From assembly GCA_024643425.1 (NCBI GenBank), contig JAHEMY010000003.1, positions 1-64,000 on the forward strand: a DNA stretch of 64,000 nucleotides, given 5' to 3'. A program made the position numbers and the translations under genes. The stretch is from Flavobacteriaceae bacterium. GTDB lineage: Bacteria; Bacteroidota; Bacteroidia; Flavobacteriales; Flavobacteriaceae. The notes beneath the pieces were generated by a model that had not been told where the DNA came from, did no database searches, and worked only from the letters and a program-made list of their open reading frames with translations. This document shows positions 1-64,000 of the stretch, in pieces (position 1 is the first letter of the stretch; each line of letters opens with the position of its first letter).

Positions 1-1717
1 TAGTAGTTTCACCAAGGGTTACTTGAGCCGCATTGATTTGCGTAGTTAACTCTGCTGATGGAAATCCGATACTACGTACTCGATATCCATTATTTTCGTT
101 GTAGTTGTATTCAAATAATGCAATTGCATCTAAATGGTGATTTCCAGCTTCTAGGTTGTAGTTTAATCGGTTACTAAAAGTAACGTCATAACGGTATGTC
201 CCGGTATCTAGTTTATTTCCTGGGTTTTCCGGATCTCCAATAATGGATTGTAAGATACCACCTGGCTTAGAGTAGCTTTCGGTACGACGGTTAATTCCGT
301 TAGCAAAAACACCAAAGTTATAGCTAAAACCTTTGAAAAGTTTTACTTCTGCATTCACAGATCCTAACCAGTTGTTTTGTATCGCGATTGCTGGTTCTGA
401 TAACAAAGCTCCACGAACGTTGAAGGTAGTGTGGGTTGGGTTGTATATCCCGTTTCCATTTTCGTCAACTTGGATAGAACCATCATCGTTTAATAAAAAT
501 TCTGTTTCATAAGGGTTGTAATCGTACATCGCACGGAATGGGTTCTGAGCGTTGTTACGGTCTCTTGGTTCGTCACTAGTAGAACGAGAATAACCAACAT
601 TCACACTTAAAGACAACCATTCTTTCGCATCCATGTTTAAGTTTAAACGAGAACTTAGACGCTCGAAACCATCGATTTGATCAATAATACCTGTATTTCT
701 ATCGTGTCCTACAGAAAAGAAATAATCCATTTTGTCAGAACCACCTGAGATCGAAACGTTGTTGTTTTGGATAATACCTGTTTTCAACATTAAGTCTTCC
801 CAGTCTGTTTCATAATCTAACAAGAATTGACGCTCGTCACTTCCTGGAAGGGTTGTTACACCAGGTAAGCTACCTGCTGCAGAAACACCTAAAGCATATA
901 ATTCAGCTTCGTATTGCAATTTCTGTTCGGCGTTCATCACCTTGAAGTTAGGCGTTACTCTTGAAGTTACACCATAACGAGAAGAGTAACGAATGGTTGC
1001 GTCACCGCCTCGTTTACCGCTTTTAGTTGTAATTAATACAACCCCACTTGCTCCTCTGGATCCATAACGAGCAGTAGTTGCCGCATCTTTAAGAACCGCG
1101 ATGTTTTCGATATCCTCATTTGGGATGTTCGCTAAGTCTTGTTCACGAATAATGGCACCATCTACTACATAAAGAGGAGAAGAAGCACCCGCTGTTAATG
1201 AACCAATACCACGAATACGAACGAAAGCTCCTTGTCCCGGTTTACCGTTTGCAGCGGTAACCTGAACCCCGGCAGCCTTACCTTGCAGCATGTTGTCGAT
1301 GCTGGTTACAGGGCTCATTTCTGAAATTTCAGAAGCACCAATCGAAACTACCGCAGAGGTAGATACCGTTTGATTTCTTCTAGAATACCCGGTAATAACA
1401 ACTTCCGCTAGGGTAGCAGCATCGGCAACCATCTTTACAGATAGGTTAGAAGTGTTCATTCCAACAGGAATGATTTGATTTTGAAAACCAATGTAACTAA
1501 TCATAAGGGTTTGACCCACGTTGGCAGTTACTGTAAAATTTCCATCAAAATCTGATTGGGTACCTGAACTGGTCTGCTGAACAATAATATTCGCACCAGG
1601 TAGAGGCACACCCTGGTCGTCTGATACTGTCCCTGAAATCGTTTTCTCCTGAGAGAACCCTAATTGAACAAGGAAAGCAAAGAGACACGTTAAGTAAATA
1701 CGTAAATTGTGTTTCAT
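1..1717 (-). CDS. SusC/RagA-type TonB-linked outer-membrane receptor (C-terminus beyond the window)
   Basis: An open frame of 572 complete codons starts at 1717 and runs off the left edge. It begins with a signal peptide (MKHNLRIYLTCLF..., ending near LGFSQ). A carboxypeptidase-regulatory-like domain follows (about residues 25-105; motifs GTVSDDQGVPLPGANI and DFDGNFTV). Next comes a TonB plug with the SusC hallmark run around VIRGIGS-type and VLKDAATTARYGSRGASGVV-type sequence. Beta-barrel strands occupy the rest. The family imports glycans, peptides or other large nutrients across the outer membrane with a SusD lipoprotein, using TonB energy. The SusD partner would lie downstream, outside the window, so the substrate cannot be inferred. 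The family is normally about 1000 residues, so roughly 40 percent is missing here. Confidence 0.93.
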   Translation of the reverse strand, partial: MKHNLRIYLTCLFAFLVQLGFSQEKTISGTVSDDQGVPLPGANIIVQQTSSGTQSDFDGNFTVTANVGQTLMISYIGFQNQIIPVGMNTSNLSVKMVADAATLAEVVITGYSRRNQTVSTSAVVSIGASEISEMSPVTSIDNMLQGKAAGVQVTAANGKPGQGAFVRIRGIGSLTAGASSPLYVVDGAIIREQDLANIPNEDIENIAVLKDAATTARYGSRGASGVVLITTKSGKRGGDATIRYSSRYGVTSRVTPNFKVMNAEQKLQYEAELYALGVSAAGSLPGVTTLPGSDERQFLLDYETDWEDLMLKTGIIQNNNVSISGGSDKMDYFFSVGHDRNTGIIDQIDGFERLSSRLNLNMDAKEWLSLSVNVGYSRSTSDEPRDRNNAQNPFRAMYDYNPYETEFLLNDDGSIQVDENGNGIYNPTHTTFNVRGALLSEPAIAIQNNWLGSVNAEVKLFKGFSYNFGVFANGINRRTESYSKPGGILQSIIGDPENPGNKLDTGTYRYDVTFSNRLNYNLEAGNHHLDAIALFEYNYNENNGYRVRSIGFPSAELTTQINAAQVTLGETT

Positions 1718-1738
1718 GTTTGATTTTTTTTAATAGCG

Positions 1739-1769
1739 CAAAGTTGAAAATAAAAATCTACAAAAGCAA
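1739..1769 (-). promoter_or_regulatory. Possible housekeeping promoter of the SusC gene
   Basis: On the minus strand TTG (1769-1767) is followed after 20 nt by CAACTTTG (1746-1739), one mismatch from the Bacteroidota TAnnTTTG element. The start codon lies about 20 nt downstream. Judged by eye only. Confidence 0.4.
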
Positions 1770-1818
1770 TTTTTGTTGTTCTAATTATATAAAGGAAGGT
1801 AAAATATTATGGCAATAA

Positions 1819-3510
1819 TTAAAAGGAGGTCGAGACGATAAAGTGAATTTTAATATTTGACCAATTGAGGCTCTGGTTGTTAGAGAAGCCATTGGCTATG
1901 GCAAGTCGAAGTACTCCTGAGCGCGTGTTCATTCCAAATCCGAAGCCAAGACTGTATAATTTTTCCTGGGTGTTAAACACTTCATTTTCAAAATAAGCAA
2001 AATCTAGAATGCTATTTACGTAAATGCTTTCATTAAATAGGTAGCGATACTCTGTATTGATTACACTATATAAAGATGCATCGATGCTATTTTCATTAAA
2101 TCCCCTTAAATTGGTGATTCCTCCAAAACGATAAAGTTCATTGGTTAAATAGTCATCACTTTGAAGATATCCTGTTTCGTTACCTATATATATAGAATTG
2201 GTTTGGTTTAAATTAAAACTATGAGAGAGACGTGCTCTTACTCTAATTTGAGGTTCTTTTTTGCTAGCTTGAGTTCTCGTACCAATCTCACCATCCAAAT
2301 TAAACTGTGTTTTTATTGGGAATAAGGGGGTTTTTTGGGGTTGGTAAAATTGTGCTCCTGCCACTAGAAATTTCGACTTAAAATCTTCCACTGAATTTCC
2401 GGCAATGGGCGCTTCTAGCAAATTACTTGATTCATATCCTTTATATCCTGCATAAAAACTAGTTCGCGGAGAAGCTTGGTAATGCAGCCTGGCTTGTTGT
2501 TCGGTTGTCGAAAAAGTACTGTCTCTTTTGAATATTTTCAATTCTAAACTCACCCCGATGGGTGATTTGAACAAATACGGCATTTTTGTGTATACCTCAA
2601 AATTTTGTTGTTCTCTTCCATCAGCTTTATAATGCACTTTAAGCTGTTCACCATAATTTAGGTTGTTATTTAGCTCCAAACTTAAAAATCCATTAAATTC
2701 TAATTTTTGAGTTTCTTCATTGGTCGCAAAACCTAAAATTCCGTCGAAGGCATTGTTATTCGTTTTTTCCAAATAGAAATAAACTAGGGTGGAGTCCTTT
2801 TTAAAAAGAGCTTCCGGAGGTTTTAAGGTGTTTACGAACCCAAGATTGTTTAGAAGGTCATTCTGATCTATAAGTTTTTTGCGATTAAACACTTTTCCCA
2901 CTTTTACCCCTGCATAGTATTTAAGAAAGGATTTTGGAAATTTATCATAGCCTTTTATCACATAGCCGTCTATGGTGCGCTGGTCTCCTGAAACAAATTG
3001 AATTCTGGCAGTAAGCTGCGTTAGATTCTTCTTTGTTATGTCTGTTAATTGGATCGAGGAAAAAGGAACCCCTTGATTGGCTTTAATTTCACTAAGCTGG
3101 TTTAGGGTACTTTCTAATAAACTAATAGGAGTAATCATGCTACTATCGGTTTTCTTAAACGGAAATTTATTTAATTCATTTAGGCTAATTACTTCCTTAT
3201 TATAAAGGAGAATAATTTCCTTCCATTGATTTCCTAGAATGAATTGCGCTTGGTAGGTGGAATCGTTTTCTTTGAAAAATTGTTCGCTGTAAGCATCCAA
3301 GAAACCTATTTTTTGAAACTTTATTGGAAGTGAGTCAACTTCCTGTTTGAGCTTAAGATAGTTTTCAAACGTATTTGGGATATCAAGGGAATCGATAAAA
3401 GAGCTCTTTTGATCGGTCGTAATTTTAAGGTGAAGATTTTGTGCTGCCAGCGATCCCGAGAAAAGCAGGAAAAAAAATAGGAATTTGAAAGTGTTGAAAA
3501 GTAGCTTCAA
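1819..3510 (-). CDS. Omp85-superfamily outer-membrane barrel with a single POTRA-like domain
   Basis: A 563-residue protein with an N-terminal signal peptide (ends near SLAAQ). A helical/unknown N-terminal stretch of about 150 residues follows. Then comes one POTRA-like unit (from about residue 180, containing VIKGYDKFPKSFLKYYAG and an LNNLGFV motif). The C-terminal beta-barrel ends in Phe. The key diagnostic is GGITNLRGFNENSI in the C-terminal third, which matches the conserved (V/L)RGF lid-loop motif of BamA/TamA/FhaC relatives. BamA has five POTRA domains, so this is not BamA. It is closer to the short Omp85 proteins common in Bacteroidota, whose cargo is mostly unknown. It lies 101 nt upstream of the SusC start on the same strand and diverges from the ribosomal operon. 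Confidence 0.8.
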   Translation of the reverse strand: MKLLFNTFKFLFFFLLFSGSLAAQNLHLKITTDQKSSFIDSLDIPNTFENYLKLKQEVDSLPIKFQKIGFLDAYSEQFFKENDSTYQAQFILGNQWKEIILLYNKEVISLNELNKFPFKKTDSSMITPISLLESTLNQLSEIKANQGVPFSSIQLTDITKKNLTQLTARIQFVSGDQRTIDGYVIKGYDKFPKSFLKYYAGVKVGKVFNRKKLIDQNDLLNNLGFVNTLKPPEALFKKDSTLVYFYLEKTNNNAFDGILGFATNEETQKLEFNGFLSLELNNNLNYGEQLKVHYKADGREQQNFEVYTKMPYLFKSPIGVSLELKIFKRDSTFSTTEQQARLHYQASPRTSFYAGYKGYESSNLLEAPIAGNSVEDFKSKFLVAGAQFYQPQKTPLFPIKTQFNLDGEIGTRTQASKKEPQIRVRARLSHSFNLNQTNSIYIGNETGYLQSDDYLTNELYRFGGITNLRGFNENSIDASLYSVINTEYRYLFNESIYVNSILDFAYFENEVFNTQEKLYSLGFGFGMNTRSGVLRLAIANGFSNNQSLNWSNIKIHFIVSTSF

Positions 3511-3609
3511 GGAATTTATTTCTTCGTCTGTAAAACTAACGCAGAACGGGGGTTTTTCATATAGGAGTAGTAAATATTTATATTTCAGGAAAAAATAAAC
3601 AAAACCGTG

Positions 3610-3640
3610 TTGGAATAATTCAATTTTATTTCTACCTTTG
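3610..3640 (+). promoter_or_regulatory. Promoter of the str-S10-spc-alpha superoperon
   Basis: TTG at 3610-3612, a 20-nt spacer, then TACCTTTG at 3633-3640. This matches the Bacteroidota primary-sigma pattern (TTTG, 19-21 nt, TAnnTTTG). It sits 55 nt before the rpsL start codon and is the only such signal seen between the divergent Omp85 gene and rpsL. Confidence 0.6.
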
Positions 3641-3695
3641 CCGCCCTTTTATAGGGGAAATTATATCATTTAATTAAGTATAACAAGGATTTTAT

Positions 3696-4070
3696 ATGCC
3701 AACTATTTCACAATTAGTACGAAAAGGAAGAGCCAAAATAACCAAGAAGAGTAAATCGGCTGCTTTGGATTCGTGCCCGCAACGCCGCGGTGTGTGTACG
3801 CGTGTATATACGACTACTCCTAAGAAACCAAACTCTGCAATGCGTAAAGTTGCAAGGGTAAGGTTAACGAACGGAAAAGAAGTAAACGCATACATCGGAG
3901 GTGAGGGACACAATCTTCAGGAGCACTCGATAGTATTGGTTAGAGGTGGAAGGGTAAAAGATTTGCCAGGTGTACGTTATCACATCGTTCGTGGAGCTTT
4001 GGATACCGCAGGTGTTCAAGGAAGACTACAACGTAGATCAAAGTACGGTGCAAAACGCCCTAAGAAGTAA
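3696..4070 (+). CDS. rpsL: 30S ribosomal protein S12
   Basis: Protein S12 (124 residues) forms part of the decoding centre of the small subunit. The near-universal core is present: [19 protein letters not shown] and [14 protein letters not shown]. The lysine of the PKKPNS loop is the wild-type residue at the classic streptomycin-resistance position. The start fits the family N-terminus [11 protein letters not shown]. It is the first gene of the superoperon and is followed after 24 nt by rpsG. No Shine-Dalgarno sequence is visible, as is usual in Bacteroidota. Confidence 0.99.
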
Positions 4071-4094
4071 TTCAAACAACTTTAAAGAGAAGTA

Positions 4095-4571
4095 ATGAGA
4101 AAAAGACAAGCGAAGAAAAGACCGCTTTTACCAGATCCAAGATTTAATGATCAGTTAGTGACACGTTTTGTGAACAACTTGATGTGGGACGGTAAGAAGT
4201 CGGTAGCTTTCAAAGTATTCTACGATGCAATCGATATTGTAGATTCCAAAAAACAAGATGAAGAAAAAACGGCTTTAGAAATTTGGAAAGATGCTCTTTC
4301 TAATGTAATGCCTCACGTAGAGGTACGTAGCCGAAGAGTTGGAGGGGCAACCTTTCAAATTCCAATGCAAATACGCCCAGACCGTAAGATCTCCACTGCA
4401 ATGAAGTGGTTGATTGGGTATTCGCGTAAGCGTAATGAGAAGTCAATGGCTCAGAAATTGGCTGCTGAAATTTTAGCGGCTGCTAAAGAAGAAGGCGCTG
4501 CGGTTAAGAAACGTATGGATACCCATAAAATGGCCGAAGCAAACAAAGCATTCTCACACTTTAGATTCTAA
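4095..4571 (+). CDS. rpsG: 30S ribosomal protein S7
   Basis: S7 (158 residues) nucleates assembly of the 30S head and contacts the E-site tRNA. Recognised from the MRKRQAKKR start, the [16 protein letters not shown] core and the C-terminal AFSHFRF ending. It lies between rpsL and fusA with only 4 nt before fusA, the conserved str-operon order. Confidence 0.99.
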
Positions 4572-4575
4572 GAAA

Positions 4576-6711
4576 ATGGCACAAAGAGATTTAAAATATA
4601 CAAGAAATATTGGGATTGCTGCGCATATTGATGCGGGTAAAACCACGACTACCGAGCGTATTCTTTATTATACGGGAGTGAGTCATAAAATTGGAGAAGT
4701 GCACGATGGTGCTGCAACCATGGACTGGATGGAGCAAGAGCAAGAGCGAGGAATTACGATTACTTCGGCTGCTACCACTTGTACTTGGAATTTTCCATTG
4801 AAGAATGGTCAGCCGGTTGATGATACGAAAGGATACCACTTTAATATTATTGATACCCCGGGTCACGTTGACTTTACCGTAGAGGTGAATCGTTCATTAC
4901 GTGTACTTGATGGTTTGGTATTCTTATTTAGTGCAGTGGATGGTGTTGAGCCACAATCTGAAACTAACTGGAGACTAGCCGACAACTACAAAGTGCCTCG
5001 TATGGGCTTTGTAAACAAGATGGACCGTCAAGGGTCTAACTTCATGATGGTTTGTCAGCAAGTAAAAGACATGTTAGGGTCTAATGCGGTGCCAATCGTA
5101 TTGCCTATCGGAGATGAAATCGATTTCAAAGGAGTTGTAGACTTGGTGAAGAACCGTGCCATTGTTTGGCATGAGGATTCTATGGGTGCTACCTTTGATG
5201 TGATTGACATCCCAGAAGATATGAAGGAAGAAGCGCACATGTACCGTGGGAAGTTAATTGAAGAGGTAGCCGCTTACGACGAAAGTCTTTTGGAAAAATA
5301 CATGGAAGACGAAGATTCTATTACCGAAGATGAAATTCACGCTGCATTGCGTGCTGCGGTAATGGATATGTCGATCATTCCAATGATCTGTGGATCTGCA
5401 TTTAAAAATAAAGGAGTTCAATTCTTGTTGGATGCTGTTTGTCGTTATTTACCTTCACCAGTAGACAAGGATGGTATCAAAGGAATTAACCCTGATACAG
5501 AAAAAGAAGAATTACGTAAGCCTGATGTGAAAGAACCTTTTGCAGCCTTGGCCTTTAAAATTGCTACCGATCCTTTCGTAGGACGATTGGCATTTTTCCG
5601 TGCTTATTCTGGACGTTTGGATGCTGGTTCTTATGTATTGAACAACAGATCTGGTAACAAAGAGCGTATTTCTCGTATCTATCAAATGCATGCCAATAAG
5701 CAAAATGCAATCGATTATATCGAAGCAGGAGATATTGGGGCAGCAGTTGGATTTAAGGATATCAAAACTGGAGATACACTTACAGCAGAGAAGCATCCAA
5801 TTGTATTGGAAAGTATGAACTTCCCTGATCCTGTAATTGGTATCGCGGTGGAGCCAAAAACGAAGGCGGATGTTGATAAATTGGGTATGGCTTTAGCAAA
5901 ATTAGCTGAAGAAGATCCAACCTTCCAAGTTCGTACGGATGAAGCTAGTGGGCAAACCATTATCTCAGGAATGGGAGAGCTTCACTTGGATATCATCGTG
6001 GATCGATTGAGAAGAGAATTTAAAGTAGAAGTAAGCCAAGGGAAACCTCAGGTTGAATATAAAGAAGCAATTACCAAAACGGCAGATCACAGAGAGGTTT
6101 ACAAAAAGCAATCTGGAGGTCGTGGTAAATTTGCGGACATCGTATTTACAATTGGACCAGCAGACGATGAAAAGGCGGTTGGATTACAATTTGTAAACGA
6201 AATTAAAGGAGGTAACGTTCCTAAAGAATTTATACCTTCTGTTGAGAAAGGTTTCAAACAGGCAATGTCTAATGGTCCATTAGCTGGATTTGAAATGGAC
6301 AGCATGAAAGTAACCTTGAAGGATGGATCGTTCCACGCAGTGGATTCAGATCAATTATCATTCGAATTGGCGGCAAAATTAGGATACAAGGCGGCAGCTA
6401 AAGCAGCCGGTGCTGTAATTCTTGAGCCCATCATGAAACTTGAGGTGTTAACTCCTGAAGAGAACATGGGTGATATCGTTGGGGATTTGAATCGTCGACG
6501 TGGTCAAGTGAATGATATGAGTGATCGTGCAGGAGCAAAAGTAATTAAGGCTGAAGTGCCATTATCTGAAATGTTCGGATATGTAACCACCTTAAGAACT
6601 TTGTCTTCAGGACGTGCAACATCAACAATGGAATTTTCACACTATGCTGAGACTCCTTCTAATATTTCAGAAGAAGTAATTGCAGCAGCAAGAGGAACCG
6701 CTAACGTATAA
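4576..6711 (+). CDS. fusA: Translation elongation factor G
   Basis: A 711-residue GTPase that drives ribosomal translocation. The G1 P-loop [10 protein letters not shown] is at residues 16-25, followed by the switch motif [21 protein letters not shown], and NKMDRQGSN for guanine recognition. The domain II-V signatures follow, including [19 protein letters not shown]. Length and order are normal for the canonical EF-G. tuf does not follow; the operon goes directly into rpsJ, as expected for Bacteroidota, where tuf lies elsewhere. Confidence 0.99.
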
Positions 6712-6721
6712 TATTTCAGCA

Positions 6722-7027
6722 ATGAGTCAAAAAATCAGAATTAAATTAAAGTCTTACGATCATAATTTAGTAGACAAATCTGCTGAAAAAATCGTGAAAA
6801 CAGTAAAAAGTACTGGTGCAGTGGTAACAGGACCAATTCCATTACCAACACACAAGAAAATCTTTACCGTGTTGCGTTCGCCACACGTAAATAAGAAGAG
6901 TAGAGAGCAGTTTCAATTAAGTTCTTACAAGCGCTTGTTGGACATCTACAGCTCTTCTTCTAAAACCATCGATGCGCTTATGAAGTTAGAACTTCCTAGC
7001 GGCGTGGAAGTAGAGATCAAAGTGTAG
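6722..7027 (+). CDS. rpsJ: 30S ribosomal protein S10
   Basis: S10 (101 residues), identified by [18 protein letters not shown], the [17 protein letters not shown] loop and the ending SGVEVEIKV. An upstream in-frame ATG at 6680 would add 14 residues (MQQQEEPL...) overlapping the fusA end. The family N-terminus supports the start at 6722. It begins 10 nt after fusA, joining the str and S10 operons. Confidence 0.99.
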
Positions 7028-7167
7028 TTGCAAAGCACTTAAAAAGTGTGTACATGTCCTGAGCTGCGTGCGAGGGAAAAACGGAAACAAAATAAAATTC
7101 AGGGCTGAATTTATTTTGGCCCTGTTTTCATTTTAAATAGAAATTTAATAACTAATAAATAATAATT
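7028..7167 (+). promoter_or_regulatory. 140-nt structured gap between rpsJ and rplC, candidate r-protein leader/attenuator
   Basis: This is the largest gap inside the superoperon. It holds a short hairpin CACTT/AAGTG (7036-7048). A stronger one follows, CAGGGC (7100-7105) pairing with GCCCTG (7119-7124) around a 13-nt loop, followed directly by TTTTCATTTT. The layout resembles an attenuator. In gammaproteobacteria L4 regulates the S10 operon through a leader, and Bacteroidota lack that arrangement upstream of rpsJ. The regulatory role is inference. Confidence 0.45.
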
Positions 7168-7779
7168 ATGTCTGGGTTAATTGGAAAAAAGATAGGGATG
7201 ACCAGCATCTTTGACGAGAAAGGGAAGAATATTCCTTGTACCGTTATCGAAGCAGGACCCTGTGTGATCACCCAAGTCAGAACCAAAGAGGTTGACGGGT
7301 ATGAAGCTCTTCAGCTTGGTTTCGATGACAAAAAGACTGCCAACAAAGCTGCTGCTGGCCATGCTAGCAAAGCAGGAACTGTTGCCAAGCGAAAAGTCGT
7401 TGAATTCCAAGATTTCGAAGAGGAGTATAAATTAGGTGATACTATTACTGTAGAGCACTTTATCGAAGGAGAATTCGTGGATATTTCAGGGATTTCAAAA
7501 GGTAAAGGATTCCAAGGGGTGGTTAAACGTCATGGTTTCGGTGGTGTAGGTCAAGCTACTCACGGTCAGCATAACCGTTTAAGAGCTCCGGGATCTATTG
7601 GTGCCGCATCTTATCCTGCTCGTGTATTCAAAGGAATGCGTATGGCTGGACAAATGGGAAATGAAACAGTAAAAGTTGAAAACTTGAAAGTGTTGAAAGT
7701 AGTTCCGGAAAAGAACTTACTTGTTGTAAAAGGATGCGTTCCTGGACACAAAAATGCTTACGTAACGATTACAAAGTAA
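7168..7779 (+). CDS. rplC: 50S ribosomal protein L3
   Basis: L3 (203 residues), an early assembly protein near the peptidyl-transferase centre. Motifs: [17 protein letters not shown] at the start, then [16 protein letters not shown], the [19 protein letters not shown] extension that reaches the catalytic centre, and [11 protein letters not shown]. It follows the structured leader and overlaps the rplD start by 1 nt (TAATG). Confidence 0.99.
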
Positions 7780-8408
7780 TGAAGGTAGCAGTTTTAGATA
7801 AAAACGGAAAAGATACGGGAAGAAAGGTAGACCTTTCTCAAGACGTATTCGGAATAGAGCCAAACAATCACGCAGTATATCTAGACGTGAAGCAATTCCT
7901 TGCCAATCAGAGACAAGGAACTCATAAGGCTAAAGAAAAAGCTGAAATTACAGGAAGTACCCGAAAGTTGAAAAAACAAAAGGGAACAGGTACTGCTCGT
8001 GCGGGTAGTATCAAGTCTGGAGTTTTCAGAGGAGGAGGACGATTTTTTGGTCCTAGACCAAGAAATTATTCATTCAAATTGAATAAAAACTTAAAGCGTT
8101 TGGCGCGTCGTTCTGCACTTTCTATGAAGGCAAATGACAAGGCAATCGTGGTATTAGAGGACTTCACTTTAGACACGCCAAAGACAAAAGAATTCACATC
8201 AGTATTGAAGTCTTTAGGATTGGAAAACAAAAAATCATTGTTCGTGTTGGGTGACTCAAATAATAATGTATATTTGTCGTCTCGTAATTTGAAAGGCACT
8301 GAAGTTATAACTAACTCAGAATTAAGCACTTACAAAATTATGAATGCAAATAGCCTCGTGTTATTTGAAGGTTCTTTGGAAGCAATTGAAGTAAACTTAA
8401 GTAAATAG
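7779..8408 (+). CDS. rplD: 50S ribosomal protein L4
   Basis: L4 (209 residues) lines the exit tunnel and in many bacteria is also an operon repressor. The central loop GSTRKLKKQKGTGTARAGS and the PRPRNYSFKLNKN region are typical. The start at 7779 ([14 protein letters not shown]) overlaps the rplC stop as TAATG, implying translational coupling. A longer in-frame start at 7734 lies inside rplC and is not supported. Confidence 0.98.
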   Translation: MKVAVLDKNGKDTGRKVDLSQDVFGIEPNNHAVYLDVKQFLANQRQGTHKAKEKAEITGSTRKLKKQKGTGTARAGSIKSGVFRGGGRFFGPRPRNYSFKLNKNLKRLARRSALSMKANDKAIVVLEDFTLDTPKTKEFTSVLKSLGLENKKSLFVLGDSNNNVYLSSRNLKGTEVITNSELSTYKIMNANSLVLFEGSLEAIEVNLSK

Positions 8409-8415
8409 AAACAAG

Positions 8416-8706
8416 ATGGACATCTTAATTAAACCTATAATTACAGAAAAAGCTACGAAAGAGGCGGAAGAAAGCAACCGTTTTACTTTTTTAGTAAACC
8501 CTAAGGCGAATAAGATAGAAATTAAAAATGCGGTGGAAGCTGCATATGGAGTTTCTGTTTCTTCAGTTCGCACAATAAATGTCCGCCCAGATAGACGTGT
8601 TCGTCATACGAAAACGGGTATCCAAACTGGTAAAACAAATGCTACTAAAAAAGCAATTGTACAGGTGGCGGAAGGTGATACAATAGATTTTTATGCTAAT
8701 ATCTAA
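8416..8706 (+). CDS. rplW: 50S ribosomal protein L23
   Basis: L23 (96 residues) sits at the tunnel exit and docks SRP and trigger factor. The frame starts MDILIKPIITEKATKEAE and contains the basic loop VRPDRRVRHTKTGIQTGKT that replaces the longer family loop. Position between rplD and rplB is canonical. Confidence 0.98.
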   Translation: MDILIKPIITEKATKEAEESNRFTFLVNPKANKIEIKNAVEAAYGVSVSSVRTINVRPDRRVRHTKTGIQTGKTNATKKAIVQVAEGDTIDFYANI

Positions 8707-8731
8707 TTTTTAGATTTAAAGAAAGACGACA

Positions 8732-9556
8732 ATGTCAGTAAGAAAATTAAAGCCTATCACCCCGGGACAGCGTTTTAGAGTTGTAAATGGATTTGACGCC
8801 ATAACAACTGATAAGCCGGAGAAGAGCTTGCTCGCTCCGAAAAAACGTTCTGGTGGTAGAAACAGTCAAGGAAAAATGACCATGCGCTACATAGGTGGTG
8901 GTCATAAGAAACGTTATCGAGTTATCGATTTTAAACGTGATAAGCACGGAATTCCCGCAACCGTAGCTTCTATAGAATACGATCCAAATCGTACAGCGTT
9001 TATCGCGTTGGTAAATTACCAAGATGGCGAAAAGCGTTATATCATCGCTCAAAATGGTCTTCAAGTAGGTCAGAATATTGTTTCCGGAGATGGATCAGCT
9101 CCTGAGATCGGAAATAGCATGACCTTATCAACGATTCCATTAGGTACTATTATTTCTTGTATCGAGTTACACCCTGGACAAGGAGCTGTTATGGCTCGTA
9201 GTGCTGGTGCATTTGCTCAGTTAATGGCAAGAGATGGAAAGTATGCTACGGTAAAATTACCTTCTGGAGAAACTCGTTTGATTTTGGTTACTTGTGCAGC
9301 TACTATTGGTGCTGTATCAAACAGTGATCATCAGTTACTTGTTTCTGGTAAAGCTGGTAGAAGTCGTTGGTTGGGCCGTCGTCCAAGAACGAGACCAGTA
9401 GTGATGAACCCAGTCGATCACCCAATGGGTGGTGGAGAAGGTAAGTCTTCTGGAGGACACCCACGTTCAAGAAAGGGAATCCCTGCAAAAGGATACAGAA
9501 CCCGTTCTAAAACGAAAGCGAGTAATAAATATATTGTAGAACGTAGAAAGAAATAA
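8732..9556 (+). CDS. rplB: 50S ribosomal protein L2
   Basis: L2 (274 residues) is required for subunit association and peptidyl transfer. Seen are [21 protein letters not shown] near the N-terminus and the highly conserved [19 protein letters not shown] region, which contains the functionally important histidine. The C-terminus is basic. Three nt separate it from rpsS. Confidence 0.99.
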
Positions 9557-9559
9557 GCC

Positions 9560-9838
9560 ATGCCAAGATCATTAAAAAAAGGACCTTACGTTCACTATAA
9601 GTTAGAGAAAAAAGTTCAGGATAATGTGGAGTCAAACAAGAAAACCGTCATCAAGACTTGGTCACGTGCTTCTATGATTACTCCGGATTTCGTTGGGCAA
9701 ACCATAGCGGTACACAACGGGAAGCAATTTGTTCCTGTGTACGTGACCGAGAACATGGTAGGACATAAACTAGGAGAATTTTCACCTACAAGATCATTCC
9801 GTGGTCACGCCGGTGCTAAAAACAAAGGAAAACGATAA
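9560..9838 (+). CDS. rpsS: 30S ribosomal protein S19
   Basis: S19 (92 residues) of the 30S head. [39 protein letters not shown] and [16 protein letters not shown] are family-defining. It follows rplB by 3 nt and precedes rplV by 6 nt. Confidence 0.99.
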
Positions 9839-9844
9839 TAAGCC

Positions 9845-10252
9845 ATGGGAGTTCGTAAAAGAGAAAGAGCAGAACAGATCAAGGAAGCGAAGAAGACACA
9901 GTATTTCGCTAAGTTGAACAATTGCCCTACTTCGCCTCGAAAGATGCGTTTAGTAGCAGATTTAGTGCGTGGTGAAAAAGTAGACAAAGCGCTTAACATA
10001 TTAAAGTTCAATTCAAAAGAGGCTTCTCGTCGTCTAGAAAAGCTCTTAATTTCAGCGATTGCCAACTGGCAAGCGAAGAATGAAGATGCTTCAATCGAAG
10101 ATGCAGACCTTTTTGTAAAAGAAATCCGTGTGGATGGTGGTACTATGTTGAAGAGACTTCGTACTGCACCGCAAGGGCGCGCACACCGAATTAGAAAACG
10201 TTCCAACCACGTAACACTGGTTTTAGGAGCTAACGATAACACACAAAGCTAA
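9845..10252 (+). CDS. rplV: 50S ribosomal protein L22
   Basis: L22 (135 residues), whose loop lines the exit tunnel. The core [19 protein letters not shown] and the C-terminal loop [22 protein letters not shown] are clear. The N-terminal extension ([16 protein letters not shown]) is charged, as in other Flavobacteriia. Eight nt before rpsC. Confidence 0.98.
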
Positions 10253-10259
10253 GAAGTAA

Positions 10260-10988
10260 ATGGGACAGAAAACAAATCCAATCGGGAACCGCTTAGGTAT
10301 CATTAGAGGATGGGAATCCAACTGGTACGGTGGAAACGACTACGGCGATAAATTGGCCGAAGACGACAAGATTAGAAAATATGTTCACGCTCGTTTAAGT
10401 AAAGCTAGTGTGGCACGTGTAATTATTGAGCGTACGCTTAAACTTGTAACCGTTACTATCACTACGGCTCGTCCCGGTATCATTATCGGTAAAGGGGGTC
10501 AAGAGGTAGACAAGTTGAAAGAAGAGCTTAAGAAAATCACAGGTAAAGAAGTACAGATCAACATTCACGAGATCAAGAGACCGGAATTAGATGCATACTT
10601 AGTTGCTGCAAGTGTTGCTCGACAAATTGAGAATCGTATCTCATACCGTCGTGCAATCAAAATGGCTATTGCTGCAGCAATGCGTATGAATGCTGAAGGT
10701 ATCAAGATTCAAATCTCAGGTCGATTGAATGGTGCTGAAATGGCTCGCTCAGAAGCCTATAAAGATGGTCGTATTCCTTTATCAACCTTTAGAGCCGATA
10801 TTGATTATGCTTTGCATGAAGCTCACACTACCTATGGTAGATTGGGTATCAAAGTATGGATCATGAAAGGTGAAGTATATGGTAAAAGAGAGCTTTCTCC
10901 ATTGGTAGGCCTTGCAAAAAAGGGTGCTGCCGGAAAAGCGAGTTCTGGTCGAGGTGGTAATAACAAGTCACGTCGTAACAGAAAGTAA
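10260..10988 (+). CDS. rpsC: 30S ribosomal protein S3
   Basis: S3 (242 residues) forms the mRNA entry channel. It starts [18 protein letters not shown] and has the KH-domain motif [16 protein letters not shown] and the C-terminal [16 protein letters not shown] basic Gly/Ser/Asn tail closes the protein. Normal length and position. Confidence 0.99.
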
Positions 10989-11008
10989 TTTTTTAAAGAT
11001 TAAAGAAG

Positions 11009-11428
11009 ATGTTACAACCGAAAAGAACCAAATACCGTAAAACACAAAAGGGTCGTATGAAAGGGAACGCTGGAAGAGGAAACCAGTTGTCCTACGGTAC
11101 CTTTGGTATTAAATCCTTAGATCAAAATTTCTTGACAGCTCGTCAAATAGAAGCTGCGCGTATTGCTGCAACCCGTTTTATGAAAAGAGAAGGTTCTATC
11201 TGGATCATGATCTTTCCAGATAAACCAATTACGAAGAAACCTCTTGAGGTACGTATGGGTAAAGGTAAAGGTGCTGTTGAATATTGGGCTGCTGTTGTGA
11301 AACCTGGTAGAATGTTATTTGAAGTTTCCGGAGTTCCTATGGAAACGGCTAAAGAGGCTTTGCGTCTTGCCGCTCAAAAACTTCCTGTGAAGACCAAATT
11401 TATTGTATCCAGAGATTATCAAGCTTAA
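11009..11428 (+). CDS. rplP: 50S ribosomal protein L16
   Basis: L16 (139 residues), a late assembly protein at the A-site. Motifs [40 protein letters not shown] and LFEVSGVP are diagnostic. It lies between rpsC and rpmC as in the canonical S10 operon. Confidence 0.99.
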
Positions 11429-11446
11429 TATTTTGTATTTGTCACT

Positions 11447-11638
11447 ATGAAACAATCAGAAATAAAAGAAGCATCAACAGCGGAGCTACAAGAAAAGTTA
11501 GCCGAATTGAATAAAGCTCAAACCGATCTTAAAATAGCACACGCTATATCACCGTTGGAAAATCCAATTCAGTTAAGAGGTCACAGAAGATCTATTGCCA
11601 GAATTGCGACAGAACTAACTAAAAGAGAAGTGCAATAA
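11447..11638 (+). CDS. rpmC: 50S ribosomal protein L29
   Basis: A 63-residue all-helical protein beside the tunnel exit. It shows the family pattern MKQSEIKEASTAELQEKLAEL, then ENPIQLRGHRRSIARIATEL. Short, charged and in the expected place between rplP and rpsQ. Confidence 0.97.
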   Translation: MKQSEIKEASTAELQEKLAELNKAQTDLKIAHAISPLENPIQLRGHRRSIARIATELTKREVQ

Positions 11639-11655
11639 TTGTACGAAGCTGAAAG

Positions 11656-11913
11656 ATGGAAAAAAGAAATTTAAGAAAAGAACGTATCGGGGTAGTAACC
11701 AGTAGCAAAATGGAAAAATCCATTGTTGTGAGCGAGGTGAAGAAAGTAAAACACCCGATGTACGGAAAATTCGTGTCCAAGACTAAGAAATATGTCGCGC
11801 ACGATGAAAAGAACGACTGCAACGAAGGGGATACCGTTAGGATCATGGAAACAAGACCTATGAGTAAAACTAAATGTTGGAGATTAGTAGAAATCATTGA
11901 AAGAGCTAAGTAA
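11656..11913 (+). CDS. rpsQ: 30S ribosomal protein S17
   Basis: S17 (85 residues), an OB-fold primary 16S rRNA binder. Recognised from [37 protein letters not shown] and [21 protein letters not shown]. The rplN start follows after 2 nt. Confidence 0.99.
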
Positions 11914-11915
11914 TC

Positions 11916-12284
11916 ATGATACAACAAGAATCAAGACTTAAAGTAGCAGACAACACAGGAGCAAAGGAAGTACTTTGTATCCGAGTGTTGGGAGGAACCA
12001 AAAGAAGATATGCTTCTATTGGTGACAAAATTGTGGTTACCGTGAAAGAAGCAACTCCAAATGGTGCTGTAAAGAAAGGAAGTGTTTCTACCGCAGTAGT
12101 AGTGCGTACCGTAAAAGAAGTAAGACGACCTGATGGTTCTTACATCCGTTTCGACGATAATGCTTGTGTACTTTTAAATGCACAAGGAGAAATGAGAGGA
12201 ACACGCGTATTCGGACCTGTGGCGAGAGAACTTCGCGATAAGCAATTTATGAAGATTGTATCATTGGCACCTGAAGTGCTTTAA
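11916..12284 (+). CDS. rplN: 50S ribosomal protein L14
   Basis: L14 (122 residues), at the subunit interface. [38 protein letters not shown] and [13 protein letters not shown] make the call certain. First gene of the spc block, continuous with the S10 block. Confidence 0.99.
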
Positions 12285-12296
12285 TACGAAAACCAG

Positions 12297-12611
12297 ATGG
12301 AAAAGCTTAGAATAAAATCAGGAGATACCGTATTAGTTATTGCGGGTGATCACAAAGGATCTGAAGGAAAAGTATTGCGTGTATTGCGTGATAAAAACAA
12401 AGCAATTGTTGAAGGAGTAAACCTTGTAAAGAAACATGAGAAGCCAACTGCGGCAAATCCTCAAGGTGGAATCAAGGAAAAAGAAGCTCCCATTCATATT
12501 TCAAATCTTTCATTGAAAGATCCTAAGTCGGGTGAAGCAACTCGTGTAGGTGTTCGAATGGAAGGAGATAAGAAAGTACGATTTGCTAAAAAATCAAATC
12601 AAGTATTATAG
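12297..12611 (+). CDS. rplX: 50S ribosomal protein L24
   Basis: L24 (104 residues), an assembly initiator with a KOW motif: [20 protein letters not shown]. Then [20 protein letters not shown] and the [10 protein letters not shown] segment. Two nt precede rplE. Confidence 0.98.
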
Positions 12612-12613
12612 TT

Positions 12614-13165
12614 ATGGGATATACACCAAGACTTAAGGAAGAATATAAGAGCCGTGTTGTAAACGCTCTTACAGACGAGTTTGGCTACAAAAATGTAATG
12701 CAAGTTCCAAAACTTGAGAAAATTGTTGTTTCTCGAGGAGTAGGGAGTGCAGTAGCCGATAAGAAATTGATCGAGTATTCTGTAGATGAATTAACAAAGA
12801 TCACTGGACAAAAAGCAGTTCAGACCATTTCCAAAAAAGACGTTGCTACGTTTAAGCTTCGTAAAGGAATGCCCATTGGTGCTAAAGTGACCCTTCGAGG
12901 AGAAAGAATGTATGAATTCTTAGATCGATTGATTACTTCAGCGTTGCCACGTGTGCGTGACTTCAACGGAATTAAAGCTACTGGTTTTGACGGAAGAGGA
13001 AATTATTCTTTGGGAATCACAGAACAAATCATTTTCCCTGAAATCGATATCGATAAAGTGAAAAAGATCGAAGGAATGAATGTTACGTTCATTACTTCTG
13101 CTGATACCGATCAAGAAGCTAAAGCATTATTAACCCAATTGGGATTACCTTTTAAAAAGAAATAA
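12614..13165 (+). CDS. rplE: 50S ribosomal protein L5
   Basis: L5 (183 residues) binds 5S rRNA and contacts P-site tRNA. Seen are [20 protein letters not shown], the [20 protein letters not shown] core and [20 protein letters not shown]. The rpsN start follows after 1 nt. Confidence 0.99.
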
Positions 13166-13166
13166 G

Positions 13167-13436
13167 ATGGCAAAAGAATCAATGAAAGCCCGCGAGGTAA
13201 AGAGAGCCAAAACGGTAGCCAAATATGCAGCAAAGAGAAAAGCTTTGAAAGAAGCCGGAGACTACGAAGCATTGCAAAAACTACCAAAAAACGCTTCTCC
13301 AATCCGTATGCACAATCGATGCAAATTAACGGGTAGACCTAAAGGGTATATGAGAACTTTTGGACTTTCACGTGTAATGTTCCGTGAAATGGCTAATCAA
13401 GGGTTAATTCCCGGAGTTAGAAAAGCTAGCTGGTAA
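13167..13436 (+). CDS. rpsN: 30S ribosomal protein S14, zinc-free long form
   Basis: S14 (89 residues) with [20 protein letters not shown] and the C-terminal [18 protein letters not shown]. It lacks the two CxxC zinc ligands of the short 61-residue form. Only one Cys is present (in [12 protein letters not shown]), so this is the C-minus form that needs no zinc. Confidence 0.98.
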
Positions 13437-13497
13437 TAAATTTTAACTGAGTGAAGGTTTCAGATTGCTGGAAAACCACATTCGCAAATTCAAATAA
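13437..13497 (+). promoter_or_regulatory. 61-nt gap before rpsH with a weak hairpin
   Basis: GGTTT (13456-13460) can pair with AAACC (13473-13477) around a 12-nt loop. Operon gaps here are otherwise mostly under 25 nt, so an S8- or other r-protein-binding site is conceivable. The stem is short and the evidence weak. Confidence 0.2.
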
Positions 13498-13899
13498 ATG
13501 AATACAGATCCAATCGCAGATTTTCTAACACGAGTTAGAAACGCAGTGAACGCAGGCCACCGAGTAGTCGAAGTGCCGGCTTCAAACATCAAAAAGGAAA
13601 TCACTAAAATTCTTTTTGATCAAGGGTATATTTTAAGTTATAAGTTCGAAGAAGGAACCAATCCTCAAGGAACTATTAAAATAGCTTTGAAATACGACCG
13701 AATTACCAAAGAACCGGTAATGAAAAATATCAAAAGAATAAGTAAACCTGGTTTACGTAAGTATGCCGGATCTACCGAAATGCCTCGTGTATTGAATGGA
13801 TTGGGAATTGCTATCGTGTCTACTTCTGCGGGAGTAATGACAGGAAAACAAGCAAAAGCCCAAAATGTAGGTGGTGAGGTATTGTGTTACGTTTACTAA
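13498..13899 (+). CDS. rpsH: 30S ribosomal protein S8
   Basis: S8 (133 residues), a primary 16S rRNA binder and, in E. coli, the spc-operon repressor. [21 protein letters not shown] and the C-terminal [20 protein letters not shown] are diagnostic. It begins after the 61-nt gap. Confidence 0.99.
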
Positions 13900-13916
13900 T
13901 AAAATAAGACGAAGAA

Positions 13917-14459
13917 ATGTCAAGAATAGGTAATAACCCAGTAGCAATTCCAGACGGTGTCACTGTAGAAGTGAAGGATAACACCATCACCGTAAAAGGG
14001 AAATTAGGCGAGTTAACCCAAGAATTTGATGCGGTTAGCGTAAAAGTAGAAGAAGGAAACGTTTATGTTGAACGTCCTTCAGATGCAAAAGATCACAGAG
14101 CAAAACACGGATTGTACCGCTCTCTAGTAAACAACATGATTAAAGGTGTATCTATTGGATGGACCAAACAGTTGGAACTAGTTGGAGTTGGATATCGTGC
14201 GAGCAACCAAGGTCAGAAATTAGATTTGGCCATTGGTTTTTCACATAATATCGTTTTGGACGTGGCTCCAGAAGTAAAAGTGGAAACTGTAACCGAAAAA
14301 GGTAAGAATCCTATTGTTAAACTCACTTCTTATGACAAACAATTGGTTGGTCAGGTAGCAGCGAAAATTCGCGGTTTCCGTAAGCCAGAGCCTTACAAAG
14401 GAAAAGGTATCAAGTTTGTTGGAGAAATAATTAGAAGAAAAGCAGGTAAATCTGCATAA
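13917..14459 (+). CDS. rplF: 50S ribosomal protein L6
   Basis: L6 (180 residues) near the sarcin-ricin loop. It has the MSRIGNNPVAIPDGVTVEVK start, the duplicated fold and the late signature FRKPEPYKGKGIKFVGEIIR. Canonical order rpsH-rplF-rplR. Confidence 0.99.
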   Translation: MSRIGNNPVAIPDGVTVEVKDNTITVKGKLGELTQEFDAVSVKVEEGNVYVERPSDAKDHRAKHGLYRSLVNNMIKGVSIGWTKQLELVGVGYRASNQGQKLDLAIGFSHNIVLDVAPEVKVETVTEKGKNPIVKLTSYDKQLVGQVAAKIRGFRKPEPYKGKGIKFVGEIIRRKAGKSA

Positions 14460-14470
14460 GACTGTAAGTT

Positions 14471-14827
14471 ATGGCATTATCTAAATACGAAAGAAGAGAA
14501 CGCATACGCCTTCGAATCAGAAAAACAATTTCTGGAGATGAACAACGACCTCGTTTGGCTGTTTTCAGAAGCAATAAAGAAATTTATGCGCAACTTATTG
14601 ACGATGAAAGCGGAAAGACAATTACTGCTGCATCCTCAAGAGATAAAGATATCGACACTGCAAAAGTAAACAAGAGCGATGCTGCCAAATTGGTAGGGAA
14701 AGCAATTGCTGAAAAAGCAGTTAAGGCCGGTGTAGCATCGGTAACGTTCGATAGAGGTGGTTATTTATATCACGGAAGAGTTAAATCATTGGCAGAAGGA
14801 GCTCGTGAGGGCGGTCTAAAATTCTAA
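14471..14827 (+). CDS. rplR: 50S ribosomal protein L18
   Basis: L18 (118 residues) delivers 5S rRNA. Motifs: basic N-terminus [38 protein letters not shown] and [20 protein letters not shown]. Four nt before rpsE. Confidence 0.99.
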
Positions 14828-14831
14828 TAAT

Positions 14832-15356
14832 ATGTATCAAGATTATAAAAACGTAGAACTAGTAAAGCCCGGAGGTCTAGAATTAAAAGATCGTTTGGTA
14901 GGTGTACAACGTGTAACCAAAGTAACCAAAGGAGGTAGAGCATTCGGATTTTCTGCTATCGTGGTTGTAGGTGACGAAAATGGTGTAGTAGGACACGGTT
15001 TAGGGAAATCTAAAGACGTAGCCAGTGCTATCGCTAAAGCCATCGAAGACGCGAAGAAAAATTTAGTACGTATTCCGTTGAATAAAGTAACCCTTCCACA
15101 TGAGCAAAAAGGAAAATACGGAGGAGCGCGAGTAACTTTATTACCAGCTGCACCCGGTACAGGGGTAATTGCAGGGGGTGCTGTTCGTGCCGTATTGGAA
15201 GCAGTAGGTATTCACGATGTATTATCTAAATCTCAGGGATCTTCAAACCCACACAACGTGGTAAAAGCTACCTTCGATGCACTTTTACAATTACGTAGTG
15301 CAGCTACCGTAGCGAAACAAAGAGGAATCTCTTTAGAGAAATTATATAAAGGATAA
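14832..15356 (+). CDS. rpsE: 30S ribosomal protein S5
   Basis: S5 (174 residues) at the mRNA entry site. Conserved [40 protein letters not shown], and [20 protein letters not shown] with [15 protein letters not shown]. Normal length. Confidence 0.99.
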
Positions 15357-15369
15357 AAGACAAGAAACT

Positions 15370-15549
15370 ATGGCAAAGATAATTGTAACAAAGGTTCGTA
15401 GCGACATCAACCGTCCGGAAACCCAGAAAAGAACCCTTAAGTCTTTAGGATTGAATAAATTAAATCAATCTGTAGAGCATGAGGATACGCCAACAATTCT
15501 TGGTATGATAAAAAAAGTTAATCACCTAGTTTCAGTTGAAACTAAATAA
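15370..15549 (+). CDS. rpmD: 50S ribosomal protein L30
   Basis: A 59-residue frame reading MAKIIVTKVRSDINRP..., with TLKSLGLNKLNQSVEHEDTP and a MIKKVNHLVSVE ending. This is the typical bacterial L30 length and pattern. It sits between rpsE and rplO, 13 nt after the former. Confidence 0.97.
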   Translation: MAKIIVTKVRSDINRPETQKRTLKSLGLNKLNQSVEHEDTPTILGMIKKVNHLVSVETK

Positions 15550-15560
15550 GATATACGGAA

Positions 15561-16013
15561 ATGGATTTAAGTAATTTAAAACCAGCTGAAGGTTCAGTTA
15601 AGAAAGAAGGCAAACGCGTTGGTCGTGGGCAAGGTTCCGGAAAAGGAGGAACTGCAACTCGTGGTCATAAAGGAGCAAAGTCTCGTTCAGGTTATTCTAA
15701 GAAATTAGGATTTGAAGGAGGTCAGATGCCTTTACAACGTCGTGTTCCTAAATTTGGATTTACCAATGTGAACCGCAAAGAATACCAAGGGGTAAACTTA
15801 GATACCCTACAAGAATTGGTAGACGCTAAGAAAATCAAAGATACAGTAGATTTTGACACGCTTGTTAGCTTGAGATTGGCAGGGAAGAATGAAATGGTGA
15901 AGATTCTAGGAAGAGGCGAATTAAAAGCTAAGTTAACCGTATCTGCTCACAAGTTTACTGCTTCTGCTAAAGCTGCTATCGAAGCTGCAGGTGGAGAAGT
16001 TGTAACGCTGTAA
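15561..16013 (+). CDS. rplO: 50S ribosomal protein L15
   Basis: L15 (150 residues) with the glycine-rich N-terminal extension RVGRGQGSGKGGTATRGHKG and the FEGGQMPLQRRVPKFGF signature. It ends 12 nt before secY, as in the classical spc operon. Confidence 0.99.
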   Translation: MDLSNLKPAEGSVKKEGKRVGRGQGSGKGGTATRGHKGAKSRSGYSKKLGFEGGQMPLQRRVPKFGFTNVNRKEYQGVNLDTLQELVDAKKIKDTVDFDTLVSLRLAGKNEMVKILGRGELKAKLTVSAHKFTASAKAAIEAAGGEVVTL

Positions 16014-16025
16014 TTATTTGATGGC

Positions 16026-17369
16026 ATGAAATTTATAGAGACTTTAAAAAATATTTATAAAATAGAAGAGCTGCGTAATCGTATTATACTTACGCTTGGA
16101 CTCCTATTGGTTTATCGCTTTGGTGCTCAGGTAGTATTACCGGGTATCGATGCAGCGATGCTAAGTGAGTTTGCAGGTAAGTTCAACGATGGTGGAATCG
16201 GAGGATTACTTAATGCTTTTACAGGGGGTGCTTTTGCAAATGCCTCTGTTTTTGCTTTGGGAATCATGCCTTACATTTCTGCTTCGATCGTAGTGCAGTT
16301 AATGCAAATTGCCATTCCATACCTTCAGAAATTACAGAAAGAAGGAGAAAGCGGACGTAAAAAAATCAATCAGATTACACGATGGTTAACCATCGGTATA
16401 TGTTTGGTTCAAGCACCTAGTTATTTGGCAGGTCTTCCTGCGCTAGGAGTTCCAGCGGAAGCTTTTGTTCTTGGACAATCTGCATTGTTCTATGTTTCTT
16501 CTATCGTGATCCTAGTAACAGGGTGTATTTTCGCCATGTGGTTGGGAGAGAAAATTACCGATAAAGGTATTGGAAACGGTATTTCAATCTTAATTATGGT
16601 TGGGATTATCGCTCGATTACCACAGACCTTTGCTCAAGAATTCGCTTCACGAGTACTAGAGTCAAATGGTGGTTTGATCATGATTTTGATCGAATTGGTC
16701 ATCTGGTTTGTGATCATTCTATTATCAATCATGTTGGTAATGGCAGTTCGTAAAATTCCTGTTCAATATGCTCGAAGAACTGCAAGTGGTGGGTATGAGA
16801 AGAATATTTTTGGTGCAAGACAATTCATTCCTTTAAAGCTTAATGCTTCTGGAGTAATGCCTATTATCTTTGCGCAAGCAATTATGTTCGTTCCTTCTGC
16901 AGTAGCAAGTCTTTCTGAAAGTAACTGGGCACAAACTATTCAAGCGAACTTCAGTGATATCTTTGGATTTTGGTACAATTTGGTGTTTGCCATCTTGATC
17001 ATCATCTTTACGTATTTCTATACGGCGATCACGGTTCCAACGAATAAAATGGCCGACGACCTTAAACGTAGCGGTGGATTTATCCCTGGGATAAAACCTG
17101 GAACTGATACGGCAGAATACTTAGACAAAATCATGTCTCAAATAACCTTCCCTGGATCTATATTCTTGGCGTTGATTGCTATCTTCCCTGCATTTGTAGT
17201 GAAGCTCATAGGAATCCAGCAAGGTTGGGCATTATTTTACGGTGGTACTTCCTTACTTATTATGGTGGGAGTTGCGATCGATACCATGCAGCAAGTGAAT
17301 TCATATTTGTTGAATCGTCATTATGATGGTTTGATGAAGAGTGGAAAAAATAGAAAAGCAGTAGCATAA
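16026..17369 (+). CDS. secY: Protein translocase channel subunit SecY
   Basis: A 447-residue inner-membrane protein with ten predicted helices. It forms the SecYEG channel that exports unfolded proteins. Motifs: [19 protein letters not shown] near helix 2, [20 protein letters not shown], and the cytosolic loop [14 protein letters not shown]-like sequence [17 protein letters not shown]. The start [20 protein letters not shown] matches the family. It is embedded in the ribosomal operon, so export capacity is set together with ribosome synthesis. Confidence 0.98.
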
Positions 17370-17370
17370 T

Positions 17371-17586
17371 ATGGCAAAACAAGCGGCAATAGAACAAGAC
17401 GGAACCATTGTAGAAGCATTATCGAATGCAATGTTTCGAGTAGAATTGGAAAATGGTCATATTGTAACAGCACATATATCCGGAAAAATGCGCATGCACT
17501 ATATTAAATTATTACCCGGAGACAAAGTAAAATTAGAAATGAGCCCATACGATTTAACAAAGGCTCGAATAACTTATAGATACTAA
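17371..17586 (+). CDS. infA: Translation initiation factor IF-1
   Basis: A 71-residue OB-fold factor that occupies the A-site during initiation. [38 protein letters not shown] and the end [10 protein letters not shown] are diagnostic. It starts 1 nt after the secY stop. Confidence 0.99.
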
Positions 17587-17591
17587 GAGAG

Positions 17592-17708
17592 ATGAAAGTA
17601 AGAGCATCCGTTAAAAAAAGAAGCGCCGACTGCAAGATAGTTCGCAGAAAAGGACGTTTGTATGTTATTAATAAAAAGAACCCAAGGTTCAAACAAAGAC
17701 AAGGATAA
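17592..17708 (+). CDS. rpmJ: 50S ribosomal protein L36, zinc-free form
   Basis: A 38-residue frame, [20 protein letters not shown] then [18 protein letters not shown]. The family normally binds zinc through three Cys and one His. Here only Cys14 remains; the first and third Cys and the His (Phe here) are replaced. It is therefore a C-minus L36. Three nt before rpsM. Confidence 0.97.
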
Positions 17709-17711
17709 ATT

Positions 17712-18086
17712 ATGGCAAGAATCGCAGGTGTAGATATCCCTAAGAATAAAAGGGGTGTAATCGCGTTAACGTATATCTTTGGAATCGGTAATAGCCGTGC
17801 CAAGGATATCCTAGAAAAAGCCGGAGTTAACGAAGACAAAAAAGTAAACGACTGGTCTGATGATGAAATCGGAGCAATTCGTGAAGCTGTATCGTTCTTC
17901 AAGATCGAAGGTGAATTACGTAGTGAAATTTCCTTAAGCATTAAACGCTTAATGGATATTGGTTGTTACAGAGGTATTCGTCACAGAGCGGGACTTCCTT
18001 TAAGAGGTCAACGCACTAAGAATAACTCCAGAACAAGAAAAGGAAAACGTAAAACAGTTGCTAACAAGAAAAAAGCAACTAAATAA
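17712..18086 (+). CDS. rpsM: 30S ribosomal protein S13
   Basis: S13 (124 residues) bridges to the 50S subunit. [20 protein letters not shown], then [20 protein letters not shown] and a basic tail. First gene of the alpha-operon block. Confidence 0.99.
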
Positions 18087-18097
18087 AACCTAGAGAT

Positions 18098-18490
18098 ATG
18101 GCAAAGTCTAGTACAAAAAGTACCAAAAAACGTAAAGTTAATGTTGAAGCAACCGGTGAGGCTCATATTACAGCTTCATTCAACAACATTATCATTTCGT
18201 TGACCAACAAGAACGGGGATGTAATCTCTTGGTCTTCAGCCGGAAAAATGGGCTTTAGAGGATCTAAGAAAAACACTCCTTATGCAGCTCAGTTGGCATC
18301 TGAAGATTGTGCAAAAGTAGCTCACGAAGCTGGTTTGCGTAAAGTAAAAGTATACGTTAAAGGACCGGGTAATGGTAGAGAATCTGCTATCCGTACCATC
18401 CACAATGCAGGAATTGAAGTAACCGAAATTATCGATGTTACACCAATGCCGCACAATGGATGTCGTCCTCCGAAACGAAGAAGAGTATAA
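18098..18490 (+). CDS. rpsK: 30S ribosomal protein S11
   Basis: S11 (130 residues) on the platform near the E-site. [40 protein letters not shown] and the invariant end [13 protein letters not shown] are seen. Confidence 0.99.
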
Positions 18491-18575
18491 TTAATTATTT
18501 AGTATAAACCGGAAGGAAAACGAAAGCTAAAGGATGACCTTAATTTAGTTTTCCCTTCTATAATCACAATTTAAA
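18491..18575 (+). promoter_or_regulatory. Structured 85-nt gap before rpsD, candidate S4 leader RNA
   Basis: An outer stem pairs GGAAGGAAAAC (18511-18521) with GTTTTCCCTTCT (18548-18559), with a one-base bulge. Inside it CTAAAGG (18527-18533) can pair with CCTT/TTTAG (18538-18548) in an alternative or stacked hairpin. A conserved-looking two-stem RNA directly before the S4 gene fits S4 autoregulation, which is established in E. coli and Bacillus with unrelated leaders. The role here is inference. Confidence 0.5.
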
Positions 18576-19181
18576 ATGGCAAGATATACTGGTCCAAAAA
18601 CTAAAATAGCCCGTAAATTCGGTGAAGCTATTTTCGGAGAAGATAAATCTTTTGAAAAAAGAAATTATCCTCCGGGACAACACGGGCAAAACCGTAGAAG
18701 AGGTAAAAAATCTGAGTACGCAATCCAATTGGCTGAAAAGCAAAAGGCAAAATATACCTATGGTATCTTAGAGCGTCAATTCCGTAATATGTTTAAAAGA
18801 GCAACTGCTGCACAAGGTATTACCGGTGAAGTATTGCTTCAACTATGTGAGTCTCGTTTAGACAACGTAGTATACCGTATGGGAATTGCGCCAAGCCGAA
18901 GCGCTGCAAGACAATTAGTTTCTCACCGTCACATCACTGTAAATGGTGAAAAAGTAAACATTCCATCGTACCAGCTAAAGGCCGGTGACGTGGTAGCTGT
19001 TAGAGAGAAGTCAAAATCTCTTGAAGCAGTTCAAAATTCCTTGGCTAACGCTAGTCAAGTATACGAATGGATTACCTGGAATTCTGAAAAGAAAGAAGGT
19101 ACGTTTGTTTCAGTTCCACAGCGACTTCAAATTCCTGAGAACATCAACGAACAATTCATCGTCGAATTATATTCAAAATAA
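18576..19181 (+). CDS. rpsD: 30S ribosomal protein S4
   Basis: S4 (201 residues), a primary assembly protein and often an autorepressor. [39 protein letters not shown], and the S4 RNA-binding domain [20 protein letters not shown] with [17 protein letters not shown]. Preceded by the structured gap described separately. Confidence 0.99.
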
Positions 19182-19205
19182 TCTAAAACACACACGATTC
19201 ACATT

Positions 19206-20198
19206 ATGGCAGTATTTAGTTTTCAAAAGCCTGATAAAGTTATCATGATCAATTCAACCGATTTTGAAGGGAAATTCGAATTTCGCCCTTTAGAACCAGG
19301 ATATGGATTGACCGTTGGTAACGCCCTAAGACGTGTATTACTTTCCTCATTGGAAGGTTTTGCAATTACTTCTGTTCGTATTGAAGGAGTTGATCACGAA
19401 TTCTCAACAATTGCTGGAGTAGTAGAGGATGTTACAGAAATCGTGCTAAACCTTAAGCAGGTTCGTCTAAAAAGACAAATTGATGAAATCGATAACGAAA
19501 CTGTTACTATTTCAGTTTCCGGAGCAGAACAATTAACTGCTGGAGATTTTCAAAAATTCATTTCTGGTTTTCAAGTATTGAACCCGGACTTGGTAATTTG
19601 TAACATGGATCCTAAAGTGAACCTTAACTTTGAGATTACGATCGAAAAAGGTAGAGGATACGTTCCGGCTGAAGAGAACAAAAAAGCCAATGCGCCTTTA
19701 GGTACTATTTTTACCGATTCAATTTATACTCCCATTAAAAATGTGAAGTATAGCATTGAAAACTTTCGTGTAGAGCAAAAAACAGATTACGAAAAGTTGG
19801 TTTTTGAAATCATGACCGACGGTTCGATTCATCCAAAAGATGCTTTAACTGAAGCGGCAAAAACGTTGATTCATCACTTTATGTTGTTCAGCGATGAGCG
19901 CATTACCCTTGAAGCTGATGAAATTGCACAAACAGAGACTTATGATGAAGAATCGCTTCACATGCGTCAGTTATTGAAAACCAAATTAATCGATTTGGAT
20001 CTTTCAGTACGTGCATTAAACTGTTTAAAAGCGGCTGAAGTAGATACCTTAGGAGACTTGGTTTCTTACAACAAAAACGATTTAATGAAATTCAGAAATT
20101 TTGGTAAAAAATCATTAACCGAGCTTGAAGAGTTGGTAAATGTAAAAGGCCTTAATTTCGGAATGGACCTTTCAAAATACAAACTAGATAAAGACTAA
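19206..20198 (+). CDS. rpoA: RNA polymerase alpha subunit
   Basis: A 330-residue protein that scaffolds RNA polymerase. The N-terminal dimerisation domain carries [20 protein letters not shown]. The C-terminal domain (from about residue 250) carries [20 protein letters not shown] and [12 protein letters not shown], the DNA/activator-binding helices. Start [17 protein letters not shown] agrees with the family. Normal position between rpsD and rplQ. Confidence 0.99.
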
Positions 20199-20258
20199 TC
20201 CATCATATTTTGCTCCTCAAAAAGGGTTGTAGCAAGATGATGATTCAAACAAAACGTC
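20199..20258 (+). promoter_or_regulatory. Structured 60-nt gap before rplQ
   Basis: CATCAT (20201-20206) pairs with ATGATG (20237-20242), and inside this TTGCT (20210-20214) pairs with AGCAA (20231-20235). The result is an interrupted stem just upstream of rplQ. A regulatory leader for L17 is possible but unproven. Confidence 0.35.
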
Positions 20259-20762
20259 ATGAGACACGGAAAGAAAAATAATCACTTAGGTAGAAAAACA
20301 GCGCATAGAAAGTCGATGTTGGCTAATATGGCTTGTTCCCTAATTGAACATAAGCGAATCAATACCACCTTGGCAAAAGCAAAAGCTTTAAAGCAATTTG
20401 TTGAGCCATTGGTAACGAAGTCCAAAGAAGATACTACGCACAACCGTCGTATCGTATTTGGTCGTCTACGCCAAAAAGATGCAGTAACCGAACTTTTTAG
20501 AGAGGTAGCTGTGAAAGTGGGAGATCGTCCGGGTGGATACACTCGAATTATCAAACTTGGAAATCGATTGGGAGATAATGCAGATATGGCGATGATCGAG
20601 CTAGTTGATTTCAATGAAGTGTATAATGTAGGTGCAGCCACTAAAAAGAAATCTACTCGTAGAAGTCGTAGAGGTGGTAGTTCAGGAAGTGCTTCGGCTG
20701 CTGCGGCACCGGTTGCTGCTGCTCCTGCTGCGGAAACTAAAGCTTCAAAAGAAGAAGAATAG
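20259..20762 (+). CDS. rplQ: 50S ribosomal protein L17 with low-complexity C-terminal tail
   Basis: The first roughly 125 residues are standard L17 ([20 protein letters not shown], then [20 protein letters not shown]). About 40 further residues form a tail: a basic part ([12 protein letters not shown]), an Ala/Pro-rich part and an acidic end (KEEE). E. coli L17 is 127 residues, so the tail is an addition; similar tails occur in other Bacteroidota. It is the last gene of the superoperon and is followed by a strong terminator. Confidence 0.97.
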
Positions 20763-20786
20763 ATGAATGATTCATTTGTCAATAAT

Positions 20787-20822
20787 AAAAGGACTAACCA
20801 TTTAAGTTAGTCCTTTTTTTTA
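20787..20822 (+). terminator. Intrinsic terminator of the ribosomal superoperon
   Basis: AAAAGGACTAAC, a 7-nt loop, then GTTAGTCCTTTTTTTTTA: a perfect stem followed by a long T-run, 25 nt after the rplQ stop. Confidence 0.92.
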
Positions 20823-20825
20823 TGT

Positions 20826-20833
20826 TATTTTTG
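20826..20833 (+). promoter_or_regulatory. Likely -7 element of the carA promoter
   Basis: TATTTTTG fits TAnnTTTG, 17 nt before the carA ATG and just downstream of the rplQ terminator. No clear upstream TTTG at 20 nt, and the T-rich context makes a chance match possible. Confidence 0.35.
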
Positions 20834-20850
20834 TAAAATCTTTTTTTAGA

Positions 20851-21975
20851 ATGAAATATCAAACCAGAAAGAAAGCACTTATTTTATTAGCCGACGGAAC
20901 CATTTTCTATGGTAAAGCAGTGGGAGGAAAAGAAGGCTCCGCCTTTGGCGAAGTTTGTTTCAACACCGGTACTACCGGGTATCAAGAAATCTTTACGGAT
21001 CCTTCCTATTTTGGGCAACTCATGGTAACCACCAATGCACACATTGGAAATTACGGAACCAACCGAAATGAAGTAGAGTCGGATAGTGTAAAAATTGCGG
21101 GACTCATTTGCCGAAATTTTAGTTATCATTATTCTCGTATTGATGCCGACAAGTCCCTTGAAGAATTTTTAAACGATAATAATTTACTGGCTATTAGCGA
21201 TGTCGATACGCGCGCTTTAGTTAGTTATATTAGGGATAACGGAGCAATGAACGCTGTAATTACAACGGAGTTAGATAATATTGAAGCCTTAAAAGAACAG
21301 CTTGCAAAAGTTCCGGATATGAATGGTCTCGAATTGGCTTCAAAAGTTTCTGCGAAAGAGCCTTATTTTTATGGAGATGAAAATGCCAAGTACAAAGTTT
21401 CTGCGTTGGACTTGGGAATTAAAAAGAATATACTTCGCAACTTGGCAGCGCGTGACTGTTATGTAAAAGTATTTCCATACAATGCGAGTTTCACCGATTT
21501 AAAATCCTTTGAGCCGGATGGCTACTTTTTAAGCAATGGCCCCGGAGATCCGGAACCTTTAAAAGCATCGATTGAAACGGCAAAAGAAATACTAAAGTCT
21601 GGCGCCCCTTTATTTGGAATTTGCTTAGGCCATCAAGTTTTGGCTTTAGCAAAAGGGATTTCAACCTATAAAATGCACCATGGACATCGCGGAATCAATC
21701 ACCCTGTTAAAAATTTACTTACCGGGAAAGGAGAAATTACGTCACAAAACCACGGATTTGCCATTAATCGAGAAGAAACGGAAAACCATCCCGATGTCGA
21801 AATTACGCATGTTCACCTGAACGATCATACGGTAGCAGGGATAAGATTAAAAGGTAAACCTGTATTTTCAGTTCAGTATCATCCTGAAGCGAGTCCGGGA
21901 CCTCATGATGCAACTTATTTGTTTGACGAGTTTGTAAACAATATAGAAACCTATCGATTACAAGAAGCCCTTTAA
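20851..21975 (+). CDS. carA: Carbamoyl-phosphate synthase small (glutaminase) subunit
   Basis: CarA (374 residues) hydrolyses glutamine and passes ammonia to CarB for arginine and pyrimidine synthesis. The N-terminal CPSase domain contains FNTGTTGYQEIFTDPSY. The class-I glutamine amidotransferase domain has the nucleophile Cys258 in LFGICLGHQ and the His344/Glu346 pair in QYHPEASPGPHD. carB is not adjacent and must lie elsewhere. It stands alone between two terminators, so it is probably its own transcription unit. Confidence 0.97.
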   Translation: MKYQTRKKALILLADGTIFYGKAVGGKEGSAFGEVCFNTGTTGYQEIFTDPSYFGQLMVTTNAHIGNYGTNRNEVESDSVKIAGLICRNFSYHYSRIDADKSLEEFLNDNNLLAISDVDTRALVSYIRDNGAMNAVITTELDNIEALKEQLAKVPDMNGLELASKVSAKEPYFYGDENAKYKVSALDLGIKKNILRNLAARDCYVKVFPYNASFTDLKSFEPDGYFLSNGPGDPEPLKASIETAKEILKSGAPLFGICLGHQVLALAKGISTYKMHHGHRGINHPVKNLLTGKGEITSQNHGFAINREETENHPDVEITHVHLNDHTVAGIRLKGKPVFSVQYHPEASPGPHDATYLFDEFVNNIETYRLQEAL

Positions 21976-21991
21976 TTTAAGGGCTTTTTTT
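21965..21991 (+). terminator. Intrinsic terminator overlapping the carA stop
   Basis: AAGCCCTT (21965-21972) pairs with AAGGGCTT (21979-21986), followed by TTTTT. The stem begins inside the last codons of carA. Confidence 0.88.
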
Positions 21992-22060
21992 ATTGCTATT
22001 TCGAAAACGTTACCGTGGCTAAAACCCTCGGTTTCTTGAGAAAAGGGGGGATAAATTTAA

Positions 22061-23392
<1,332 letters not shown>

Positions 23393-23410
23393 TTTAGAAT
23401 AACATCTTAT

Positions 23411-23438
23411 AAAAAACCTGCCGCATGGCGGGTTTTTT
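23411..23438 (+). terminator. Intrinsic terminator of eno
   Basis: AAAAAACCTGCC, loop GCAT, GGCGGGTTTTTT: an 8-bp stem with one G-T pair, flanked by A and T runs, 19 nt after the eno stop. Confidence 0.9.
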
Positions 23439-23561
23439 AATGTTGCGGTAAAATCAATTTAAGGATTTTTTAACCCAATTAGGATATTGAAATGTTAACA
23501 AAATAGCGTAATATTTCGTAATTTAGCAATCCTTATATAATCCTTAAATTAAAACAAGAAT

Positions 23562-24848
23562 ATGTCCGGAATTGCCTCCCTAGAAATTGATGGTAAAAAG
23601 TATGATTTCCCCTTAACGGTTGGTACCGAAAATGAGGTGGCAATCGATATTAACACCCTGCGAAGTGTAACCAATGGTGTGACCACTTTGGATCCGGGTT
23701 ATAAGAATACTGGTGCTTGTGAGAGTGCGATTACTTTTTTAGATGGAGAAAAGGGGATTCTTCGTTATAGAGGATATTCAATTGAAGAACTGGCTGAAAA
23801 GGCCGATTTCTTGGAAGTTTGTTACCTGCTTATTTTTGGAGAGCTTCCTTCAAGAGACGAATTGCAGAAATTTCACAACGATATTCGCGAGCAATCGATT
23901 GTCGCGGAGGACATGAAGAAAATCCTTGATGGTTTTCCTCAAGCGGCACATCCCATGGGCGTATTGTCGTCTCTTACGAGCGCGTTAATAGCCTTTAACC
24001 CGTCTTCTGTGAATGTAGATAGTGAAGAGGATATGTATCGAGCGATCGTTCGGATTTTGGGAAAATTCCCGGTGCTAACTGCATGGACGTACAGAAAAAG
24101 AGCCGGTTTGCCTTTGGATTATGGTGACGACACCTTGAATTATGTAGAAAATTTCTTAAAAATGATGTTTAAGAAACCGCACAGCGATTACAAACGCAAC
24201 GAAGTGGTTTCAAACGCAATGGATAAGCTTCTCATCCTACATGCCGATCATGAGCAAAACTGCTCTACTTCAACCGTACGGATGGTAGGTTCTTCGCATG
24301 CAGGGCTATTTGTTTCCATTTCTGCAGGGATTAGTGCCTTATGGGGACCTTTGCACGGAGGAGCCAATCAAGCTGTGATTGAAATGTTGGAGGCGATAAA
24401 AGCGGATGGAGGAGATACCAAAAAATACATGGCGAAAGCTAAAGACAAGAATGATCCATTCCGATTGATGGGATTTGGACATAGAGTATACAAGAATTTC
24501 GATCCGCGTGCTAAAATTATCAAGAAGGCTGCCGACGAAGTATTAAACGATTTGGGTATTGATGATCCAATTTTAGAAATAGCGAAGGGATTAGAAAAAG
24601 AAGCCTTGGAAGATCCATATTTTGTAGATCGCAAGTTGTATCCAAACGTCGATTTCTACTCCGGAATTATTTATCGTGCCCTTGGCATTCCAGTTGAAAT
24701 GTTTACACCAATGTTTGCATTGGGTAGATTGCCAGGATGGATTGCACAATGGAGAGAAATGCGTCTAAGAAAAGAACCAATAGGACGTCCACGTCAAGTA
24801 TATATTGGAGAAAATTTACGAGCCTTTAAAGATATCGATTACCGATAA
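23562..24848 (+). CDS. gltA: Citrate synthase
   Basis: A 428-residue type-II (hexameric) citrate synthase, joining acetyl-CoA and oxaloacetate at entry to the TCA cycle. The catalytic His regions HADHEQNCSTSTVRMVGSS and GFGHRVYKNFDPRA are present, as is the catalytic Asp in VDFYSGIIYRALG. LHGGANQAVIEML is also conserved. The N-terminal extension (to about residue 60, including TLDPGYKNTGACES) is typical of the hexameric class. mdh lies 38 kb away in the same window. Confidence 0.98.
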   Translation: MSGIASLEIDGKKYDFPLTVGTENEVAIDINTLRSVTNGVTTLDPGYKNTGACESAITFLDGEKGILRYRGYSIEELAEKADFLEVCYLLIFGELPSRDELQKFHNDIREQSIVAEDMKKILDGFPQAAHPMGVLSSLTSALIAFNPSSVNVDSEEDMYRAIVRILGKFPVLTAWTYRKRAGLPLDYGDDTLNYVENFLKMMFKKPHSDYKRNEVVSNAMDKLLILHADHEQNCSTSTVRMVGSSHAGLFVSISAGISALWGPLHGGANQAVIEMLEAIKADGGDTKKYMAKAKDKNDPFRLMGFGHRVYKNFDPRAKIIKKAADEVLNDLGIDDPILEIAKGLEKEALEDPYFVDRKLYPNVDFYSGIIYRALGIPVEMFTPMFALGRLPGWIAQWREMRLRKEPIGRPRQVYIGENLRAFKDIDYR

Positions 24849-24865
24849 CCTTAATAATATGTTAT

Positions 24866-24896
24866 AAAGCATCCCTGAAAAGCGGATGCTTTTTTA
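24866..24896 (+). terminator. Intrinsic terminator of gltA
   Basis: AAGCATCC (24867-24874), 9-nt loop, GGATGCTT (24884-24891), then TTTTT. It ends 11 nt before the next start codon, which argues against an upstream ATG at 24886 for that gene. Confidence 0.88.
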
Positions 24897-24906
24897 TATG
24901 GATACT

Positions 24907-25821
24907 ATGATACAGTTGCATGTAACCGACGAAATTTCTCGATTGAGAGCAGTAGTTCTTGGTACTGCCCAAAGTAATGGGCCTACCCCTAAACTACAAG
25001 ATGCTTACGATCCTAAATCGGCGGAACATATTAAAGCAGGAACATATCCTTTGGAAAAGGATATGGTGCCTGAAATGGAGGCGGTAGCTGCGGTATTTGA
25101 AAAATATGGAGTAAAGGTTTATCGTCCTGAAGTCATTAAGGATTACAATCAAATATTTTCACGTGACATAGCCTTTGTGATTGATGACAAATTTATTATC
25201 GCGAACATTCTAGAAGACCGGTCTAAAGAAATTCACGCATTGGATTATATGATTGACCAGATCGATCCTTCAAAAATTATTGAATTTCCTGAGGCTGCTC
25301 ACATTGAAGGGGGTGATGTAATGCCTTGGAACGACTACATTTTTGTGGGTACGTTCAAGGATAAAGATTACCGTAAGTACATTACGGCTCGCACCAATAT
25401 GGAAGCTGTATATCACTTGCAAAAACTATTTCCAAAAAAGAAAGTGGTTTCATTTTCATTAAAGAAATCCAACTTCGATCCTCGTGAAAATGCACTTCAT
25501 TTGGATTGCTGTTTTCAGCCTTTGGGGAAAGGAAAGGCTATTATTCATAAAGAAGGGTTTTTAATTGAAGAGGAATACCAATGGTTGGTGAATTTCTTCG
25601 GAGTTGAAAATTGTTTTCACATCACGAAAGAGGAGATGTACCATATGAATAGCAATATATTTTCTATCTCTCCAGAAGTTGTAATCTCAGAAAAAACCTT
25701 CACAAGGTTGAATACGTGGCTGCGAAAAGAAGGATTCACTGTGGAGGAAGTTCCTTATGCTGAAATTGCAAAACAAGAAGGCTTGCTTCGCTGCAGTACG
25801 ATGCCGCTAATAAGGGATTGA
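24907..25821 (+). CDS. DDAH/arginine-deiminase-like guanidino-group hydrolase
   Basis: A 304-residue member of the pentein (guanidino-group-modifying) superfamily. Members hydrolyse arginine or methylated arginine to citrulline. Visible active-site segments: FSRDIAFVIDD, HIEGGDVMPW, the catalytic His in ENALHLDCCFQPLG, and the nucleophile Cys296 in LLRCSTMPLIRD. The start MIQLHVTDEISRLRAVVLG was chosen because the alternative ATGs at 24886 and 24898 lie within or against the gltA terminator. It resembles flavobacterial proteins annotated as dimethylarginine dimethylaminohydrolase; arginine itself may be the substrate. CtlX, which acts on citrulline, is encoded 6.5 kb away, suggesting a common route to ornithine. 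Confidence 0.85.
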   Translation: MIQLHVTDEISRLRAVVLGTAQSNGPTPKLQDAYDPKSAEHIKAGTYPLEKDMVPEMEAVAAVFEKYGVKVYRPEVIKDYNQIFSRDIAFVIDDKFIIANILEDRSKEIHALDYMIDQIDPSKIIEFPEAAHIEGGDVMPWNDYIFVGTFKDKDYRKYITARTNMEAVYHLQKLFPKKKVVSFSLKKSNFDPRENALHLDCCFQPLGKGKAIIHKEGFLIEEEYQWLVNFFGVENCFHITKEEMYHMNSNIFSISPEVVISEKTFTRLNTWLRKEGFTVEEVPYAEIAKQEGLLRCSTMPLIRD

Positions 25822-25834
25822 TGAGCGTCTTTTA

Positions 25835-27295
25835 TTAGTCCAAAATAAATTTAAATCCTCCCGAAATAATACTCGCCTTTAAACCCGTGCTTCGATCGTA
25901 TTGAGCAAACCTAAGGTCGATGCTTTTCAAACCCAGTTTCCATAGGTGAAATTTCGTGAATATATCGGTGTAAATAACACCAAAACCATATTGGTTGGCA
26001 TCAAAGGCAGATAAGTCGTAATCGGAGGTATAATAATCGTCTGTAGAAAGATGATCTTCAAAGGCTGCGAAATAATCAATGGCTGTCTGCGTGTAATACC
26101 GGTATGTGGGATATACAGTAAACTTATCATTCAATTTTACCGGCATTTCAATACTTGCTGTGTGTGAGGTCATTCCCCAATTATCAAAATAATAGCGGTA
26201 ATAGGTCCGGACGGTGAACATCTCGTTGATGTAATAGTTAAACCGAAGTCCAATTGGCGTTTTGAATCGAGTATCCGGAAGTCGTTCGATATCGTCGGCT
26301 AATTGAAACACATCCTTGTTTGAAGGACTGGTGTAATTAGGAATGCTTGCCGAATTTCCAATGAAAAAATTGGCACGATCTTTAAAGTAAACTCGTTGCA
26401 TGGGGTTTGACAACCAACCCTCTTGTTGAACAAAATCGACAAATAGTGATACTTGAGCATTCTTGCTTAAAATCTGAGACAAGCTTAACGACACGGAAAA
26501 TGAATTCCTTGCTTTATTTTCGATAAGATTAAATCCATCAACAGGGCTCCAGCCATCGGTACCGTTTGGGTCGGTTGCGTTACCATTTGCATCCCAAATG
26601 GTAATGCCTTGGAAAAATCCATTATTCAAATTACCTCCAACTTCAACATACGAGTCTAATTCGGTGGGATAACGAGGGTGCCACTGATCTAAATACACTT
26701 GTGCTTTGATCCCAACTTCGGTATTTTTTTCATTGAATAACTTGGAGAAACTACCGCCAAACCCTGCTGAAAAATAATCATACTCCGTGGAGATACTGGC
26801 ATGAGCTCCCCAAATATTGTCACGATTATCAGAACTGTGAGAATAACTCACGACCACGTTGGCCCAAACATCGGAAGCCGAGGCTCCTGAAGATGCCACC
26901 CAAGGACTTCCTGTTACGCCACCAGCCGGGTTTCGGTTCTGGTTGTGGCGGTCCTCATCGTCGTCGTCATGCTCACCACTGGAGGCACCGGAAGAGTCAA
27001 AGGGGTTTAAGTTACTTGAAGAAGCGGAGGTGTAGGCAGAAATTCCGGCATCCACCGTTAAAACATCATCTTCGTTTAAGGGCATTGAAATTACAATGGT
27101 TGGTGTGATATCGGTAAGTTCTTCTGTTCCAATTCCGCCGGTAACAGCCGCATTGTCCCCGTCTTGTGCATAGTAACTCATGAGAAAATCAACTTCGGTA
27201 CTTTCCAACACGCGTTTTTTATAGGAAGTCGAAGCATCTTGCGCTTGCAAACTAATGAAAGCAAAAAGGGTTAAGATGAAGATTAACTTTTTCAT
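25835..27295 (-). CDS. DUF3570 outer-membrane barrel protein, last gene of the ApbE redox operon
   Basis: A 486-residue protein with a signal peptide (ends near ISLQAQD). It then has a long run of alternating beta-strand sequence (for example WGAHASISTEYDYFSAGFGG), typical of an outer-membrane barrel. I recognise it as DUF3570, a family without known function. Odd points: two SSGAS motifs (residues 101-105 and 135-139), resembling the [S/T]GA[S/T] acceptor used by ApbE, and between them a His/Asp stretch (His109 to His117). Its start is 3 nt after the DUF4266 stop. The tight linkage to apbE suggests a flavin- or metal-linked envelope function; this is inference. It converges with the DDAH-like gene, 13 nt apart. 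Confidence 0.85.
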   Translation of the reverse strand: MKKLIFILTLFAFISLQAQDASTSYKKRVLESTEVDFLMSYYAQDGDNAAVTGGIGTEELTDITPTIVISMPLNEDDVLTVDAGISAYTSASSSNLNPFDSSGASSGEHDDDDEDRHNQNRNPAGGVTGSPWVASSGASASDVWANVVVSYSHSSDNRDNIWGAHASISTEYDYFSAGFGGSFSKLFNEKNTEVGIKAQVYLDQWHPRYPTELDSYVEVGGNLNNGFFQGITIWDANGNATDPNGTDGWSPVDGFNLIENKARNSFSVSLSLSQILSKNAQVSLFVDFVQQEGWLSNPMQRVYFKDRANFFIGNSASIPNYTSPSNKDVFQLADDIERLPDTRFKTPIGLRFNYYINEMFTVRTYYRYYFDNWGMTSHTASIEMPVKLNDKFTVYPTYRYYTQTAIDYFAAFEDHLSTDDYYTSDYDLSAFDANQYGFGVIYTDIFTKFHLWKLGLKSIDLRFAQYDRSTGLKASIISGGFKFILD

Positions 27296-27298
27296 TTG

Positions 27299-27508
27299 TT
27301 AGTTACAGCCGCAACCGCCTCCTGTTTTGCCACCATTGGCTCCTGAAGCTCCTTCTCTGTATACTTGAAAGTTTGTTTCAAATCGTTCGATGGCCCGAGA
27401 AGATAAATTCATATCGGGATCGTTGAGATTTACCTTGTCGTATTCCTTGACCACTGCACAGGATTGTAGCGCTGCAAGAAGGATTAGTAGAATGCCAATT
27501 TTTTTCAT
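27299..27508 (-). CDS. DUF4266 small lipoprotein with Cys-Gly-Cys tail
   Basis: A 69-residue protein. A signal sequence ends in the lipobox LQSC (Cys17 acylated), giving a mature lipoprotein of about 53 residues. The middle is PDMNLSSRAIERFETNFQVY. The C-terminus is glycine-rich and ends GGGCGCN with Cys66 and Cys68. The start at 27508 is preferred over a longer frame because it gives a perfect lipoprotein signal. One nt separates it from the apbE stop. Family DUF4266 is uncharacterised. The paired C-terminal cysteines could bind metal or form a disulfide handled by the operon's thioredoxin; this is inference. Confidence 0.88.
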   Translation of the reverse strand: MKKIGILLILLAALQSCAVVKEYDKVNLNDPDMNLSSRAIERFETNFQVYREGASGANGGKTGGGCGCN

Positions 27509-27509
27509 G

Positions 27510-28499
27510 CTATTCACGATTAAATTCAATGTCTTTTGAAGTATGGATGTTATTTTGATCGTCAACAATCACACATTCTACTCCTTTCAACTGATTAATA
27601 AAATTTAAACCCGTTTCAACGCCCATCACAAAAACGGAAGTTGATAAGGCATCTGCGATTTCTGCATTCTTCGTAAAAACAGAAACGCTCTGGATTCCTG
27701 AACTCGGATAACCCGTTCGTGGATCTATAATGTGGGTGTATTTCTTGCCATTGAAGGTGACATACTTTTCATAGTTCCCTGAAGTAACCACAGCGGCATC
27801 GACCACGGGTAACCATGAGAAAACATGAGATTTGTTCAAAGGATTGGTAATGGCGACCATCCAATCTTTTCCATCGTATTGGGTGCCCCAAGTAGTAAGG
27901 TCTCCCGAAGCATTAATAATACCTCCCGACACTCCTTTTTCTTTCAACAACGCTTTGGCTTTATCGGCCGCATATCCCTTGCCAATGGCGCCAAAGCCTA
28001 TTTTCATCTCCGGGAGTTTTAAAAAAACCGTGTGGTTTTCACGGTCAAGGATAATATTTTCATATCCTACGCGCGCCACGGAAGCTTTGATAGCTTCTTC
28101 TGAGGGCATCTCGGTCATGCTTCCATCAAATTTCCAAAGTTTATCCATGGAAGCAAAACTAATATCGAAGGCTCCCTCCGTAAGTTTGGATATTTTTAAA
28201 GCACGGTCGATCAAGTCGAAGAGTTCTGTACTTACTTGAACCGGCTTTAATCCGGCGTTTCTGTTAATATCCGAAGTTTCTGAATTTGGATCCCATGAGG
28301 AAATCACCCGTTCTATTCGAGTAATTTCTTTCACGGCATCGTCAATAAACCGGTTCCCTTGGATGGAGTCTTCGGCAACCACTGTAATATCAAAACGACT
28401 TCCCATTAATTTTAGCGTTCGCTTAAAATTATTGGTTCCCTGGGCAATGACGTTAAAGCTAAGCCCGATGATGAAAACAATATAGAGGCTGCGTTTCAA
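27510..28499 (-). CDS. apbE: FAD:protein FMN transferase (ApbE)
   Basis: A 329-residue exported protein that covalently attaches FMN from FAD to Ser/Thr of extracytoplasmic proteins. A signal peptide (ends near NVIAQ) is present with no lipobox Cys. Family motifs in order: LMGSRFDITV near residue 31, then EGAFDISFASMDKLWKF, GFGAIGKGYAADKA, GGIINASGDLTTWG, and THIIDPRTGYPSSG with the metal-ligand Asp. No NqrC/RnfG-type substrate is encoded nearby. The acceptor may therefore be a neighbour (DUF3570 or DUF4266) or lie elsewhere. Four nt from the thioredoxin stop. Confidence 0.95.
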   Translation of the reverse strand: MKRSLYIVFIIGLSFNVIAQGTNNFKRTLKLMGSRFDITVVAEDSIQGNRFIDDAVKEITRIERVISSWDPNSETSDINRNAGLKPVQVSTELFDLIDRALKISKLTEGAFDISFASMDKLWKFDGSMTEMPSEEAIKASVARVGYENIILDRENHTVFLKLPEMKIGFGAIGKGYAADKAKALLKEKGVSGGIINASGDLTTWGTQYDGKDWMVAITNPLNKSHVFSWLPVVDAAVVTSGNYEKYVTFNGKKYTHIIDPRTGYPSSGIQSVSVFTKNAEIADALSTSVFVMGVETGLNFINQLKGVECVIVDDQNNIHTSKDIEFNRE

Positions 28500-28503
28500 A
28501 GCA

Positions 28504-28941
28504 CTATTTTATAAAAGATTGGAGATGTTCAATGTATTTTTCAGCAGAGAGTTTCTTATACCCTGTTTCTCCCAATACTGCGCCTTTAGCATTCAAAACA
28601 ACAACAAAAGGAAATATTCCCTGCTTGTTGTATTTTTCAGCCAGCATTTTATTCTGTTCTTCTTGTTTTGTCGATAGCGCATTTTTCTTTTTTCGTGGAA
28701 AATCGGCTTGAAGCATCACATAATGATTCTCGGCATATGTTTTAAAGGAATCTGTGGACCAAACTTCACGATCTAATTTTATACACGGAGCACACCAATC
28801 GCTTCCCTGAAATACAAGAACGATAGGAATATTTTTATCTGAAGCGAATTTTTTAGCAGTATCAAAATCGGATTGCCAGTTTTGTGAAAAAACACCATTG
28901 ATACACCCTAGGACGAACAATATGTTAAAGATTTTTTTCAA
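28504..28941 (-). CDS. Exported thioredoxin-fold protein, first gene of the ApbE operon
   Basis: A 145-residue protein with a signal peptide (ends near GVFSQ) and a thioredoxin-7/DUF255-like fold. The active site is WCAPC (Cys50, Cys53) in FQGSDWCAPCIKLDREVW, and the cis-Pro segment is GIFPFVVVL. It probably acts in the periplasm on cysteines of partner proteins. It heads the four-gene operon (intergenic gaps 4, 1 and 3 nt). No clear TAnnTTTG promoter was found in the 106 nt upstream. Confidence 0.9.
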   Translation of the reverse strand: MKKIFNILFVLGCINGVFSQNWQSDFDTAKKFASDKNIPIVLVFQGSDWCAPCIKLDREVWSTDSFKTYAENHYVMLQADFPRKKKNALSTKQEEQNKMLAEKYNKQGIFPFVVVLNAKGAVLGETGYKKLSAEKYIEHLQSFIK

Positions 28942-29047
28942 GAATTATTTTATTGATGATTAGGAAGTAATACTATTTAAAGTAATCGATTTAACGATTC
29001 AAATGAGTTTTTATTTTAAATGATTTCATATTTGTTATAGGTCTAAA

Positions 29048-30643
29048 TTAATTCGAAATCAGTATTTTATGATCAAGATAATAGCGATTGTCAATGTTTA
29101 GAGTAAGAAAAAGAATTCCCGAGTTATTTGCATCGGGCAACGTTAAGGACTGAATGGTGACTTCCGGATCAAGAGATCCATAATCCAAGATGCTCCCTTT
29201 AATATCGGAAACGAAATAATAGCAGGAATTACTCGGTTTTTTATTTAATTGAATTTGAATGGCACCTTTTGTGGGATTGGGGGTTATTTGTACGGTATAA
29301 GGGTTCAATCCATTCACACTTTCCAAATCTAATGGATTTCGGTTCAAGCGAACCTCATAGATGGTAGGATTTGCTTGGGTTTGATTGGTTTGGTTTGAAT
29401 TGAAAGGATTTCGAAGCGGACTCTCAATGCCTCCAAAAATATGACCAATGATAAAAGATTCGTCGGAAACTTCGGAAAGTGAAATAATGTCTCCTTCCAA
29501 TAGAGGAAGTGTTTTGTTGGTAATAAATTCGGCACTTGCCCCTTCTAAGAGGGGCATTTCAATAGGTAATACAAATTCTTCAAAGCTTCCATCTTGATGT
29601 CTGGTAAGTAAACTTATCGTTTTTACAAAAGGCACATTGTTATCCTGTATTAGAGTTCCATTGCTGTAATAGTATTGACTCATACCTCCAAAAAACAGAT
29701 TGTGCATTTCTTCTGTATTGCTATCATATAGGGATGTTGAAGCAGAATGGTAGTTACTTAGGTATTGATTGAATTCGGTGTGTGGTGTAATGCTGTTTTC
29801 ATCAATATCAACTGGATAAGGATAGGGAAGGTCTGCAATTAATTGAAAAACCCCTGAAGAGATTGTGTAGCCAAAATTGCCTCCCGGAAATATTTGGGGA
29901 AGTAGGTTGTAATCTCTTCGGTGGAGATGTACATTATCGGTGAGTGTTTGATAATTGTCGAAACTAAGCTGTGAGCCGCTATTATCGATGGTGAATTTGC
30001 GAATTTGATTAGTGTATTCTTGAACATACGACGCCCCACCCATTGGGTTATAACGTCCGTCAAAACGATGACCCCCAATTAGGTAAAAATAATTGTTCAG
30101 TTTGCCCAATTGCCCCCCGGTTACAGCAAAAACATCATTCGCGACTTGTTTTATAAAATTTGAGAAAGGTTGATTATTAATAATCGCGTTTATGGTAGCA
30201 GGTACATCGATGGATGTAAGAAAGGGGAAGGTTACATGATCGTTGGCCGTTGGAGAAAACGCATATCCACCAATGATAAACAATGTATCCTGATCTTGAT
30301 AAAAGTTCATGTTAGTGGATTGTAATTGCTCTTGAATGCTTGTCGTGAGCGAAGAAAGAGGAGCAGACCATACTTCCATTGCTTGGACATCCACCACATA
30401 TAAGGTATCGTTGTTTTGGGATTCAGGAAAGGCATTAAAAGGTTGTCGTGCGTGCAAACCATCTACTCGTCCGCCAACGATGAGCCACTTTCCTTCATGC
30501 TGACCTACTGCATAGGAATGCAATCCTGGCAGTCCACTTAGATTAATAGGAACTAATTCCAGTTGGAATTCAAAAGTGTTTTGAGAATGTACATTGTATG
30601 CAGACAATACTACAATCAACATACCGAGCAGAAACCGTTTCAT
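29048..30643 (-). CDS. Secreted kelch-like beta-propeller with T9SS type A sorting domain
   Basis: A 531-residue protein with a signal peptide (ends NVHSQ). It has several kelch-type blade motifs with paired glycines: WLIVGGRVDG, LFIIGGYAF, FYLIGGHRFDG, NLFFGGMSQYY and IFGGIES. The last roughly 75 residues (ITPNPTKGAIQIQL ... HKILISN) match a Por/T9SS type A C-terminal sorting domain, which directs export and surface anchoring. The role is probably binding or adhesion at the cell surface. No enzyme motif was seen. Monocistronic by spacing. Confidence 0.85.
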   Translation of the reverse strand: MKRFLLGMLIVVLSAYNVHSQNTFEFQLELVPINLSGLPGLHSYAVGQHEGKWLIVGGRVDGLHARQPFNAFPESQNNDTLYVVDVQAMEVWSAPLSSLTTSIQEQLQSTNMNFYQDQDTLFIIGGYAFSPTANDHVTFPFLTSIDVPATINAIINNQPFSNFIKQVANDVFAVTGGQLGKLNNYFYLIGGHRFDGRYNPMGGASYVQEYTNQIRKFTIDNSGSQLSFDNYQTLTDNVHLHRRDYNLLPQIFPGGNFGYTISSGVFQLIADLPYPYPVDIDENSITPHTEFNQYLSNYHSASTSLYDSNTEEMHNLFFGGMSQYYYSNGTLIQDNNVPFVKTISLLTRHQDGSFEEFVLPIEMPLLEGASAEFITNKTLPLLEGDIISLSEVSDESFIIGHIFGGIESPLRNPFNSNQTNQTQANPTIYEVRLNRNPLDLESVNGLNPYTVQITPNPTKGAIQIQLNKKPSNSCYYFVSDIKGSILDYGSLDPEVTIQSLTLPDANNSGILFLTLNIDNRYYLDHKILISN

Positions 30644-30698
30644 TAAATATAATTTTACTAAAGGTACTGCCTGTAATTTTCACTTACTGTTACAAATG

Positions 30699-31262
30699 TT
30701 ACTTAGGATTTTCGATTTGGCGAATTATTTTTGCGGGATTTCCCCCAACCACAACATTGTCAGGAATATTTTTAGTAACCACGGCTCCCGCACCAATGAC
30801 AGCGCCGTTGCCAATGGTAACTCCCGGGCAAATAATAGCACCGCCGCCAATCCAAACGTCATTGCCAATGGTAATGGGTTTGGCATATTCTTCGCCGGAA
30901 TTTCGTACTTTGGCTTCCAAGGGGTGTGTTGCTGTATAGATCTGCACATTGGGCGCCATCATAACATTGTTTCCAATTTTAATCGGCATCACATCTAGGA
31001 TACAGCAATTGTAATTCAAGAAAACATTGTCTCCAACTTCAATATTATAGCCATAATCACAAAAAAAAGGGGGTTCGACCCAAAGATTTTTTCCGGCCTT
31101 CCCAAAGAGTTGGTATAGTTTCTGAATGCGCTCTTCTTTCTTGTTTTCATTTAAAGAATTAATGTCCTGAAACAACAATCGAGCTTTTTCACGCTCGTCG
31201 ACGAGCACCGGATCAAGAGGATTGTACATTTTACCGGCCAGCATTTTTTGTTTTTCTGTCAT
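30699..31262 (-). CDS. Maltose/galactoside-type sugar O-acetyltransferase
   Basis: A 187-residue left-handed beta-helix (hexapeptide) protein of the Maa/LacA/NodL group, which transfers acetyl from acetyl-CoA to a sugar. N-terminal Maa region EKQKMLAGKMYNPLDPVL, then hexapeptide turns (GDNVFLNYNCCILD, IGNDVWIGGGAIICPGVTIG). The catalytic His is in YTATHPLEAK. The acceptor sugar is not evident from the neighbours. Confidence 0.92.
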   Translation of the reverse strand: MTEKQKMLAGKMYNPLDPVLVDEREKARLLFQDINSLNENKKEERIQKLYQLFGKAGKNLWVEPPFFCDYGYNIEVGDNVFLNYNCCILDVMPIKIGNNVMMAPNVQIYTATHPLEAKVRNSGEEYAKPITIGNDVWIGGGAIICPGVTIGNGAVIGAGAVVTKNIPDNVVVGGNPAKIIRQIENPK

Positions 31263-31300
31263 TTTCAGGACTTTAGTAATTTACTAAGTTACCCATAACA

Positions 31301-31335
31301 TTTGATACTTTCAAAGGCAAAAAGGGCTATTTTTG
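31301..31335 (+). promoter_or_regulatory. Promoter of ctlX
   Basis: TTTG at 31301-31304, 23-nt spacer, TATTTTTG at 31328-31335, 18 nt before the start codon. Confidence 0.45.
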
Positions 31336-31353
31336 TATGAATAATTCATAGCA

Positions 31354-32289
31354 ATGGGACAAATCACCAATACCCTTCTCATGATCCGCCCGGTAGCATT
31401 CAGGATGAATGAACAGACCGCTGTAAATAATTATTTCCAAGAAGATTTGGATCTCAAGAATGCTGAAATCAATAGAAAGGCACAGCAAGAGTTTGATGCT
31501 TTTGTGGAGAAGTTGGAGGCTGTTGGAGTTCAGGTCATTGTTGAAAACGACGACTTATTAATGGACACTCCGGACTCTATTTTTCCTAACAATTGGGTGA
31601 GTTTTCACAGCAACGGCGTTGTGGCATTGTATCCTATGTTTGCTGAAAACCGTAGGAGAGAGCGTCGTGAGGAAATTATGGATCGTCTGGAAGAGGAAGG
31701 TTTTCTTATTGAAGGGTTTATGGATTATACCACTGCTGAGGAAGAGGATGTCTTCCTAGAAGGAACCGGAAGTATTTTAATGGATCGTGTAAACGAAAAA
31801 GCATATTGTGCGCTTTCTCCGAGGGCAGATGAGCTACTTTTTATTGAGTTTTGTGAAGATTTTGAATGTGATCCGATTGTTTTTAACGCCTATCAAACGG
31901 TAGATGGACAACGACTTCCAATTTATCATACCAATGTGATGATGTGTCTGGGGGAACAGTTCTGTGTGATTTGCTTGGACAGTATCGACGATCTTTCTGA
32001 ACGCAAAGAGGTGGTAAAACAACTGCGAAGCAGCGGAAAAGAAATTATTGAAATTACAGAAGAACAAATGCACCATTTTGCCGGGAATATGCTTCAGGTA
32101 ATGGGTGCGAGAGAACAGCGCTACTTGGTAATGAGCGATGCTGCTTATAAATCGTTAACCATTGAGCAAGTTGAAAAATTAGAAAAGTACGGTCCTATCA
32201 TTAGTAGTGATTTAGAAACCATTGAGACCTGTGGAGGCGGAAGTGCCCGTTGCATGATGGCGGAGGTGTTTTTGCCAAAGGCGAATTAA
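31354..32289 (+). CDS. ctlX: Citrulline hydrolase CtlX (pentein fold)
   Basis: A 311-residue member of the guanidino-group-modifying superfamily. Its Francisella homologue CtlX converts citrulline to ornithine, CO2 and ammonia. Active-site segments: FPNNWVSFHSNGVVALYPM, EGTGSILMDR, the His in YHTNVMMCLGEQFCVICL, HFAGNMLQV, and the Cys in GGGSARCMMAEVFLP. Together with the DDAH-like hydrolase at 24.9 kb it would complete arginine to citrulline to ornithine. Single gene with its own promoter. Confidence 0.9.
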   Translation: MGQITNTLLMIRPVAFRMNEQTAVNNYFQEDLDLKNAEINRKAQQEFDAFVEKLEAVGVQVIVENDDLLMDTPDSIFPNNWVSFHSNGVVALYPMFAENRRRERREEIMDRLEEEGFLIEGFMDYTTAEEEDVFLEGTGSILMDRVNEKAYCALSPRADELLFIEFCEDFECDPIVFNAYQTVDGQRLPIYHTNVMMCLGEQFCVICLDSIDDLSERKEVVKQLRSSGKEIIEITEEQMHHFAGNMLQVMGAREQRYLVMSDAAYKSLTIEQVEKLEKYGPIISSDLETIETCGGGSARCMMAEVFLPKAN

Positions 32290-32407
32290 CCGTTCAAAGG
32301 GGGTAGGTGCTATTGTATTCACCTAAAAAAATTGGTTACTTAGCACGATATAGGGAGTTAAATTCTAATGCTATATTTACTTACTTCTTAATCTTTAATT
32401 CTTGATT
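32290..32407. other. 118-nt intergenic region with a small inverted repeat
   Basis: TAGGTG (32304-32309) and CACCTA (32320-32325) form a 6-bp inverted repeat followed by an A-run, not the T-run of a plus-strand terminator. It may be a weak structure or operator. A GGTAGG here lacks the TGTT partner of the ECF element described below. Confidence 0.25.
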
Positions 32408-33256
32408 ATGATAAAAAAATTGCAGTTACTCTCGTTGTTGCTATTCATCCTTGTTTTTACGCAATGCAAAGAAAAGGTTGACACCACAGAATCAATGCAT
32501 GATAGTATCGAGGATACTGAAAATCTTGTTGAAGAAACAACGAATAATGCTACTATTGGAAATGAAGAAGTAAATTCCTCCGAAAGCAACAATGATACTA
32601 TGTTGTTCCCTTGGTTGAACGATTTGAATGTCCGCCAATCTGCAAACGTAACCGCTCCGATTATTACCACGGTAAAAGAAAACGCATCGCTTACACCTAC
32701 GGGTAATGTGTCTGCTAAAAAAGAGACACTTGTGTTAAGAGGTGGGGCGTATTATGATTATTGGATAGAAGTTAAAACACCAAATGGAGAAATAGGGTGG
32801 GTCTTTGGAGGTGCCGTTAAAAAAGCGGCGGAAGAAAAAGGTAATGCTGCGTTTATAGAAGGAATAGTAGATTTCGAGCATTTCGGGAAGTATATTTTAA
32901 AAGATTGGAAGTTTCAGGGCAAACAAGCTTCGAGTGCTGCGCATAATGATGAAATTGTCTCCACGTATAAACATCCTTCCCAAGAGCAAACCCTTGTGAT
33001 TACGATGAGTGACCACGGAGATTACGGCTATACCGAAAAGTACGAATTAATCGGGATGAACAATAGCCCACTTAAAACAAGAGTTTTTAAATTTCAAGGA
33101 GACGGTTGGTTACTTTCTGAAAAAGTGATGATTCAAAATACCAATCCAAACTATGAATATACGCGTAGTCAAAAATTAGAAAAACACGTCATTCAATTAA
33201 ATGCCAAACCAAAATTGGTCATAGGTGCATGGACGAAGAACCAAATAGTCAATTAG
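32408..33256 (+). CDS. SH3b-domain lipoprotein
   Basis: A 282-residue lipoprotein: signal ending in the lipobox VFTQC, then an acidic Ser/Thr/Asn linker (to about residue 62). A bacterial SH3-like domain follows (LNVRQSANVTAPIITTVKEN ... EIGWVFGGAVK). A C-terminal domain of about 130 residues comes last, which I do not recognise. The ATG at 32408 fits the lipoprotein signal; a TTG two codons upstream is also possible. Function unknown; SH3b domains often bind peptidoglycan. Confidence 0.85.
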   Translation: MIKKLQLLSLLLFILVFTQCKEKVDTTESMHDSIEDTENLVEETTNNATIGNEEVNSSESNNDTMLFPWLNDLNVRQSANVTAPIITTVKENASLTPTGNVSAKKETLVLRGGAYYDYWIEVKTPNGEIGWVFGGAVKKAAEEKGNAAFIEGIVDFEHFGKYILKDWKFQGKQASSAAHNDEIVSTYKHPSQEQTLVITMSDHGDYGYTEKYELIGMNNSPLKTRVFKFQGDGWLLSEKVMIQNTNPNYEYTRSQKLEKHVIQLNAKPKLVIGAWTKNQIVN

Positions 33257-33309
33257 TCCTTTCTTCAGAAGACATCTAGTTGTCGAATTTCATATTTCAA
33301 ATATTTTTA

Positions 33310-33537
33310 TTGAAATCGGAAAAGCGACGTTTCAATGTGGTAAAAACATGGTATTATAGCACATTCGCTGATGCTCCTTTTGAAGAAAAATCATATCGAA
33401 ACAGAAGTGCAGAAGCCACTTTTCTTGATGACGCCAAATCCCCCAAAATAATTGCTGCGCAATGTATTTATTTTGTTGGATTCGCCACCCCGATTATGTG
33501 GCCTTGGCTATATTTCGAATCATACCTTCAAAAATGA
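33310..33537 (+). other. Open frame without ATG, possible gene remnant
   Basis: About 75 codons are open from 33310 to the stop at 33537, reading NVVKTWYYSTFADAPFEEKS and ending MWPWLYFESYLQK. The only in-frame starts are a TTG at 33280 and a Met near the end. The frame overlaps the 3' end of the SDR gene by 44 nt. I recognise no family. It could be a decayed gene or chance. Confidence 0.2.
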
Positions 33538-34918
33538 AATAATGAAACGGAAGTACAGAATACCAGTACAAGCGGCCCCATAAACCTTTGGGACGGAAGG
33601 TGGCCGTTTGATAGAGGATGTTGTTTTTATCTATTTTAAATTCTAACCAAGCTTCGCCCGGTAATTTCATTTCAGCAAAGAGTAACAATCGTTTTTCCTC
33701 TTTATCGGCATATAAAACACGCCAAAAATCAAGGGCATCCCCTGCATAAATTTTATCGGGATGGGTGCGTCCGCGACGTAAACCTACGCCCCCAGCCAAC
33801 TGATCCATAAAGCCACGTATTTTCCAAAGCCAATTTCCGTAGTACCACCCTCTAGTTCCACCAATAGACCATATATGGTCCAGCACTTCTTCAGGATTGC
33901 TCACTTGCAATTGCTTTTCGTCTTTTAAACATCCAAACTTAGGGACCTGTATATACCCTTTTAAGTTGCTGAATCTGCCGGCCACCAATGCATCTTTCCA
34001 ACTTGATATTACTAGATTCTGTTCAATTTTAATGAAAGCCCTTTTAATAGCTTCTTCATATGAAATAGGGGTGATTCCTAAAATGTCTTGAAGCTTATGA
34101 TCTCTTGCCACAACCTCTAATTTCATGCTATCAACCAAATTTACAGCAAGTTTGTAGGTAGTAGAGGTAACAAAATAAAGCCAGTAGGAAGAAATTCTTG
34201 GGGACATCACCGGTACCGAAATAATAAGTAATTTGAGTTTTCGAACTTTGGCATATTGCATGAGCATCTCCTTATAGGTAAGTACATCCGGTCCCCCTAT
34301 GTCAAAAGATTGGTCGTAACACTTTTCGTTAAGAAGCACTCCCGAAAGGAACGCAATTACATCCCGGATTGCAATGGGCTGAATTTTTGTTTTAAGCCAT
34401 TTTGGGGCAATCATCAAGGGGAGCTTCTCACAAAGGTCTCTAATTATTTCAAAGGATGAACTTCCACTTCCTACCACAATTCCAGCGCGTAAGACCGTTA
34501 AATGAAAGTCTCCTTCATAAAGGATTTCCTCAACATGTTTACGTGAGGATAAGTGTTTGGATAGCTGGTCTTGATTTACAATACCACTTAGGTAAACCAC
34601 TTGCTTTACCGATGCAGCTTTTGCATAAGCATTGAAATGATGTGCTGAGCGAGCCTCTAATTCATCAAAATCGTTGGTGGAGACACTCATGGAGTGAATT
34701 AGATAGTAAGCGACATCAATGTTCTGTGGAAAATTTTCGGTATTTACGTCCTTTAAAAAGTCCACCTCATACATAGTAACGCGCTTAAGCGTTTCTTGAT
34801 CCAAGGGAATGCGATTCTTATCCCGTACACAACAAATTACCTCATGACCAAGTTCCAGTAAAGCTGGCAATAGACGCATGCCGATATATCCATTCGCACC
34901 GGTGAGTAAGATTCGCAT
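33494..34918 (-). CDS. SDR-fold NAD(P)-binding protein with C-terminal DUF2867
   Basis: A 474-residue fusion. The N-terminal atypical short-chain dehydrogenase domain starts with the nucleotide-binding motif LLTGANGYIGMRLLPALLEL and continues with VVYLSGIV and TVLRAGIVVGSGSSSF. The C-terminal roughly 160 residues (from DHIWSIGGTRGWYYGNWLWK to PFHYFIFEGMIRNIA) match DUF2867. The same architecture is widespread in Bacteroidota with no firm function. Cytoplasmic; monocistronic. Confidence 0.88.
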   Translation of the reverse strand: MRILLTGANGYIGMRLLPALLELGHEVICCVRDKNRIPLDQETLKRVTMYEVDFLKDVNTENFPQNIDVAYYLIHSMSVSTNDFDELEARSAHHFNAYAKAASVKQVVYLSGIVNQDQLSKHLSSRKHVEEILYEGDFHLTVLRAGIVVGSGSSSFEIIRDLCEKLPLMIAPKWLKTKIQPIAIRDVIAFLSGVLLNEKCYDQSFDIGGPDVLTYKEMLMQYAKVRKLKLLIISVPVMSPRISSYWLYFVTSTTYKLAVNLVDSMKLEVVARDHKLQDILGITPISYEEAIKRAFIKIEQNLVISSWKDALVAGRFSNLKGYIQVPKFGCLKDEKQLQVSNPEEVLDHIWSIGGTRGWYYGNWLWKIRGFMDQLAGGVGLRRGRTHPDKIYAGDALDFWRVLYADKEEKRLLLFAEMKLPGEAWLEFKIDKNNILYQTATFRPKGLWGRLYWYSVLPFHYFIFEGMIRNIAKAT

Positions 34919-34980
34919 AATTTTTGTTTAAAAGTAATTAATAATTGTTAAACAAATTGTTTATAAACGGTGAATATCTC

Positions 34981-35412
34981 TTAGAGGTCATCAATTCTTG
35001 CGCCTTCTTGTTGCGATTTTGCACTCAGTATTTTAGCGATAAATCGATGTACATTTTTTTCATTGGGTTTTGCCTCAATTTTCACAAAATGCTGATCTCT
35101 ATAAATGGAGTATTCATCAGCCTTTCCTTTGTAAAGCACCAATTTGTAATAGGGAATGACCAAAGCATAGGATTCCAGTAGCGATCGAAAACCAACAATA
35201 ATTCCTTTGGGACGCATTTCGATGTTACAAACATTCCGGTTGTTATCAAGAATCAATAAATTGTTAATTGACATGCTGCATGAAGTAATGATTAATTTAG
35301 GAGAACCTATTCCTCCCATTTTAATGCGCTCCATCAACGGAATGGGCATCCCCAATGCACGATCTATTTTTTCTTTGATTTTTTTATTGTTGTAAGAGAC
35401 ATTCAAAATCAT
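34981..35412 (-). CDS. Conserved small protein of unknown function
   Basis: A 143-residue soluble protein without signal peptide or clear motif. It is mixed alpha/beta by composition; segments include MGGIGSPKLIITSCSMSIN, EMRPKGIIVGFRSLLESYAL and KVHRFIAKIL-like sequence near the end. It looks like a real gene (natural composition, proper start, 98 nt before the divergent argS). I can assign no family. Confidence 0.7.
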   Translation of the reverse strand: MILNVSYNNKKIKEKIDRALGMPIPLMERIKMGGIGSPKLIITSCSMSINNLLILDNNRNVCNIEMRPKGIIVGFRSLLESYALVIPYYKLVLYKGKADEYSIYRDQHFVKIEAKPNEKNVHRFIAKILSAKSQQEGARIDDL

Positions 35413-35482
35413 AGTAACTTGTCTTCGAGGTGTTGTGATTAAAGATACAAAATGCCTGTCGTTTCAAACGTTAAAAATCTCG

Positions 35483-35490
35483 TATCTTTG
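35483..35490 (+). promoter_or_regulatory. -7 element of the argS promoter
   Basis: TATCTTTG, a perfect TAnnTTTG, 20 nt before the argS ATG. A TTTC 17 nt upstream is the best available -33 partner. Confidence 0.5.
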
Positions 35491-35510
35491 CACCCTCAAA
35501 ACAGAAACTC

Positions 35511-37283
35511 ATGAGTATGCAAGAGTCACTTACCCACCATCTTCAAGCTGCTGTAAAGGAGCATTACAAGGTCGATATCAATAGCTTTGAATTTCAGGCA
35601 ACACGCCGCGAATTTGAGGGTGATATTACGGTGGTTGTTTTTCCCTTGTTGAAAGTAATTAAAGGAAACCCGGTACAAATTGGAACCCAATTGGGGGAAT
35701 ATTTGGTGGCTCATGTAGATGAAGTTGTTGCCTTTAATGTGGTCAAGGGTTTTTTGAATATTGTTCTTAGCGATTCCTATTTTTTACATAGTTTTTCGAC
35801 GATTCTAAAAGAAGAAAATTATGGGTTTGGCCCTAATTCGAACGATGCAATGATGGTGGAATATTCTTCACCAAATACCAATAAACCTTTGCACCTAGGG
35901 CACATTCGAAATATTTTATTAGGATCTTCAGTCGCAAGTATTTTAAAGGCTTCCGGGAAAAAGGTGTATAAAACACAAATTATTAACGACCGCGGAATTC
36001 ATATTTGCAAAAGCATGCTCGCGTGGCAGCGTTTCGGAAATGGTGAAACCCCAGAGACAACAGGAATTAAAGGAGATAAATTGGTTGGAAATTACTACGT
36101 GAAATTCGACCAAGAGTATAAGAAGGAAATAGAAGCATTAAGGTCCGAAGGATCTACCGAAGAGGAGGCCAAAGCGAAAGCTCCTTCCATATTAGCAGCT
36201 CAAGAAATGTTGCGAAAATGGGAGGCAGGCGATACGGAGACGGTGGCACTGTGGAAGATGATGAACGAATGGGTGTATGAAGGATTTGAGCAAACCTACA
36301 CGCAACTAGGAGTTTCGTTTGATAGTTACTACTATGAAAGCAATACCTATTTGCTAGGAAAAGACAATATCGAAGAAGGCCTTGAGAAAGGGGTGTTTTA
36401 TAAAAAAGATGATGGCTCTGTGTGGTGTGACCTTACCGAGGATGGGCTGGATGAAAAACTTGTGCTTCGAAGCGATGGAACGGCGGTATACATGACGCAA
36501 GATATTGGTACTGCAATCCAGCGGGTGAAGGATCATCCCGATGTAACAGGAATGATTTACACCGTTGGGAACGAGCAGGACTACCACTTCAAGGTGCTCT
36601 TCCTTATTTTGAAAAAATTGGGGTATACTTGGGCAGAACACCTATACCACCTGAGTTATGGAATGGTCGATTTGCCATCGGGTAAAATGAAGAGTCGAGA
36701 AGGTACCGTGGTGGATGCTGATGATTTAATTGAAGAAATGACACAAACGGCTCGAAGCATTTCTGAAGAATTGGGGAAAATTGATGACCTATCGGAATCT
36801 GAAAAAAGTGAACTTTATCATACCATCGGGCTCGGTGCCTTGAAGTATTATATTTTAAAAGTTGATCCTAAAAAACGAATCTTATTCGATCCCAAGGAAA
36901 GTGTCGATTTCCAAGGGAATACAGGCCCTTTTATTCAATACACCTATGCGCGAATTCAGTCGATTTTGAGAAAGGCAGGGAATGTTGGCGAAATAGATTA
37001 TACCAAGCTTCAGTTGCATCCAAAAGAAAAGGAGTTGTTGAAACAACTGCAATTGTATCCCGAAAAGGTACAAGAGGCAGCAGCTAATTTCAGTCCGGCA
37101 GTAATTGCGAATTACACCTACGATTTGGTGAAAGAATTCAATTCATTTTATCAGAATGTACCTATTTTGGGAACCGATAATGATCATGAAAAGTCCTTCA
37201 GAACACAATTATCAGGGATCGTTGGATCCGTCATAAAAAGCTCTTTTCTTTTACTGGGAATTGAAGTTCCTGAGCGAATGTAA
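35511..37283 (+). CDS. argS: Arginyl-tRNA synthetase
   Basis: A 590-residue class I synthetase. The HIGH motif is seen as KPLHLGHIRN near residue 127, the KMSK-like loop as GKMKSREGT, and the C-terminal anticodon-binding DALR domain as QYTYARIQSILRKAG. The N-terminal tRNA D-loop-recognising domain covers about residues 1-85. Start MSMQESLTHHLQAAV follows the promoter. It converges with the TonB receptor, 25 nt apart, with no obvious terminator. Confidence 0.98.
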   Translation: MSMQESLTHHLQAAVKEHYKVDINSFEFQATRREFEGDITVVVFPLLKVIKGNPVQIGTQLGEYLVAHVDEVVAFNVVKGFLNIVLSDSYFLHSFSTILKEENYGFGPNSNDAMMVEYSSPNTNKPLHLGHIRNILLGSSVASILKASGKKVYKTQIINDRGIHICKSMLAWQRFGNGETPETTGIKGDKLVGNYYVKFDQEYKKEIEALRSEGSTEEEAKAKAPSILAAQEMLRKWEAGDTETVALWKMMNEWVYEGFEQTYTQLGVSFDSYYYESNTYLLGKDNIEEGLEKGVFYKKDDGSVWCDLTEDGLDEKLVLRSDGTAVYMTQDIGTAIQRVKDHPDVTGMIYTVGNEQDYHFKVLFLILKKLGYTWAEHLYHLSYGMVDLPSGKMKSREGTVVDADDLIEEMTQTARSISEELGKIDDLSESEKSELYHTIGLGALKYYILKVDPKKRILFDPKESVDFQGNTGPFIQYTYARIQSILRKAGNVGEIDYTKLQLHPKEKELLKQLQLYPEKVQEAAANFSPAVIANYTYDLVKEFNSFYQNVPILGTDNDHEKSFRTQLSGIVGSVIKSSFLLLGIEVPERM

Positions 37284-37308
37284 TTGAACTAAATTCTGCA
37301 AACGTCCT

Positions 37309-39864
37309 TTAGAACAGAACTTGAACCGAGAAATTGGGGGTAAACCCTAAACTCGATTCTTCGATTCGATTGATGTCCGAATCAATATCAGCTGGGTCTT
37401 CAAGTGCGTAACGGATGTTCAAAGTGTTGTCTTGATTCGTCATATTGAGCAAGGCCAAATTGAACACAGCATCAACCTTGCTAGAAATTTTCCAAAGGTA
37501 TTCTGCCGAAAAATCCACTCGGAGGTAATCATTTAAACGCTCTTCATTAGGATCGCTGTAATCGATGGTTAGAAAGCCTTCTCCAAAAATAGGCGGGGCA
37601 TCGGTTTTCGGAACGGTATAAGGCCTTCCCGAATGCCAATTTAGGCCCAAAGCAAATTTAAATGCATTCCAGTTATACGATGAGGCGACGGTAAGGGTAT
37701 GTCGAACATCGATATTATTAGGAAATTCACTGGGCGTAAAAGAGGTGAAGTCATAATCGTTCTTCCCAAAACCATAACTCATCCAAATACTAAGATCTGA
37801 GATTTTCTTGTTGATGGTAAATTCGGCTCCGGTGACGGAATAATTCCCGAGGGCGGTTTCAAATTGAAACTGGTTTTGAAATCCCTGACTTTTACTGGTA
37901 ATGTTCTCCACATTTTTAATGAAACCTTCGAGATTTATAAACCACCCTTTTTTATGGTAGAGGAACCCTAATGAGGCTTGTCGACTTTTTTTGATGGGAA
38001 CGTCATTGTTGTTTGCCAAAACCCACCTGCGTTTTTCAATCCCCAAAAAATCACTTTGTAGATCGATGCGTTGTGTTAACGTCTGGCTTTTAAATTCTCC
38101 AAGTACTTCCAAAGCAAACCCGGGCAATAATTCCTGGTACACATAAAGTCTTGGTTCGACCAAAACCTCGCTAAATTTTTCAAAGTAATTGCCTCGTACG
38201 CCCGCATCGATTCTAGTTTTTTTATTGTCTGTGCGATATATTAAGTTTCCATATGCAATATGGGATCGAAGTACATTCTTTTCATAATCCCTAAAGCGTG
38301 GTAAATTCACGTCTTGGATATTAGAGATTCCAATTTCGGAGAAATGATACCCCGATTTGAGTTCGAAGAGATTTGATAATCTTAGTTTGGTGTCAAGTTT
38401 TGCTTCAAGATCCAGTACTTGGTTTTCCTGATTAATTTCTTGAAAAGTAAAGATGTCTTGATTTACGGCCTTTAATAGGTAATGGGTCGCCTGGATAGCA
38501 AGGTTTGTTTCGAAACGATCGGTCCATTCCCGTTCCCAAGATATACCGGCTGCCTCACTTTTCTGTTCGAGTCGACTGGTTTCCTCACTTTCTAGAAGTC
38601 GTTCCGAAAATTCAAAGTGGTTTTCCATAGCGATGAAGTTGACCCGGACCCGATCTTTTTCGGTTGGATCCCAAAGTACTTTTCCTCCCACATCGAAGAA
38701 ATAAAAGTCTTCTTGGAATAAGACTTCGGTAAAGGATTCTGAATTTTGGTTGTTGGTGATTTCGGTATCTTGAAAGATACGGTCGGAAAAATTAGAATAT
38801 ACGGGCGACTGAAAGATTCCGTTGATAGAAGACCGTCCGGAAATTTGAAGTCCTACTTTTTCGTTGATGGGAAGTTCCAGAAACGCATTGGCATTGATAA
38901 GGTTTGCGCCAATACCTCCTCTAAAATTTTTAGCGATATCGTTGTTTGAAGCCATTGAAATTACTCCTGAAACACTTTCTCCAAATCGGGCAGGAGTACC
39001 ATTTTTATAAACCGTTAAGTCTTTCGTAAGGTTTGGGTTAAATGCAGAGATTAAGCCAAAAAAGTGCCCAATTTGATACATGCGAAGGCCTTCCCATAAG
39101 ATTAAATTCTCGTCGTTGGTTCCTCCTCGTATGTTAATGGTAGATATGGTTTCGTTGATGCTTTCAACCCCGGGAAGGGCTTGTGCTATTTGCAATACAT
39201 CATTTTCCGTTTGACCCGGAAGTAATCCAAAGTTATTTGTATTGAGACTAGTAGAGCCGTCAACATTCCGATTGATTCCCTTTACCAAGATTCCACTTAT
39301 GAGCACCTCATTTAAACTTGAAATGGATGGAAGCATCAAGAGTTTGGGAACATCTTTTGAGAGTTCTGCCCCTGAAATAACCAAGGTGTGAAACCCTATA
39401 TGGCTAATTTGTATTTCGTTATTGGCATATTGTTTTGGGATGAAAAACCTTCCGTTTTTATCTGAAACAGTATTAAACTGAGCTCCTGTTACGGAAACCG
39501 AAGCATTTTCAAGGGGTTCGCCCGAACCATTGTCTATAATATACGCTCCAAGGGTATTCGGTTCATTTCGGACCTTAGCCACCGAATAATAGCGATCACT
39601 AATTTTTTCAAAGTGAAATGCCGTATTGCTATTCAGGTATTGTATGGATTCCTCCAAATTGAGGGTTTCAGACGGAGGAGTGATCATGTAATCCGAGACT
39701 TCATCAATCACGTAGGAAAATAAAATCTCGTGTGCCCGTTCTAAATTTAGAATGACCTTATACAAAGAGACCTCTGTTTCGTTTTGCGCATTCGAAGTGA
39801 ACGATGCTAAAAATAAAAATAGGCCAAATAGGAATAAAAGTGGTTTAGTTGCTGTTTTTGGCAT
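37309..39864 (-). CDS. FecA-like TonB receptor with N-terminal signalling domain (module 1)
   Basis: An 851-residue outer-membrane receptor. In order: signal peptide (to about residue 26); secretin/TonB short N-terminal signalling domain (about 30-97, VILNLERAHEILFSYVID...); carboxypeptidase-regulatory-like domain (about 104-185, LENASVSVTGAQFNTVSDKN); plug (NIRGGTNDENLILWEGLRMY); 22-strand-type barrel ending in Phe. The signalling domain contacts a FecR anti-sigma factor in known systems. fecR is immediately upstream and overlaps it by 20 nt. No SusD partner exists. The ligand is unknown; there is no siderophore gene nearby. Clearly paralogous to the receptor of module 2. Confidence 0.93.
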   Translation of the reverse strand: MPKTATKPLLFLFGLFLFLASFTSNAQNETEVSLYKVILNLERAHEILFSYVIDEVSDYMITPPSETLNLEESIQYLNSNTAFHFEKISDRYYSVAKVRNEPNTLGAYIIDNGSGEPLENASVSVTGAQFNTVSDKNGRFFIPKQYANNEIQISHIGFHTLVISGAELSKDVPKLLMLPSISSLNEVLISGILVKGINRNVDGSTSLNTNNFGLLPGQTENDVLQIAQALPGVESINETISTINIRGGTNDENLILWEGLRMYQIGHFFGLISAFNPNLTKDLTVYKNGTPARFGESVSGVISMASNNDIAKNFRGGIGANLINANAFLELPINEKVGLQISGRSSINGIFQSPVYSNFSDRIFQDTEITNNQNSESFTEVLFQEDFYFFDVGGKVLWDPTEKDRVRVNFIAMENHFEFSERLLESEETSRLEQKSEAAGISWEREWTDRFETNLAIQATHYLLKAVNQDIFTFQEINQENQVLDLEAKLDTKLRLSNLFELKSGYHFSEIGISNIQDVNLPRFRDYEKNVLRSHIAYGNLIYRTDNKKTRIDAGVRGNYFEKFSEVLVEPRLYVYQELLPGFALEVLGEFKSQTLTQRIDLQSDFLGIEKRRWVLANNNDVPIKKSRQASLGFLYHKKGWFINLEGFIKNVENITSKSQGFQNQFQFETALGNYSVTGAEFTINKKISDLSIWMSYGFGKNDYDFTSFTPSEFPNNIDVRHTLTVASSYNWNAFKFALGLNWHSGRPYTVPKTDAPPIFGEGFLTIDYSDPNEERLNDYLRVDFSAEYLWKISSKVDAVFNLALLNMTNQDNTLNIRYALEDPADIDSDINRIEESSLGFTPNFSVQVLF

Positions 39865-40750
39865 AGAGCATCACTTCATTGTCTTCAATTTTAAATTCCA
39901 ATTGTAGGGGCTCACAAATAGTTCGGAGGGCAACATTCAAATCTTTATGGGTAAAGCTTCCTGTGAATCTTTTATTCACCACACTTTGGTTGTTTATTTT
40001 AATGGGATATTGGCGCTGCAACTCATCCAATACGGCAGATAATGAAGCATTTTCGAATGTGCTTTCATAATGAATCCAAGAAGGAGCTCCTTCCGTAGTT
40101 GTTTCCAAGGCAATTAATTGATTGTTTTGAACTCTCAAATAGGTCCCGGCAGGAACTTTCACCAACGTATCTTGATACGCAACGCTCACCAAGCCTTCAA
40201 AGCATTTCACATAAAACTGAGAGCCGCGAGCAAAGACATTGAATTGTGTTCCCAACACCGAAACAACACCTTGTTCAGTGTGCACACTAAATTTTTTACC
40301 CTTTTGAACTTTAAAATAAGCTTCACCATGAAGCTCGAGGTCTCGATGGTCGTCCCAATCCTTTTCGCTAAACGAAATTTCAGACAATGCATTTAACACT
40401 ACTTCCGATTGATCGGGTAGCGAAAACGATTCTCTCTGAGCTATTTCAGTAGAAAAATTGGTATTGCTGTTACTTAAAAATAAGTAGGTGGTAACCACGA
40501 GTACAACAACGGCCGCAACCCTTAAAAATATGTTTAAAGGATTCAACCTACGCACTTGAGGCTGCAAAGGCAATCTGCCTCGAATCGCTTCTATATTAGT
40601 ATCCGCGCTAAATTCTGGAAGTTGGAATCCGGGAGTGGCTTCCGCAATTTTTATGTAAGAGGCATATTCTGAATCTGTCTTCAGCCGATTTATTTCTTCA
40701 GCAGTAGCAGTACCATTCAAAAATTTATGCAATATGTAGTTTTTGTCCAT
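39845..40750 (-). CDS. FecR-family anti-sigma factor (module 1)
   Basis: A 301-residue inner-membrane protein. A cytoplasmic sigma-binding part covers residues 1-70. One transmembrane helix follows (about 73-92, FLRVAAVVVLVVTTYLFL). The periplasmic FecR domain contains ESFSLPDQSEVVLNALSEIS, HGEAYFKVQ and SVLGTQFNVFARG. The C-terminal DUF4974/STN-like domain (about 232-301) is expected to touch the receptor's signalling domain. It transmits ligand binding to the sigma factor. Its 3' end overlaps the receptor gene by 20 nt. The promoter-like element GGTAGG-N17-TGTT lies in the gap before it. Confidence 0.95.
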   Translation of the reverse strand: MDKNYILHKFLNGTATAEEINRLKTDSEYASYIKIAEATPGFQLPEFSADTNIEAIRGRLPLQPQVRRLNPLNIFLRVAAVVVLVVTTYLFLSNSNTNFSTEIAQRESFSLPDQSEVVLNALSEISFSEKDWDDHRDLELHGEAYFKVQKGKKFSVHTEQGVVSVLGTQFNVFARGSQFYVKCFEGLVSVAYQDTLVKVPAGTYLRVQNNQLIALETTTEGAPSWIHYESTFENASLSAVLDELQRQYPIKINNQSVVNKRFTGSFTHKDLNVALRTICEPLQLEFKIEDNEVMLYAKNSN

Positions 40751-40776
40751 GATCTAATTTTCAATCTCACTACTGT

Positions 40777-40803
40777 AACAGTTAAAGAGCACTTTACCCT
40801 ACC
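40777..40803 (-). promoter_or_regulatory. Candidate ECF promoter of fecR-receptor, module 1
   Basis: Minus strand: GGTAGGGTAAA (40803-40793), 8 nt, then TAACTGTT; TGTT occupies 40780-40777. The same 11-base block and the TAnCTGTT block, equally spaced, recur before the lipoprotein gene of this module. It lies inside the 56-nt gap between sigma and fecR. Confidence 0.7.
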
Positions 40804-40806
40804 TAA

Positions 40807-41310
40807 TTATATTTCTTCGATTTCATTTCGAAGGGATGCCAACGCCTGACTCATTCTTTTTTCCACGGCTTTAACCGAAATATCAAGTATCTCCGCAATT
40901 TCTGCATATTTTTTTCCTTCAATACGATTCATTAAAAATGCGGTTCGTTGCGCTTCGGTTAAATTGGCAATGGCCGTTTGGAGTTTTTTATGAAATTGCT
41001 TTTCTTCTAATATATATTCCGGGGATTGCTCATTTATTTTATGAGGTTGCAATTGGGCATGTTTCAGCACCACTTTTTTGTGAGCGACCTCATTTAAAAA
41101 CATATTATTGGCTACGGTGTAGAGAAAAGACTTTGCTTTTTCTTGGGTGACTTTGGCGCAATTCTGCCATAGCTTAATGAATGCTTCTTGAACAAGATCA
41201 TCTGCTTGGGCGGCATCTCCACATTTATAATAGATAAAATGGTAAATGGGCTTTCCCCAAATAGCATGTAAATCGTTAAATATTTTCTCCGAACAAACGT
41301 CCTTAGCCAT
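40807..41310 (-). CDS. ECF sigma-70 factor (FecI-like), module 1
   Basis: A 167-residue sigma factor with region 2 (AQADDLVQEAFIKLWQNC) and region 4 helix-turn-helix (YAEIAEILDISVKAVEKRMS), no other domains. It would redirect RNA polymerase when FecR is stimulated. First gene of sigma-fecR-receptor; the candidate target promoters lie just after it and upstream of the divergent lipoprotein. Paralogous to the module 2 sigma along its whole length. Confidence 0.95.
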   Translation of the reverse strand: MAKDVCSEKIFNDLHAIWGKPIYHFIYYKCGDAAQADDLVQEAFIKLWQNCAKVTQEKAKSFLYTVANNMFLNEVAHKKVVLKHAQLQPHKINEQSPEYILEEKQFHKKLQTAIANLTEAQRTAFLMNRIEGKKYAEIAEILDISVKAVEKRMSQALASLRNEIEEI

Positions 41311-41358
41311 ATAGCATATTTAATACCCTCTAATTTATATAAAAAAATAATGAATCGA

Positions 41359-41385
41359 GGGTAGGGTAAATTTTATTCTACCTGT
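41359..41385 (+). promoter_or_regulatory. Candidate ECF promoter of the lipoprotein genes, module 1
   Basis: GGTAGGGTAAA (41359-41369), 8 nt, TACCTGTT with TGTT at 41382-41385. The distance from the first G to the ATG is 55 nt, identical to module 2. Matches the element before fecR of the same module. Confidence 0.7.
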
Positions 41386-41413
41386 TTTACCATTAAACGA
41401 ATACAATTAAATT

Positions 41414-43192
41414 ATGAACCCAATGAATTACTTACGAATTATTGCCGTGTTTGCCGCGATGCTTTTTTTAGGTTCTTGTCAGAAAGAAGAAAGAGAGTTT
41501 ATCGACGACACTACGAATGAAGAAACCTTCACGGCCGGATCAGATCTTACGCGTATTTTATTAAGTGCGTCACAAAATGATGGAACATTAGACAACCTTA
41601 TCGATGGAAGTAGTTGTATCGCCATTACATACCCCACACAGGTAGTTGCCAATGGACAAAGCATTACCTTAAATTCTATCGATGATATTAGTTTGGTTGA
41701 AGCAATTTTTGATCAATTTCCGGGGGATAGCGATCAATTGGAAATTATTTTTCCAATTACGGTTGTTACCGAAGCATTTGATGAAATTTTAGTGGAAAGT
41801 CAAACTGCCTTTGATAGTATCGTGGCGGCTTGTGAGAACAACATTGTGGATACCTATACCTGTGTGGATTTTGTTTACCCAATAAGTTGTTTTATTTACA
41901 ACGCATCCAACGAACAAACCAATACGGTAACCCTAAATAACGATTACGAGTGGTTTGAATACTTAAACTACTTGCAATCGGGTATTTACGTGGCTATCGA
42001 TTATCCAATGACGGTAATTGTGAATGGTGAAACCATTGTAGTGAATACCAATCAAGAATTGAACACCGCAATTTCTAGTGCAAATTGTTCCAATGGAGGA
42101 GGTGGTGGCAACCCAAGTGATTTTGAGAATATTATTACTACAGGAGTCTGGTATGTGACTTATTTCTTTGACGATTTTGATGAAACTTCCGATTTTGCTT
42201 CTTACGAATTCTCCTTTGCTAGTGACGGAACTGCAAATGCTTCGAATACTACAGGAAACACCCCAGGAACTTGGGATTATTATTTGGACAGCGGCGTAGA
42301 GAAAGTAGACCTTTTCTTTGGAGTAGTGAGTCCGCTGGATGAACTTGATGAAGATTGGGATATTTTAGAAGCTACAGAAGCTATTATAAGACTGCGACAT
42401 GAAAGTAGTGATGGTAGTTTGGATTATGTCACCTATGAACGAGATCCTTATACCGGCGGTGGCGGTGGAGGAGGAGTGAATCCTTTTATCACTGAAATTA
42501 CTGCAGGTTCTTGGTTTGTGAATTTGTTGGAAGACGACGGAACCGATGAGACTTGTGATTATGTGAGCTATGAATTCACCTTTAACGTGAACGGAACAGT
42601 TGCCGCGGTAAGTGATACCAATACCAAAAACGGTTTTTGGTCGGCTCTAGATGATAGTAGCGGTTTAGATTTAGTACTTAGTTTTGAGCTTAGCGGAAAC
42701 GATGATCCGTTCGAAGATCTAAACGACGACTGGGATGTAACCAATTACACTTCTTCCATCATACAACTTATCGATGTGAGTGGTGGCGGTGGTGGCACCG
42801 ATTACTTGAACTTTGGCAGAGATCCATACACAGGATGTGGTGGCGGTGGCGGAGGTTCCGATTTAACCGATATCCTACTTAACGGACCTTGGTTTGTGGG
42901 CACTTATCTCGACGATGGTGTGGATGAAACCTACGATTACTATGGATACAATATCACCTTTTCGAGCGACAATACTGTGGTTGCTGAAAATGGAGTAAAT
43001 ACTATAAATGGTACCTGGAGCGTTATAGGAAGCACAGATCTTGACTTAGTTCTAGATTTTGGAACTCAAATTCCATTCGATGAATTCAACGACGACTGGG
43101 ATGTGTTATCTTATACTACTACAACCATCAACCTGCAGGATGTAAGCGGTGGAGGTGGCGGAACCGACACCTTGATCCTTGAAAAACTTTAA
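41414..43192 (+). CDS. Large lipoprotein: four YP repeats plus three tandem DWD domains
   Basis: A 592-residue lipoprotein (lipobox LGSC, Cys22). Residues about 45-225 hold four beta-repeat units with the pattern hydrophobic-x-(Y/F)P...NG...: CIAITYPTQVVANGQ, LEIIFPITVV, CVDFVYPISCF and YVAIDYPMTVIVNGE. Then three homologous domains of about 110 residues (236-346, 357-472, 482-592), joined by Gly-runs. Each contains W(Y/F)V, D-DET or DETxD, Y-FTF, GT/GFW and a D-DWD motif. They look like small lipocalin-like beta-barrels, very acidic. Not assigned to any family I know. It is probably surface-exposed and works with the receptor of module 1. Confidence 0.85.
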   Translation: MNPMNYLRIIAVFAAMLFLGSCQKEEREFIDDTTNEETFTAGSDLTRILLSASQNDGTLDNLIDGSSCIAITYPTQVVANGQSITLNSIDDISLVEAIFDQFPGDSDQLEIIFPITVVTEAFDEILVESQTAFDSIVAACENNIVDTYTCVDFVYPISCFIYNASNEQTNTVTLNNDYEWFEYLNYLQSGIYVAIDYPMTVIVNGETIVVNTNQELNTAISSANCSNGGGGGNPSDFENIITTGVWYVTYFFDDFDETSDFASYEFSFASDGTANASNTTGNTPGTWDYYLDSGVEKVDLFFGVVSPLDELDEDWDILEATEAIIRLRHESSDGSLDYVTYERDPYTGGGGGGGVNPFITEITAGSWFVNLLEDDGTDETCDYVSYEFTFNVNGTVAAVSDTNTKNGFWSALDDSSGLDLVLSFELSGNDDPFEDLNDDWDVTNYTSSIIQLIDVSGGGGGTDYLNFGRDPYTGCGGGGGGSDLTDILLNGPWFVGTYLDDGVDETYDYYGYNITFSSDNTVVAENGVNTINGTWSVIGSTDLDLVLDFGTQIPFDEFNDDWDVLSYTTTTINLQDVSGGGGGTDTLILEKL

Positions 43193-43230
43193 CCAAAAAA
43201 TAATATTATTAATTGAAAACCTCAGTAATT

Positions 43231-43740
43231 ATGAAAAAGACATTTTTAAAAACAATCGCCCTTTTTTCCCTTGCAATTGCCTTTGTAGCTTGTTCTTCGG
43301 GAGATGATCCGGCTCCTGATGACAACAATAATAACAATAATAACAATCAAACCAGTGCCGATATCACTACAGATATTGCTGAAACCGGTGCTTGGCGAAT
43401 CACAAGCTTTATTGATTCCGGTCAGGATGAGACTGCCGATTTTAACGGATATACCTTTACGTTTAATCCTAATGGAACCCTCATCGCTACTAATGGCTCT
43501 GATACCGTAACGGGCACATGGAGTGTGACTGACGATAGTTCGAATTCATCCAGCGACGACGATGGTAATTCGACCGATGACGACGATTTCAACATCTTCT
43601 TCCCGGTTCCTGAGTCGAATAAATTTGAAGACCTGAATGATGATTGGGATTTTGTTTCGGTATCGAATACAAAAATCGAATTGATTGATATAAGCGGAGG
43701 AAACGGTGGAACCGATTTGCTTACCTTTCAGAAAGTATAA
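43231..43740 (+). CDS. Small lipoprotein with one DWD domain
   Basis: A 169-residue lipoprotein: lipobox FVAC, an Asn-rich linker (eight consecutive Asn in a run after PAPDD), then one copy of the domain that is triplicated in the preceding gene. Shared elements are TGAWRITSFIDSGQDET, FNGYTFTFNPNGT, GTWSV, DLNDDWDF and a Gly-Gly-Thr-Asp end. The ATG at 43231 gives a proper lipoprotein signal; a TTG at 43213 is less likely. It follows the large lipoprotein by 38 nt, likely in one operon. Confidence 0.85.
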   Translation: MKKTFLKTIALFSLAIAFVACSSGDDPAPDDNNNNNNNNQTSADITTDIAETGAWRITSFIDSGQDETADFNGYTFTFNPNGTLIATNGSDTVTGTWSVTDDSSNSSSDDDGNSTDDDDFNIFFPVPESNKFEDLNDDWDFVSVSNTKIELIDISGGNGGTDLLTFQKV

Positions 43741-43758
43741 TCCTTTTTTTGCCCCAAG

Positions 43759-43790
43759 AAAAGTCCCGGATTTTATCCGGGATTTTTTTT
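43759..43790. terminator. Terminator between converging module 1 lipoprotein and module 2 receptor
   Basis: TCCCGGA (43764-43770), loop TTTTA, TCCGGGA (43776-43782), then eight T. It serves the plus strand, and may help on the minus strand through the A-rich left flank. Confidence 0.88.
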
Positions 43791-46284
43791 AATATAAAAC
43801 CCTTAATGAAAAATTGGGGGTAAAACGCAAAGCAAATTCATCAACTTCCTCCACAATTCCTTCATTGTTGATTCGGAAGAAATGATTGATCGCATTGGGC
43901 CGATCCAATAAATTCCAAATCGAAGCACCGGCAAATAATTCAAAATCCCCCATGGTAAATTTATAGGTTCCCGAGATATCCACCCGAACATAATCGTCTA
44001 TGTTTTCGGTGTTCGGACTGCCAAAATTGAGGTTTCCATCCACGATTTCGTTGCCTTCGACAAGTAAAGTGGTTGGCTTGCCGGAATGCCAATTAACCCC
44101 GGCCGAAATATTAAAGCGATTGAGGGAATAATCGATACCATAGGTGAAGGTATGTCGAATGTCGAGGTTGTTGCTGAATTCATCCGGGACAAGATCATTG
44201 AAGGTGTAATTGTTCTTCGAATACGAGTAGCTCAACCAAGTGTTGAACGTTTTGAAGCGTTTATTCATTAGAAAGTCTACACCAATGATGTTATACTCAC
44301 CATGCGTTTTTACGTTTTCAAATTGATTCTGAAACCCCTGACTTTGGGTCGTTATTCCTTCTACCTGCTTGATGTAGGGTTCTATGTTTACCAACCATCC
44401 TTTTCGGTTCACTGTAATCCCTGTCGATAATTGTTTGCTTTTTATAATGGGAATGCTGCCCGGTTTTGATAATACCCACCTGCGATTTTCCACACCGAGA
44501 AAATCATTTTGAAAATCGATGATTTGCGAGGTAGTCTGACTTTTCATTTCTCCTAGTATTTCAAAAGTGAAATATTTCAGAAAACGATGGTTGAAGCTCA
44601 AGCGTGGCTCGATCAACCATTCGTCGAATTTTCCAATGTGATTCACGCGAACTCCTGCGTTGAGAAGAGTATTCTGAGTGGGTTGATAATGAACTTCTGA
44701 AAACAAACTTTGGGTGCGCAACACTTGCTTATCGGTTCGCTCGAAAAAAGGATTGTTGATTTGCTCAAAATTGGTAATCCCGGTTTCGTTAAATTGATAT
44801 CCGGCAATAGCATCTATTTGATTACTTAAGGTGTAGTTTCCTTTCAATTTAATTCCAGATTCTCGAACTTTATTTTGTTGAATAAGACGTTGGTCGTTAA
44901 TTATATCAAAGTTGGTTGCTTGTAAAAGATAAGAACTACCATAAAATTGAGCTTCGGTATTAAATTTTGAATTCCATAGGCGTTGGTAATAAAAACCACT
45001 GGAAATATTCTCCTGCACAAGATCGCTTCCAAGAGATTGGGGAATTTCATTCACTGTTGCGTTCTCTAAAAACTGGAGTTCATTACCCATTAAAACGATA
45101 TTGGCTCTAAAACGGTCCTTTTCATTAGGATGAACTAACGCCCGAATACTTGTGTCGTAAAATGTAAAGGTATCATCCGAAGTAGAAAATGAACCTCCCA
45201 TAGAGGTTAACTCGGTATTTTGAAATGCTTTATCAAAATAGGAACTATACGTGGGTGTTTCAAACAAATTGTTGATTGATTTACGACCTGAAATTTGTAG
45301 GGATCCGATACCTCCCAGAGGAAGATCGGCAAAAGCATCGGCACTCAATAAATTTAGCCCCGCGCCAATCCTTAGTTTTTTTGTAATCTCTTTAGAACCC
45401 TCCATCGATAACACCCCTGAAACGCCATCGCCCAACGCAGCTGTCGTTCCATTTTTTATGAGGGTTAATTCTTCGGTAAGTTGTGGGTTAAAAGCAGAGA
45501 TAAGTCCGAAGAAATGCCCGTTTTGATACATTTTTATTCCGTCCCATAGGATGAGGTTTTGATCATTGGTGCCACCGCGAATGTTGAGGTAAGAAACGGT
45601 TTCATTCACACTTTGAATACCCGGTAATGCTTGAACAGTCAATAATACATCAGGTTCGATTAATCCGGGGAGAATATCAAATTCACTATAATTTACCGTT
45701 AAGGAACCGTTTAGATTCTTAGAGATACCCTTGGCGAGATAGTTGTTCAAGATGACGGTATTTAACACCTCTATTTTTGGGGTTAGATACACGGGCTGGC
45801 AGGGTGATTTCGTGAACGTAGCCCCCGGTAAACGCAGCGTGTTATAACCGGGATATTCAATAAGGACATTTTCATCAGAAGAATTCAACAATAGTGAAAA
45901 ATTCCCTTCAGAATCGGAAACAATCTGTTCATATGGTGATTGAACGAGCACTTGAGGAAATCCTTCTTTAGAAGTGTTATTGATGATGTTTCCACAAATG
46001 GAAATTATATCGTCTTTTTCACTAATTGCAATAAGGTTGTTTTCAACCTCAGTAAAATCAAAGAGGCTATTTTGCGAAAGATAAGGAAGCGCTTCGGAAA
46101 GTTTATTAAAGGATTTTGGTGTAATATAATAATTGGTAATATCGGAATCTCGAAAAGAAAAATTACACGAAAATTGAGCTTCAAGCTCTTCTATATAGGC
46201 GCGGAGGGGCGAACGCTCTTGAGCGTTTATTAGAAGTGTGAAAAAAAAAGTAAATAAAAAAAGTAGGCTCTTTTTTTTAGTCAC
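43789..46284 (-). CDS. FecA-like TonB receptor with N-terminal signalling domain (module 2)
   Basis: An 831-residue receptor with the same layout as module 1. Signal peptide (ends LLINAQ), signalling domain (about 27-95), carboxypeptidase-like domain (about 97-175), plug and barrel ending in Tyr. The plug segment NIRGGTNDQNLILWDGIKMY differs from module 1 by only a few residues, as does GHFFGLISAFNPQLTEEL. The signalling domain has diverged much more, as expected if each pairs with its own FecR. It overlaps the upstream fecR by 8 nt. Confidence 0.93.
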   Translation of the reverse strand: MTKKKSLLFLFTFFFTLLINAQERSPLRAYIEELEAQFSCNFSFRDSDITNYYITPKSFNKLSEALPYLSQNSLFDFTEVENNLIAISEKDDIISICGNIINNTSKEGFPQVLVQSPYEQIVSDSEGNFSLLLNSSDENVLIEYPGYNTLRLPGATFTKSPCQPVYLTPKIEVLNTVILNNYLAKGISKNLNGSLTVNYSEFDILPGLIEPDVLLTVQALPGIQSVNETVSYLNIRGGTNDQNLILWDGIKMYQNGHFFGLISAFNPQLTEELTLIKNGTTAALGDGVSGVLSMEGSKEITKKLRIGAGLNLLSADAFADLPLGGIGSLQISGRKSINNLFETPTYSSYFDKAFQNTELTSMGGSFSTSDDTFTFYDTSIRALVHPNEKDRFRANIVLMGNELQFLENATVNEIPQSLGSDLVQENISSGFYYQRLWNSKFNTEAQFYGSSYLLQATNFDIINDQRLIQQNKVRESGIKLKGNYTLSNQIDAIAGYQFNETGITNFEQINNPFFERTDKQVLRTQSLFSEVHYQPTQNTLLNAGVRVNHIGKFDEWLIEPRLSFNHRFLKYFTFEILGEMKSQTTSQIIDFQNDFLGVENRRWVLSKPGSIPIIKSKQLSTGITVNRKGWLVNIEPYIKQVEGITTQSQGFQNQFENVKTHGEYNIIGVDFLMNKRFKTFNTWLSYSYSKNNYTFNDLVPDEFSNNLDIRHTFTYGIDYSLNRFNISAGVNWHSGKPTTLLVEGNEIVDGNLNFGSPNTENIDDYVRVDISGTYKFTMGDFELFAGASIWNLLDRPNAINHFFRINNEGIVEEVDEFALRFTPNFSLRVLY

Positions 46285-47179
46285 TGCTAGTTGGTTTAAG
46301 CTTTACGGTATCTCCCTCAATTTGATAAGACAATTTAAGGGGAATTGTAATAGCTTGCAAGGCAGCTTCTAAATTTTTGTGTGAAAAGCTTGTGGTAATC
46401 AAGGTAGTTTTAAGCGAACCTTCATACAACAGGGTAACATTGAACTGTCGTTCAATTTCGTTCAGCACTTCTTGGAAAGGAATACTTTTGAAGTTCGAAC
46501 GGTTTTCAAGCCAAGTTGGCTTTATCTCGCTCGTTACAGCACGTTCGCTGGAATTGCCGTAGGCTCTAAATTCGTTTCCGGCAGGGAGCATTATTTTTTC
46601 ATCTTGGTATCGAACTTCAACCAAGCCTTCATAACAAATTACTTCAAAAAAATCTGCTCTAGATTTTACATTGAATTCAGTTCCTAAAACTGTGATAGTT
46701 CCGTTTGGGGTATGCACTGAAAATGCGCTTCCTTTGGCCACGTCAAAAAACGCCTCGCCTTTAAGCTCTAAAGAACGATTAGCATTCCAGCTTTCTTTTT
46801 GGTAGCTTACTTCCGACCCCGCATTTAATACAACACGGGAATCGTCGGGAAGTTGTAGGGAAATCTGTTCAGTATTGTGGGCAAAAAAAGTATCGGGTTG
46901 TTCATGAAAATATCCGTAATAAACACCAAGGCATACAATTAAGATTGCAGCGGCGCTTGACATCATACGTTTCCATGGATACACTTGTTTTTGAGTCTGC
47001 TTCTCCTTTAAAATTCGAGCGTAAACTTCTTCTTGTTCAAAGGTAGGAGCTTTGAATTTTTGAACCGCACGATCAATCTTCAAATAAGCACTAGAGGCGT
47101 CCAATTTCTCGAACGCCCTTAGCTCTTTCTCCTCAAGGCTGTGATTCAGCCAATTGATAATTAAATCTTCCTTTTTCAT
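46277..47179 (-). CDS. FecR-family anti-sigma factor (module 2)
   Basis: A 300-residue protein with a cytoplasmic N-terminus, one transmembrane helix (about 71-88, MMSSAAAILIVCLGVYYG), a FecR domain (SLQLPDDSRVVLNAGSEVSY, GEAFFDVAKGSAFSVHTPNG, TVLGTEFNVKSR) and a C-terminal DUF4974-like domain. Same role and order as module 1. Preceded by its own copy of the GGTAGG element in the 52-nt gap after sigma. Confidence 0.95.
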   Translation of the reverse strand: MKKEDLIINWLNHSLEEKELRAFEKLDASSAYLKIDRAVQKFKAPTFEQEEVYARILKEKQTQKQVYPWKRMMSSAAAILIVCLGVYYGYFHEQPDTFFAHNTEQISLQLPDDSRVVLNAGSEVSYQKESWNANRSLELKGEAFFDVAKGSAFSVHTPNGTITVLGTEFNVKSRADFFEVICYEGLVEVRYQDEKIMLPAGNEFRAYGNSSERAVTSEIKPTWLENRSNFKSIPFQEVLNEIERQFNVTLLYEGSLKTTLITTSFSHKNLEAALQAITIPLKLSYQIEGDTVKLKPTSSD

Positions 47180-47195
47180 GTCAATTCATGTATAA

Positions 47196-47222
47196 AACAA
47201 CCCACACTTAAAAATTCCTACC
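47196..47222 (-). promoter_or_regulatory. Candidate ECF promoter of fecR-receptor, module 2
   Basis: Minus strand: GGTAGGAATTTTTA (47222-47209), 8 nt, TTGTTTTAT; TGTT is at 47199-47196. The 14-base and the 9-base blocks are repeated exactly, with equal spacing, before the lipoprotein of this module. Confidence 0.72.
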
Positions 47223-47231
47223 GTGATTGCA

Positions 47232-47747
47232 TTAAATTTCTTCAATTTCTTCTCTTAATTTTTCCAAAGCCGTATAAATACGCTTTTCAACTGCTTTTCT
47301 TGAAATGCCCAAAATTTCTGCAATTTCCTTATGCCGTTTTCCTTCGACGCGATTCATTAAAAAGGCAACGCGCTGCCCTTCCGGTAATTTTGCAAGGGCA
47401 TTTTGCAATTTATCCATGTATTCTTGTTCCTCTAATACAAATTGAGGAGTTTCGTTGGTATGCGTGGTTGGCTTCTCTTGTTGGTATTTTAGCACCACTT
47501 TTTGATGCTTTAGCTCATTTAACGTTAGGTTGTTTGCCACCGTAAACAGAAAACTCTTCGCCTTGTCCACGGGCGTATCCTTACAATGCTTCCAAAGTTT
47601 AATGAAAGCTTCCTGAACTTTGTCTTCCGGGTTTATTTGTTCCCCGTATTTATAGTAAATGAAATTATGTAGTTGCGCAGACCACTTTTCGTAGAGTTGG
47701 GAAAATAGTTCTTCCTTGCATACATTCTCGAAAAGTGGTTTGGCCAT
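47232..47747 (-). CDS. ECF sigma-70 factor (FecI-like), module 2
   Basis: A 171-residue sigma factor with region 2 (KVQEAFIKLWKHC) and region 4 (HKEIAEILGISRKAVEKRIY). Closely related to the module 1 factor, with shared segments VDKAKSFLFTVANNL/QEKAKSFLYTVANNM and AFLMNRVEGK/AFLMNRIEGK. A weak TATCTTCG at 47768-47761 may be its own housekeeping -7 element, separate from the GGTAGG elements. Confidence 0.95.
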   Translation of the reverse strand: MAKPLFENVCKEELFSQLYEKWSAQLHNFIYYKYGEQINPEDKVQEAFIKLWKHCKDTPVDKAKSFLFTVANNLTLNELKHQKVVLKYQQEKPTTHTNETPQFVLEEQEYMDKLQNALAKLPEGQRVAFLMNRVEGKRHKEIAEILGISRKAVEKRIYTALEKLREEIEEI

Positions 47748-47780
47748 AGAAGTGTTTTTGCGAAGATAAAAAATAATGTG

Positions 47781-47807
47781 GGTAGGAATTTTTATTTTTA
47801 AATTGTT
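47781..47807 (+). promoter_or_regulatory. Candidate ECF promoter of the lipoprotein gene, module 2
   Basis: GGTAGGAATTTTTA (47781-47794), 8 nt, TTGTTTTAT with TGTT at 47804-47807. The first G is 55 nt before the ATG, the same distance as in module 1. Confidence 0.72.
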
Positions 47808-47835
47808 TTATTTGTGTAAATGAAAGAATGACAAT

Positions 47836-48486
47836 ATGAATAAATTATTATTTCTTGTTTTTTGTGTGCTGTTAAGCGCTTGCCAAGAAGAAGAATTTAC
47901 CGAGATAAGTAATCAAGAGGAATCATCGTTTTTATTGGACGAACAATTATCTGGATATATGAAATCTGTAGCCTCCCATGATGGCTCCTTTGATAATAGA
48001 ATTGACAATTCAGACTGCTTTAGTATTAATTTCCCCTATGGCTTATGGGTAAATGGGGAACGGCATAACATGTCTTCTGCCGAGGATTTGATGGAAATTA
48101 CGTCGGGCGCGGAGGTTGTTCCGGAATTTCCGGTGACGATTACTACGGCAGACTATGTGGAAGTAGAAGTGAATTCAGTGAATGAATTACAAGCCATGAT
48201 TCTCGATTGCCATAGTGGTCAAATGTATGACGACATTATTACTTGTGTCGACTTTAGCTACCCGATTACCATTTCGTTGTACGACACCGAAAATTCAAAT
48301 TTCGAAACCGTGACTTTAAACCATGACTTGGATACATTTTCTTCCATAGAAACCCTAGATCCAAATAGGTTGGCGTCCCTTAATTTTCCAATTACTTTAG
48401 TGCTCAACAATGGCAATGCCATTACCGTAACTTCAAATGAAGATTTGAAAAATAAAATATTTAGCATTGCAGCAATTTGCAATTAA
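47836..48486 (+). CDS. Lipoprotein with four YP repeats (module 2)
   Basis: A 216-residue lipoprotein (lipobox LSAC). It consists only of the domain found at the N-terminus of the module 1 lipoprotein: four units CFSINFPYGLWVNGE, VPEFPVTITT, CVDFSYPITISLYD and ASLNFPITLVLNNGN. The preceding segment HDGSFDNRIDNSDC parallels NDGTLDNLIDGSSC of module 1. No DWD domains. No family known to me. Divergent from the sigma gene with its own ECF-like promoter; likely the surface partner of the module 2 receptor. Confidence 0.83.
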   Translation: MNKLLFLVFCVLLSACQEEEFTEISNQEESSFLLDEQLSGYMKSVASHDGSFDNRIDNSDCFSINFPYGLWVNGERHNMSSAEDLMEITSGAEVVPEFPVTITTADYVEVEVNSVNELQAMILDCHSGQMYDDIITCVDFSYPITISLYDTENSNFETVTLNHDLDTFSSIETLDPNRLASLNFPITLVLNNGNAITVTSNEDLKNKIFSIAAICN

Positions 48487-48527
48487 TAATGTTATAGAAA
48501 AGATTGTTAGGTTGGTTAGTTAGTTGT

Positions 48528-48562
48528 AAAAGCGTCTCTAGATTTAAATCGAGGCGCTTTTT
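48528..48562. terminator. Terminator between module 2 lipoprotein and DUF1624 gene
   Basis: AAAAGCGTCTC (48528-48538) pairs with GAGGCGCTTTT around a short loop, then T. With A- and T-runs on either side it can act for both converging genes. Confidence 0.85.
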
Positions 48563-48564
48563 CA

Positions 48565-49749
48565 TTATAAATAACTTAACCACCAGTAATTGCGATGCGC
48601 AGCTTTGTATTTCATATACCATAAACAAGGAATGTATAGCACTAACACGACCAAGACCCAAATTAAATAGGTGGTTCCCAAGGAATATCCATAGCCGTGC
48701 AACGCATTTGAAGTGAATACATTTTGAGTGAAAATCATTCTAGTCCAATCGCCACCGGTAATTAGTAATCCTATGATGGCTCCAACATGAATCACCAAAA
48801 CGTGCAATAGATAGTAAAAAAATGGAACGCGCCCAAAGACCAGAAAAAAGTCGGTAATTTTATTCTTTACATGCTCCGTGGCATATAAAAATAAAAATCC
48901 AGGTCCTAGAGTAACTAGCACAAACGCCAGGGAAGGAGGGTACTTAGTCACATTTAAAAACGACAAAAATGTATAAACACCATTCCGCTGCTCTGACCAT
49001 GGGACTAAATCGCCATAACTGTTTATTCCTCGAACTATAAAGAATAGCGCTAACGATCCAAAGCCCAATCGAAGGAGCCACTTTTTCCGCAATGCAGGGT
49101 CGAAATCTCGATCGTATAAACTTCCAAACAAAAATCCTAATACCATAACACCAACCCAGGGTAGGATCGGATAAAAGAAGGCGACCATTCGATTTCCGAA
49201 CATCACAAACTGACTTTGATGAAGGATATACCACAAAATTGTTAAAGGATCCTTTCCTTGCATGGTGAAACTATCCAATAAATTATGTCCAAAAATTAAA
49301 ATCAATCCTAGAATCAATAGTGCCTTCTTTGGGATGAAAATTAAAAAGGATAAAACAACCATGGCGAGTCCTATAGCCCAAATTACTTGTAGGTTGATAA
49401 AGCCATAACTCACATCGAACCACCATAAAAAATTCATTACGACTATTTCAATGAAGATAAGCCATAGCCCTCTTGAGATAAGGAATTTAAACAGTTCCAT
49501 CTTTGTTTTATTTCGCCCGTATAAATAAGCCGAAGTACCTGCTAGAAATACAAATGTAGGGGCGCAATAATGGGTGATGAAGCGTGTGAAAAATAAAAAA
49601 GGTGTTGTGGTTTCTAAATTAGTAGGGTCGTTGGTTGTAAGGGCATTTAAATGAAAATAATCTCGAACATGATCTAAGGCCATAATCACCATCACGACAC
49701 CACGGAGCAAATCAATCGATTCGATGCGGTACTTTTTTAATTCACTCAT
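48565..49749 (-). CDS. DUF1624 / heparan-alpha-glucosaminide N-acetyltransferase-like membrane protein
   Basis: A 394-residue polytopic membrane protein with roughly ten hydrophobic segments. The N-terminus RIESIDLLRGVVMVIMALDH with VRDYFH is the hallmark of DUF1624 (HGSNAT catalytic-like acyltransferases). FLAGTSAYLYGRNK follows. Such proteins move acyl groups across the inner membrane to sugars; the substrate here is unknown. Confidence 0.87.
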   Translation of the reverse strand: MSELKKYRIESIDLLRGVVMVIMALDHVRDYFHLNALTTNDPTNLETTTPFLFFTRFITHYCAPTFVFLAGTSAYLYGRNKTKMELFKFLISRGLWLIFIEIVVMNFLWWFDVSYGFINLQVIWAIGLAMVVLSFLIFIPKKALLILGLILIFGHNLLDSFTMQGKDPLTILWYILHQSQFVMFGNRMVAFFYPILPWVGVMVLGFLFGSLYDRDFDPALRKKWLLRLGFGSLALFFIVRGINSYGDLVPWSEQRNGVYTFLSFLNVTKYPPSLAFVLVTLGPGFLFLYATEHVKNKITDFFLVFGRVPFFYYLLHVLVIHVGAIIGLLITGGDWTRMIFTQNVFTSNALHGYGYSLGTTYLIWVLVVLVLYIPCLWYMKYKAAHRNYWWLSYL

Positions 49750-49842
49750 GGAAAGGTTGTTTGAATAAAACTAACGATTTTAATGAAAATAGGGTTCGTT
49801 TTTAGTGCGAATTTGCAATCACCAATTATTGAATACTTCCCC

Positions 49843-49873
49843 TTTGCTACTCCTTCGTCAATTTGTATCTTTG
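49843..49873 (+). promoter_or_regulatory. Promoter of ffh
   Basis: TTTG (49843-49846), exactly 19 nt, TATCTTTG (49866-49873): the best match in the window to the Bacteroidota housekeeping promoter. Confidence 0.7.
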
Positions 49874-49898
49874 CTTTTCTAAAATTGTAAGTAAGATC

Positions 49899-51227
49899 AT
49901 GTTCGATAATTTAAGTGAAAAGCTGGATAAAGCGCTTCATGTCCTAAAAGGTCATGGGAGCATTACAGAAGTCAATGTAGCAGAAACCCTGAAGGAGGTG
50001 CGTCGAGCACTCTTGGACGCTGACGTGAATTTTAAAATAGCGAAAGAATTCACGACTACAGTGAAGGAAAAAGCGTTAGGACAAAATGTTTTAACGACGC
50101 TTCAGCCCGGACAATTGATGGTCAAATTGGTCAAAGACGAACTCACCGAATTGATGGGTGGTGACACGGCCGGAATTAATTTAAGCGGCACCCCAAGCAT
50201 TATCTTAATGTCGGGGTTGCAAGGAAGTGGTAAAACCACCTTCTCCGGAAAACTAGCGAATTATTTAAAAACGAAGAAATCAAAAAAACCCTTATTAGTA
50301 GCTTGTGATATATACAGACCTGCAGCAATAAACCAGTTGCATGTGGTAGGAGATCAAATAGGCGTTGAAGTCTATAGCGAAGAAGGGAATAAGAATCCTG
50401 TCGAAATTGCTAAGAATGCAATTGCCTACGCAAAGAGTAACGGTTTTAATGTTGTGATTGTCGATACGGCCGGTCGTTTGGCGGTTGATGAGGCGATGAT
50501 GACCGAAATCGCAAACGTTCATAAAGCCATTGAGCCTCAAGAGACCTTGTTTGTTGTGGATTCGATGACGGGTCAAGATGCTGTAAATACAGCTAAAGCC
50601 TTTAACGACCGACTTAATTTTGACGGGGTGGTACTTACCAAACTCGATGGTGATACCCGTGGGGGAGCTGCAATTTCGATTAAAAGTGTGGTCGACAAAC
50701 CTATCAAATTCATCGGTACCGGTGAAAAGATGGATGCCATTGATGTGTTCCATCCTTCACGTATGGCCGACCGTATTTTAGGTATGGGGGATGTAATCTC
50801 TTTAGTTGAACGTGCCCAAGAGCAGTTTGATGAAGAAGAAGCCCGTAAACTTCAAAAGAAGATAGCAAAAAACCAATTTGGTTTCGACGACTTCCTAAGT
50901 CAGATACAGCAGGTAAAGAAGATGGGAAGCATGAAGGACCTGATTGGAATGATTCCCGGAGCAGGGAAGGCGATGAAGGATATCGATATCGATGATGATG
51001 CATTTAAACATATTGAAGCCATTATTCATTCAATGACGCCGGAAGAGCGCACTTCACCGGGAGTAATCAATGGAAGTCGCAAAAAACGCATTGCAAAAGG
51101 AAGCGGAACTTCTGTACAACAAATCAACCAGTTGTTGAAACAATTCGACCAAATGAGTAAGATGATGAAAATGATGCAAGGTGGTGGAGGCCGAAAGATG
51201 ATGCAAATGATGGGAAAAATGCAATAA
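49899..51227 (+). CDS. ffh: Signal recognition particle protein Ffh
   Basis: A 442-residue GTPase that targets membrane proteins to SecY through FtsY. The N domain is MFDNLSEKLDKALHVLKG. The G domain has GLQGSGKTTFSGKLA, DTAGRLAVDEAMM and TKLDGDTRGGAA. The C-terminal M domain is methionine-rich (MSKMMKMMQ...). The ATG at 49899 is chosen over an upstream TTG at 49863, which lies in the promoter -7 region. Confidence 0.98.
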   Translation: MFDNLSEKLDKALHVLKGHGSITEVNVAETLKEVRRALLDADVNFKIAKEFTTTVKEKALGQNVLTTLQPGQLMVKLVKDELTELMGGDTAGINLSGTPSIILMSGLQGSGKTTFSGKLANYLKTKKSKKPLLVACDIYRPAAINQLHVVGDQIGVEVYSEEGNKNPVEIAKNAIAYAKSNGFNVVIVDTAGRLAVDEAMMTEIANVHKAIEPQETLFVVDSMTGQDAVNTAKAFNDRLNFDGVVLTKLDGDTRGGAAISIKSVVDKPIKFIGTGEKMDAIDVFHPSRMADRILGMGDVISLVERAQEQFDEEEARKLQKKIAKNQFGFDDFLSQIQQVKKMGSMKDLIGMIPGAGKAMKDIDIDDDAFKHIEAIIHSMTPEERTSPGVINGSRKKRIAKGSGTSVQQINQLLKQFDQMSKMMKMMQGGGGRKMMQMMGKMQ

Positions 51228-51255
51228 TCAACAAATAACTTAATACCTCTTTAAA

Positions 51256-52134
51256 ATGACTATTCTCGACGGAAAAAAAATTAGCAACGATATTAAAAAT
51301 GAAATTGCTGCCAGAGTAGATAAAATGAAGGAACGTGGTGAAAAGGTTCCTCATTTGGCAGCCGTGATTGTTGGTGAAGACGGGGCTAGTTTGACCTATG
51401 TGGGAAGTAAGGTGCGCGCGTGTGAGCGTGTTGGTTATAAATCCACCATGATTCAATTACCGCACACGACCAGTGAAGTCGAGTTAATTCAGCAAATAAG
51501 AGCCTTGAACAAGGATAATGATATAGACGGATTTATTGTGCAACTGCCGCTTCCTCCTCAAATTGATGAAGAGAAAATATTATTGGAAGTTGATCCAAGT
51601 AAGGACGTAGATGGTTTCCATCCTATGAATTTTGGAAAAATGGCCTTGGACATGAGCACTTTTATTCCCGCAACGCCTTTTGGCATTCTGGAATTGCTGG
51701 AACGATACAAAGTAGAAACGCAAGGAAAACATACAGTAGTGATTGGCCGAAGCCATATCGTTGGAAGACCCATGAGTATTTTAATGAGCCGAAAGGGATG
51801 GCCAGGAAATAGTACCGTTACATTAACGCACAGCAGCACGAAGAACATTGCAGACATCACACGTCAGGCTGATATTATTATTTCGGCTTTAGGTGTCCCC
51901 GATTTTCTAAAAGCGGACATGGTGAAAGACGATGTCGTAATTATCGACGTTGGTATTACTCGTGTAAAGGATGAATCTCAACCGCGAGGATATGTGATCA
52001 AAGGGGATGTCGATTTTGAAAATGTGAGTAAAAAAGCTTCTTTTATCACTCCGGTTCCAGGAGGAGTTGGTCCCATGACCATTGCCATGTTGTTAAAAAA
52101 TACGTTGTTAGCCAGAGAGCAACGAAATAATTAG
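51256..52134 (+). CDS. folD: Bifunctional methylene-THF dehydrogenase / methenyl-THF cyclohydrolase
   Basis: A 292-residue one-carbon enzyme interconverting 5,10-methylene- and 10-formyl-tetrahydrofolate. Motifs: YVGSKVRACERVG with the catalytic-Lys region, GFIVQLPLPPQIDEEKILL, VVIGRSHIVGRPMSILM (Rossmann) and PVPGGVGPMTIAML. It follows ffh by 28 nt and its stop overlaps the converging permease gene by 4 nt. Confidence 0.98.
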   Translation: MTILDGKKISNDIKNEIAARVDKMKERGEKVPHLAAVIVGEDGASLTYVGSKVRACERVGYKSTMIQLPHTTSEVELIQQIRALNKDNDIDGFIVQLPLPPQIDEEKILLEVDPSKDVDGFHPMNFGKMALDMSTFIPATPFGILELLERYKVETQGKHTVVIGRSHIVGRPMSILMSRKGWPGNSTVTLTHSSTKNIADITRQADIIISALGVPDFLKADMVKDDVVIIDVGITRVKDESQPRGYVIKGDVDFENVSKKASFITPVPGGVGPMTIAMLLKNTLLAREQRNN

Positions 52135-53144
52135 GTGCTTTCGTCCGGGTATTCTTGTTTGTAAATGTTAAGAAGTACCAAGAAGAGACTAATTAAAAGC
52201 GGTCCAAAAATTAGTCCGATAAACCCAAACAGTGGAACCCCAACGATTACTCCAATCAAGGTAATAAGCGGATGTACATTATCCAAACGCTTCAATACAT
52301 AAAGTCGAATAATATTGTCGGTTGAACCTACCACGACAAAACCGTAAATTAAAATGGCCCAAGCAGTAAAACTGTTCCCCGTTGAAAGTTCCAAAATAAA
52401 TACGGGTAAAATACCAATAAGCGTTCCGACGAAAGGAATCATGGACCCGATGGTGACTATGATAAACCAAAAAAATGGATCTTGAACCCCAAAAATCAAA
52501 AAGCCAATTAACGCAACTACTCCTTGGGCAACTGCAACAAGAGGAATGCCTAAGGCATTCGAGCGAACCATGGTTTTAACATCGTCACTTATCACTTTTA
52601 GATTCGCTTGATTCACTGGAATGTAAGCCCCTATAGAGCTTTTTGCCATGGCGCGATCTGTTAATAGATAGTAAAGGATAAAATACATAATTCCAATTGC
52701 AATAAACACGTTGAAGGTGCCACCTGCAAAGTCTTTAAGATTTCCAGATAGCCAAGAAGAAATGGCTCCTACATCAATTTGAGAAGCTACGTCATAGGGA
52801 AGATGCTCCTGTAAATTGGCAAGTTGATTCTTGACCGCACCAATTACTTTTTCAGAATTGGTCACTGCATCTTGTACTTTGTTTCCCAGCATATACACAA
52901 CACCCAGCACCGGAACAAGTATCCCGATAAAGGATACCAAACATAAAAAGATTGCGGCCAAAGAAACATTCCATTTGCGTCGGACTAAATGCACCATCCA
53001 ACCTCGTAAAAGCACGTACAAAGTAATTGCGCCAAGGACCCCGGATAAATAAGGAAGCAGCTCAACGAAGATTAAGCCAGCTATGATAATTATTAGTATT
53101 AAAATAAATACCTGTCGTATAATTTTTTGTGGAATGGGATTCAT
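52131..53144 (-). CDS. AI-2E-family (YdiK/PerM-like) membrane permease
   Basis: A 337-residue membrane protein with about seven to eight hydrophobic segments and the family end region PLITLIGVIVGVPLFGFIGL with FGPLLISLFLVLL. The family was named for autoinducer-2 export but most members have unproven or different roles. Monocistronic, convergent with folD (4-nt overlap). Confidence 0.88.
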   Translation of the reverse strand: MNPIPQKIIRQVFILILIIIIAGLIFVELLPYLSGVLGAITLYVLLRGWMVHLVRRKWNVSLAAIFLCLVSFIGILVPVLGVVYMLGNKVQDAVTNSEKVIGAVKNQLANLQEHLPYDVASQIDVGAISSWLSGNLKDFAGGTFNVFIAIGIMYFILYYLLTDRAMAKSSIGAYIPVNQANLKVISDDVKTMVRSNALGIPLVAVAQGVVALIGFLIFGVQDPFFWFIIVTIGSMIPFVGTLIGILPVFILELSTGNSFTAWAILIYGFVVVGSTDNIIRLYVLKRLDNVHPLITLIGVIVGVPLFGFIGLIFGPLLISLFLVLLNIYKQEYPDEST

Positions 53145-53257
53145 ATCAATGATTGTTGAAGGATAAAGTTACATGATTTTATATAATATTTGCGCCAAAC
53201 AAGAATCCATAAAGCAGCAATACTTTTCTTATCTTAAACCACTTATTTGTTTTGATA

Positions 53258-53995
53258 TTGAAGGGTTCTATTTTTTTTACGGATAATCACGCTTTCCAAA
53301 TGTTTGGAATGCAACACATCTTAGCGATGCTTTTTTTTGCAGGCTTGGGGTATTTCTTGTTGCGTAAGGCAAAGAAATGGCCCTATGAAGTTCAGGTGAA
53401 TGTGGCAGTGATCATGTCGTTTTTTTTATCCGTCACCTTAATTACATGGACGCTCATAAAAATCTCTTTGAATGGTTTTGATGTTAGAGAAGATTTACCA
53501 CTGCACCTATGTAATTTTGTCTCAATATTACTTCCGGTCTTTGCCATCACTCGAAAAAAGTGGATGTATGAAATTCTAGTTTTTTGGATTTTAGCGGGAA
53601 CTACGCAGGCGATTCTTACTCCCGATCTTGTTAATGGGTTTCCTCATTACCACTTTTTGAAATATTGGATCGTTCATTGCGGGCTGGTGATTTTTATCCT
53701 TTATATGACCTTCATATTTAAAATGAGGCCCACAGTGAAAAGTATTTTTAAATCCTTTTTCGCTCTGCAGCTTTATTTTGGTCTGATGTTGTTGGTAAAT
53801 TCGATTTTTGATGCGAACTATCTGTTCATTTCTGAAAAGCCGCCACAAGGATCACTGTTGGATTATTTAGGAGACTGGCCGTATTATATCTTTATGGCCG
53901 AATTAATTCTTTTTCCTTACTTCTTCTTAATCTACCTGCCCTTTCATCTTACCCGAAAAAAGGCTATTTCGCAAAAAGCTGATCCAAATTTTTAA
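53258..53995 (+). CDS. TIGR02206-type integral membrane protein (YwaF-like)
   Basis: A 245-residue protein with about six to seven membrane segments. The N-terminus FFTDNHAFQMFGMQHILAML and the central LPLHLCNFVSILLPVFAITR with HYHFLKYWIVHCGLVI match the TIGR02206/TMEM164-like family; conserved His and Cys residues lie in the helices. No ATG precedes the conserved N-terminus. A TTG at 53258 (or 53252) is the likely start; the ATG at 53300 would remove conserved sequence. Function unknown. Confidence 0.78.
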   Translation: MKGSIFFTDNHAFQMFGMQHILAMLFFAGLGYFLLRKAKKWPYEVQVNVAVIMSFFLSVTLITWTLIKISLNGFDVREDLPLHLCNFVSILLPVFAITRKKWMYEILVFWILAGTTQAILTPDLVNGFPHYHFLKYWIVHCGLVIFILYMTFIFKMRPTVKSIFKSFFALQLYFGLMLLVNSIFDANYLFISEKPPQGSLLDYLGDWPYYIFMAELILFPYFFLIYLPFHLTRKKAISQKADPNF

Positions 53996-54386
53996 AGGCT
54001 TTGAATTCCAAAGCATTCCCTGCTGGATCCTTAAAAAACATAGTCGCTTGCTCACCTACCTCGCCTTCAAAACGAACATAGGGTTCAATAATGAAAGGAA
54101 CTTGTTTTTCAGCGACCCGTTTCGCTAATTCATAGAAATCGTTCATTTCTAAGACTACTCCAAAGTGCGGAACCGGAACCTCTTTACCATCTACAGGGTT
54201 GGTGTGCAAGGCTTCATCGTTGGATTCTTTTAAATGAATCACCAGCTGATGTCCAAAAAAATTAAAATCGACCCAATGATCACTACTTCGTCCTTCAGAA
54301 CATCCTAAAACATCTCTGTAAAAAAGGCGATTTCGTTCGATATGATCAACGGGAATTGCTAGGTGGAAGGGTCTAAGCTTAGTCAT
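53964..54386 (-). CDS. VOC-family protein (glyoxalase/bleomycin-resistance fold)
   Basis: A 140-residue protein with two beta-alpha-beta-beta-beta units. FHLAIPVDHIERNRLFYRDV supplies the first metal-ligand His; VPHFGVVLEM and FKDPAGNALEFKAF supply the later His and Glu. Substrate unknown. Its start overlaps the methyltransferase gene by 8 nt, so the two are probably coupled. Its 3' end overlaps the converging TIGR02206 gene by 32 nt. Confidence 0.9.
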   Translation of the reverse strand: MTKLRPFHLAIPVDHIERNRLFYRDVLGCSEGRSSDHWVDFNFFGHQLVIHLKESNDEALHTNPVDGKEVPVPHFGVVLEMNDFYELAKRVAEKQVPFIIEPYVRFEGEVGEQATMFFKDPAGNALEFKAFKNLDQLFAK

Positions 54387-56004
54387 TTGTTTGGGTGGTT
54401 AAATAATGGATACTCACAGTCGCTAATTCGTTATTGGGGTATTTTGAAAAATGTTTTGGATCACTTTGAAGCCCCAGTTCATTAATTACCTTCAAAAATA
54501 CATCCAATTCTACAATAAATTGATCACTAAATCCGTGGGTTGCATCATAAGCGGTTGCCGCTGTTTTTCCCACATTTTTGGCTGCTATAGCAGGGTCGAT
54601 GGTGTGTAATTCGATCATTAATAGGCCAAATTTTTTAATAAATGGAAGCCAGTTTTCAAAATGTTCTTTTAAATTTTGCTCGACCATCCCATTTGGCAAA
54701 CGTTCCCCTGAAAAGGAAAACGCACCTGTGGAATCACTTATTCGATTTTCTCCTGAATTTGTAGGGGTAGTCCAGGGTCTGTTATGATCCAAAAAGGTTC
54801 TCACATTAAGCAAATCACATAATTCAATATCATAGCTTTCTTGAATATCCGATTCCAGTTGCTGCGGATTAGCAATATCTCCCCAAATTACCTTGGCCCA
54901 AATATCGGCTTTTACCAAATTCGCCCGAGTTACTTTAAGGGCCGCGCGGTTGTAATCGACACCAACCAAAAATAAAGGATGCTCTTCCAGCATCGTGCCC
55001 CGTTTGGTTCGTTGTTCGATTACTTCAAATAAGTGGATTAAAAATGCCCCATTTCCGCACCCCATATCCAAAATTCCTTTCGGTTGTTCTTCAATGGGTT
55101 TGTTAAACAAAGCTATAATGATTTCATCGATTTTTTTGAAATAGGCCGAATGTGCTCCACCACTTCCCCAAACATTCATTTCACGATCCACATGCATTTC
55201 GGTCGCAGAGGGATCTGTACTTTTAAAAATTTGGGCATTGCCAAAAAGAAGTTCATCCACTCTTCTAAAAGTAGGTAAATAGGATACCGTTACGCCATAA
55301 GCCGAAGACCGGCGTGCAAAAAAGAGGCCTTTATCTGTAAATTTATAATGCCCGTTCTTTTGTTGAAACCAACCAAGGTGGCTGAAGAAATCAAGGATTT
55401 TGCTGAAACTCACGGGGTCTTCATGAAATTCATCTGCACTAAAAGATGCTTCCATAAAGTATTTATGAAACATCCCATCCATGCCTAAATAGACCGTGAT
55501 GGGTCCCACCAATACACCTTCAATATGTTTTTCAATTTGATGTTCAACTTCTCGTTCTTCCGGTAGCTCAGACTGTGGATGATACGCGCCATTTTTGAAT
55601 TTTGTAAGAATTCGATTGAGCGCAGTAAACTGTTCCAAGTCGAAATTTCTGGGATGAAAACCATCCGCAATTTTCTGAAATTGTACCACATCGTAATAGC
55701 GGTCCACAAATTTGAAGGCAAGGGCACTTTTCTTATTTACGGAAACTTCAGCAACATTTGTTTCCTTGTTCAAACGGTAGTCTAACCAACCTTGAGAGGC
55801 CATCATGCGTAAGGCAACATTTAAATATCCTTCGTTTGCTTCAAACTGGGTGGTTAATTCTTGTAAAGAGACTGTTTGCTTTTCAAGAAGTACTTTGAAA
55901 ACTCCTTTTTCATATAGCGAATAGCCTACAGGCGCCATAACAAGGCCATCGAGATGGCGAAACAAATCAATTCTCAGATTACTTTTATCTTGAGCGGAAA
56001 GCAT
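54379..56004 (-). CDS. Large class I SAM-dependent methyltransferase, polyketide-tailoring-like
   Basis: A 541-residue protein. Two winged-helix-like segments occupy the N-terminal half (LYEKGVFKVLLEKQTVSLQE and KILDFFSHLGWFQQKNGHYK). A Rossmann methyltransferase core follows, with SAM motif I ILDMGCGNGAFLIHLFEVI and the acidic loop FLVGVDYNRAALKVTRANL. The end contains SDQFIVELDVFLKVINELGL. It resembles stand-alone relatives of methyltransferase domains from polyketide pathways, but no PKS gene is in the window. Acceptor unknown. Overlaps the VOC gene. Confidence 0.72.
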   Translation of the reverse strand: MLSAQDKSNLRIDLFRHLDGLVMAPVGYSLYEKGVFKVLLEKQTVSLQELTTQFEANEGYLNVALRMMASQGWLDYRLNKETNVAEVSVNKKSALAFKFVDRYYDVVQFQKIADGFHPRNFDLEQFTALNRILTKFKNGAYHPQSELPEEREVEHQIEKHIEGVLVGPITVYLGMDGMFHKYFMEASFSADEFHEDPVSFSKILDFFSHLGWFQQKNGHYKFTDKGLFFARRSSAYGVTVSYLPTFRRVDELLFGNAQIFKSTDPSATEMHVDREMNVWGSGGAHSAYFKKIDEIIIALFNKPIEEQPKGILDMGCGNGAFLIHLFEVIEQRTKRGTMLEEHPLFLVGVDYNRAALKVTRANLVKADIWAKVIWGDIANPQQLESDIQESYDIELCDLLNVRTFLDHNRPWTTPTNSGENRISDSTGAFSFSGERLPNGMVEQNLKEHFENWLPFIKKFGLLMIELHTIDPAIAAKNVGKTAATAYDATHGFSDQFIVELDVFLKVINELGLQSDPKHFSKYPNNELATVSIHYLTTQTND

Positions 56005-56088
56005 AGGTGTGTTTTAATGTCGCTCTAATATATGTTTTTTTAATTGACCCATTTGTGAGGAAATGGAACATCCGTTACTATTGAATTC

Positions 56089-56117
56089 AAAAAAAAAGCC
56101 TCCCGAAAGGAAGGCTT
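56089..56117 (-). terminator. Terminator of the 186-residue lipoprotein gene
   Basis: Minus strand AAGCCTTCC, loop TTTC, GGGAGGCTT, then nine or more T, 20 nt after the stop codon. Confidence 0.88.
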
Positions 56118-56136
56118 GAGCTCAATAAGGATATGT

Positions 56137-56697
56137 TTATTCAACATTCCAGCCAATCATGAAGTATTTGAAAGTTGCTTCATCGGGGATCTGAGAGATC
56201 TCTATTTTGGCGCTGTAATTATATCGAATATTCTCCGGCAATTGTTTTTTGTCAATTGTTAGGTAGATATCGCTGTTCTTTAAAAATACAACCACCGCAT
56301 TGATCGCATTTTCAACATTTGAAATTTCATAATTCTTTTTTACATCGGCGAAGGTGCTTTTAATGGTAAGTCCTTTTTCGGTGTGGTAACGCGGATCAAA
56401 TATTTGGATATTGTTAATAAGCGAATTAGGATCCCGCTCGTCTTCGGGTGTCACCAATAATAATTTGTTTCCTTCTTTGTCGTAGATCTCCACTTCTCCT
56501 TGAGTCCCTAAGGCATTTTCCATAGGATTGAGCATCACAATAGAATCTTGCGCAAACAACGAATCCAATTGTTTCATTTGCAGTTCCTGAGTTAATTTTC
56601 CAACAGTTGCAGCCGTAATGCTAAATGGGTCTTGTTTTTCAGAACACTGCGACAATAAAATCCCGGCAATCATAGCCAAGAAAATGGTTTTTTTCAT
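56137..56697 (-). CDS. Lipoprotein, possibly DUF1131-like
   Basis: A 186-residue lipoprotein with signal ending LLSQC. PFSITAATVGKLTQELQMKQ after the Cys recalls the start of DUF1131 (RpoE-regulated lipoprotein) domains. The remaining sequence (NNIQIFDPRYHTEKGLTIKS, NAINAVVVFLKNSDIYLTID) is beta-rich. The family link is tentative and the function unknown. It starts 18 nt after the HerA-like gene on the same strand, so the two may share a transcript. Confidence 0.7.
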   Translation of the reverse strand: MKKTIFLAMIAGILLSQCSEKQDPFSITAATVGKLTQELQMKQLDSLFAQDSIVMLNPMENALGTQGEVEIYDKEGNKLLLVTPEDERDPNSLINNIQIFDPRYHTEKGLTIKSTFADVKKNYEISNVENAINAVVVFLKNSDIYLTIDKKQLPENIRYNYSAKIEISQIPDEATFKYFMIGWNVE

Positions 56698-56715
56698 AAT
56701 TAAATTCTTAGATTT

Positions 56716-58245
56716 TTATTTTATCATTTTTGTTAAGATTCCTAATACACTGCGAATGACTGTCGGACTTGTAAGTACCTTTTCCCAAGTGCTTGTAGTT
56801 TTTCGACTGCGAGAGGAGCTACTCCGCGAAGTGCTTTTTTTTGCGGCATCTCGTTCCTGAGCGGCCTTTTCTTTTGCTTCTTCCTGGTGCGCAGTTTCTA
56901 TTTTTTTATTCAATAATTCGTAGGCGCTTTCGCGATCTACCTCCTCGTTGTATTTTTTAATAAGGGCAGAGCTGTCCAATAATTCTTTTAATTCAGACGG
57001 TTCCAACACATCCATCCTACTCATAGGAGCTCGCATAAGCGTTGCTGCCAAGGGCGTTGGAATCCCTTTTTCATTTAAGGCAGAAACCAGAGCTTCTCCA
57101 ATCCCCAATGCGGTGAGAACCTCATCGGTCTCATAATAGTCGGATAATGGATAATTCTCTGCAGTAAGTTTGATGGCCTTTCGGTCTTTTGCGGTGAAAG
57201 CGCGCAAGGCATGCTGGACCTTCAGTCCTAGCTGACTCAATACCGCATCGGGAACATCGGTTGGGTTTTGTGTGACAAAATAGAGGCCGACCCCTTTGGA
57301 ACGAATTAGTTTTACAATACTTTCTATCTGATTGATTAGCGCACTGCTCGCTTCTTTAAAAATGAGGTGGGCTTCATCGATGAAAATTACCAACTCAGGA
57401 CGCTCGCTGTCTCCTTGTTCAGGAAAGGTTGCATAGATTTCGGCCAACAGGCAAAGCATGAAGGTAGAGAATAGTTGCGGTCGGTCTTGAATATCGGTTA
57501 AGCGAACAATATTGATGTATCCCAAGCCATTGTCGTTAACCCGCAAAAGGTCATCGGTTTCGAATGATTTCTCACCAAAAAACAAATCACCTCCCTGTTG
57601 TTCCAAGGCTACTATCTTTCGCAGAATCGCTCCGGAAGTTGCCGGTGATATGCGACCATATTCTGAAGCGATATCATCTTTTCCTTCATCGGAAGCATAT
57701 TGAATAATTTTTTTGAGGTCTTTTAAATCCAGCAACGGAAGTTTATGATCATCGCAATATTTGAACAAGATTGCCATTACGCCGGATTGTGCTTCTGAAA
57801 GTTCCAGGATTCGAGAAATTAGCACCGGGCCAAATTCACTAACGGTCGCCCTTAATCGAACACCGTTTTGTTCAGAAATGGTTAAGATTTCAACGGGGAA
57901 TTTCTTCGATTCAAAAGGGATTCCTATTTGGGCATGACGTTCATCAATTTTTACATGGCCGGGACTGGGTTCTGCGATACCACTCAAGTCACCTTTCATA
58001 TCCATAAGCAATACCGGAATTCCTTTGTCGGATAAGTTTTCGGCCAACACTTGCAGTGTTTTTGTTTTTCCCGTTCCCGTAGCTCCGGCGATAAGTCCGT
58101 GCCGGTTAAGCGTTTTTAAAGGAACTCGTACCAAGGCATTGGTAATGGTTTTTCCTTCGAGCATGGCCGCACCCAAAGTGATGGCGTCACCTTTTGTGGC
58201 ATAACCTGAGGTGATGTAATCAAAAAATTCTTGTGTGTTTGCCAT
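56716..58245 (-). CDS. HerA-like ATPase (DUF853/YjgR family)
   Basis: A 509-residue ATPase with Walker A GATGTGKT (residues 54-61), Walker B ELVIFIDEAHLIF and the arginine-rich C-terminal region of the DUF853 family. The last roughly 60 residues are low-complexity Lys/Ser/Arg plus a short hydrophobic end. Relatives resemble the HerA/FtsK DNA-pumping ATPases, but the role of this subgroup is not settled. The ATG at 58245 is preferred over a longer frame from 58272. Confidence 0.87.
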   Translation of the reverse strand: MANTQEFFDYITSGYATKGDAITLGAAMLEGKTITNALVRVPLKTLNRHGLIAGATGTGKTKTLQVLAENLSDKGIPVLLMDMKGDLSGIAEPSPGHVKIDERHAQIGIPFESKKFPVEILTISEQNGVRLRATVSEFGPVLISRILELSEAQSGVMAILFKYCDDHKLPLLDLKDLKKIIQYASDEGKDDIASEYGRISPATSGAILRKIVALEQQGGDLFFGEKSFETDDLLRVNDNGLGYINIVRLTDIQDRPQLFSTFMLCLLAEIYATFPEQGDSERPELVIFIDEAHLIFKEASSALINQIESIVKLIRSKGVGLYFVTQNPTDVPDAVLSQLGLKVQHALRAFTAKDRKAIKLTAENYPLSDYYETDEVLTALGIGEALVSALNEKGIPTPLAATLMRAPMSRMDVLEPSELKELLDSSALIKKYNEEVDRESAYELLNKKIETAHQEEAKEKAAQERDAAKKSTSRSSSSRSRKTTSTWEKVLTSPTVIRSVLGILTKMIK

Positions 58246-58337
58246 GGTCAAAATTTTTGATAAAAATAGCAATTGTTAACGTGCCATTGAAATTATCCAT
58301 GCCTTTATTTTTTGGAAGGGTTTCTTTGTTTAAAGTG

Positions 58338-58345
58338 TATCTTTG
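58338..58345 (+). promoter_or_regulatory. -7 element of the queE promoter, almost abutting the start codon
   Basis: TATCTTTG followed by C and AAAATG; the ATG begins 5 nt after the element. Transcription would start at or within a few bases of the ATG. Confidence 0.5.
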
Positions 58346-58349
58346 CAAA

Positions 58350-58979
58350 ATGATAAGTGAGGTACAAGAAAAAGTAAATAAAGGGCTCATGTTGCCCCTT
58401 ATGGAAGAATTTTATACAATCCAGGGAGAAGGGTATCACAAGGGTACCGCTGCCTATTTTATTCGTGTTGGAGGCTGTGATGTTGGGTGTCATTGGTGCG
58501 ACGTGAAAGAAAGTTGGAATCCAGACCTTCATCCGCCCACCGAGGTGGATTCAATTGCAGAAAAAGCCTCCAAATATTCCAAGACCATTGTTGTAACGGG
58601 TGGGGAACCTCTTACATGGGATATGGGGCCAATTACGGCCTTATTAAAAAATAAAGGACTTACTACCCACATCGAGACCTCCGGAGCGTATCCTTTAACA
58701 GGTAGTTGGGATTGGATTTGTTTGTCGCCTAAAAAAATGAAATTGCCTACGGAAGAAGTCTATAAGGCTGCTCATGAATTAAAAGTGATTATTTACAACA
58801 ACGACGATTTTAGATTTGCCGAGGAGCAAGCTGCTAAAGTGGGAGAGAAGTGTAAGCTATATCTTCAACCGGAATGGAGTAAAAGAGAAAAGATGATACC
58901 CGCGATTGTGGATTATGTGATGCAGCATCCCAAATGGGTGGTTTCTTTACAAACCCATAAGTATCTTAATATCCCATAA
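58350..58979 (+). CDS. queE: 7-carboxy-7-deazaguanine synthase
   Basis: A 209-residue radical-SAM enzyme of the queuosine/7-deazapurine pathway, making 7-carboxy-7-deazaguanine. It has PLMEEFYTIQGEGYHKGTAA and the cluster motif CDVGCHWC (CxxxCxxC), then VVTGGEPLTWD. The start MISEVQEKVNKGLMLPLMEE is preferred; Met14 at 58389 is an alternative if the transcript is truly leaderless. Other queuosine genes are not nearby. Confidence 0.95.
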   Translation: MISEVQEKVNKGLMLPLMEEFYTIQGEGYHKGTAAYFIRVGGCDVGCHWCDVKESWNPDLHPPTEVDSIAEKASKYSKTIVVTGGEPLTWDMGPITALLKNKGLTTHIETSGAYPLTGSWDWICLSPKKMKLPTEEVYKAAHELKVIIYNNDDFRFAEEQAAKVGEKCKLYLQPEWSKREKMIPAIVDYVMQHPKWVVSLQTHKYLNIP

Positions 58980-59008
58980 AAAAAGCCGAAAATTTCTTTC
59001 CGGCTTCA
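58976..59008 (-). terminator. Terminator of the DUF2911 gene
   Basis: Minus strand AAGCCG (59006-59001), loop, CGGCTT (58988-58983), then TTTTT. It lies between the converging queE and DUF2911 genes and is oriented for the latter. Confidence 0.8.
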
Positions 59009-59032
59009 ACGATCGATTATATCAAAATCTAT

Positions 59033-59578
59033 TTATTCGGTAAAAGGGATTACAAGTCGTGTAGTGCCCCAACCAATGTTCATGTCGATTCCGTTATCGG
59101 ATCCTTCAAAATAAATTGAAAATGCTTCCAGGGACTCATCGCCTGTTGAAACAGGAAGCGTAATGCGAGCCACATCCTGTGCTTCATTGTAAAAGTAAGC
59201 GCCCCAAACGTTCAAATCCTTGTTGATGATGGCAGTCCATTCTTTATCACCCGGGATGGTGTAAAAAGTGTAAGTGCCCGCTTTCACTAGGGTGTTCCCT
59301 AACTTCATGTCTTTGTAAAGGGTAAGTTCATTTGCCTCATTGGCTCCTGTTCTCCAAACTTTTCCATTCATCGCAAGATCTCCTACCGCACGACCCTTTA
59401 GTTGAGGTCTGCTATAGACGATTTTAATTTCTTTCAAGGAGTTTTTATAGTCACTTGGATAGGCAGCTGCATCCATCGGACTCACATCCAATTTGCTAAA
59501 TCCTTGTGCAGATGCTGTGGTGGCTACTGATGCAACCATTAGTAAGCTAAAAAGGTAAATAAGTGTTTGTTTTCTCAT
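59033..59578 (-). CDS. DUF2911 secreted protein
   Basis: A 181-residue protein with a signal peptide (ends TASAQ) and the DUF2911 core: YSRPQLKGRAVGDL, GKVWRTGANEANELTLYKD, and KAGTYTFYTIPGDKEWTAII with NVWGAYFYN. Common in Bacteroidota, function unknown. Divergent from gyrB with a 270-nt gap that is AT-rich and contains no other gene. Confidence 0.9.
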   Translation of the reverse strand: MRKQTLIYLFSLLMVASVATTASAQGFSKLDVSPMDAAAYPSDYKNSLKEIKIVYSRPQLKGRAVGDLAMNGKVWRTGANEANELTLYKDMKLGNTLVKAGTYTFYTIPGDKEWTAIINKDLNVWGAYFYNEAQDVARITLPVSTGDESLEAFSIYFEGSDNGIDMNIGWGTTRLVIPFTE

Positions 59579-59802
59579 GATTTAATTTTTTTTAAAAGTA
59601 ATTTTTTAAATGAGTAATTATGATAAAATTGTGTGAAAATTTTTAAGATAATTAGGTATTAATGGTCGAATATAGCGTGAAATTATTACAATCAAATCGC
59701 TGTAAATTAATGTGATTCAAAACCTTCGATTTTTTCACAAATTTTGTTAATAACTTACCCTTGTCGTATTTGTGAAAGTGCCGAAATCATTGGGGATTTG
59801 GT

Positions 59803-59810
59803 TATATTTG
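59803..59810 (+). promoter_or_regulatory. Likely -7 element of the gyrB promoter
   Basis: TATATTTG fits TAnnTTTG, 38 nt before the gyrB ATG; no good -33 partner at 19-21 nt. The rest of the 270-nt gap is AT-rich with no other recognisable signal. Confidence 0.4.
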
Positions 59811-59833
59811 CTTTTATACGAATAAGACAGTAA

Positions 59834-61789
<1,956 letters not shown>

Positions 61790-61810
61790 TTTGGTTGTTC
61801 TATAAAATAT

Positions 61811-61838
61811 AAAAACACCCCAATATGGGGTGTTTTTA
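61811..61838 (+). terminator. Intrinsic terminator of gyrB
   Basis: AAAAACACCCC, AATAT loop, GGGGTGTTTTT: perfect stem with A- and T-flanks, 22 nt after the gyrB stop. Confidence 0.92.
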
Positions 61839-61892
61839 TATTAAAAATGTTTTGGTATTATTGCTGACTAACTAATCAACAAGCGCTATTAC

Positions 61893-62936
61893 ATGAAACG
61901 CATTTTACTATTAATTTTCATTTTATCCAACGCATTGGTTCAAAGTCAGGAACTAGAAAGTATCTTAATCGCCGGACAAGATGCTAATAAACTTACTCAA
62001 GCATATGTAAATCCTGCGCTTAAAGGCTTAGTCTTTAGCATGAACGATGGTTGGTATACCACAGGAAAAACTCATGAATTGTTGGGCTTTGATATTACCA
62101 TTGGTGTGAATTTAGCATTGGTGCCCGAAGTTGATAAATCCTTTATATTCCGGCCGGAGAATTATAGCTACCTAACTACACAATCAGGAAACGATGAAGA
62201 AGTGCCCACCTTATTAGGAAGTGATGAGGGAACAATTTTAGATGTGAGAATACCCATTGGTGATGGAACTTATAAGGTTTCTCAATTTGAAATGCCCGGT
62301 GGAATAGGAGATGATCTCCCGGTGAATGGCGTTCCGGGTCCAAGTATTCAGGTTGGTTTGGGTCTTCCTACAAAAACAGATGTCAAATTTAGATTGGTTC
62401 CTAACATTGGTGCCGACGACAAGGTGAACAATTTTTTATTTGGCTTAGGCTTTCAGCATGATGTAACCCAATATGTGCCCGCATTGGAAGAAACGCCTTT
62501 CAGTTTAAGTGCTTTGGTAGCATACGGTCATACGAAAGTTACTTATCTCATCGATGATGAGTCGGCCCTAGACGATGTAACAGTGACCAATGGAGAAGGA
62601 GTGTTCAAATTAAATACTTGGACCTTTCAGGCAATTGGTTCGGTTGATTTCAAGATCATCAATTTTCATGCTTCCCTAGGTTATGGCAGTGGCCGAAGTA
62701 CTTTGCAATTAAATGGCGCCTACAATTTGGAATACGATGTTGAAGATGAACAAGGGAATAATCTAGGTACAGTTCGTGAAACACTCAACAATCCTATCGA
62801 CCTAGACACGAGTGTCGGTAGTTTGCGCTTTTCGGTGGGAACTCGAATCGATTTATCGATTTTTAAAATTTACGCAGCCTATGCACTTCAGGAATATAAT
62901 ACTGTTTCAGCAGGCATATCCATTAGTGTGCGTTAG
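61893..62936 (+). CDS. DUF6588 outer-membrane barrel-like protein
   Basis: A 347-residue protein with a signal peptide (ends ALVQSQ) and DUF6588-like N-terminus LIAGQDANKLTQAYVNPALK. It has many amphipathic beta-strands (PSIQVGLGLPTKTDVKFRLV, FLFGLGFQHDV) and a C-terminal strand AGISISVR. Probably an outer-membrane protein; function unknown. The gyrB and mdh neighbourhood gives no hint. Confidence 0.78.
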   Translation: MKRILLLIFILSNALVQSQELESILIAGQDANKLTQAYVNPALKGLVFSMNDGWYTTGKTHELLGFDITIGVNLALVPEVDKSFIFRPENYSYLTTQSGNDEEVPTLLGSDEGTILDVRIPIGDGTYKVSQFEMPGGIGDDLPVNGVPGPSIQVGLGLPTKTDVKFRLVPNIGADDKVNNFLFGLGFQHDVTQYVPALEETPFSLSALVAYGHTKVTYLIDDESALDDVTVTNGEGVFKLNTWTFQAIGSVDFKIINFHASLGYGSGRSTLQLNGAYNLEYDVEDEQGNNLGTVRETLNNPIDLDTSVGSLRFSVGTRIDLSIFKIYAAYALQEYNTVSAGISISVR

Positions 62937-63005
62937 AAATTAAACCTCTTAAGAAAGACTCGCTTTTATTTAGCGCTTGGCACTATTTTTTTCTTAGAAG
63001 AATTG

Positions 63006-63013
63006 TACTTTTG
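63006..63013 (+). promoter_or_regulatory. Likely -7 element of the mdh promoter
   Basis: TACTTTTG fits TAnnTTTG, about 83 nt before the ATG; -33 partner unclear. Confidence 0.35.
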
Positions 63014-63096
63014 TAGCCCCATTTGGGATGTCTATTTAATTTTGATATCCAAGGGAATAGCGATTTTTAATTCATTAAAATACATAAATTTAAATC

Positions 63097-64000
63097 ATGA
63101 AAGTAACAGTAGTAGGGGCCGGTGCGGTTGGTGCAAGTTGTGCCGAATACATCGCCATCAAAGATTTTGCAAGTGAAGTAGTATTATTAGACATTAAAGA
63201 AGGGTATGCCGAAGGTAAAGCCATGGATTTGATGCAAACTGCTACTTTGAATGGTTTCGATACGAAAATTACTGGTTCAACAAACGATTATAGCAAAACT
63301 GCGGGAAGTAATATTTGTGTAATCACTTCAGGAATTCCAAGAAAACCCGGAATGACACGTGAAGAGCTTATTGGAATCAATGCCGGAATAGTAAAAACAG
63401 TTGCGACCAGCTTGATCGAACATTCTCCAAATACCATTCTTATTGTCGTGAGTAATCCAATGGATACCATGACCTATTTAGCACATAAAGTAACGGGACT
63501 GCCAAAAAATAGAATTATCGGCATGGGTGGTGCCTTAGATAGTGCGCGTTTCAAATACCGTTTAGCCGAGGCCTTAGATGCTCCTCTTAGCGACGTTGAT
63601 GGAATGGTGATTGGCGGACATAGCGATACTGGTATGGTTCCATTAACGCGTCTTGCTACCAGAAATAGTGTTCCTGTGTCTGAATTTATTTCAGCAGAGC
63701 GTCTTGAGCAAGTAAAAGAAGACACTAAGGTGGGTGGAGCTACGCTTACTAAATTGCTGGGTACTTCAGCATGGTATGCGCCCGGGGCAGCAGTTTCAGC
63801 CTTAGTGCAATCCATTGCCTGTGATCAAAAGAAAATGTTCCCTTGTTCCGTGATGCTAAACGGAGAATATGGACTTAACGATATCTGTATCGGTGCACCG
63901 GTGTTATTAGGTAAAAACGGTATTGAAAGTATCGTAGAAATTAAGTTGGATGATGCTGAAAAAGCCAATTTGCAAGAAAGTGCAATTGGCGTAAGAAATG
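63097..64000 (+). CDS. mdh: Malate dehydrogenase (3' end beyond the window)
   Basis: 301 complete codons of an NAD-dependent malate dehydrogenase of the LDH-like type. Rossmann motif VTVVGAGAVGASCAEYIA, Asp in VVLLDIKEGYAEGKAMDL, substrate Arg loop SGIPRKPGMTREEL, SNPMDTMTYLAHKVTGLP, and the catalytic His in VIGGHSDTGMVPL. It oxidises malate to oxaloacetate in the TCA cycle, feeding citrate synthase. About ten C-terminal residues are missing. Confidence 0.97.
   Translation, partial: MKVTVVGAGAVGASCAEYIAIKDFASEVVLLDIKEGYAEGKAMDLMQTATLNGFDTKITGSTNDYSKTAGSNICVITSGIPRKPGMTREELIGINAGIVKTVATSLIEHSPNTILIVVSNPMDTMTYLAHKVTGLPKNRIIGMGGALDSARFKYRLAEALDAPLSDVDGMVIGGHSDTGMVPLTRLATRNSVPVSEFISAERLEQVKEDTKVGGATLTKLLGTSAWYAPGAAVSALVQSIACDQKKMFPCSVMLNGEYGLNDICIGAPVLLGKNGIESIVEIKLDDAEKANLQESAIGVRN

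Follow-up and report, generated by a model that had tools for sequence, protein, structure and literature searches.

A thioredoxin-ApbE-DUF4266-DUF3570 operon in a Flavobacteriaceae genome and the putative flavinylated outer-membrane barrel that it encodes

Four tandem genes on the minus strand of the analysed stretch of DNA, the full 64 kb of which is here called the window, encode a thioredoxin-fold protein, an ApbE protein, a DUF4266 protein and a DUF3570 protein, separated by intergenic gaps of 4, 1 and 3 nt. The first gene (28504..28941, minus strand) codes for an exported thioredoxin-fold protein of 145 aa of the Thioredoxin_7/DsbH-like type (PF13899, 57 bits against a cut-off of 27), the WCAPC active site of which is located at 28783-28797 (minus strand). 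It is followed by the gene for ApbE, an exported FAD:protein FMN transferase of 329 aa (27510..28499, minus strand; PF02424, 294 bits against a cut-off of 25.6), in which the TSGNYEK and HIIDPRTG motifs are both present and which matches an FMN transferase in the PDB (7esa) with an E value of 3e-48; both of these genes start with a TTG codon. The third gene (27299..27508, minus strand) encodes a DUF4266 lipoprotein of 69 aa with the lipobox LQSC (PF14086, 71.5 bits against a cut-off of 27) and a glycine-rich tail ending in GGGCGCN, with the CXC codons at 27305-27313 (minus strand). A longer frame for DUF4266 beginning with TTG was rejected as unnecessary; the gene begins at the ATG at 27508. 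The fourth gene (25835..27295, minus strand) encodes a DUF3570 protein of 486 aa, which is a predicted 16-strand outer-membrane barrel and the presumed substrate of ApbE (PF12094, 115 bits against a cut-off of 25). A sequence-only reading of this locus had proposed four closely spaced genes, all with exported products, and this is borne out by the ORF coordinates and the Pfam matches, which all exceed the curated cut-offs, as well as by the lipobox, the predicted barrel and the signal-peptide-like N-termini of all four products.

Upstream of the operon is a gene for an exported protein of 531 aa without a Pfam match (29048-30643), and downstream is an arginine-deiminase-like gene on the opposite strand. 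Relatives of arginine/citrulline hydrolases are found on either side of the operon region (24886-25821 and 31354-32289, plus strand), one of which is CtlX, above its cut-off (447 bits), and an arginyl-tRNA synthetase gene is located at 35511. In five Lutibacter relatives (L053, L057, L062, L063, L066), DUF3570 is followed by a run of genes resembling arginine and proline biosynthesis.

Clusters of thioredoxin, ApbE, DUF4266 and DUF3570 genes have been described by Meheust et al. (eLife 2021; PMC8238504) under the name "DsbD systems," and the novelty implied by the sequence-only reading was thus misplaced, as both the cluster and the flavinylation of DUF3570 were published in 2021. The passages of that paper on these clusters report 285 flavinylation clusters with DsbD, most of which have DUF3570, a PF13899 thioredoxin and DUF4266, along with 316 four-gene clusters without DsbD, and they point out the conserved CXC tail of DUF4266. 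Furthermore, the DUF3570 protein of Chlorobium luteolum is reported there to be flavinylated upon co-expression with its cognate ApbE, and flavinylation was lost only when both sites were mutated. The operon in the window has the same four protein families as the published cluster, a DUF4266 that likewise ends in CXC, and an ApbE for which DUF3570 is the presumed substrate, but its DUF3570 differs in reading TSAS at the first attachment site (site A) and in carrying an additional SGAS within an acidic insert. One of the two published forms of the cluster features a linked DsbD gene, of which none was identified in the 64-kb window; a DsbD gene is present on another contig of the genome (C183). 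Since the 316 clusters counted in PMC8238504 are likewise without a linked DsbD, this linkage is optional and the membership of the operon in the published system stands. The operon is therefore a member of a published, functionally little-explored system, the core idea of which is already known. In a full-text search of the literature, PMC8238504 was the sole paper that named either DUF4266 or DUF3570 and no paper testing the function of the cluster was found; searches of two follow-up papers (PMC11334425, PMC12052999) turned up no passage on DUF3570. The refinements presented here, which concern variants of the attachment sites, the outer-side topology and the linkage to pumps and Rieske proteins, are computational, and term searches of the main text of PMC8238504 found neither barrel topology, pump or Rieske linkage nor families without SGAS.

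Of 149 genomes of the same family, sampled at one per genus, 56 encode DUF3570, and DUF4266 was identified in 113 of 395 genomes of the phylum. The order Trx-ApbE-DUF4266-DUF3570 is retained on one strand in 74 of 80 DUF3570 loci picked by DUF3570 similarity from named genomes; the other six are mostly cut by contig ends, or else contain a fusion or have one gene undetected. The same gene order recurs in 24 of a further 40 loci that are more distant and represent 12 families of the phylum. This is far beyond chance and implies that the four-gene set is a functional unit. Co-occurrence in other genomes had been suggested as a check on the sequence-only reading, which passes it, and its view of the operon as an envelope flavin/thiol system is in our opinion right, given the conserved gene unit and the flavinylation of DUF3570 by ApbE reported in PMC8238504. 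The thioredoxin and ApbE genes are fused in two genomes (L084, L160). Two other candidate fusions (L164, L173) were dismissed as start-codon artefacts, the N-terminal part not being a thioredoxin. In a family taken to represent the green sulfur bacteria from its BChl-A protein (f18), a TlpA-type thioredoxin, DUF4266, DUF3570, ApbE and DsbD are all found together. Three deeply branching loci (L153, L154, L156) contain a protein with a Tat-signal-like N-terminus and a NusG_II domain (PF07009) between ApbE and DUF3570, possibly a further partner. Flavobacterium cheniae (L081:5916-9443) has two DUF3570 genes with a response-regulator gene between them, the first copy containing one SGAS motif and the second two.

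The sequence-only reading had also found no known ApbE substrate at the locus, which does not hold, as DUF3570 is a demonstrated substrate class (PMC8238504, in its account of C. luteolum) and the protein in the window contains two [ST]GA[ST] motifs (mean of 0.07 in shuffled sequences; P of at least two = 0.002) in addition to a conserved TSAS. Among the four products in the window, [ST]GA[ST] is found in DUF3570 only. Site A (TSAS, residues 89-92; 27020..27031, minus strand) is at the top of strand 3 and aligns with the canonical DxxSGAS of the green sulfur bacteria, and site B (SGAS, residues 136-139; 26879..26890, minus strand) immediately precedes strand 4. Of the two [ST]GA[ST] motifs, only that at site B aligns with a site in the green sulfur bacteria, the other homologous site being the TSAS. 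Site C (SGAS, residues 102-105; 26981..26992, minus strand) is an optional extra site in the acidic insert; the acidic loop insert SGEHDDDDEDRHNQNRNPAGGVT (26912..26980, minus strand) is missing in many relatives and is modelled with low confidence. In the green sulfur bacteria, both sites are [ST]GAS and site A has the full Dxx[ST]GAS, whereas the window protein has TSAS rather than SGAS at site A and no consensus Asp at site B. The number of [ST]GA[ST] motifs per DUF3570 protein is two in 52, one in 28 and three in 1 of 81. Three motifs were observed in the DUF3570 proteins of L074 (7866-9527) and L021 (1021-2544), which indicates that the number of candidate flavins varies among the relatives.

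Sampled members of eight families (f2, f3, f4, f9, f10, f11, f16, f35) have no [ST]GA[ST] anywhere in DUF3570 while keeping the operon. One explanation is that DUF3570 is no longer flavinylated in these families and that ApbE modifies another exported protein, and the retention of the operon in about eight families, as judged from the sampled members, would fit such a scenario. However, these same proteins mostly have [ST][SA]AS with the consensus Asp at site A, the exception being ASAS in f9, and mostly [ST][SA]AS at site B. Across 12 families with identities of 21-57%, the family-weighted conservation at site A is 0.92 for both the Ala and the acceptor Ser, and at site B, across 12 families, it is 0.81 for the Ala, 0.79 for the acceptor Ser and only 0.34 for the Gly. 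Thus, the acceptor Ala-Ser is among the best conserved positions of DUF3570 and is retained at overall identities as low as 21-41%, whereas the Gly of the motif is not conserved. Moreover, a Gly to Ala replacement in the motif of a fumarate reductase kept about 50% flavinylation and replacement of the Asp had minor effects, according to the parts of a review that deal with the motif (PMC12052999). A loss of flavinylation in these families consequently seems improbable to us, and we infer from the alignments that the [ST][SA]AS sites may well be working attachment sites.

The gene content of the genome also bears on the identity of the substrate. Besides the ApbE gene in the window, the genome has only one other, on contig C102 beside an NqrF-like sequence, and its only FMN_bind protein is encoded on the same contig, 3 kb from the second ApbE gene, in what is an Nqr locus. 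With the second ApbE and the sole FMN_bind protein both in the Nqr locus, DUF3570 remains as the substrate for the ApbE in the window, provided that the 96%-complete assembly misses none. A main role of the window ApbE in serving Nqr was rejected because the second ApbE gene sits in the Nqr locus.

An AlphaFold2 model of the window DUF3570 based on 75 homologs predicts a 16-strand barrel with a mean pLDDT of 87.9, and the same topology was obtained for a shorter homolog from Fulvivirga (pLDDT 88.5). In both predictions, one end of the closed, antiparallel barrel has short turns and the opposite end has long loops. A PDB sequence search identified no relative of DUF3570. Structural matches were obtained to BamA, PelB, BcsC and other outer-membrane barrels (Z 17.8-21.5), with alignments that span the first to the last strand, and these are matches to barrels in general. 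Counting the strands from a periplasmic N-terminus places every long loop on one side, which in outer-membrane barrels is usually the outer side. In the model, all candidate flavin sites are on the loop that connects strands 3 and 4. The flavin sites are thus predicted to be on a single extracellular-side loop facing the outside or the upper lumen, and this loop, for which the model has low confidence (pLDDT about 45-66), may also fold into the lumen. Since ApbE is periplasmic, a site on the outer side has to receive its FMN prior to barrel insertion or else be on a loop that folds inward. It is unclear whether the outer-side loops are more conserved than the rest of the protein, with at least 95% conservation in 29% of the loop columns as compared to 24% of those in strands and turns.

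On the thiol side, the thioredoxin is most similar to DsbH-type reductases and matches a "thioredoxin disulfide isomerase" in the PDB (2ju5, E 7.6e-16). Its score in the NCBIfam DsbH model is 89 bits, below the equivalog cut-off of 190 bits, and it is therefore considered related to DsbH without being assigned as such. The GCGCN tail of DUF4266 is present in 79 of 79 relatives. DUF4266 was also evaluated as a flavin acceptor and rejected: its tail sequence GASGAN is similar to the motif, yet the acceptor position is occupied by Asn. With Asn where the motif needs Ser or Thr, and with the CGCN end, DUF4266 is more likely to function as a thiol carrier than to accept a flavin, and the simplest reading is that a tethered, flexible CXC arm could pass electrons from the thioredoxin to the flavins of the barrel. 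The earlier proposal that the DUF proteins form or receive a redox cofactor at the outer membrane thus survives for DUF3570 as the receiver and fails for DUF4266, which has no acceptor residue.

We hypothesize that the operon builds a flavinylated outer-membrane barrel and feeds it through a thiol relay, an explanation that we hold to be probable, with appreciable room for doubt. ApbE would attach FMN to the serines of DUF3570, in analogy with what PMC8238504 reports for the relative in Chlorobium. Cytosolic electrons would pass to the DsbD encoded elsewhere in the genome and onward to the periplasmic thioredoxin, from which they could be transferred to the C-terminal CXC of DUF4266, a flexible lipoprotein that would serve as a mobile thiol arm on the periplasmic side of the outer membrane. 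From this arm they may reach the FMN of the barrel and then an acceptor outside or within the barrel. Another possibility is that the relay operates in reverse or in protein repair, such that the barrel flavins serve as an oxidant or sensor while the thioredoxin and DUF4266 maintain the thiol state of other exported proteins. Although the similarity of the thioredoxin to DsbH, a periplasmic disulfide reductase, is in line with this scheme, the persistence of the four genes as one unit and the adjoining DsbD gene in the green sulfur bacteria fit a supply of reducing equivalents to the barrel, and we find this scheme hard to favor.

If electrons leave the barrel as we hypothesize, the acceptor might most likely be a metal ion, as suggested by recurring neighbors of the cluster such as efflux pumps, VIT1 and FecI/FecR/TonB-receptor sets. 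Pumps of the CusA/CzcA family (TIGR00914, 1186 bits against a cut-off of 701) occur in 14 of 52 loci at a distance of no more than 10 kb from DUF4266, as compared to the 0.57 expected on the basis of copy number and genome size. At the genus level the linkage is seen in 6 of 23 genera as compared to 0.55 expected. Nine of the 14 loci are from one genus, the pump of one genome (G403) scores weaker and may be another subtype, and the 10 kb limit fits the pump distances while a 5 kb limit gives none (the CusA midpoints are 5-10 kb from DUF4266), so that the exact figure is soft. In three loci (L098, L112, L161) the thioredoxin gene follows the pump genes after gaps of about 30-75 nt, giving a head-to-tail CusA-CusB-Trx-ApbE-DUF4266-DUF3570 arrangement, and in L164 a Rieske-domain gene is interposed between the pump genes and the thioredoxin gene. 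Rieske lipoproteins (PF00355) are encoded immediately upstream of the thioredoxin in L168, L170-172, L174, L175, L182 and L076; the Rieske calls in L164 and L168 are from a Pfam scan and the others from a Cys-His pattern. VIT1 is found downstream of the cluster in L177, and the cluster descriptions in PMC8238504 also mention VIT1 beside other such clusters. In about 17 of 80 loci, the cluster is bordered by ECF sigma/FecR/TonB-receptor sets.

Such neighbors could also mean that the system is an accessory to metal export, either by setting the oxidation state of envelope metals for a CusA/CzcA-type pump or with the flavin barrel as a port. The excess of linked pumps and the head-to-tail arrangements speak for this, as do CopRS-like two-component genes immediately downstream in Flavobacterium. 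On the other hand, the window and most of the loci have no metal pump, the linked loci are concentrated in a single genus, and the pumps carry a DFGxxxDGA helix motif, which we take to indicate divalent ions rather than Cu(I). Such divalent ions (Zn, Co, Ni, Cd) are not known to be reduced by flavins. We therefore consider a role in metal export to be rather unlikely and retain the hypothesis of a flavinylated barrel fed by thiols. No metal gene was found beside the operon in the window, and most relatives are without a nearby metal pump; the pump, Rieske, VIT1 and ECF/FecR/TonB neighbors taken together hint at metal or iron, short of proving it. Two ECF sigma/FecR/TonB-dependent-receptor cassettes are located in the window at 37309-41310 and 43789-47747 (minus strand), 8-19 kb from the operon, and are of the same general type as the sets that flank the operon in relatives (28-53% identity). 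Between them are two plus-strand genes for proteins of 592 aa (41414-43192) and 175 aa (43213-43740) without any Pfam or NCBIfam match.

In the porin-cytochrome conduits of extracellular electron transfer, a barrel with redox cofactors could carry electrons across the outer membrane. The likeness to the system discussed here is a functional analogy only, as this has no haem and no cytochrome, and instead a single loop with two or three candidate flavins. Other ApbE systems (NqrC/RnfG, PepSY and MsrQ-like), as far as they are described in the relevant parts of PMC8238504 and PMC11334425, likewise have covalent FMN on an exported protein and draw their electrons from the inner membrane, but there the FMN is carried by small domains that are soluble or located in the inner membrane, as opposed to the outer-membrane barrel and thiol-based feed considered here.

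Our findings raise the tentative idea, to which we give less than even credence, that ApbE also flavinylates [ST]-[SA]-A-S, so that the DUF3570 barrels of the Bacteroidota, including those of the families without [ST]GA[ST], would carry two or three covalent flavins on an outer-face loop and serve as a haem-free, thiol-fed electron port, associated with metal-efflux pumps in several lineages. Searches for [ST]GA[ST] would miss proteins with [ST][SA]AS, and a wider motif could enlarge the list of ApbE substrates. The links to pumps, Rieske proteins and VIT1 point towards metal as the first candidate to consider. The cluster is widespread in the genomes of the Bacteroidota, and if the flavins are indeed located at the outer face of the barrel, many of these bacteria would be able to pass electrons to the exterior without haem.

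Follow-up and report, generated by a model that had tools for sequence, protein, structure and literature searches.

GGTAGG-N17-TGTT elements as candidate promoters of ECF sigma factors in two FecI/FecR-like modules of a Flavobacteriaceae genome

The window analyzed here (64,000 nt from contig JAHEMY010000003.1 of the Flavobacteriaceae assembly GCA_024643425.1) contains two surface-signalling modules lying in tandem between argS and ffh-folD (window positions 35511-52134). Both have the same layout, with genes for an ECF sigma factor, a FecR-type regulator, and a TonB-dependent receptor on the reverse strand and one or more lipoprotein genes diverging from them on the forward strand (Table 1). 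Pfam searches recovered the adjacent FecI/FecR/TonB-receptor gene set in both modules, and its synteny is kept in homologous loci; iron-citrate transport genes are absent from the modules. In relatives, a single module of either type adjoins argS at one flank or ffh/folD at the opposite flank, so the window represents a tandem pair within a conserved interval.

Table 1 Genes and candidate promoters of the two modules in the window.
Feature	Position	Strand	Remarks
Module-1 TonB-dependent receptor	37309..39864	-	CarboxypepD_reg-like, Plug
Module-1 FecR-type anti-sigma factor	39845..40750	-	FecR, FecR_C
Module-1 ECF promoter (candidate)	40777..40803	-	sigma/fecR gap; -35 GGTAGGGT, -10 TGTT; GGTAGG starts 53 nt 5' of fecR ATG
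Module-1 ECF sigma factor	40807..41310	-	Sigma70_r2, Sigma70_r4_2; recognition helix SVKAVEKRMSQAL
Module-1 ECF promoter (candidate)	41360..41386	+	5' of divergent lipoprotein gene; GGTAGG start to ATG, 54 nt
Module-1 lipoprotein, 592 aa	41414..43192	+	N-terminal domain common with module-2 lipoprotein; three lipocalin-like repeats
Second lipoprotein	43213..43740	+	one lipocalin-like domain; downstream of module-1 lipoprotein, same strand
Module-2 TonB-dependent receptor	43789..46284	-	FecR_C-like N-terminal domain (E 4e-4) in the position of a signalling domain
Module-2 FecR-type anti-sigma factor	46277..47179	-	
Module-2 ECF promoter (candidate)	47196..47222	-	sigma/fecR gap; -35 GGTAGGAA, -10 TGTT; 43 nt to fecR ATG
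Module-2 ECF sigma factor	47232..47747	-	recognition helix SRKAVEKRIYTAL
Module-2 ECF promoter (candidate)	47781..47807	+	5' of divergent lipoprotein gene; 55 nt to ATG
Module-2 lipoprotein, 216 aa	47836..48486	+	

Domain searches returned no STN-type signalling domain at the N-terminus of either receptor; the resemblance of this region to FecR_C noted for module 2 in Table 1 had an E value of 0.15 in module 1. The repeats of the module-1 lipoprotein (AlphaFold model with mean pLDDT 83.6 and pTM 0.40) matched lipocalin-like DUF4822/DUF4847 structures in a fold search, and the module-2 lipoprotein gave no significant match, including in its fold search.

A pattern search of both strands found GGTAGG-N17-TGTT exactly four times in the window, compared to 0.05 ± 0.22 in shuffled sequence, in agreement with the four copies claimed by the first-pass annotation. 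Three of its coordinate pairs were correct, and the fourth, 41359-41385, was off by one (actual position 41360-41386). The copies before the lipoprotein genes had been placed exactly 55 nt from the ATG in both modules; this holds for module 2 (47781 to 47836), and the distance in module 1 is one shorter, at 54 nt (41360 to 41414). The extended forms were confirmed as GGTAGGGTAAA-N8-TAnCTGTT in module 1 and GGTAGGAATTTTTA-N8-TTGTTTTAT in module 2: the two copies of each module agree with one another and differ from those of the other module. Between modules the spacer is scrambled and both boxes are unchanged.

A scan of genome contigs with three sigma sequences yielded 58 homologous loci (L062-L119), all from Bacteroidota (mostly Flavobacteriaceae, with some Saprospiraceae and one Cyclobacteriaceae), nearly all of which keep the sigma-fecR-receptor order. 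Together with the two modules of the window these make 60 loci, or 61 when a related module on contig C9 of the same assembly is included. Among the 60, the element occurs in the sigma/fecR gap, in the region 5' of the divergent lipoprotein gene, or in both. All ten letters matched at a spacing of 17 nt after the sigma gene in 32 loci and before the lipoprotein gene in 31; at least nine of ten matched in 46 and 41 loci, respectively (shuffles, 0.5-0.6%). At spacings of 16 or 18 nt, no locus reached nine letters, and the opposite strand gave no exact match and zero to one match at nine letters or more. ECF promoters are expected to show two boxes about 16-18 nt apart upstream of their targets, and the boxes here lie upstream of the putative targets at 17 nt only.

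A matrix scan requiring AGG and GTT found at least one element in all 61 loci and both in 45, though one of the two copies is missing in a few. The invariance of AGG and GTT in that scan is by construction, and we therefore take the letter counts at spacings of 16, 17, and 18 nt as the unforced measure of conservation. Variants of the -35 box include AGTAGG and TGTAGG, with TTCAGG/ATCAGG in one clade, and the -10 box may read GGTT or CGTT. Of 106 sites, 98 have a pyrimidine before TGTT and 89 have an A three bases after it. The long extensions seen in the window reduce on comparison to letters 7-8 (GT versus A[A/G]) and an A/T-rich tract. Median distances to the ATG are 55 nt for lipoprotein genes and 47 nt for fecR; going by these distances, transcription starting at such promoters would leave a leader of roughly 10-20 nt.

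The two modules are duplicates, occupying an interval that holds a single module in relatives, and the similarity of the four sites might on that account be a functionless leftover of tandem duplication. The probability of this seems to us close to nil, as the encoded proteins have diverged (54% identity between the sigma factors and 34% between the FecR proteins) and the boxes stayed fixed while the spacer was scrambled; the boxes are moreover kept across distances at the family level, and unlinked genes have them upstream as well. Another alternative is that the element, being intergenic and two-part like some regulator sites, binds an activator or repressor common to the modules and contains no sigma -35/-10 pair. 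This is very unlikely: the element is asymmetric and always aimed at the gene at the distances given above, its spacing is invariably 17 nt, it adjoins ECF sigma genes and varies with the type of their recognition helix, and we saw no further conserved gene for a DNA-binding protein within the module.

The bare pattern matched 18 times in the whole assembly (control, 3); four of these matches are in the window and two on contig C9, a few others are intergenic, and chance matches fall mostly in coding sequence. At 0-1 mismatches, the extended module-1 form matched six times, always upstream of genes, and the extended module-2 form without mismatches had no match in the genome outside its module. 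Looser scans allowing up to three mismatches gave 37 matches versus 57 in the control, and only results at 0-2 mismatches were used. Across genomes, the module-1 form GGTAGGGTA-N13-YTGTT had 38 matches and none in the reversed control in 16 genomes with a module-1-type sigma, and the module-2 form had 24 matches and one in the control in 13 genomes with a module-2-type sigma. A typical genome carries the pair of sites at the module plus zero to two additional sites. The genome-wide scan proposed in the first-pass annotation turned up none of the frequent unrelated occurrences of the extended motifs that would have spoken against a promoter. Within about 1.5 kb of twelve other ECF-type genes of this genome, the element was absent save for one AGTAGG variant more than 1 kb away.

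The related module on contig C9 (L060; 3.4 kb) carries both promoter elements. It was considered a possible third system here but dropped from the count: over 3374 nt the contig shares 94% identity with one of another flavobacterium (L062), where the copy lies beside argS as module 1 does, and given this identity it may have entered the assembly by contamination or been acquired recently.

Promoter letters vary with the DNA-recognition residues of the adjacent sigma factor. All 56 loci with the -35 core GTAGG encode K151, with alanine or glycine at position 148, and all five with TCAGG encode Y151/V148; the change from one core to the other and the change of recognition helix fall on the same branch. 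In the extension, GT at positions 7-8 goes with M153 and S/H154, and A at position 7 goes with I153-Y154 in most loci. Replacement of N73 accompanies a -10 box of CGTT. Sigma positions 151, 154, and 155 presumably correspond to DNA-contacting residues in the E. coli sigma-E/-35 structure. For the -35 core the association is without exception, and for the extension it is strong, yet few independent events underlie it: since the core changed once on the sigma tree and the extension three times, too few pairs for an independent-pairs test, the coupling is by clade and does not amount to statistical proof.

The first-pass annotation had read the four elements as -35 and -10 boxes of the cognate ECF factors, a reading supported by conservation, the 17-nt spacing, the strand and position relative to gene starts, covariation with sigma type, and specificity at the genome scale. 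Judged from sequence comparison, the elements are very probably promoters used by the ECF sigma factors of their own modules. The further suggestion that module-specific extensions confer specificity is borne out in part. The difference is real but comes down to two bases: within the extension, positions 7-8 alone seem discriminating, and the difference looks like a clade trait. Mutual specificity between the modules lies beyond what sequence data and three changes on the sigma tree can decide. Both sigma factors might instead read all four promoters as a shared regulon, with the extension differences reflecting drift. The -35 core and -10 box are identical between modules, a site at C100:16432 carries both marks (GGTAGGGTTTTTT), and marks are mixed at two homologous loci, all of which would fit such sharing. 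We nevertheless consider it the less likely arrangement, though one with an appreciable chance, given that letters 7-8 follow sigma type (only GT in 38 loci, only A. or GA in 21, and the two mixed) along with helix residues 153-154, and that the copies within each module match each other and not those of its neighbor.

None of the 61 loci has an element directed at its sigma gene. The circuit is in this respect more particular than in the first-pass annotation, the promoter serving fecR-receptor and the lipoprotein gene and not the sigma gene. In 23 of 61 loci (shuffles, 5.7%), the 80 nt upstream of the sigma gene contain an exact match to the housekeeping box TAnnTTTG; for both sigma genes of the window the best match is 5 of 6, which makes the case for a housekeeping promoter weaker for them. 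We infer that sigma supply is constitutive and that the sigma factor drives its anti-sigma factor, receptor, and surface lipoprotein.

Each module may accordingly be pictured as a FecI/FecR/FecA-like surface-signalling system. A housekeeping promoter would maintain a steady level of sigma factor, which FecR would hold until a ligand at the TonB receptor sent a signal through FecR that freed or activated it. RNA polymerase carrying the sigma factor of the same module would then read the -35 GGTAGG with its two-base type mark, the 17-nt spacer, and the -10 TGTT, transcribing fecR with the receptor gene and, divergently, the surface lipoprotein gene or genes. Since the sigma factor would drive fecR and the receptor gene and not itself, induction should raise receptor and anti-sigma together and leave sigma unchanged, and anti-sigma induced against constant sigma would make the response self-limiting. 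The sign of the feedback would depend on the role of FecR, being negative if it acts as an anti-sigma factor and positive if it acts as a pro-sigma factor like E. coli FecR. In this way the gene layout itself yields a prediction about feedback: anti-sigma and receptor should be inducible and sigma should not.

ECF promoters and FecI/FecR-like systems are already known in kind. The FecI-FecR-FecA system of E. coli likewise combines an ECF sigma factor, a FecR-type regulator, and a TonB receptor, with the receptor gene transcribed by the sigma factor and the sigma gene by the housekeeping sigma (PMC9249621). In E. coli, however, fecI and fecR share one common non-autoregulated promoter (PMC9249621), whereas the modules described here have an ECF promoter between sigma and fecR, which would place the regulator gene within the induced set; they also add a divergent surface lipoprotein and lack the iron-citrate transport genes. 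TGTT has been reported as an ECF-linked -10 box in promoters of Bacteroides thetaiotaomicron (PMC12596196), where the non-canonical motif 2 (-30/-10), associated with SigW-1/SigH-1, shares TGTT at about -10 (PMC7366714, PMC12596196). In the portions of those sources compared here, motif 2 is near-palindromic and not given as GGTAGG, and its sigma factors are ECF251 and ECF114. The SM6 promoter of Flavobacterium psychrophilum, derived from mapped transcript starts, is also a flavobacterial ECF-type promoter but has CGT as its -10 box, and it is genes for type IX secretion that it targets rather than FecR/TonB modules (PMC9723704). Phosphate-responsive ECF/FecR genes of Flavobacterium johnsoniae similarly adjoin surface-protein genes; they are defined by expression under phosphate depletion, and we found no promoter element in the passages compared (PMC8115612).

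We found no association of GGTAGG with a sigma factor in the Bacteroidetes literature compared; the main ECF classification lies outside this comparison, and a prior computational prediction is possible. Within the same limits, and for the portions of sources compared, we likewise found no account of a -35 class reading GGTAGG, of its switching by clade together with the recognition helix, of a promoter separating sigma from fecR, or of a lipoprotein/cytochrome regulon. A 27-nt pattern without control matches in 16 genomes suggests that FecI-like regulons may be readable from sequence, making the element a usable key for predicting targets of a poorly known class of regulators, and the GTAGG/TCAGG switch points to particular sigma residues for mutation.

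Sites unlinked to modules hint at the content of such regulons. Unlinked module-1-type sites in relatives lie mostly 5' of surface-lipoprotein genes, some encoding the same lipocalin-like domain. In this genome and two relatives, a module-1-type site precedes an operon for a c-type cytochrome lipoprotein, YceI, and DUF5777, and in four relatives one precedes a gene whose product is a twin-arginine lipoprotein containing (DDGYY)n repeats, a similar gene being present in a fifth. The lipocalin-like domain of this lipoprotein is that of the module-1 lipoprotein (E 3e-29). A gene for a glycosyltransferase-9-domain protein lies downstream of the (DDGYY)n lipoprotein genes in relatives (L181, L185, L186, L192, L142).

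On contig C141 of this genome (L058), a module-1-type site precedes a gene pair for a multihaem cytochrome and an iron-sulfur (4Fe-4S)/flavin oxidoreductase. On contig C19 (L059), a module-1-type promoter precedes a cytochrome c lipoprotein operon, with a cupredoxin gene nearby. The C141 and C19 sites possibly belong to a surface redox regulon. It is conceivable, though we hold it to be unlikely, that these modules form a distinct marine-flavobacterial branch of surface signalling in which sigma is constant, anti-sigma, receptor, and lipoproteins are co-induced, and the regulon builds a surface layer of lipocalin-like lipoprotein and c-type cytochrome, possibly for surface redox chemistry or ligand binding.

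The mixed-mark site at C100:16432 lies upstream of a putative conserved small transcript. In two genomes (L008 around 1213-1527, from contig C100 of this assembly, and L183), an element occurs about 315 nt upstream of the gene for a peptidyl-prolyl isomerase; the intervening stretch is conserved, contains a terminator, a sigma-54-like box, and what may be an ORF of 17 codons (MKHK...), and perhaps specifies a small RNA or tiny protein. In two Winogradskyella genomes (L209, L210), a conserved pair of genes for secreted proteins, unlinked to the module, has a module-2-type promoter 127 nt upstream. Finally, at L184 (around 1525-1730) a module-1-type element lies about 200 nt upstream of what looks like the gene for another member of the sigma-70 family (ECF-like), an arrangement that possibly reflects a sigma cascade.
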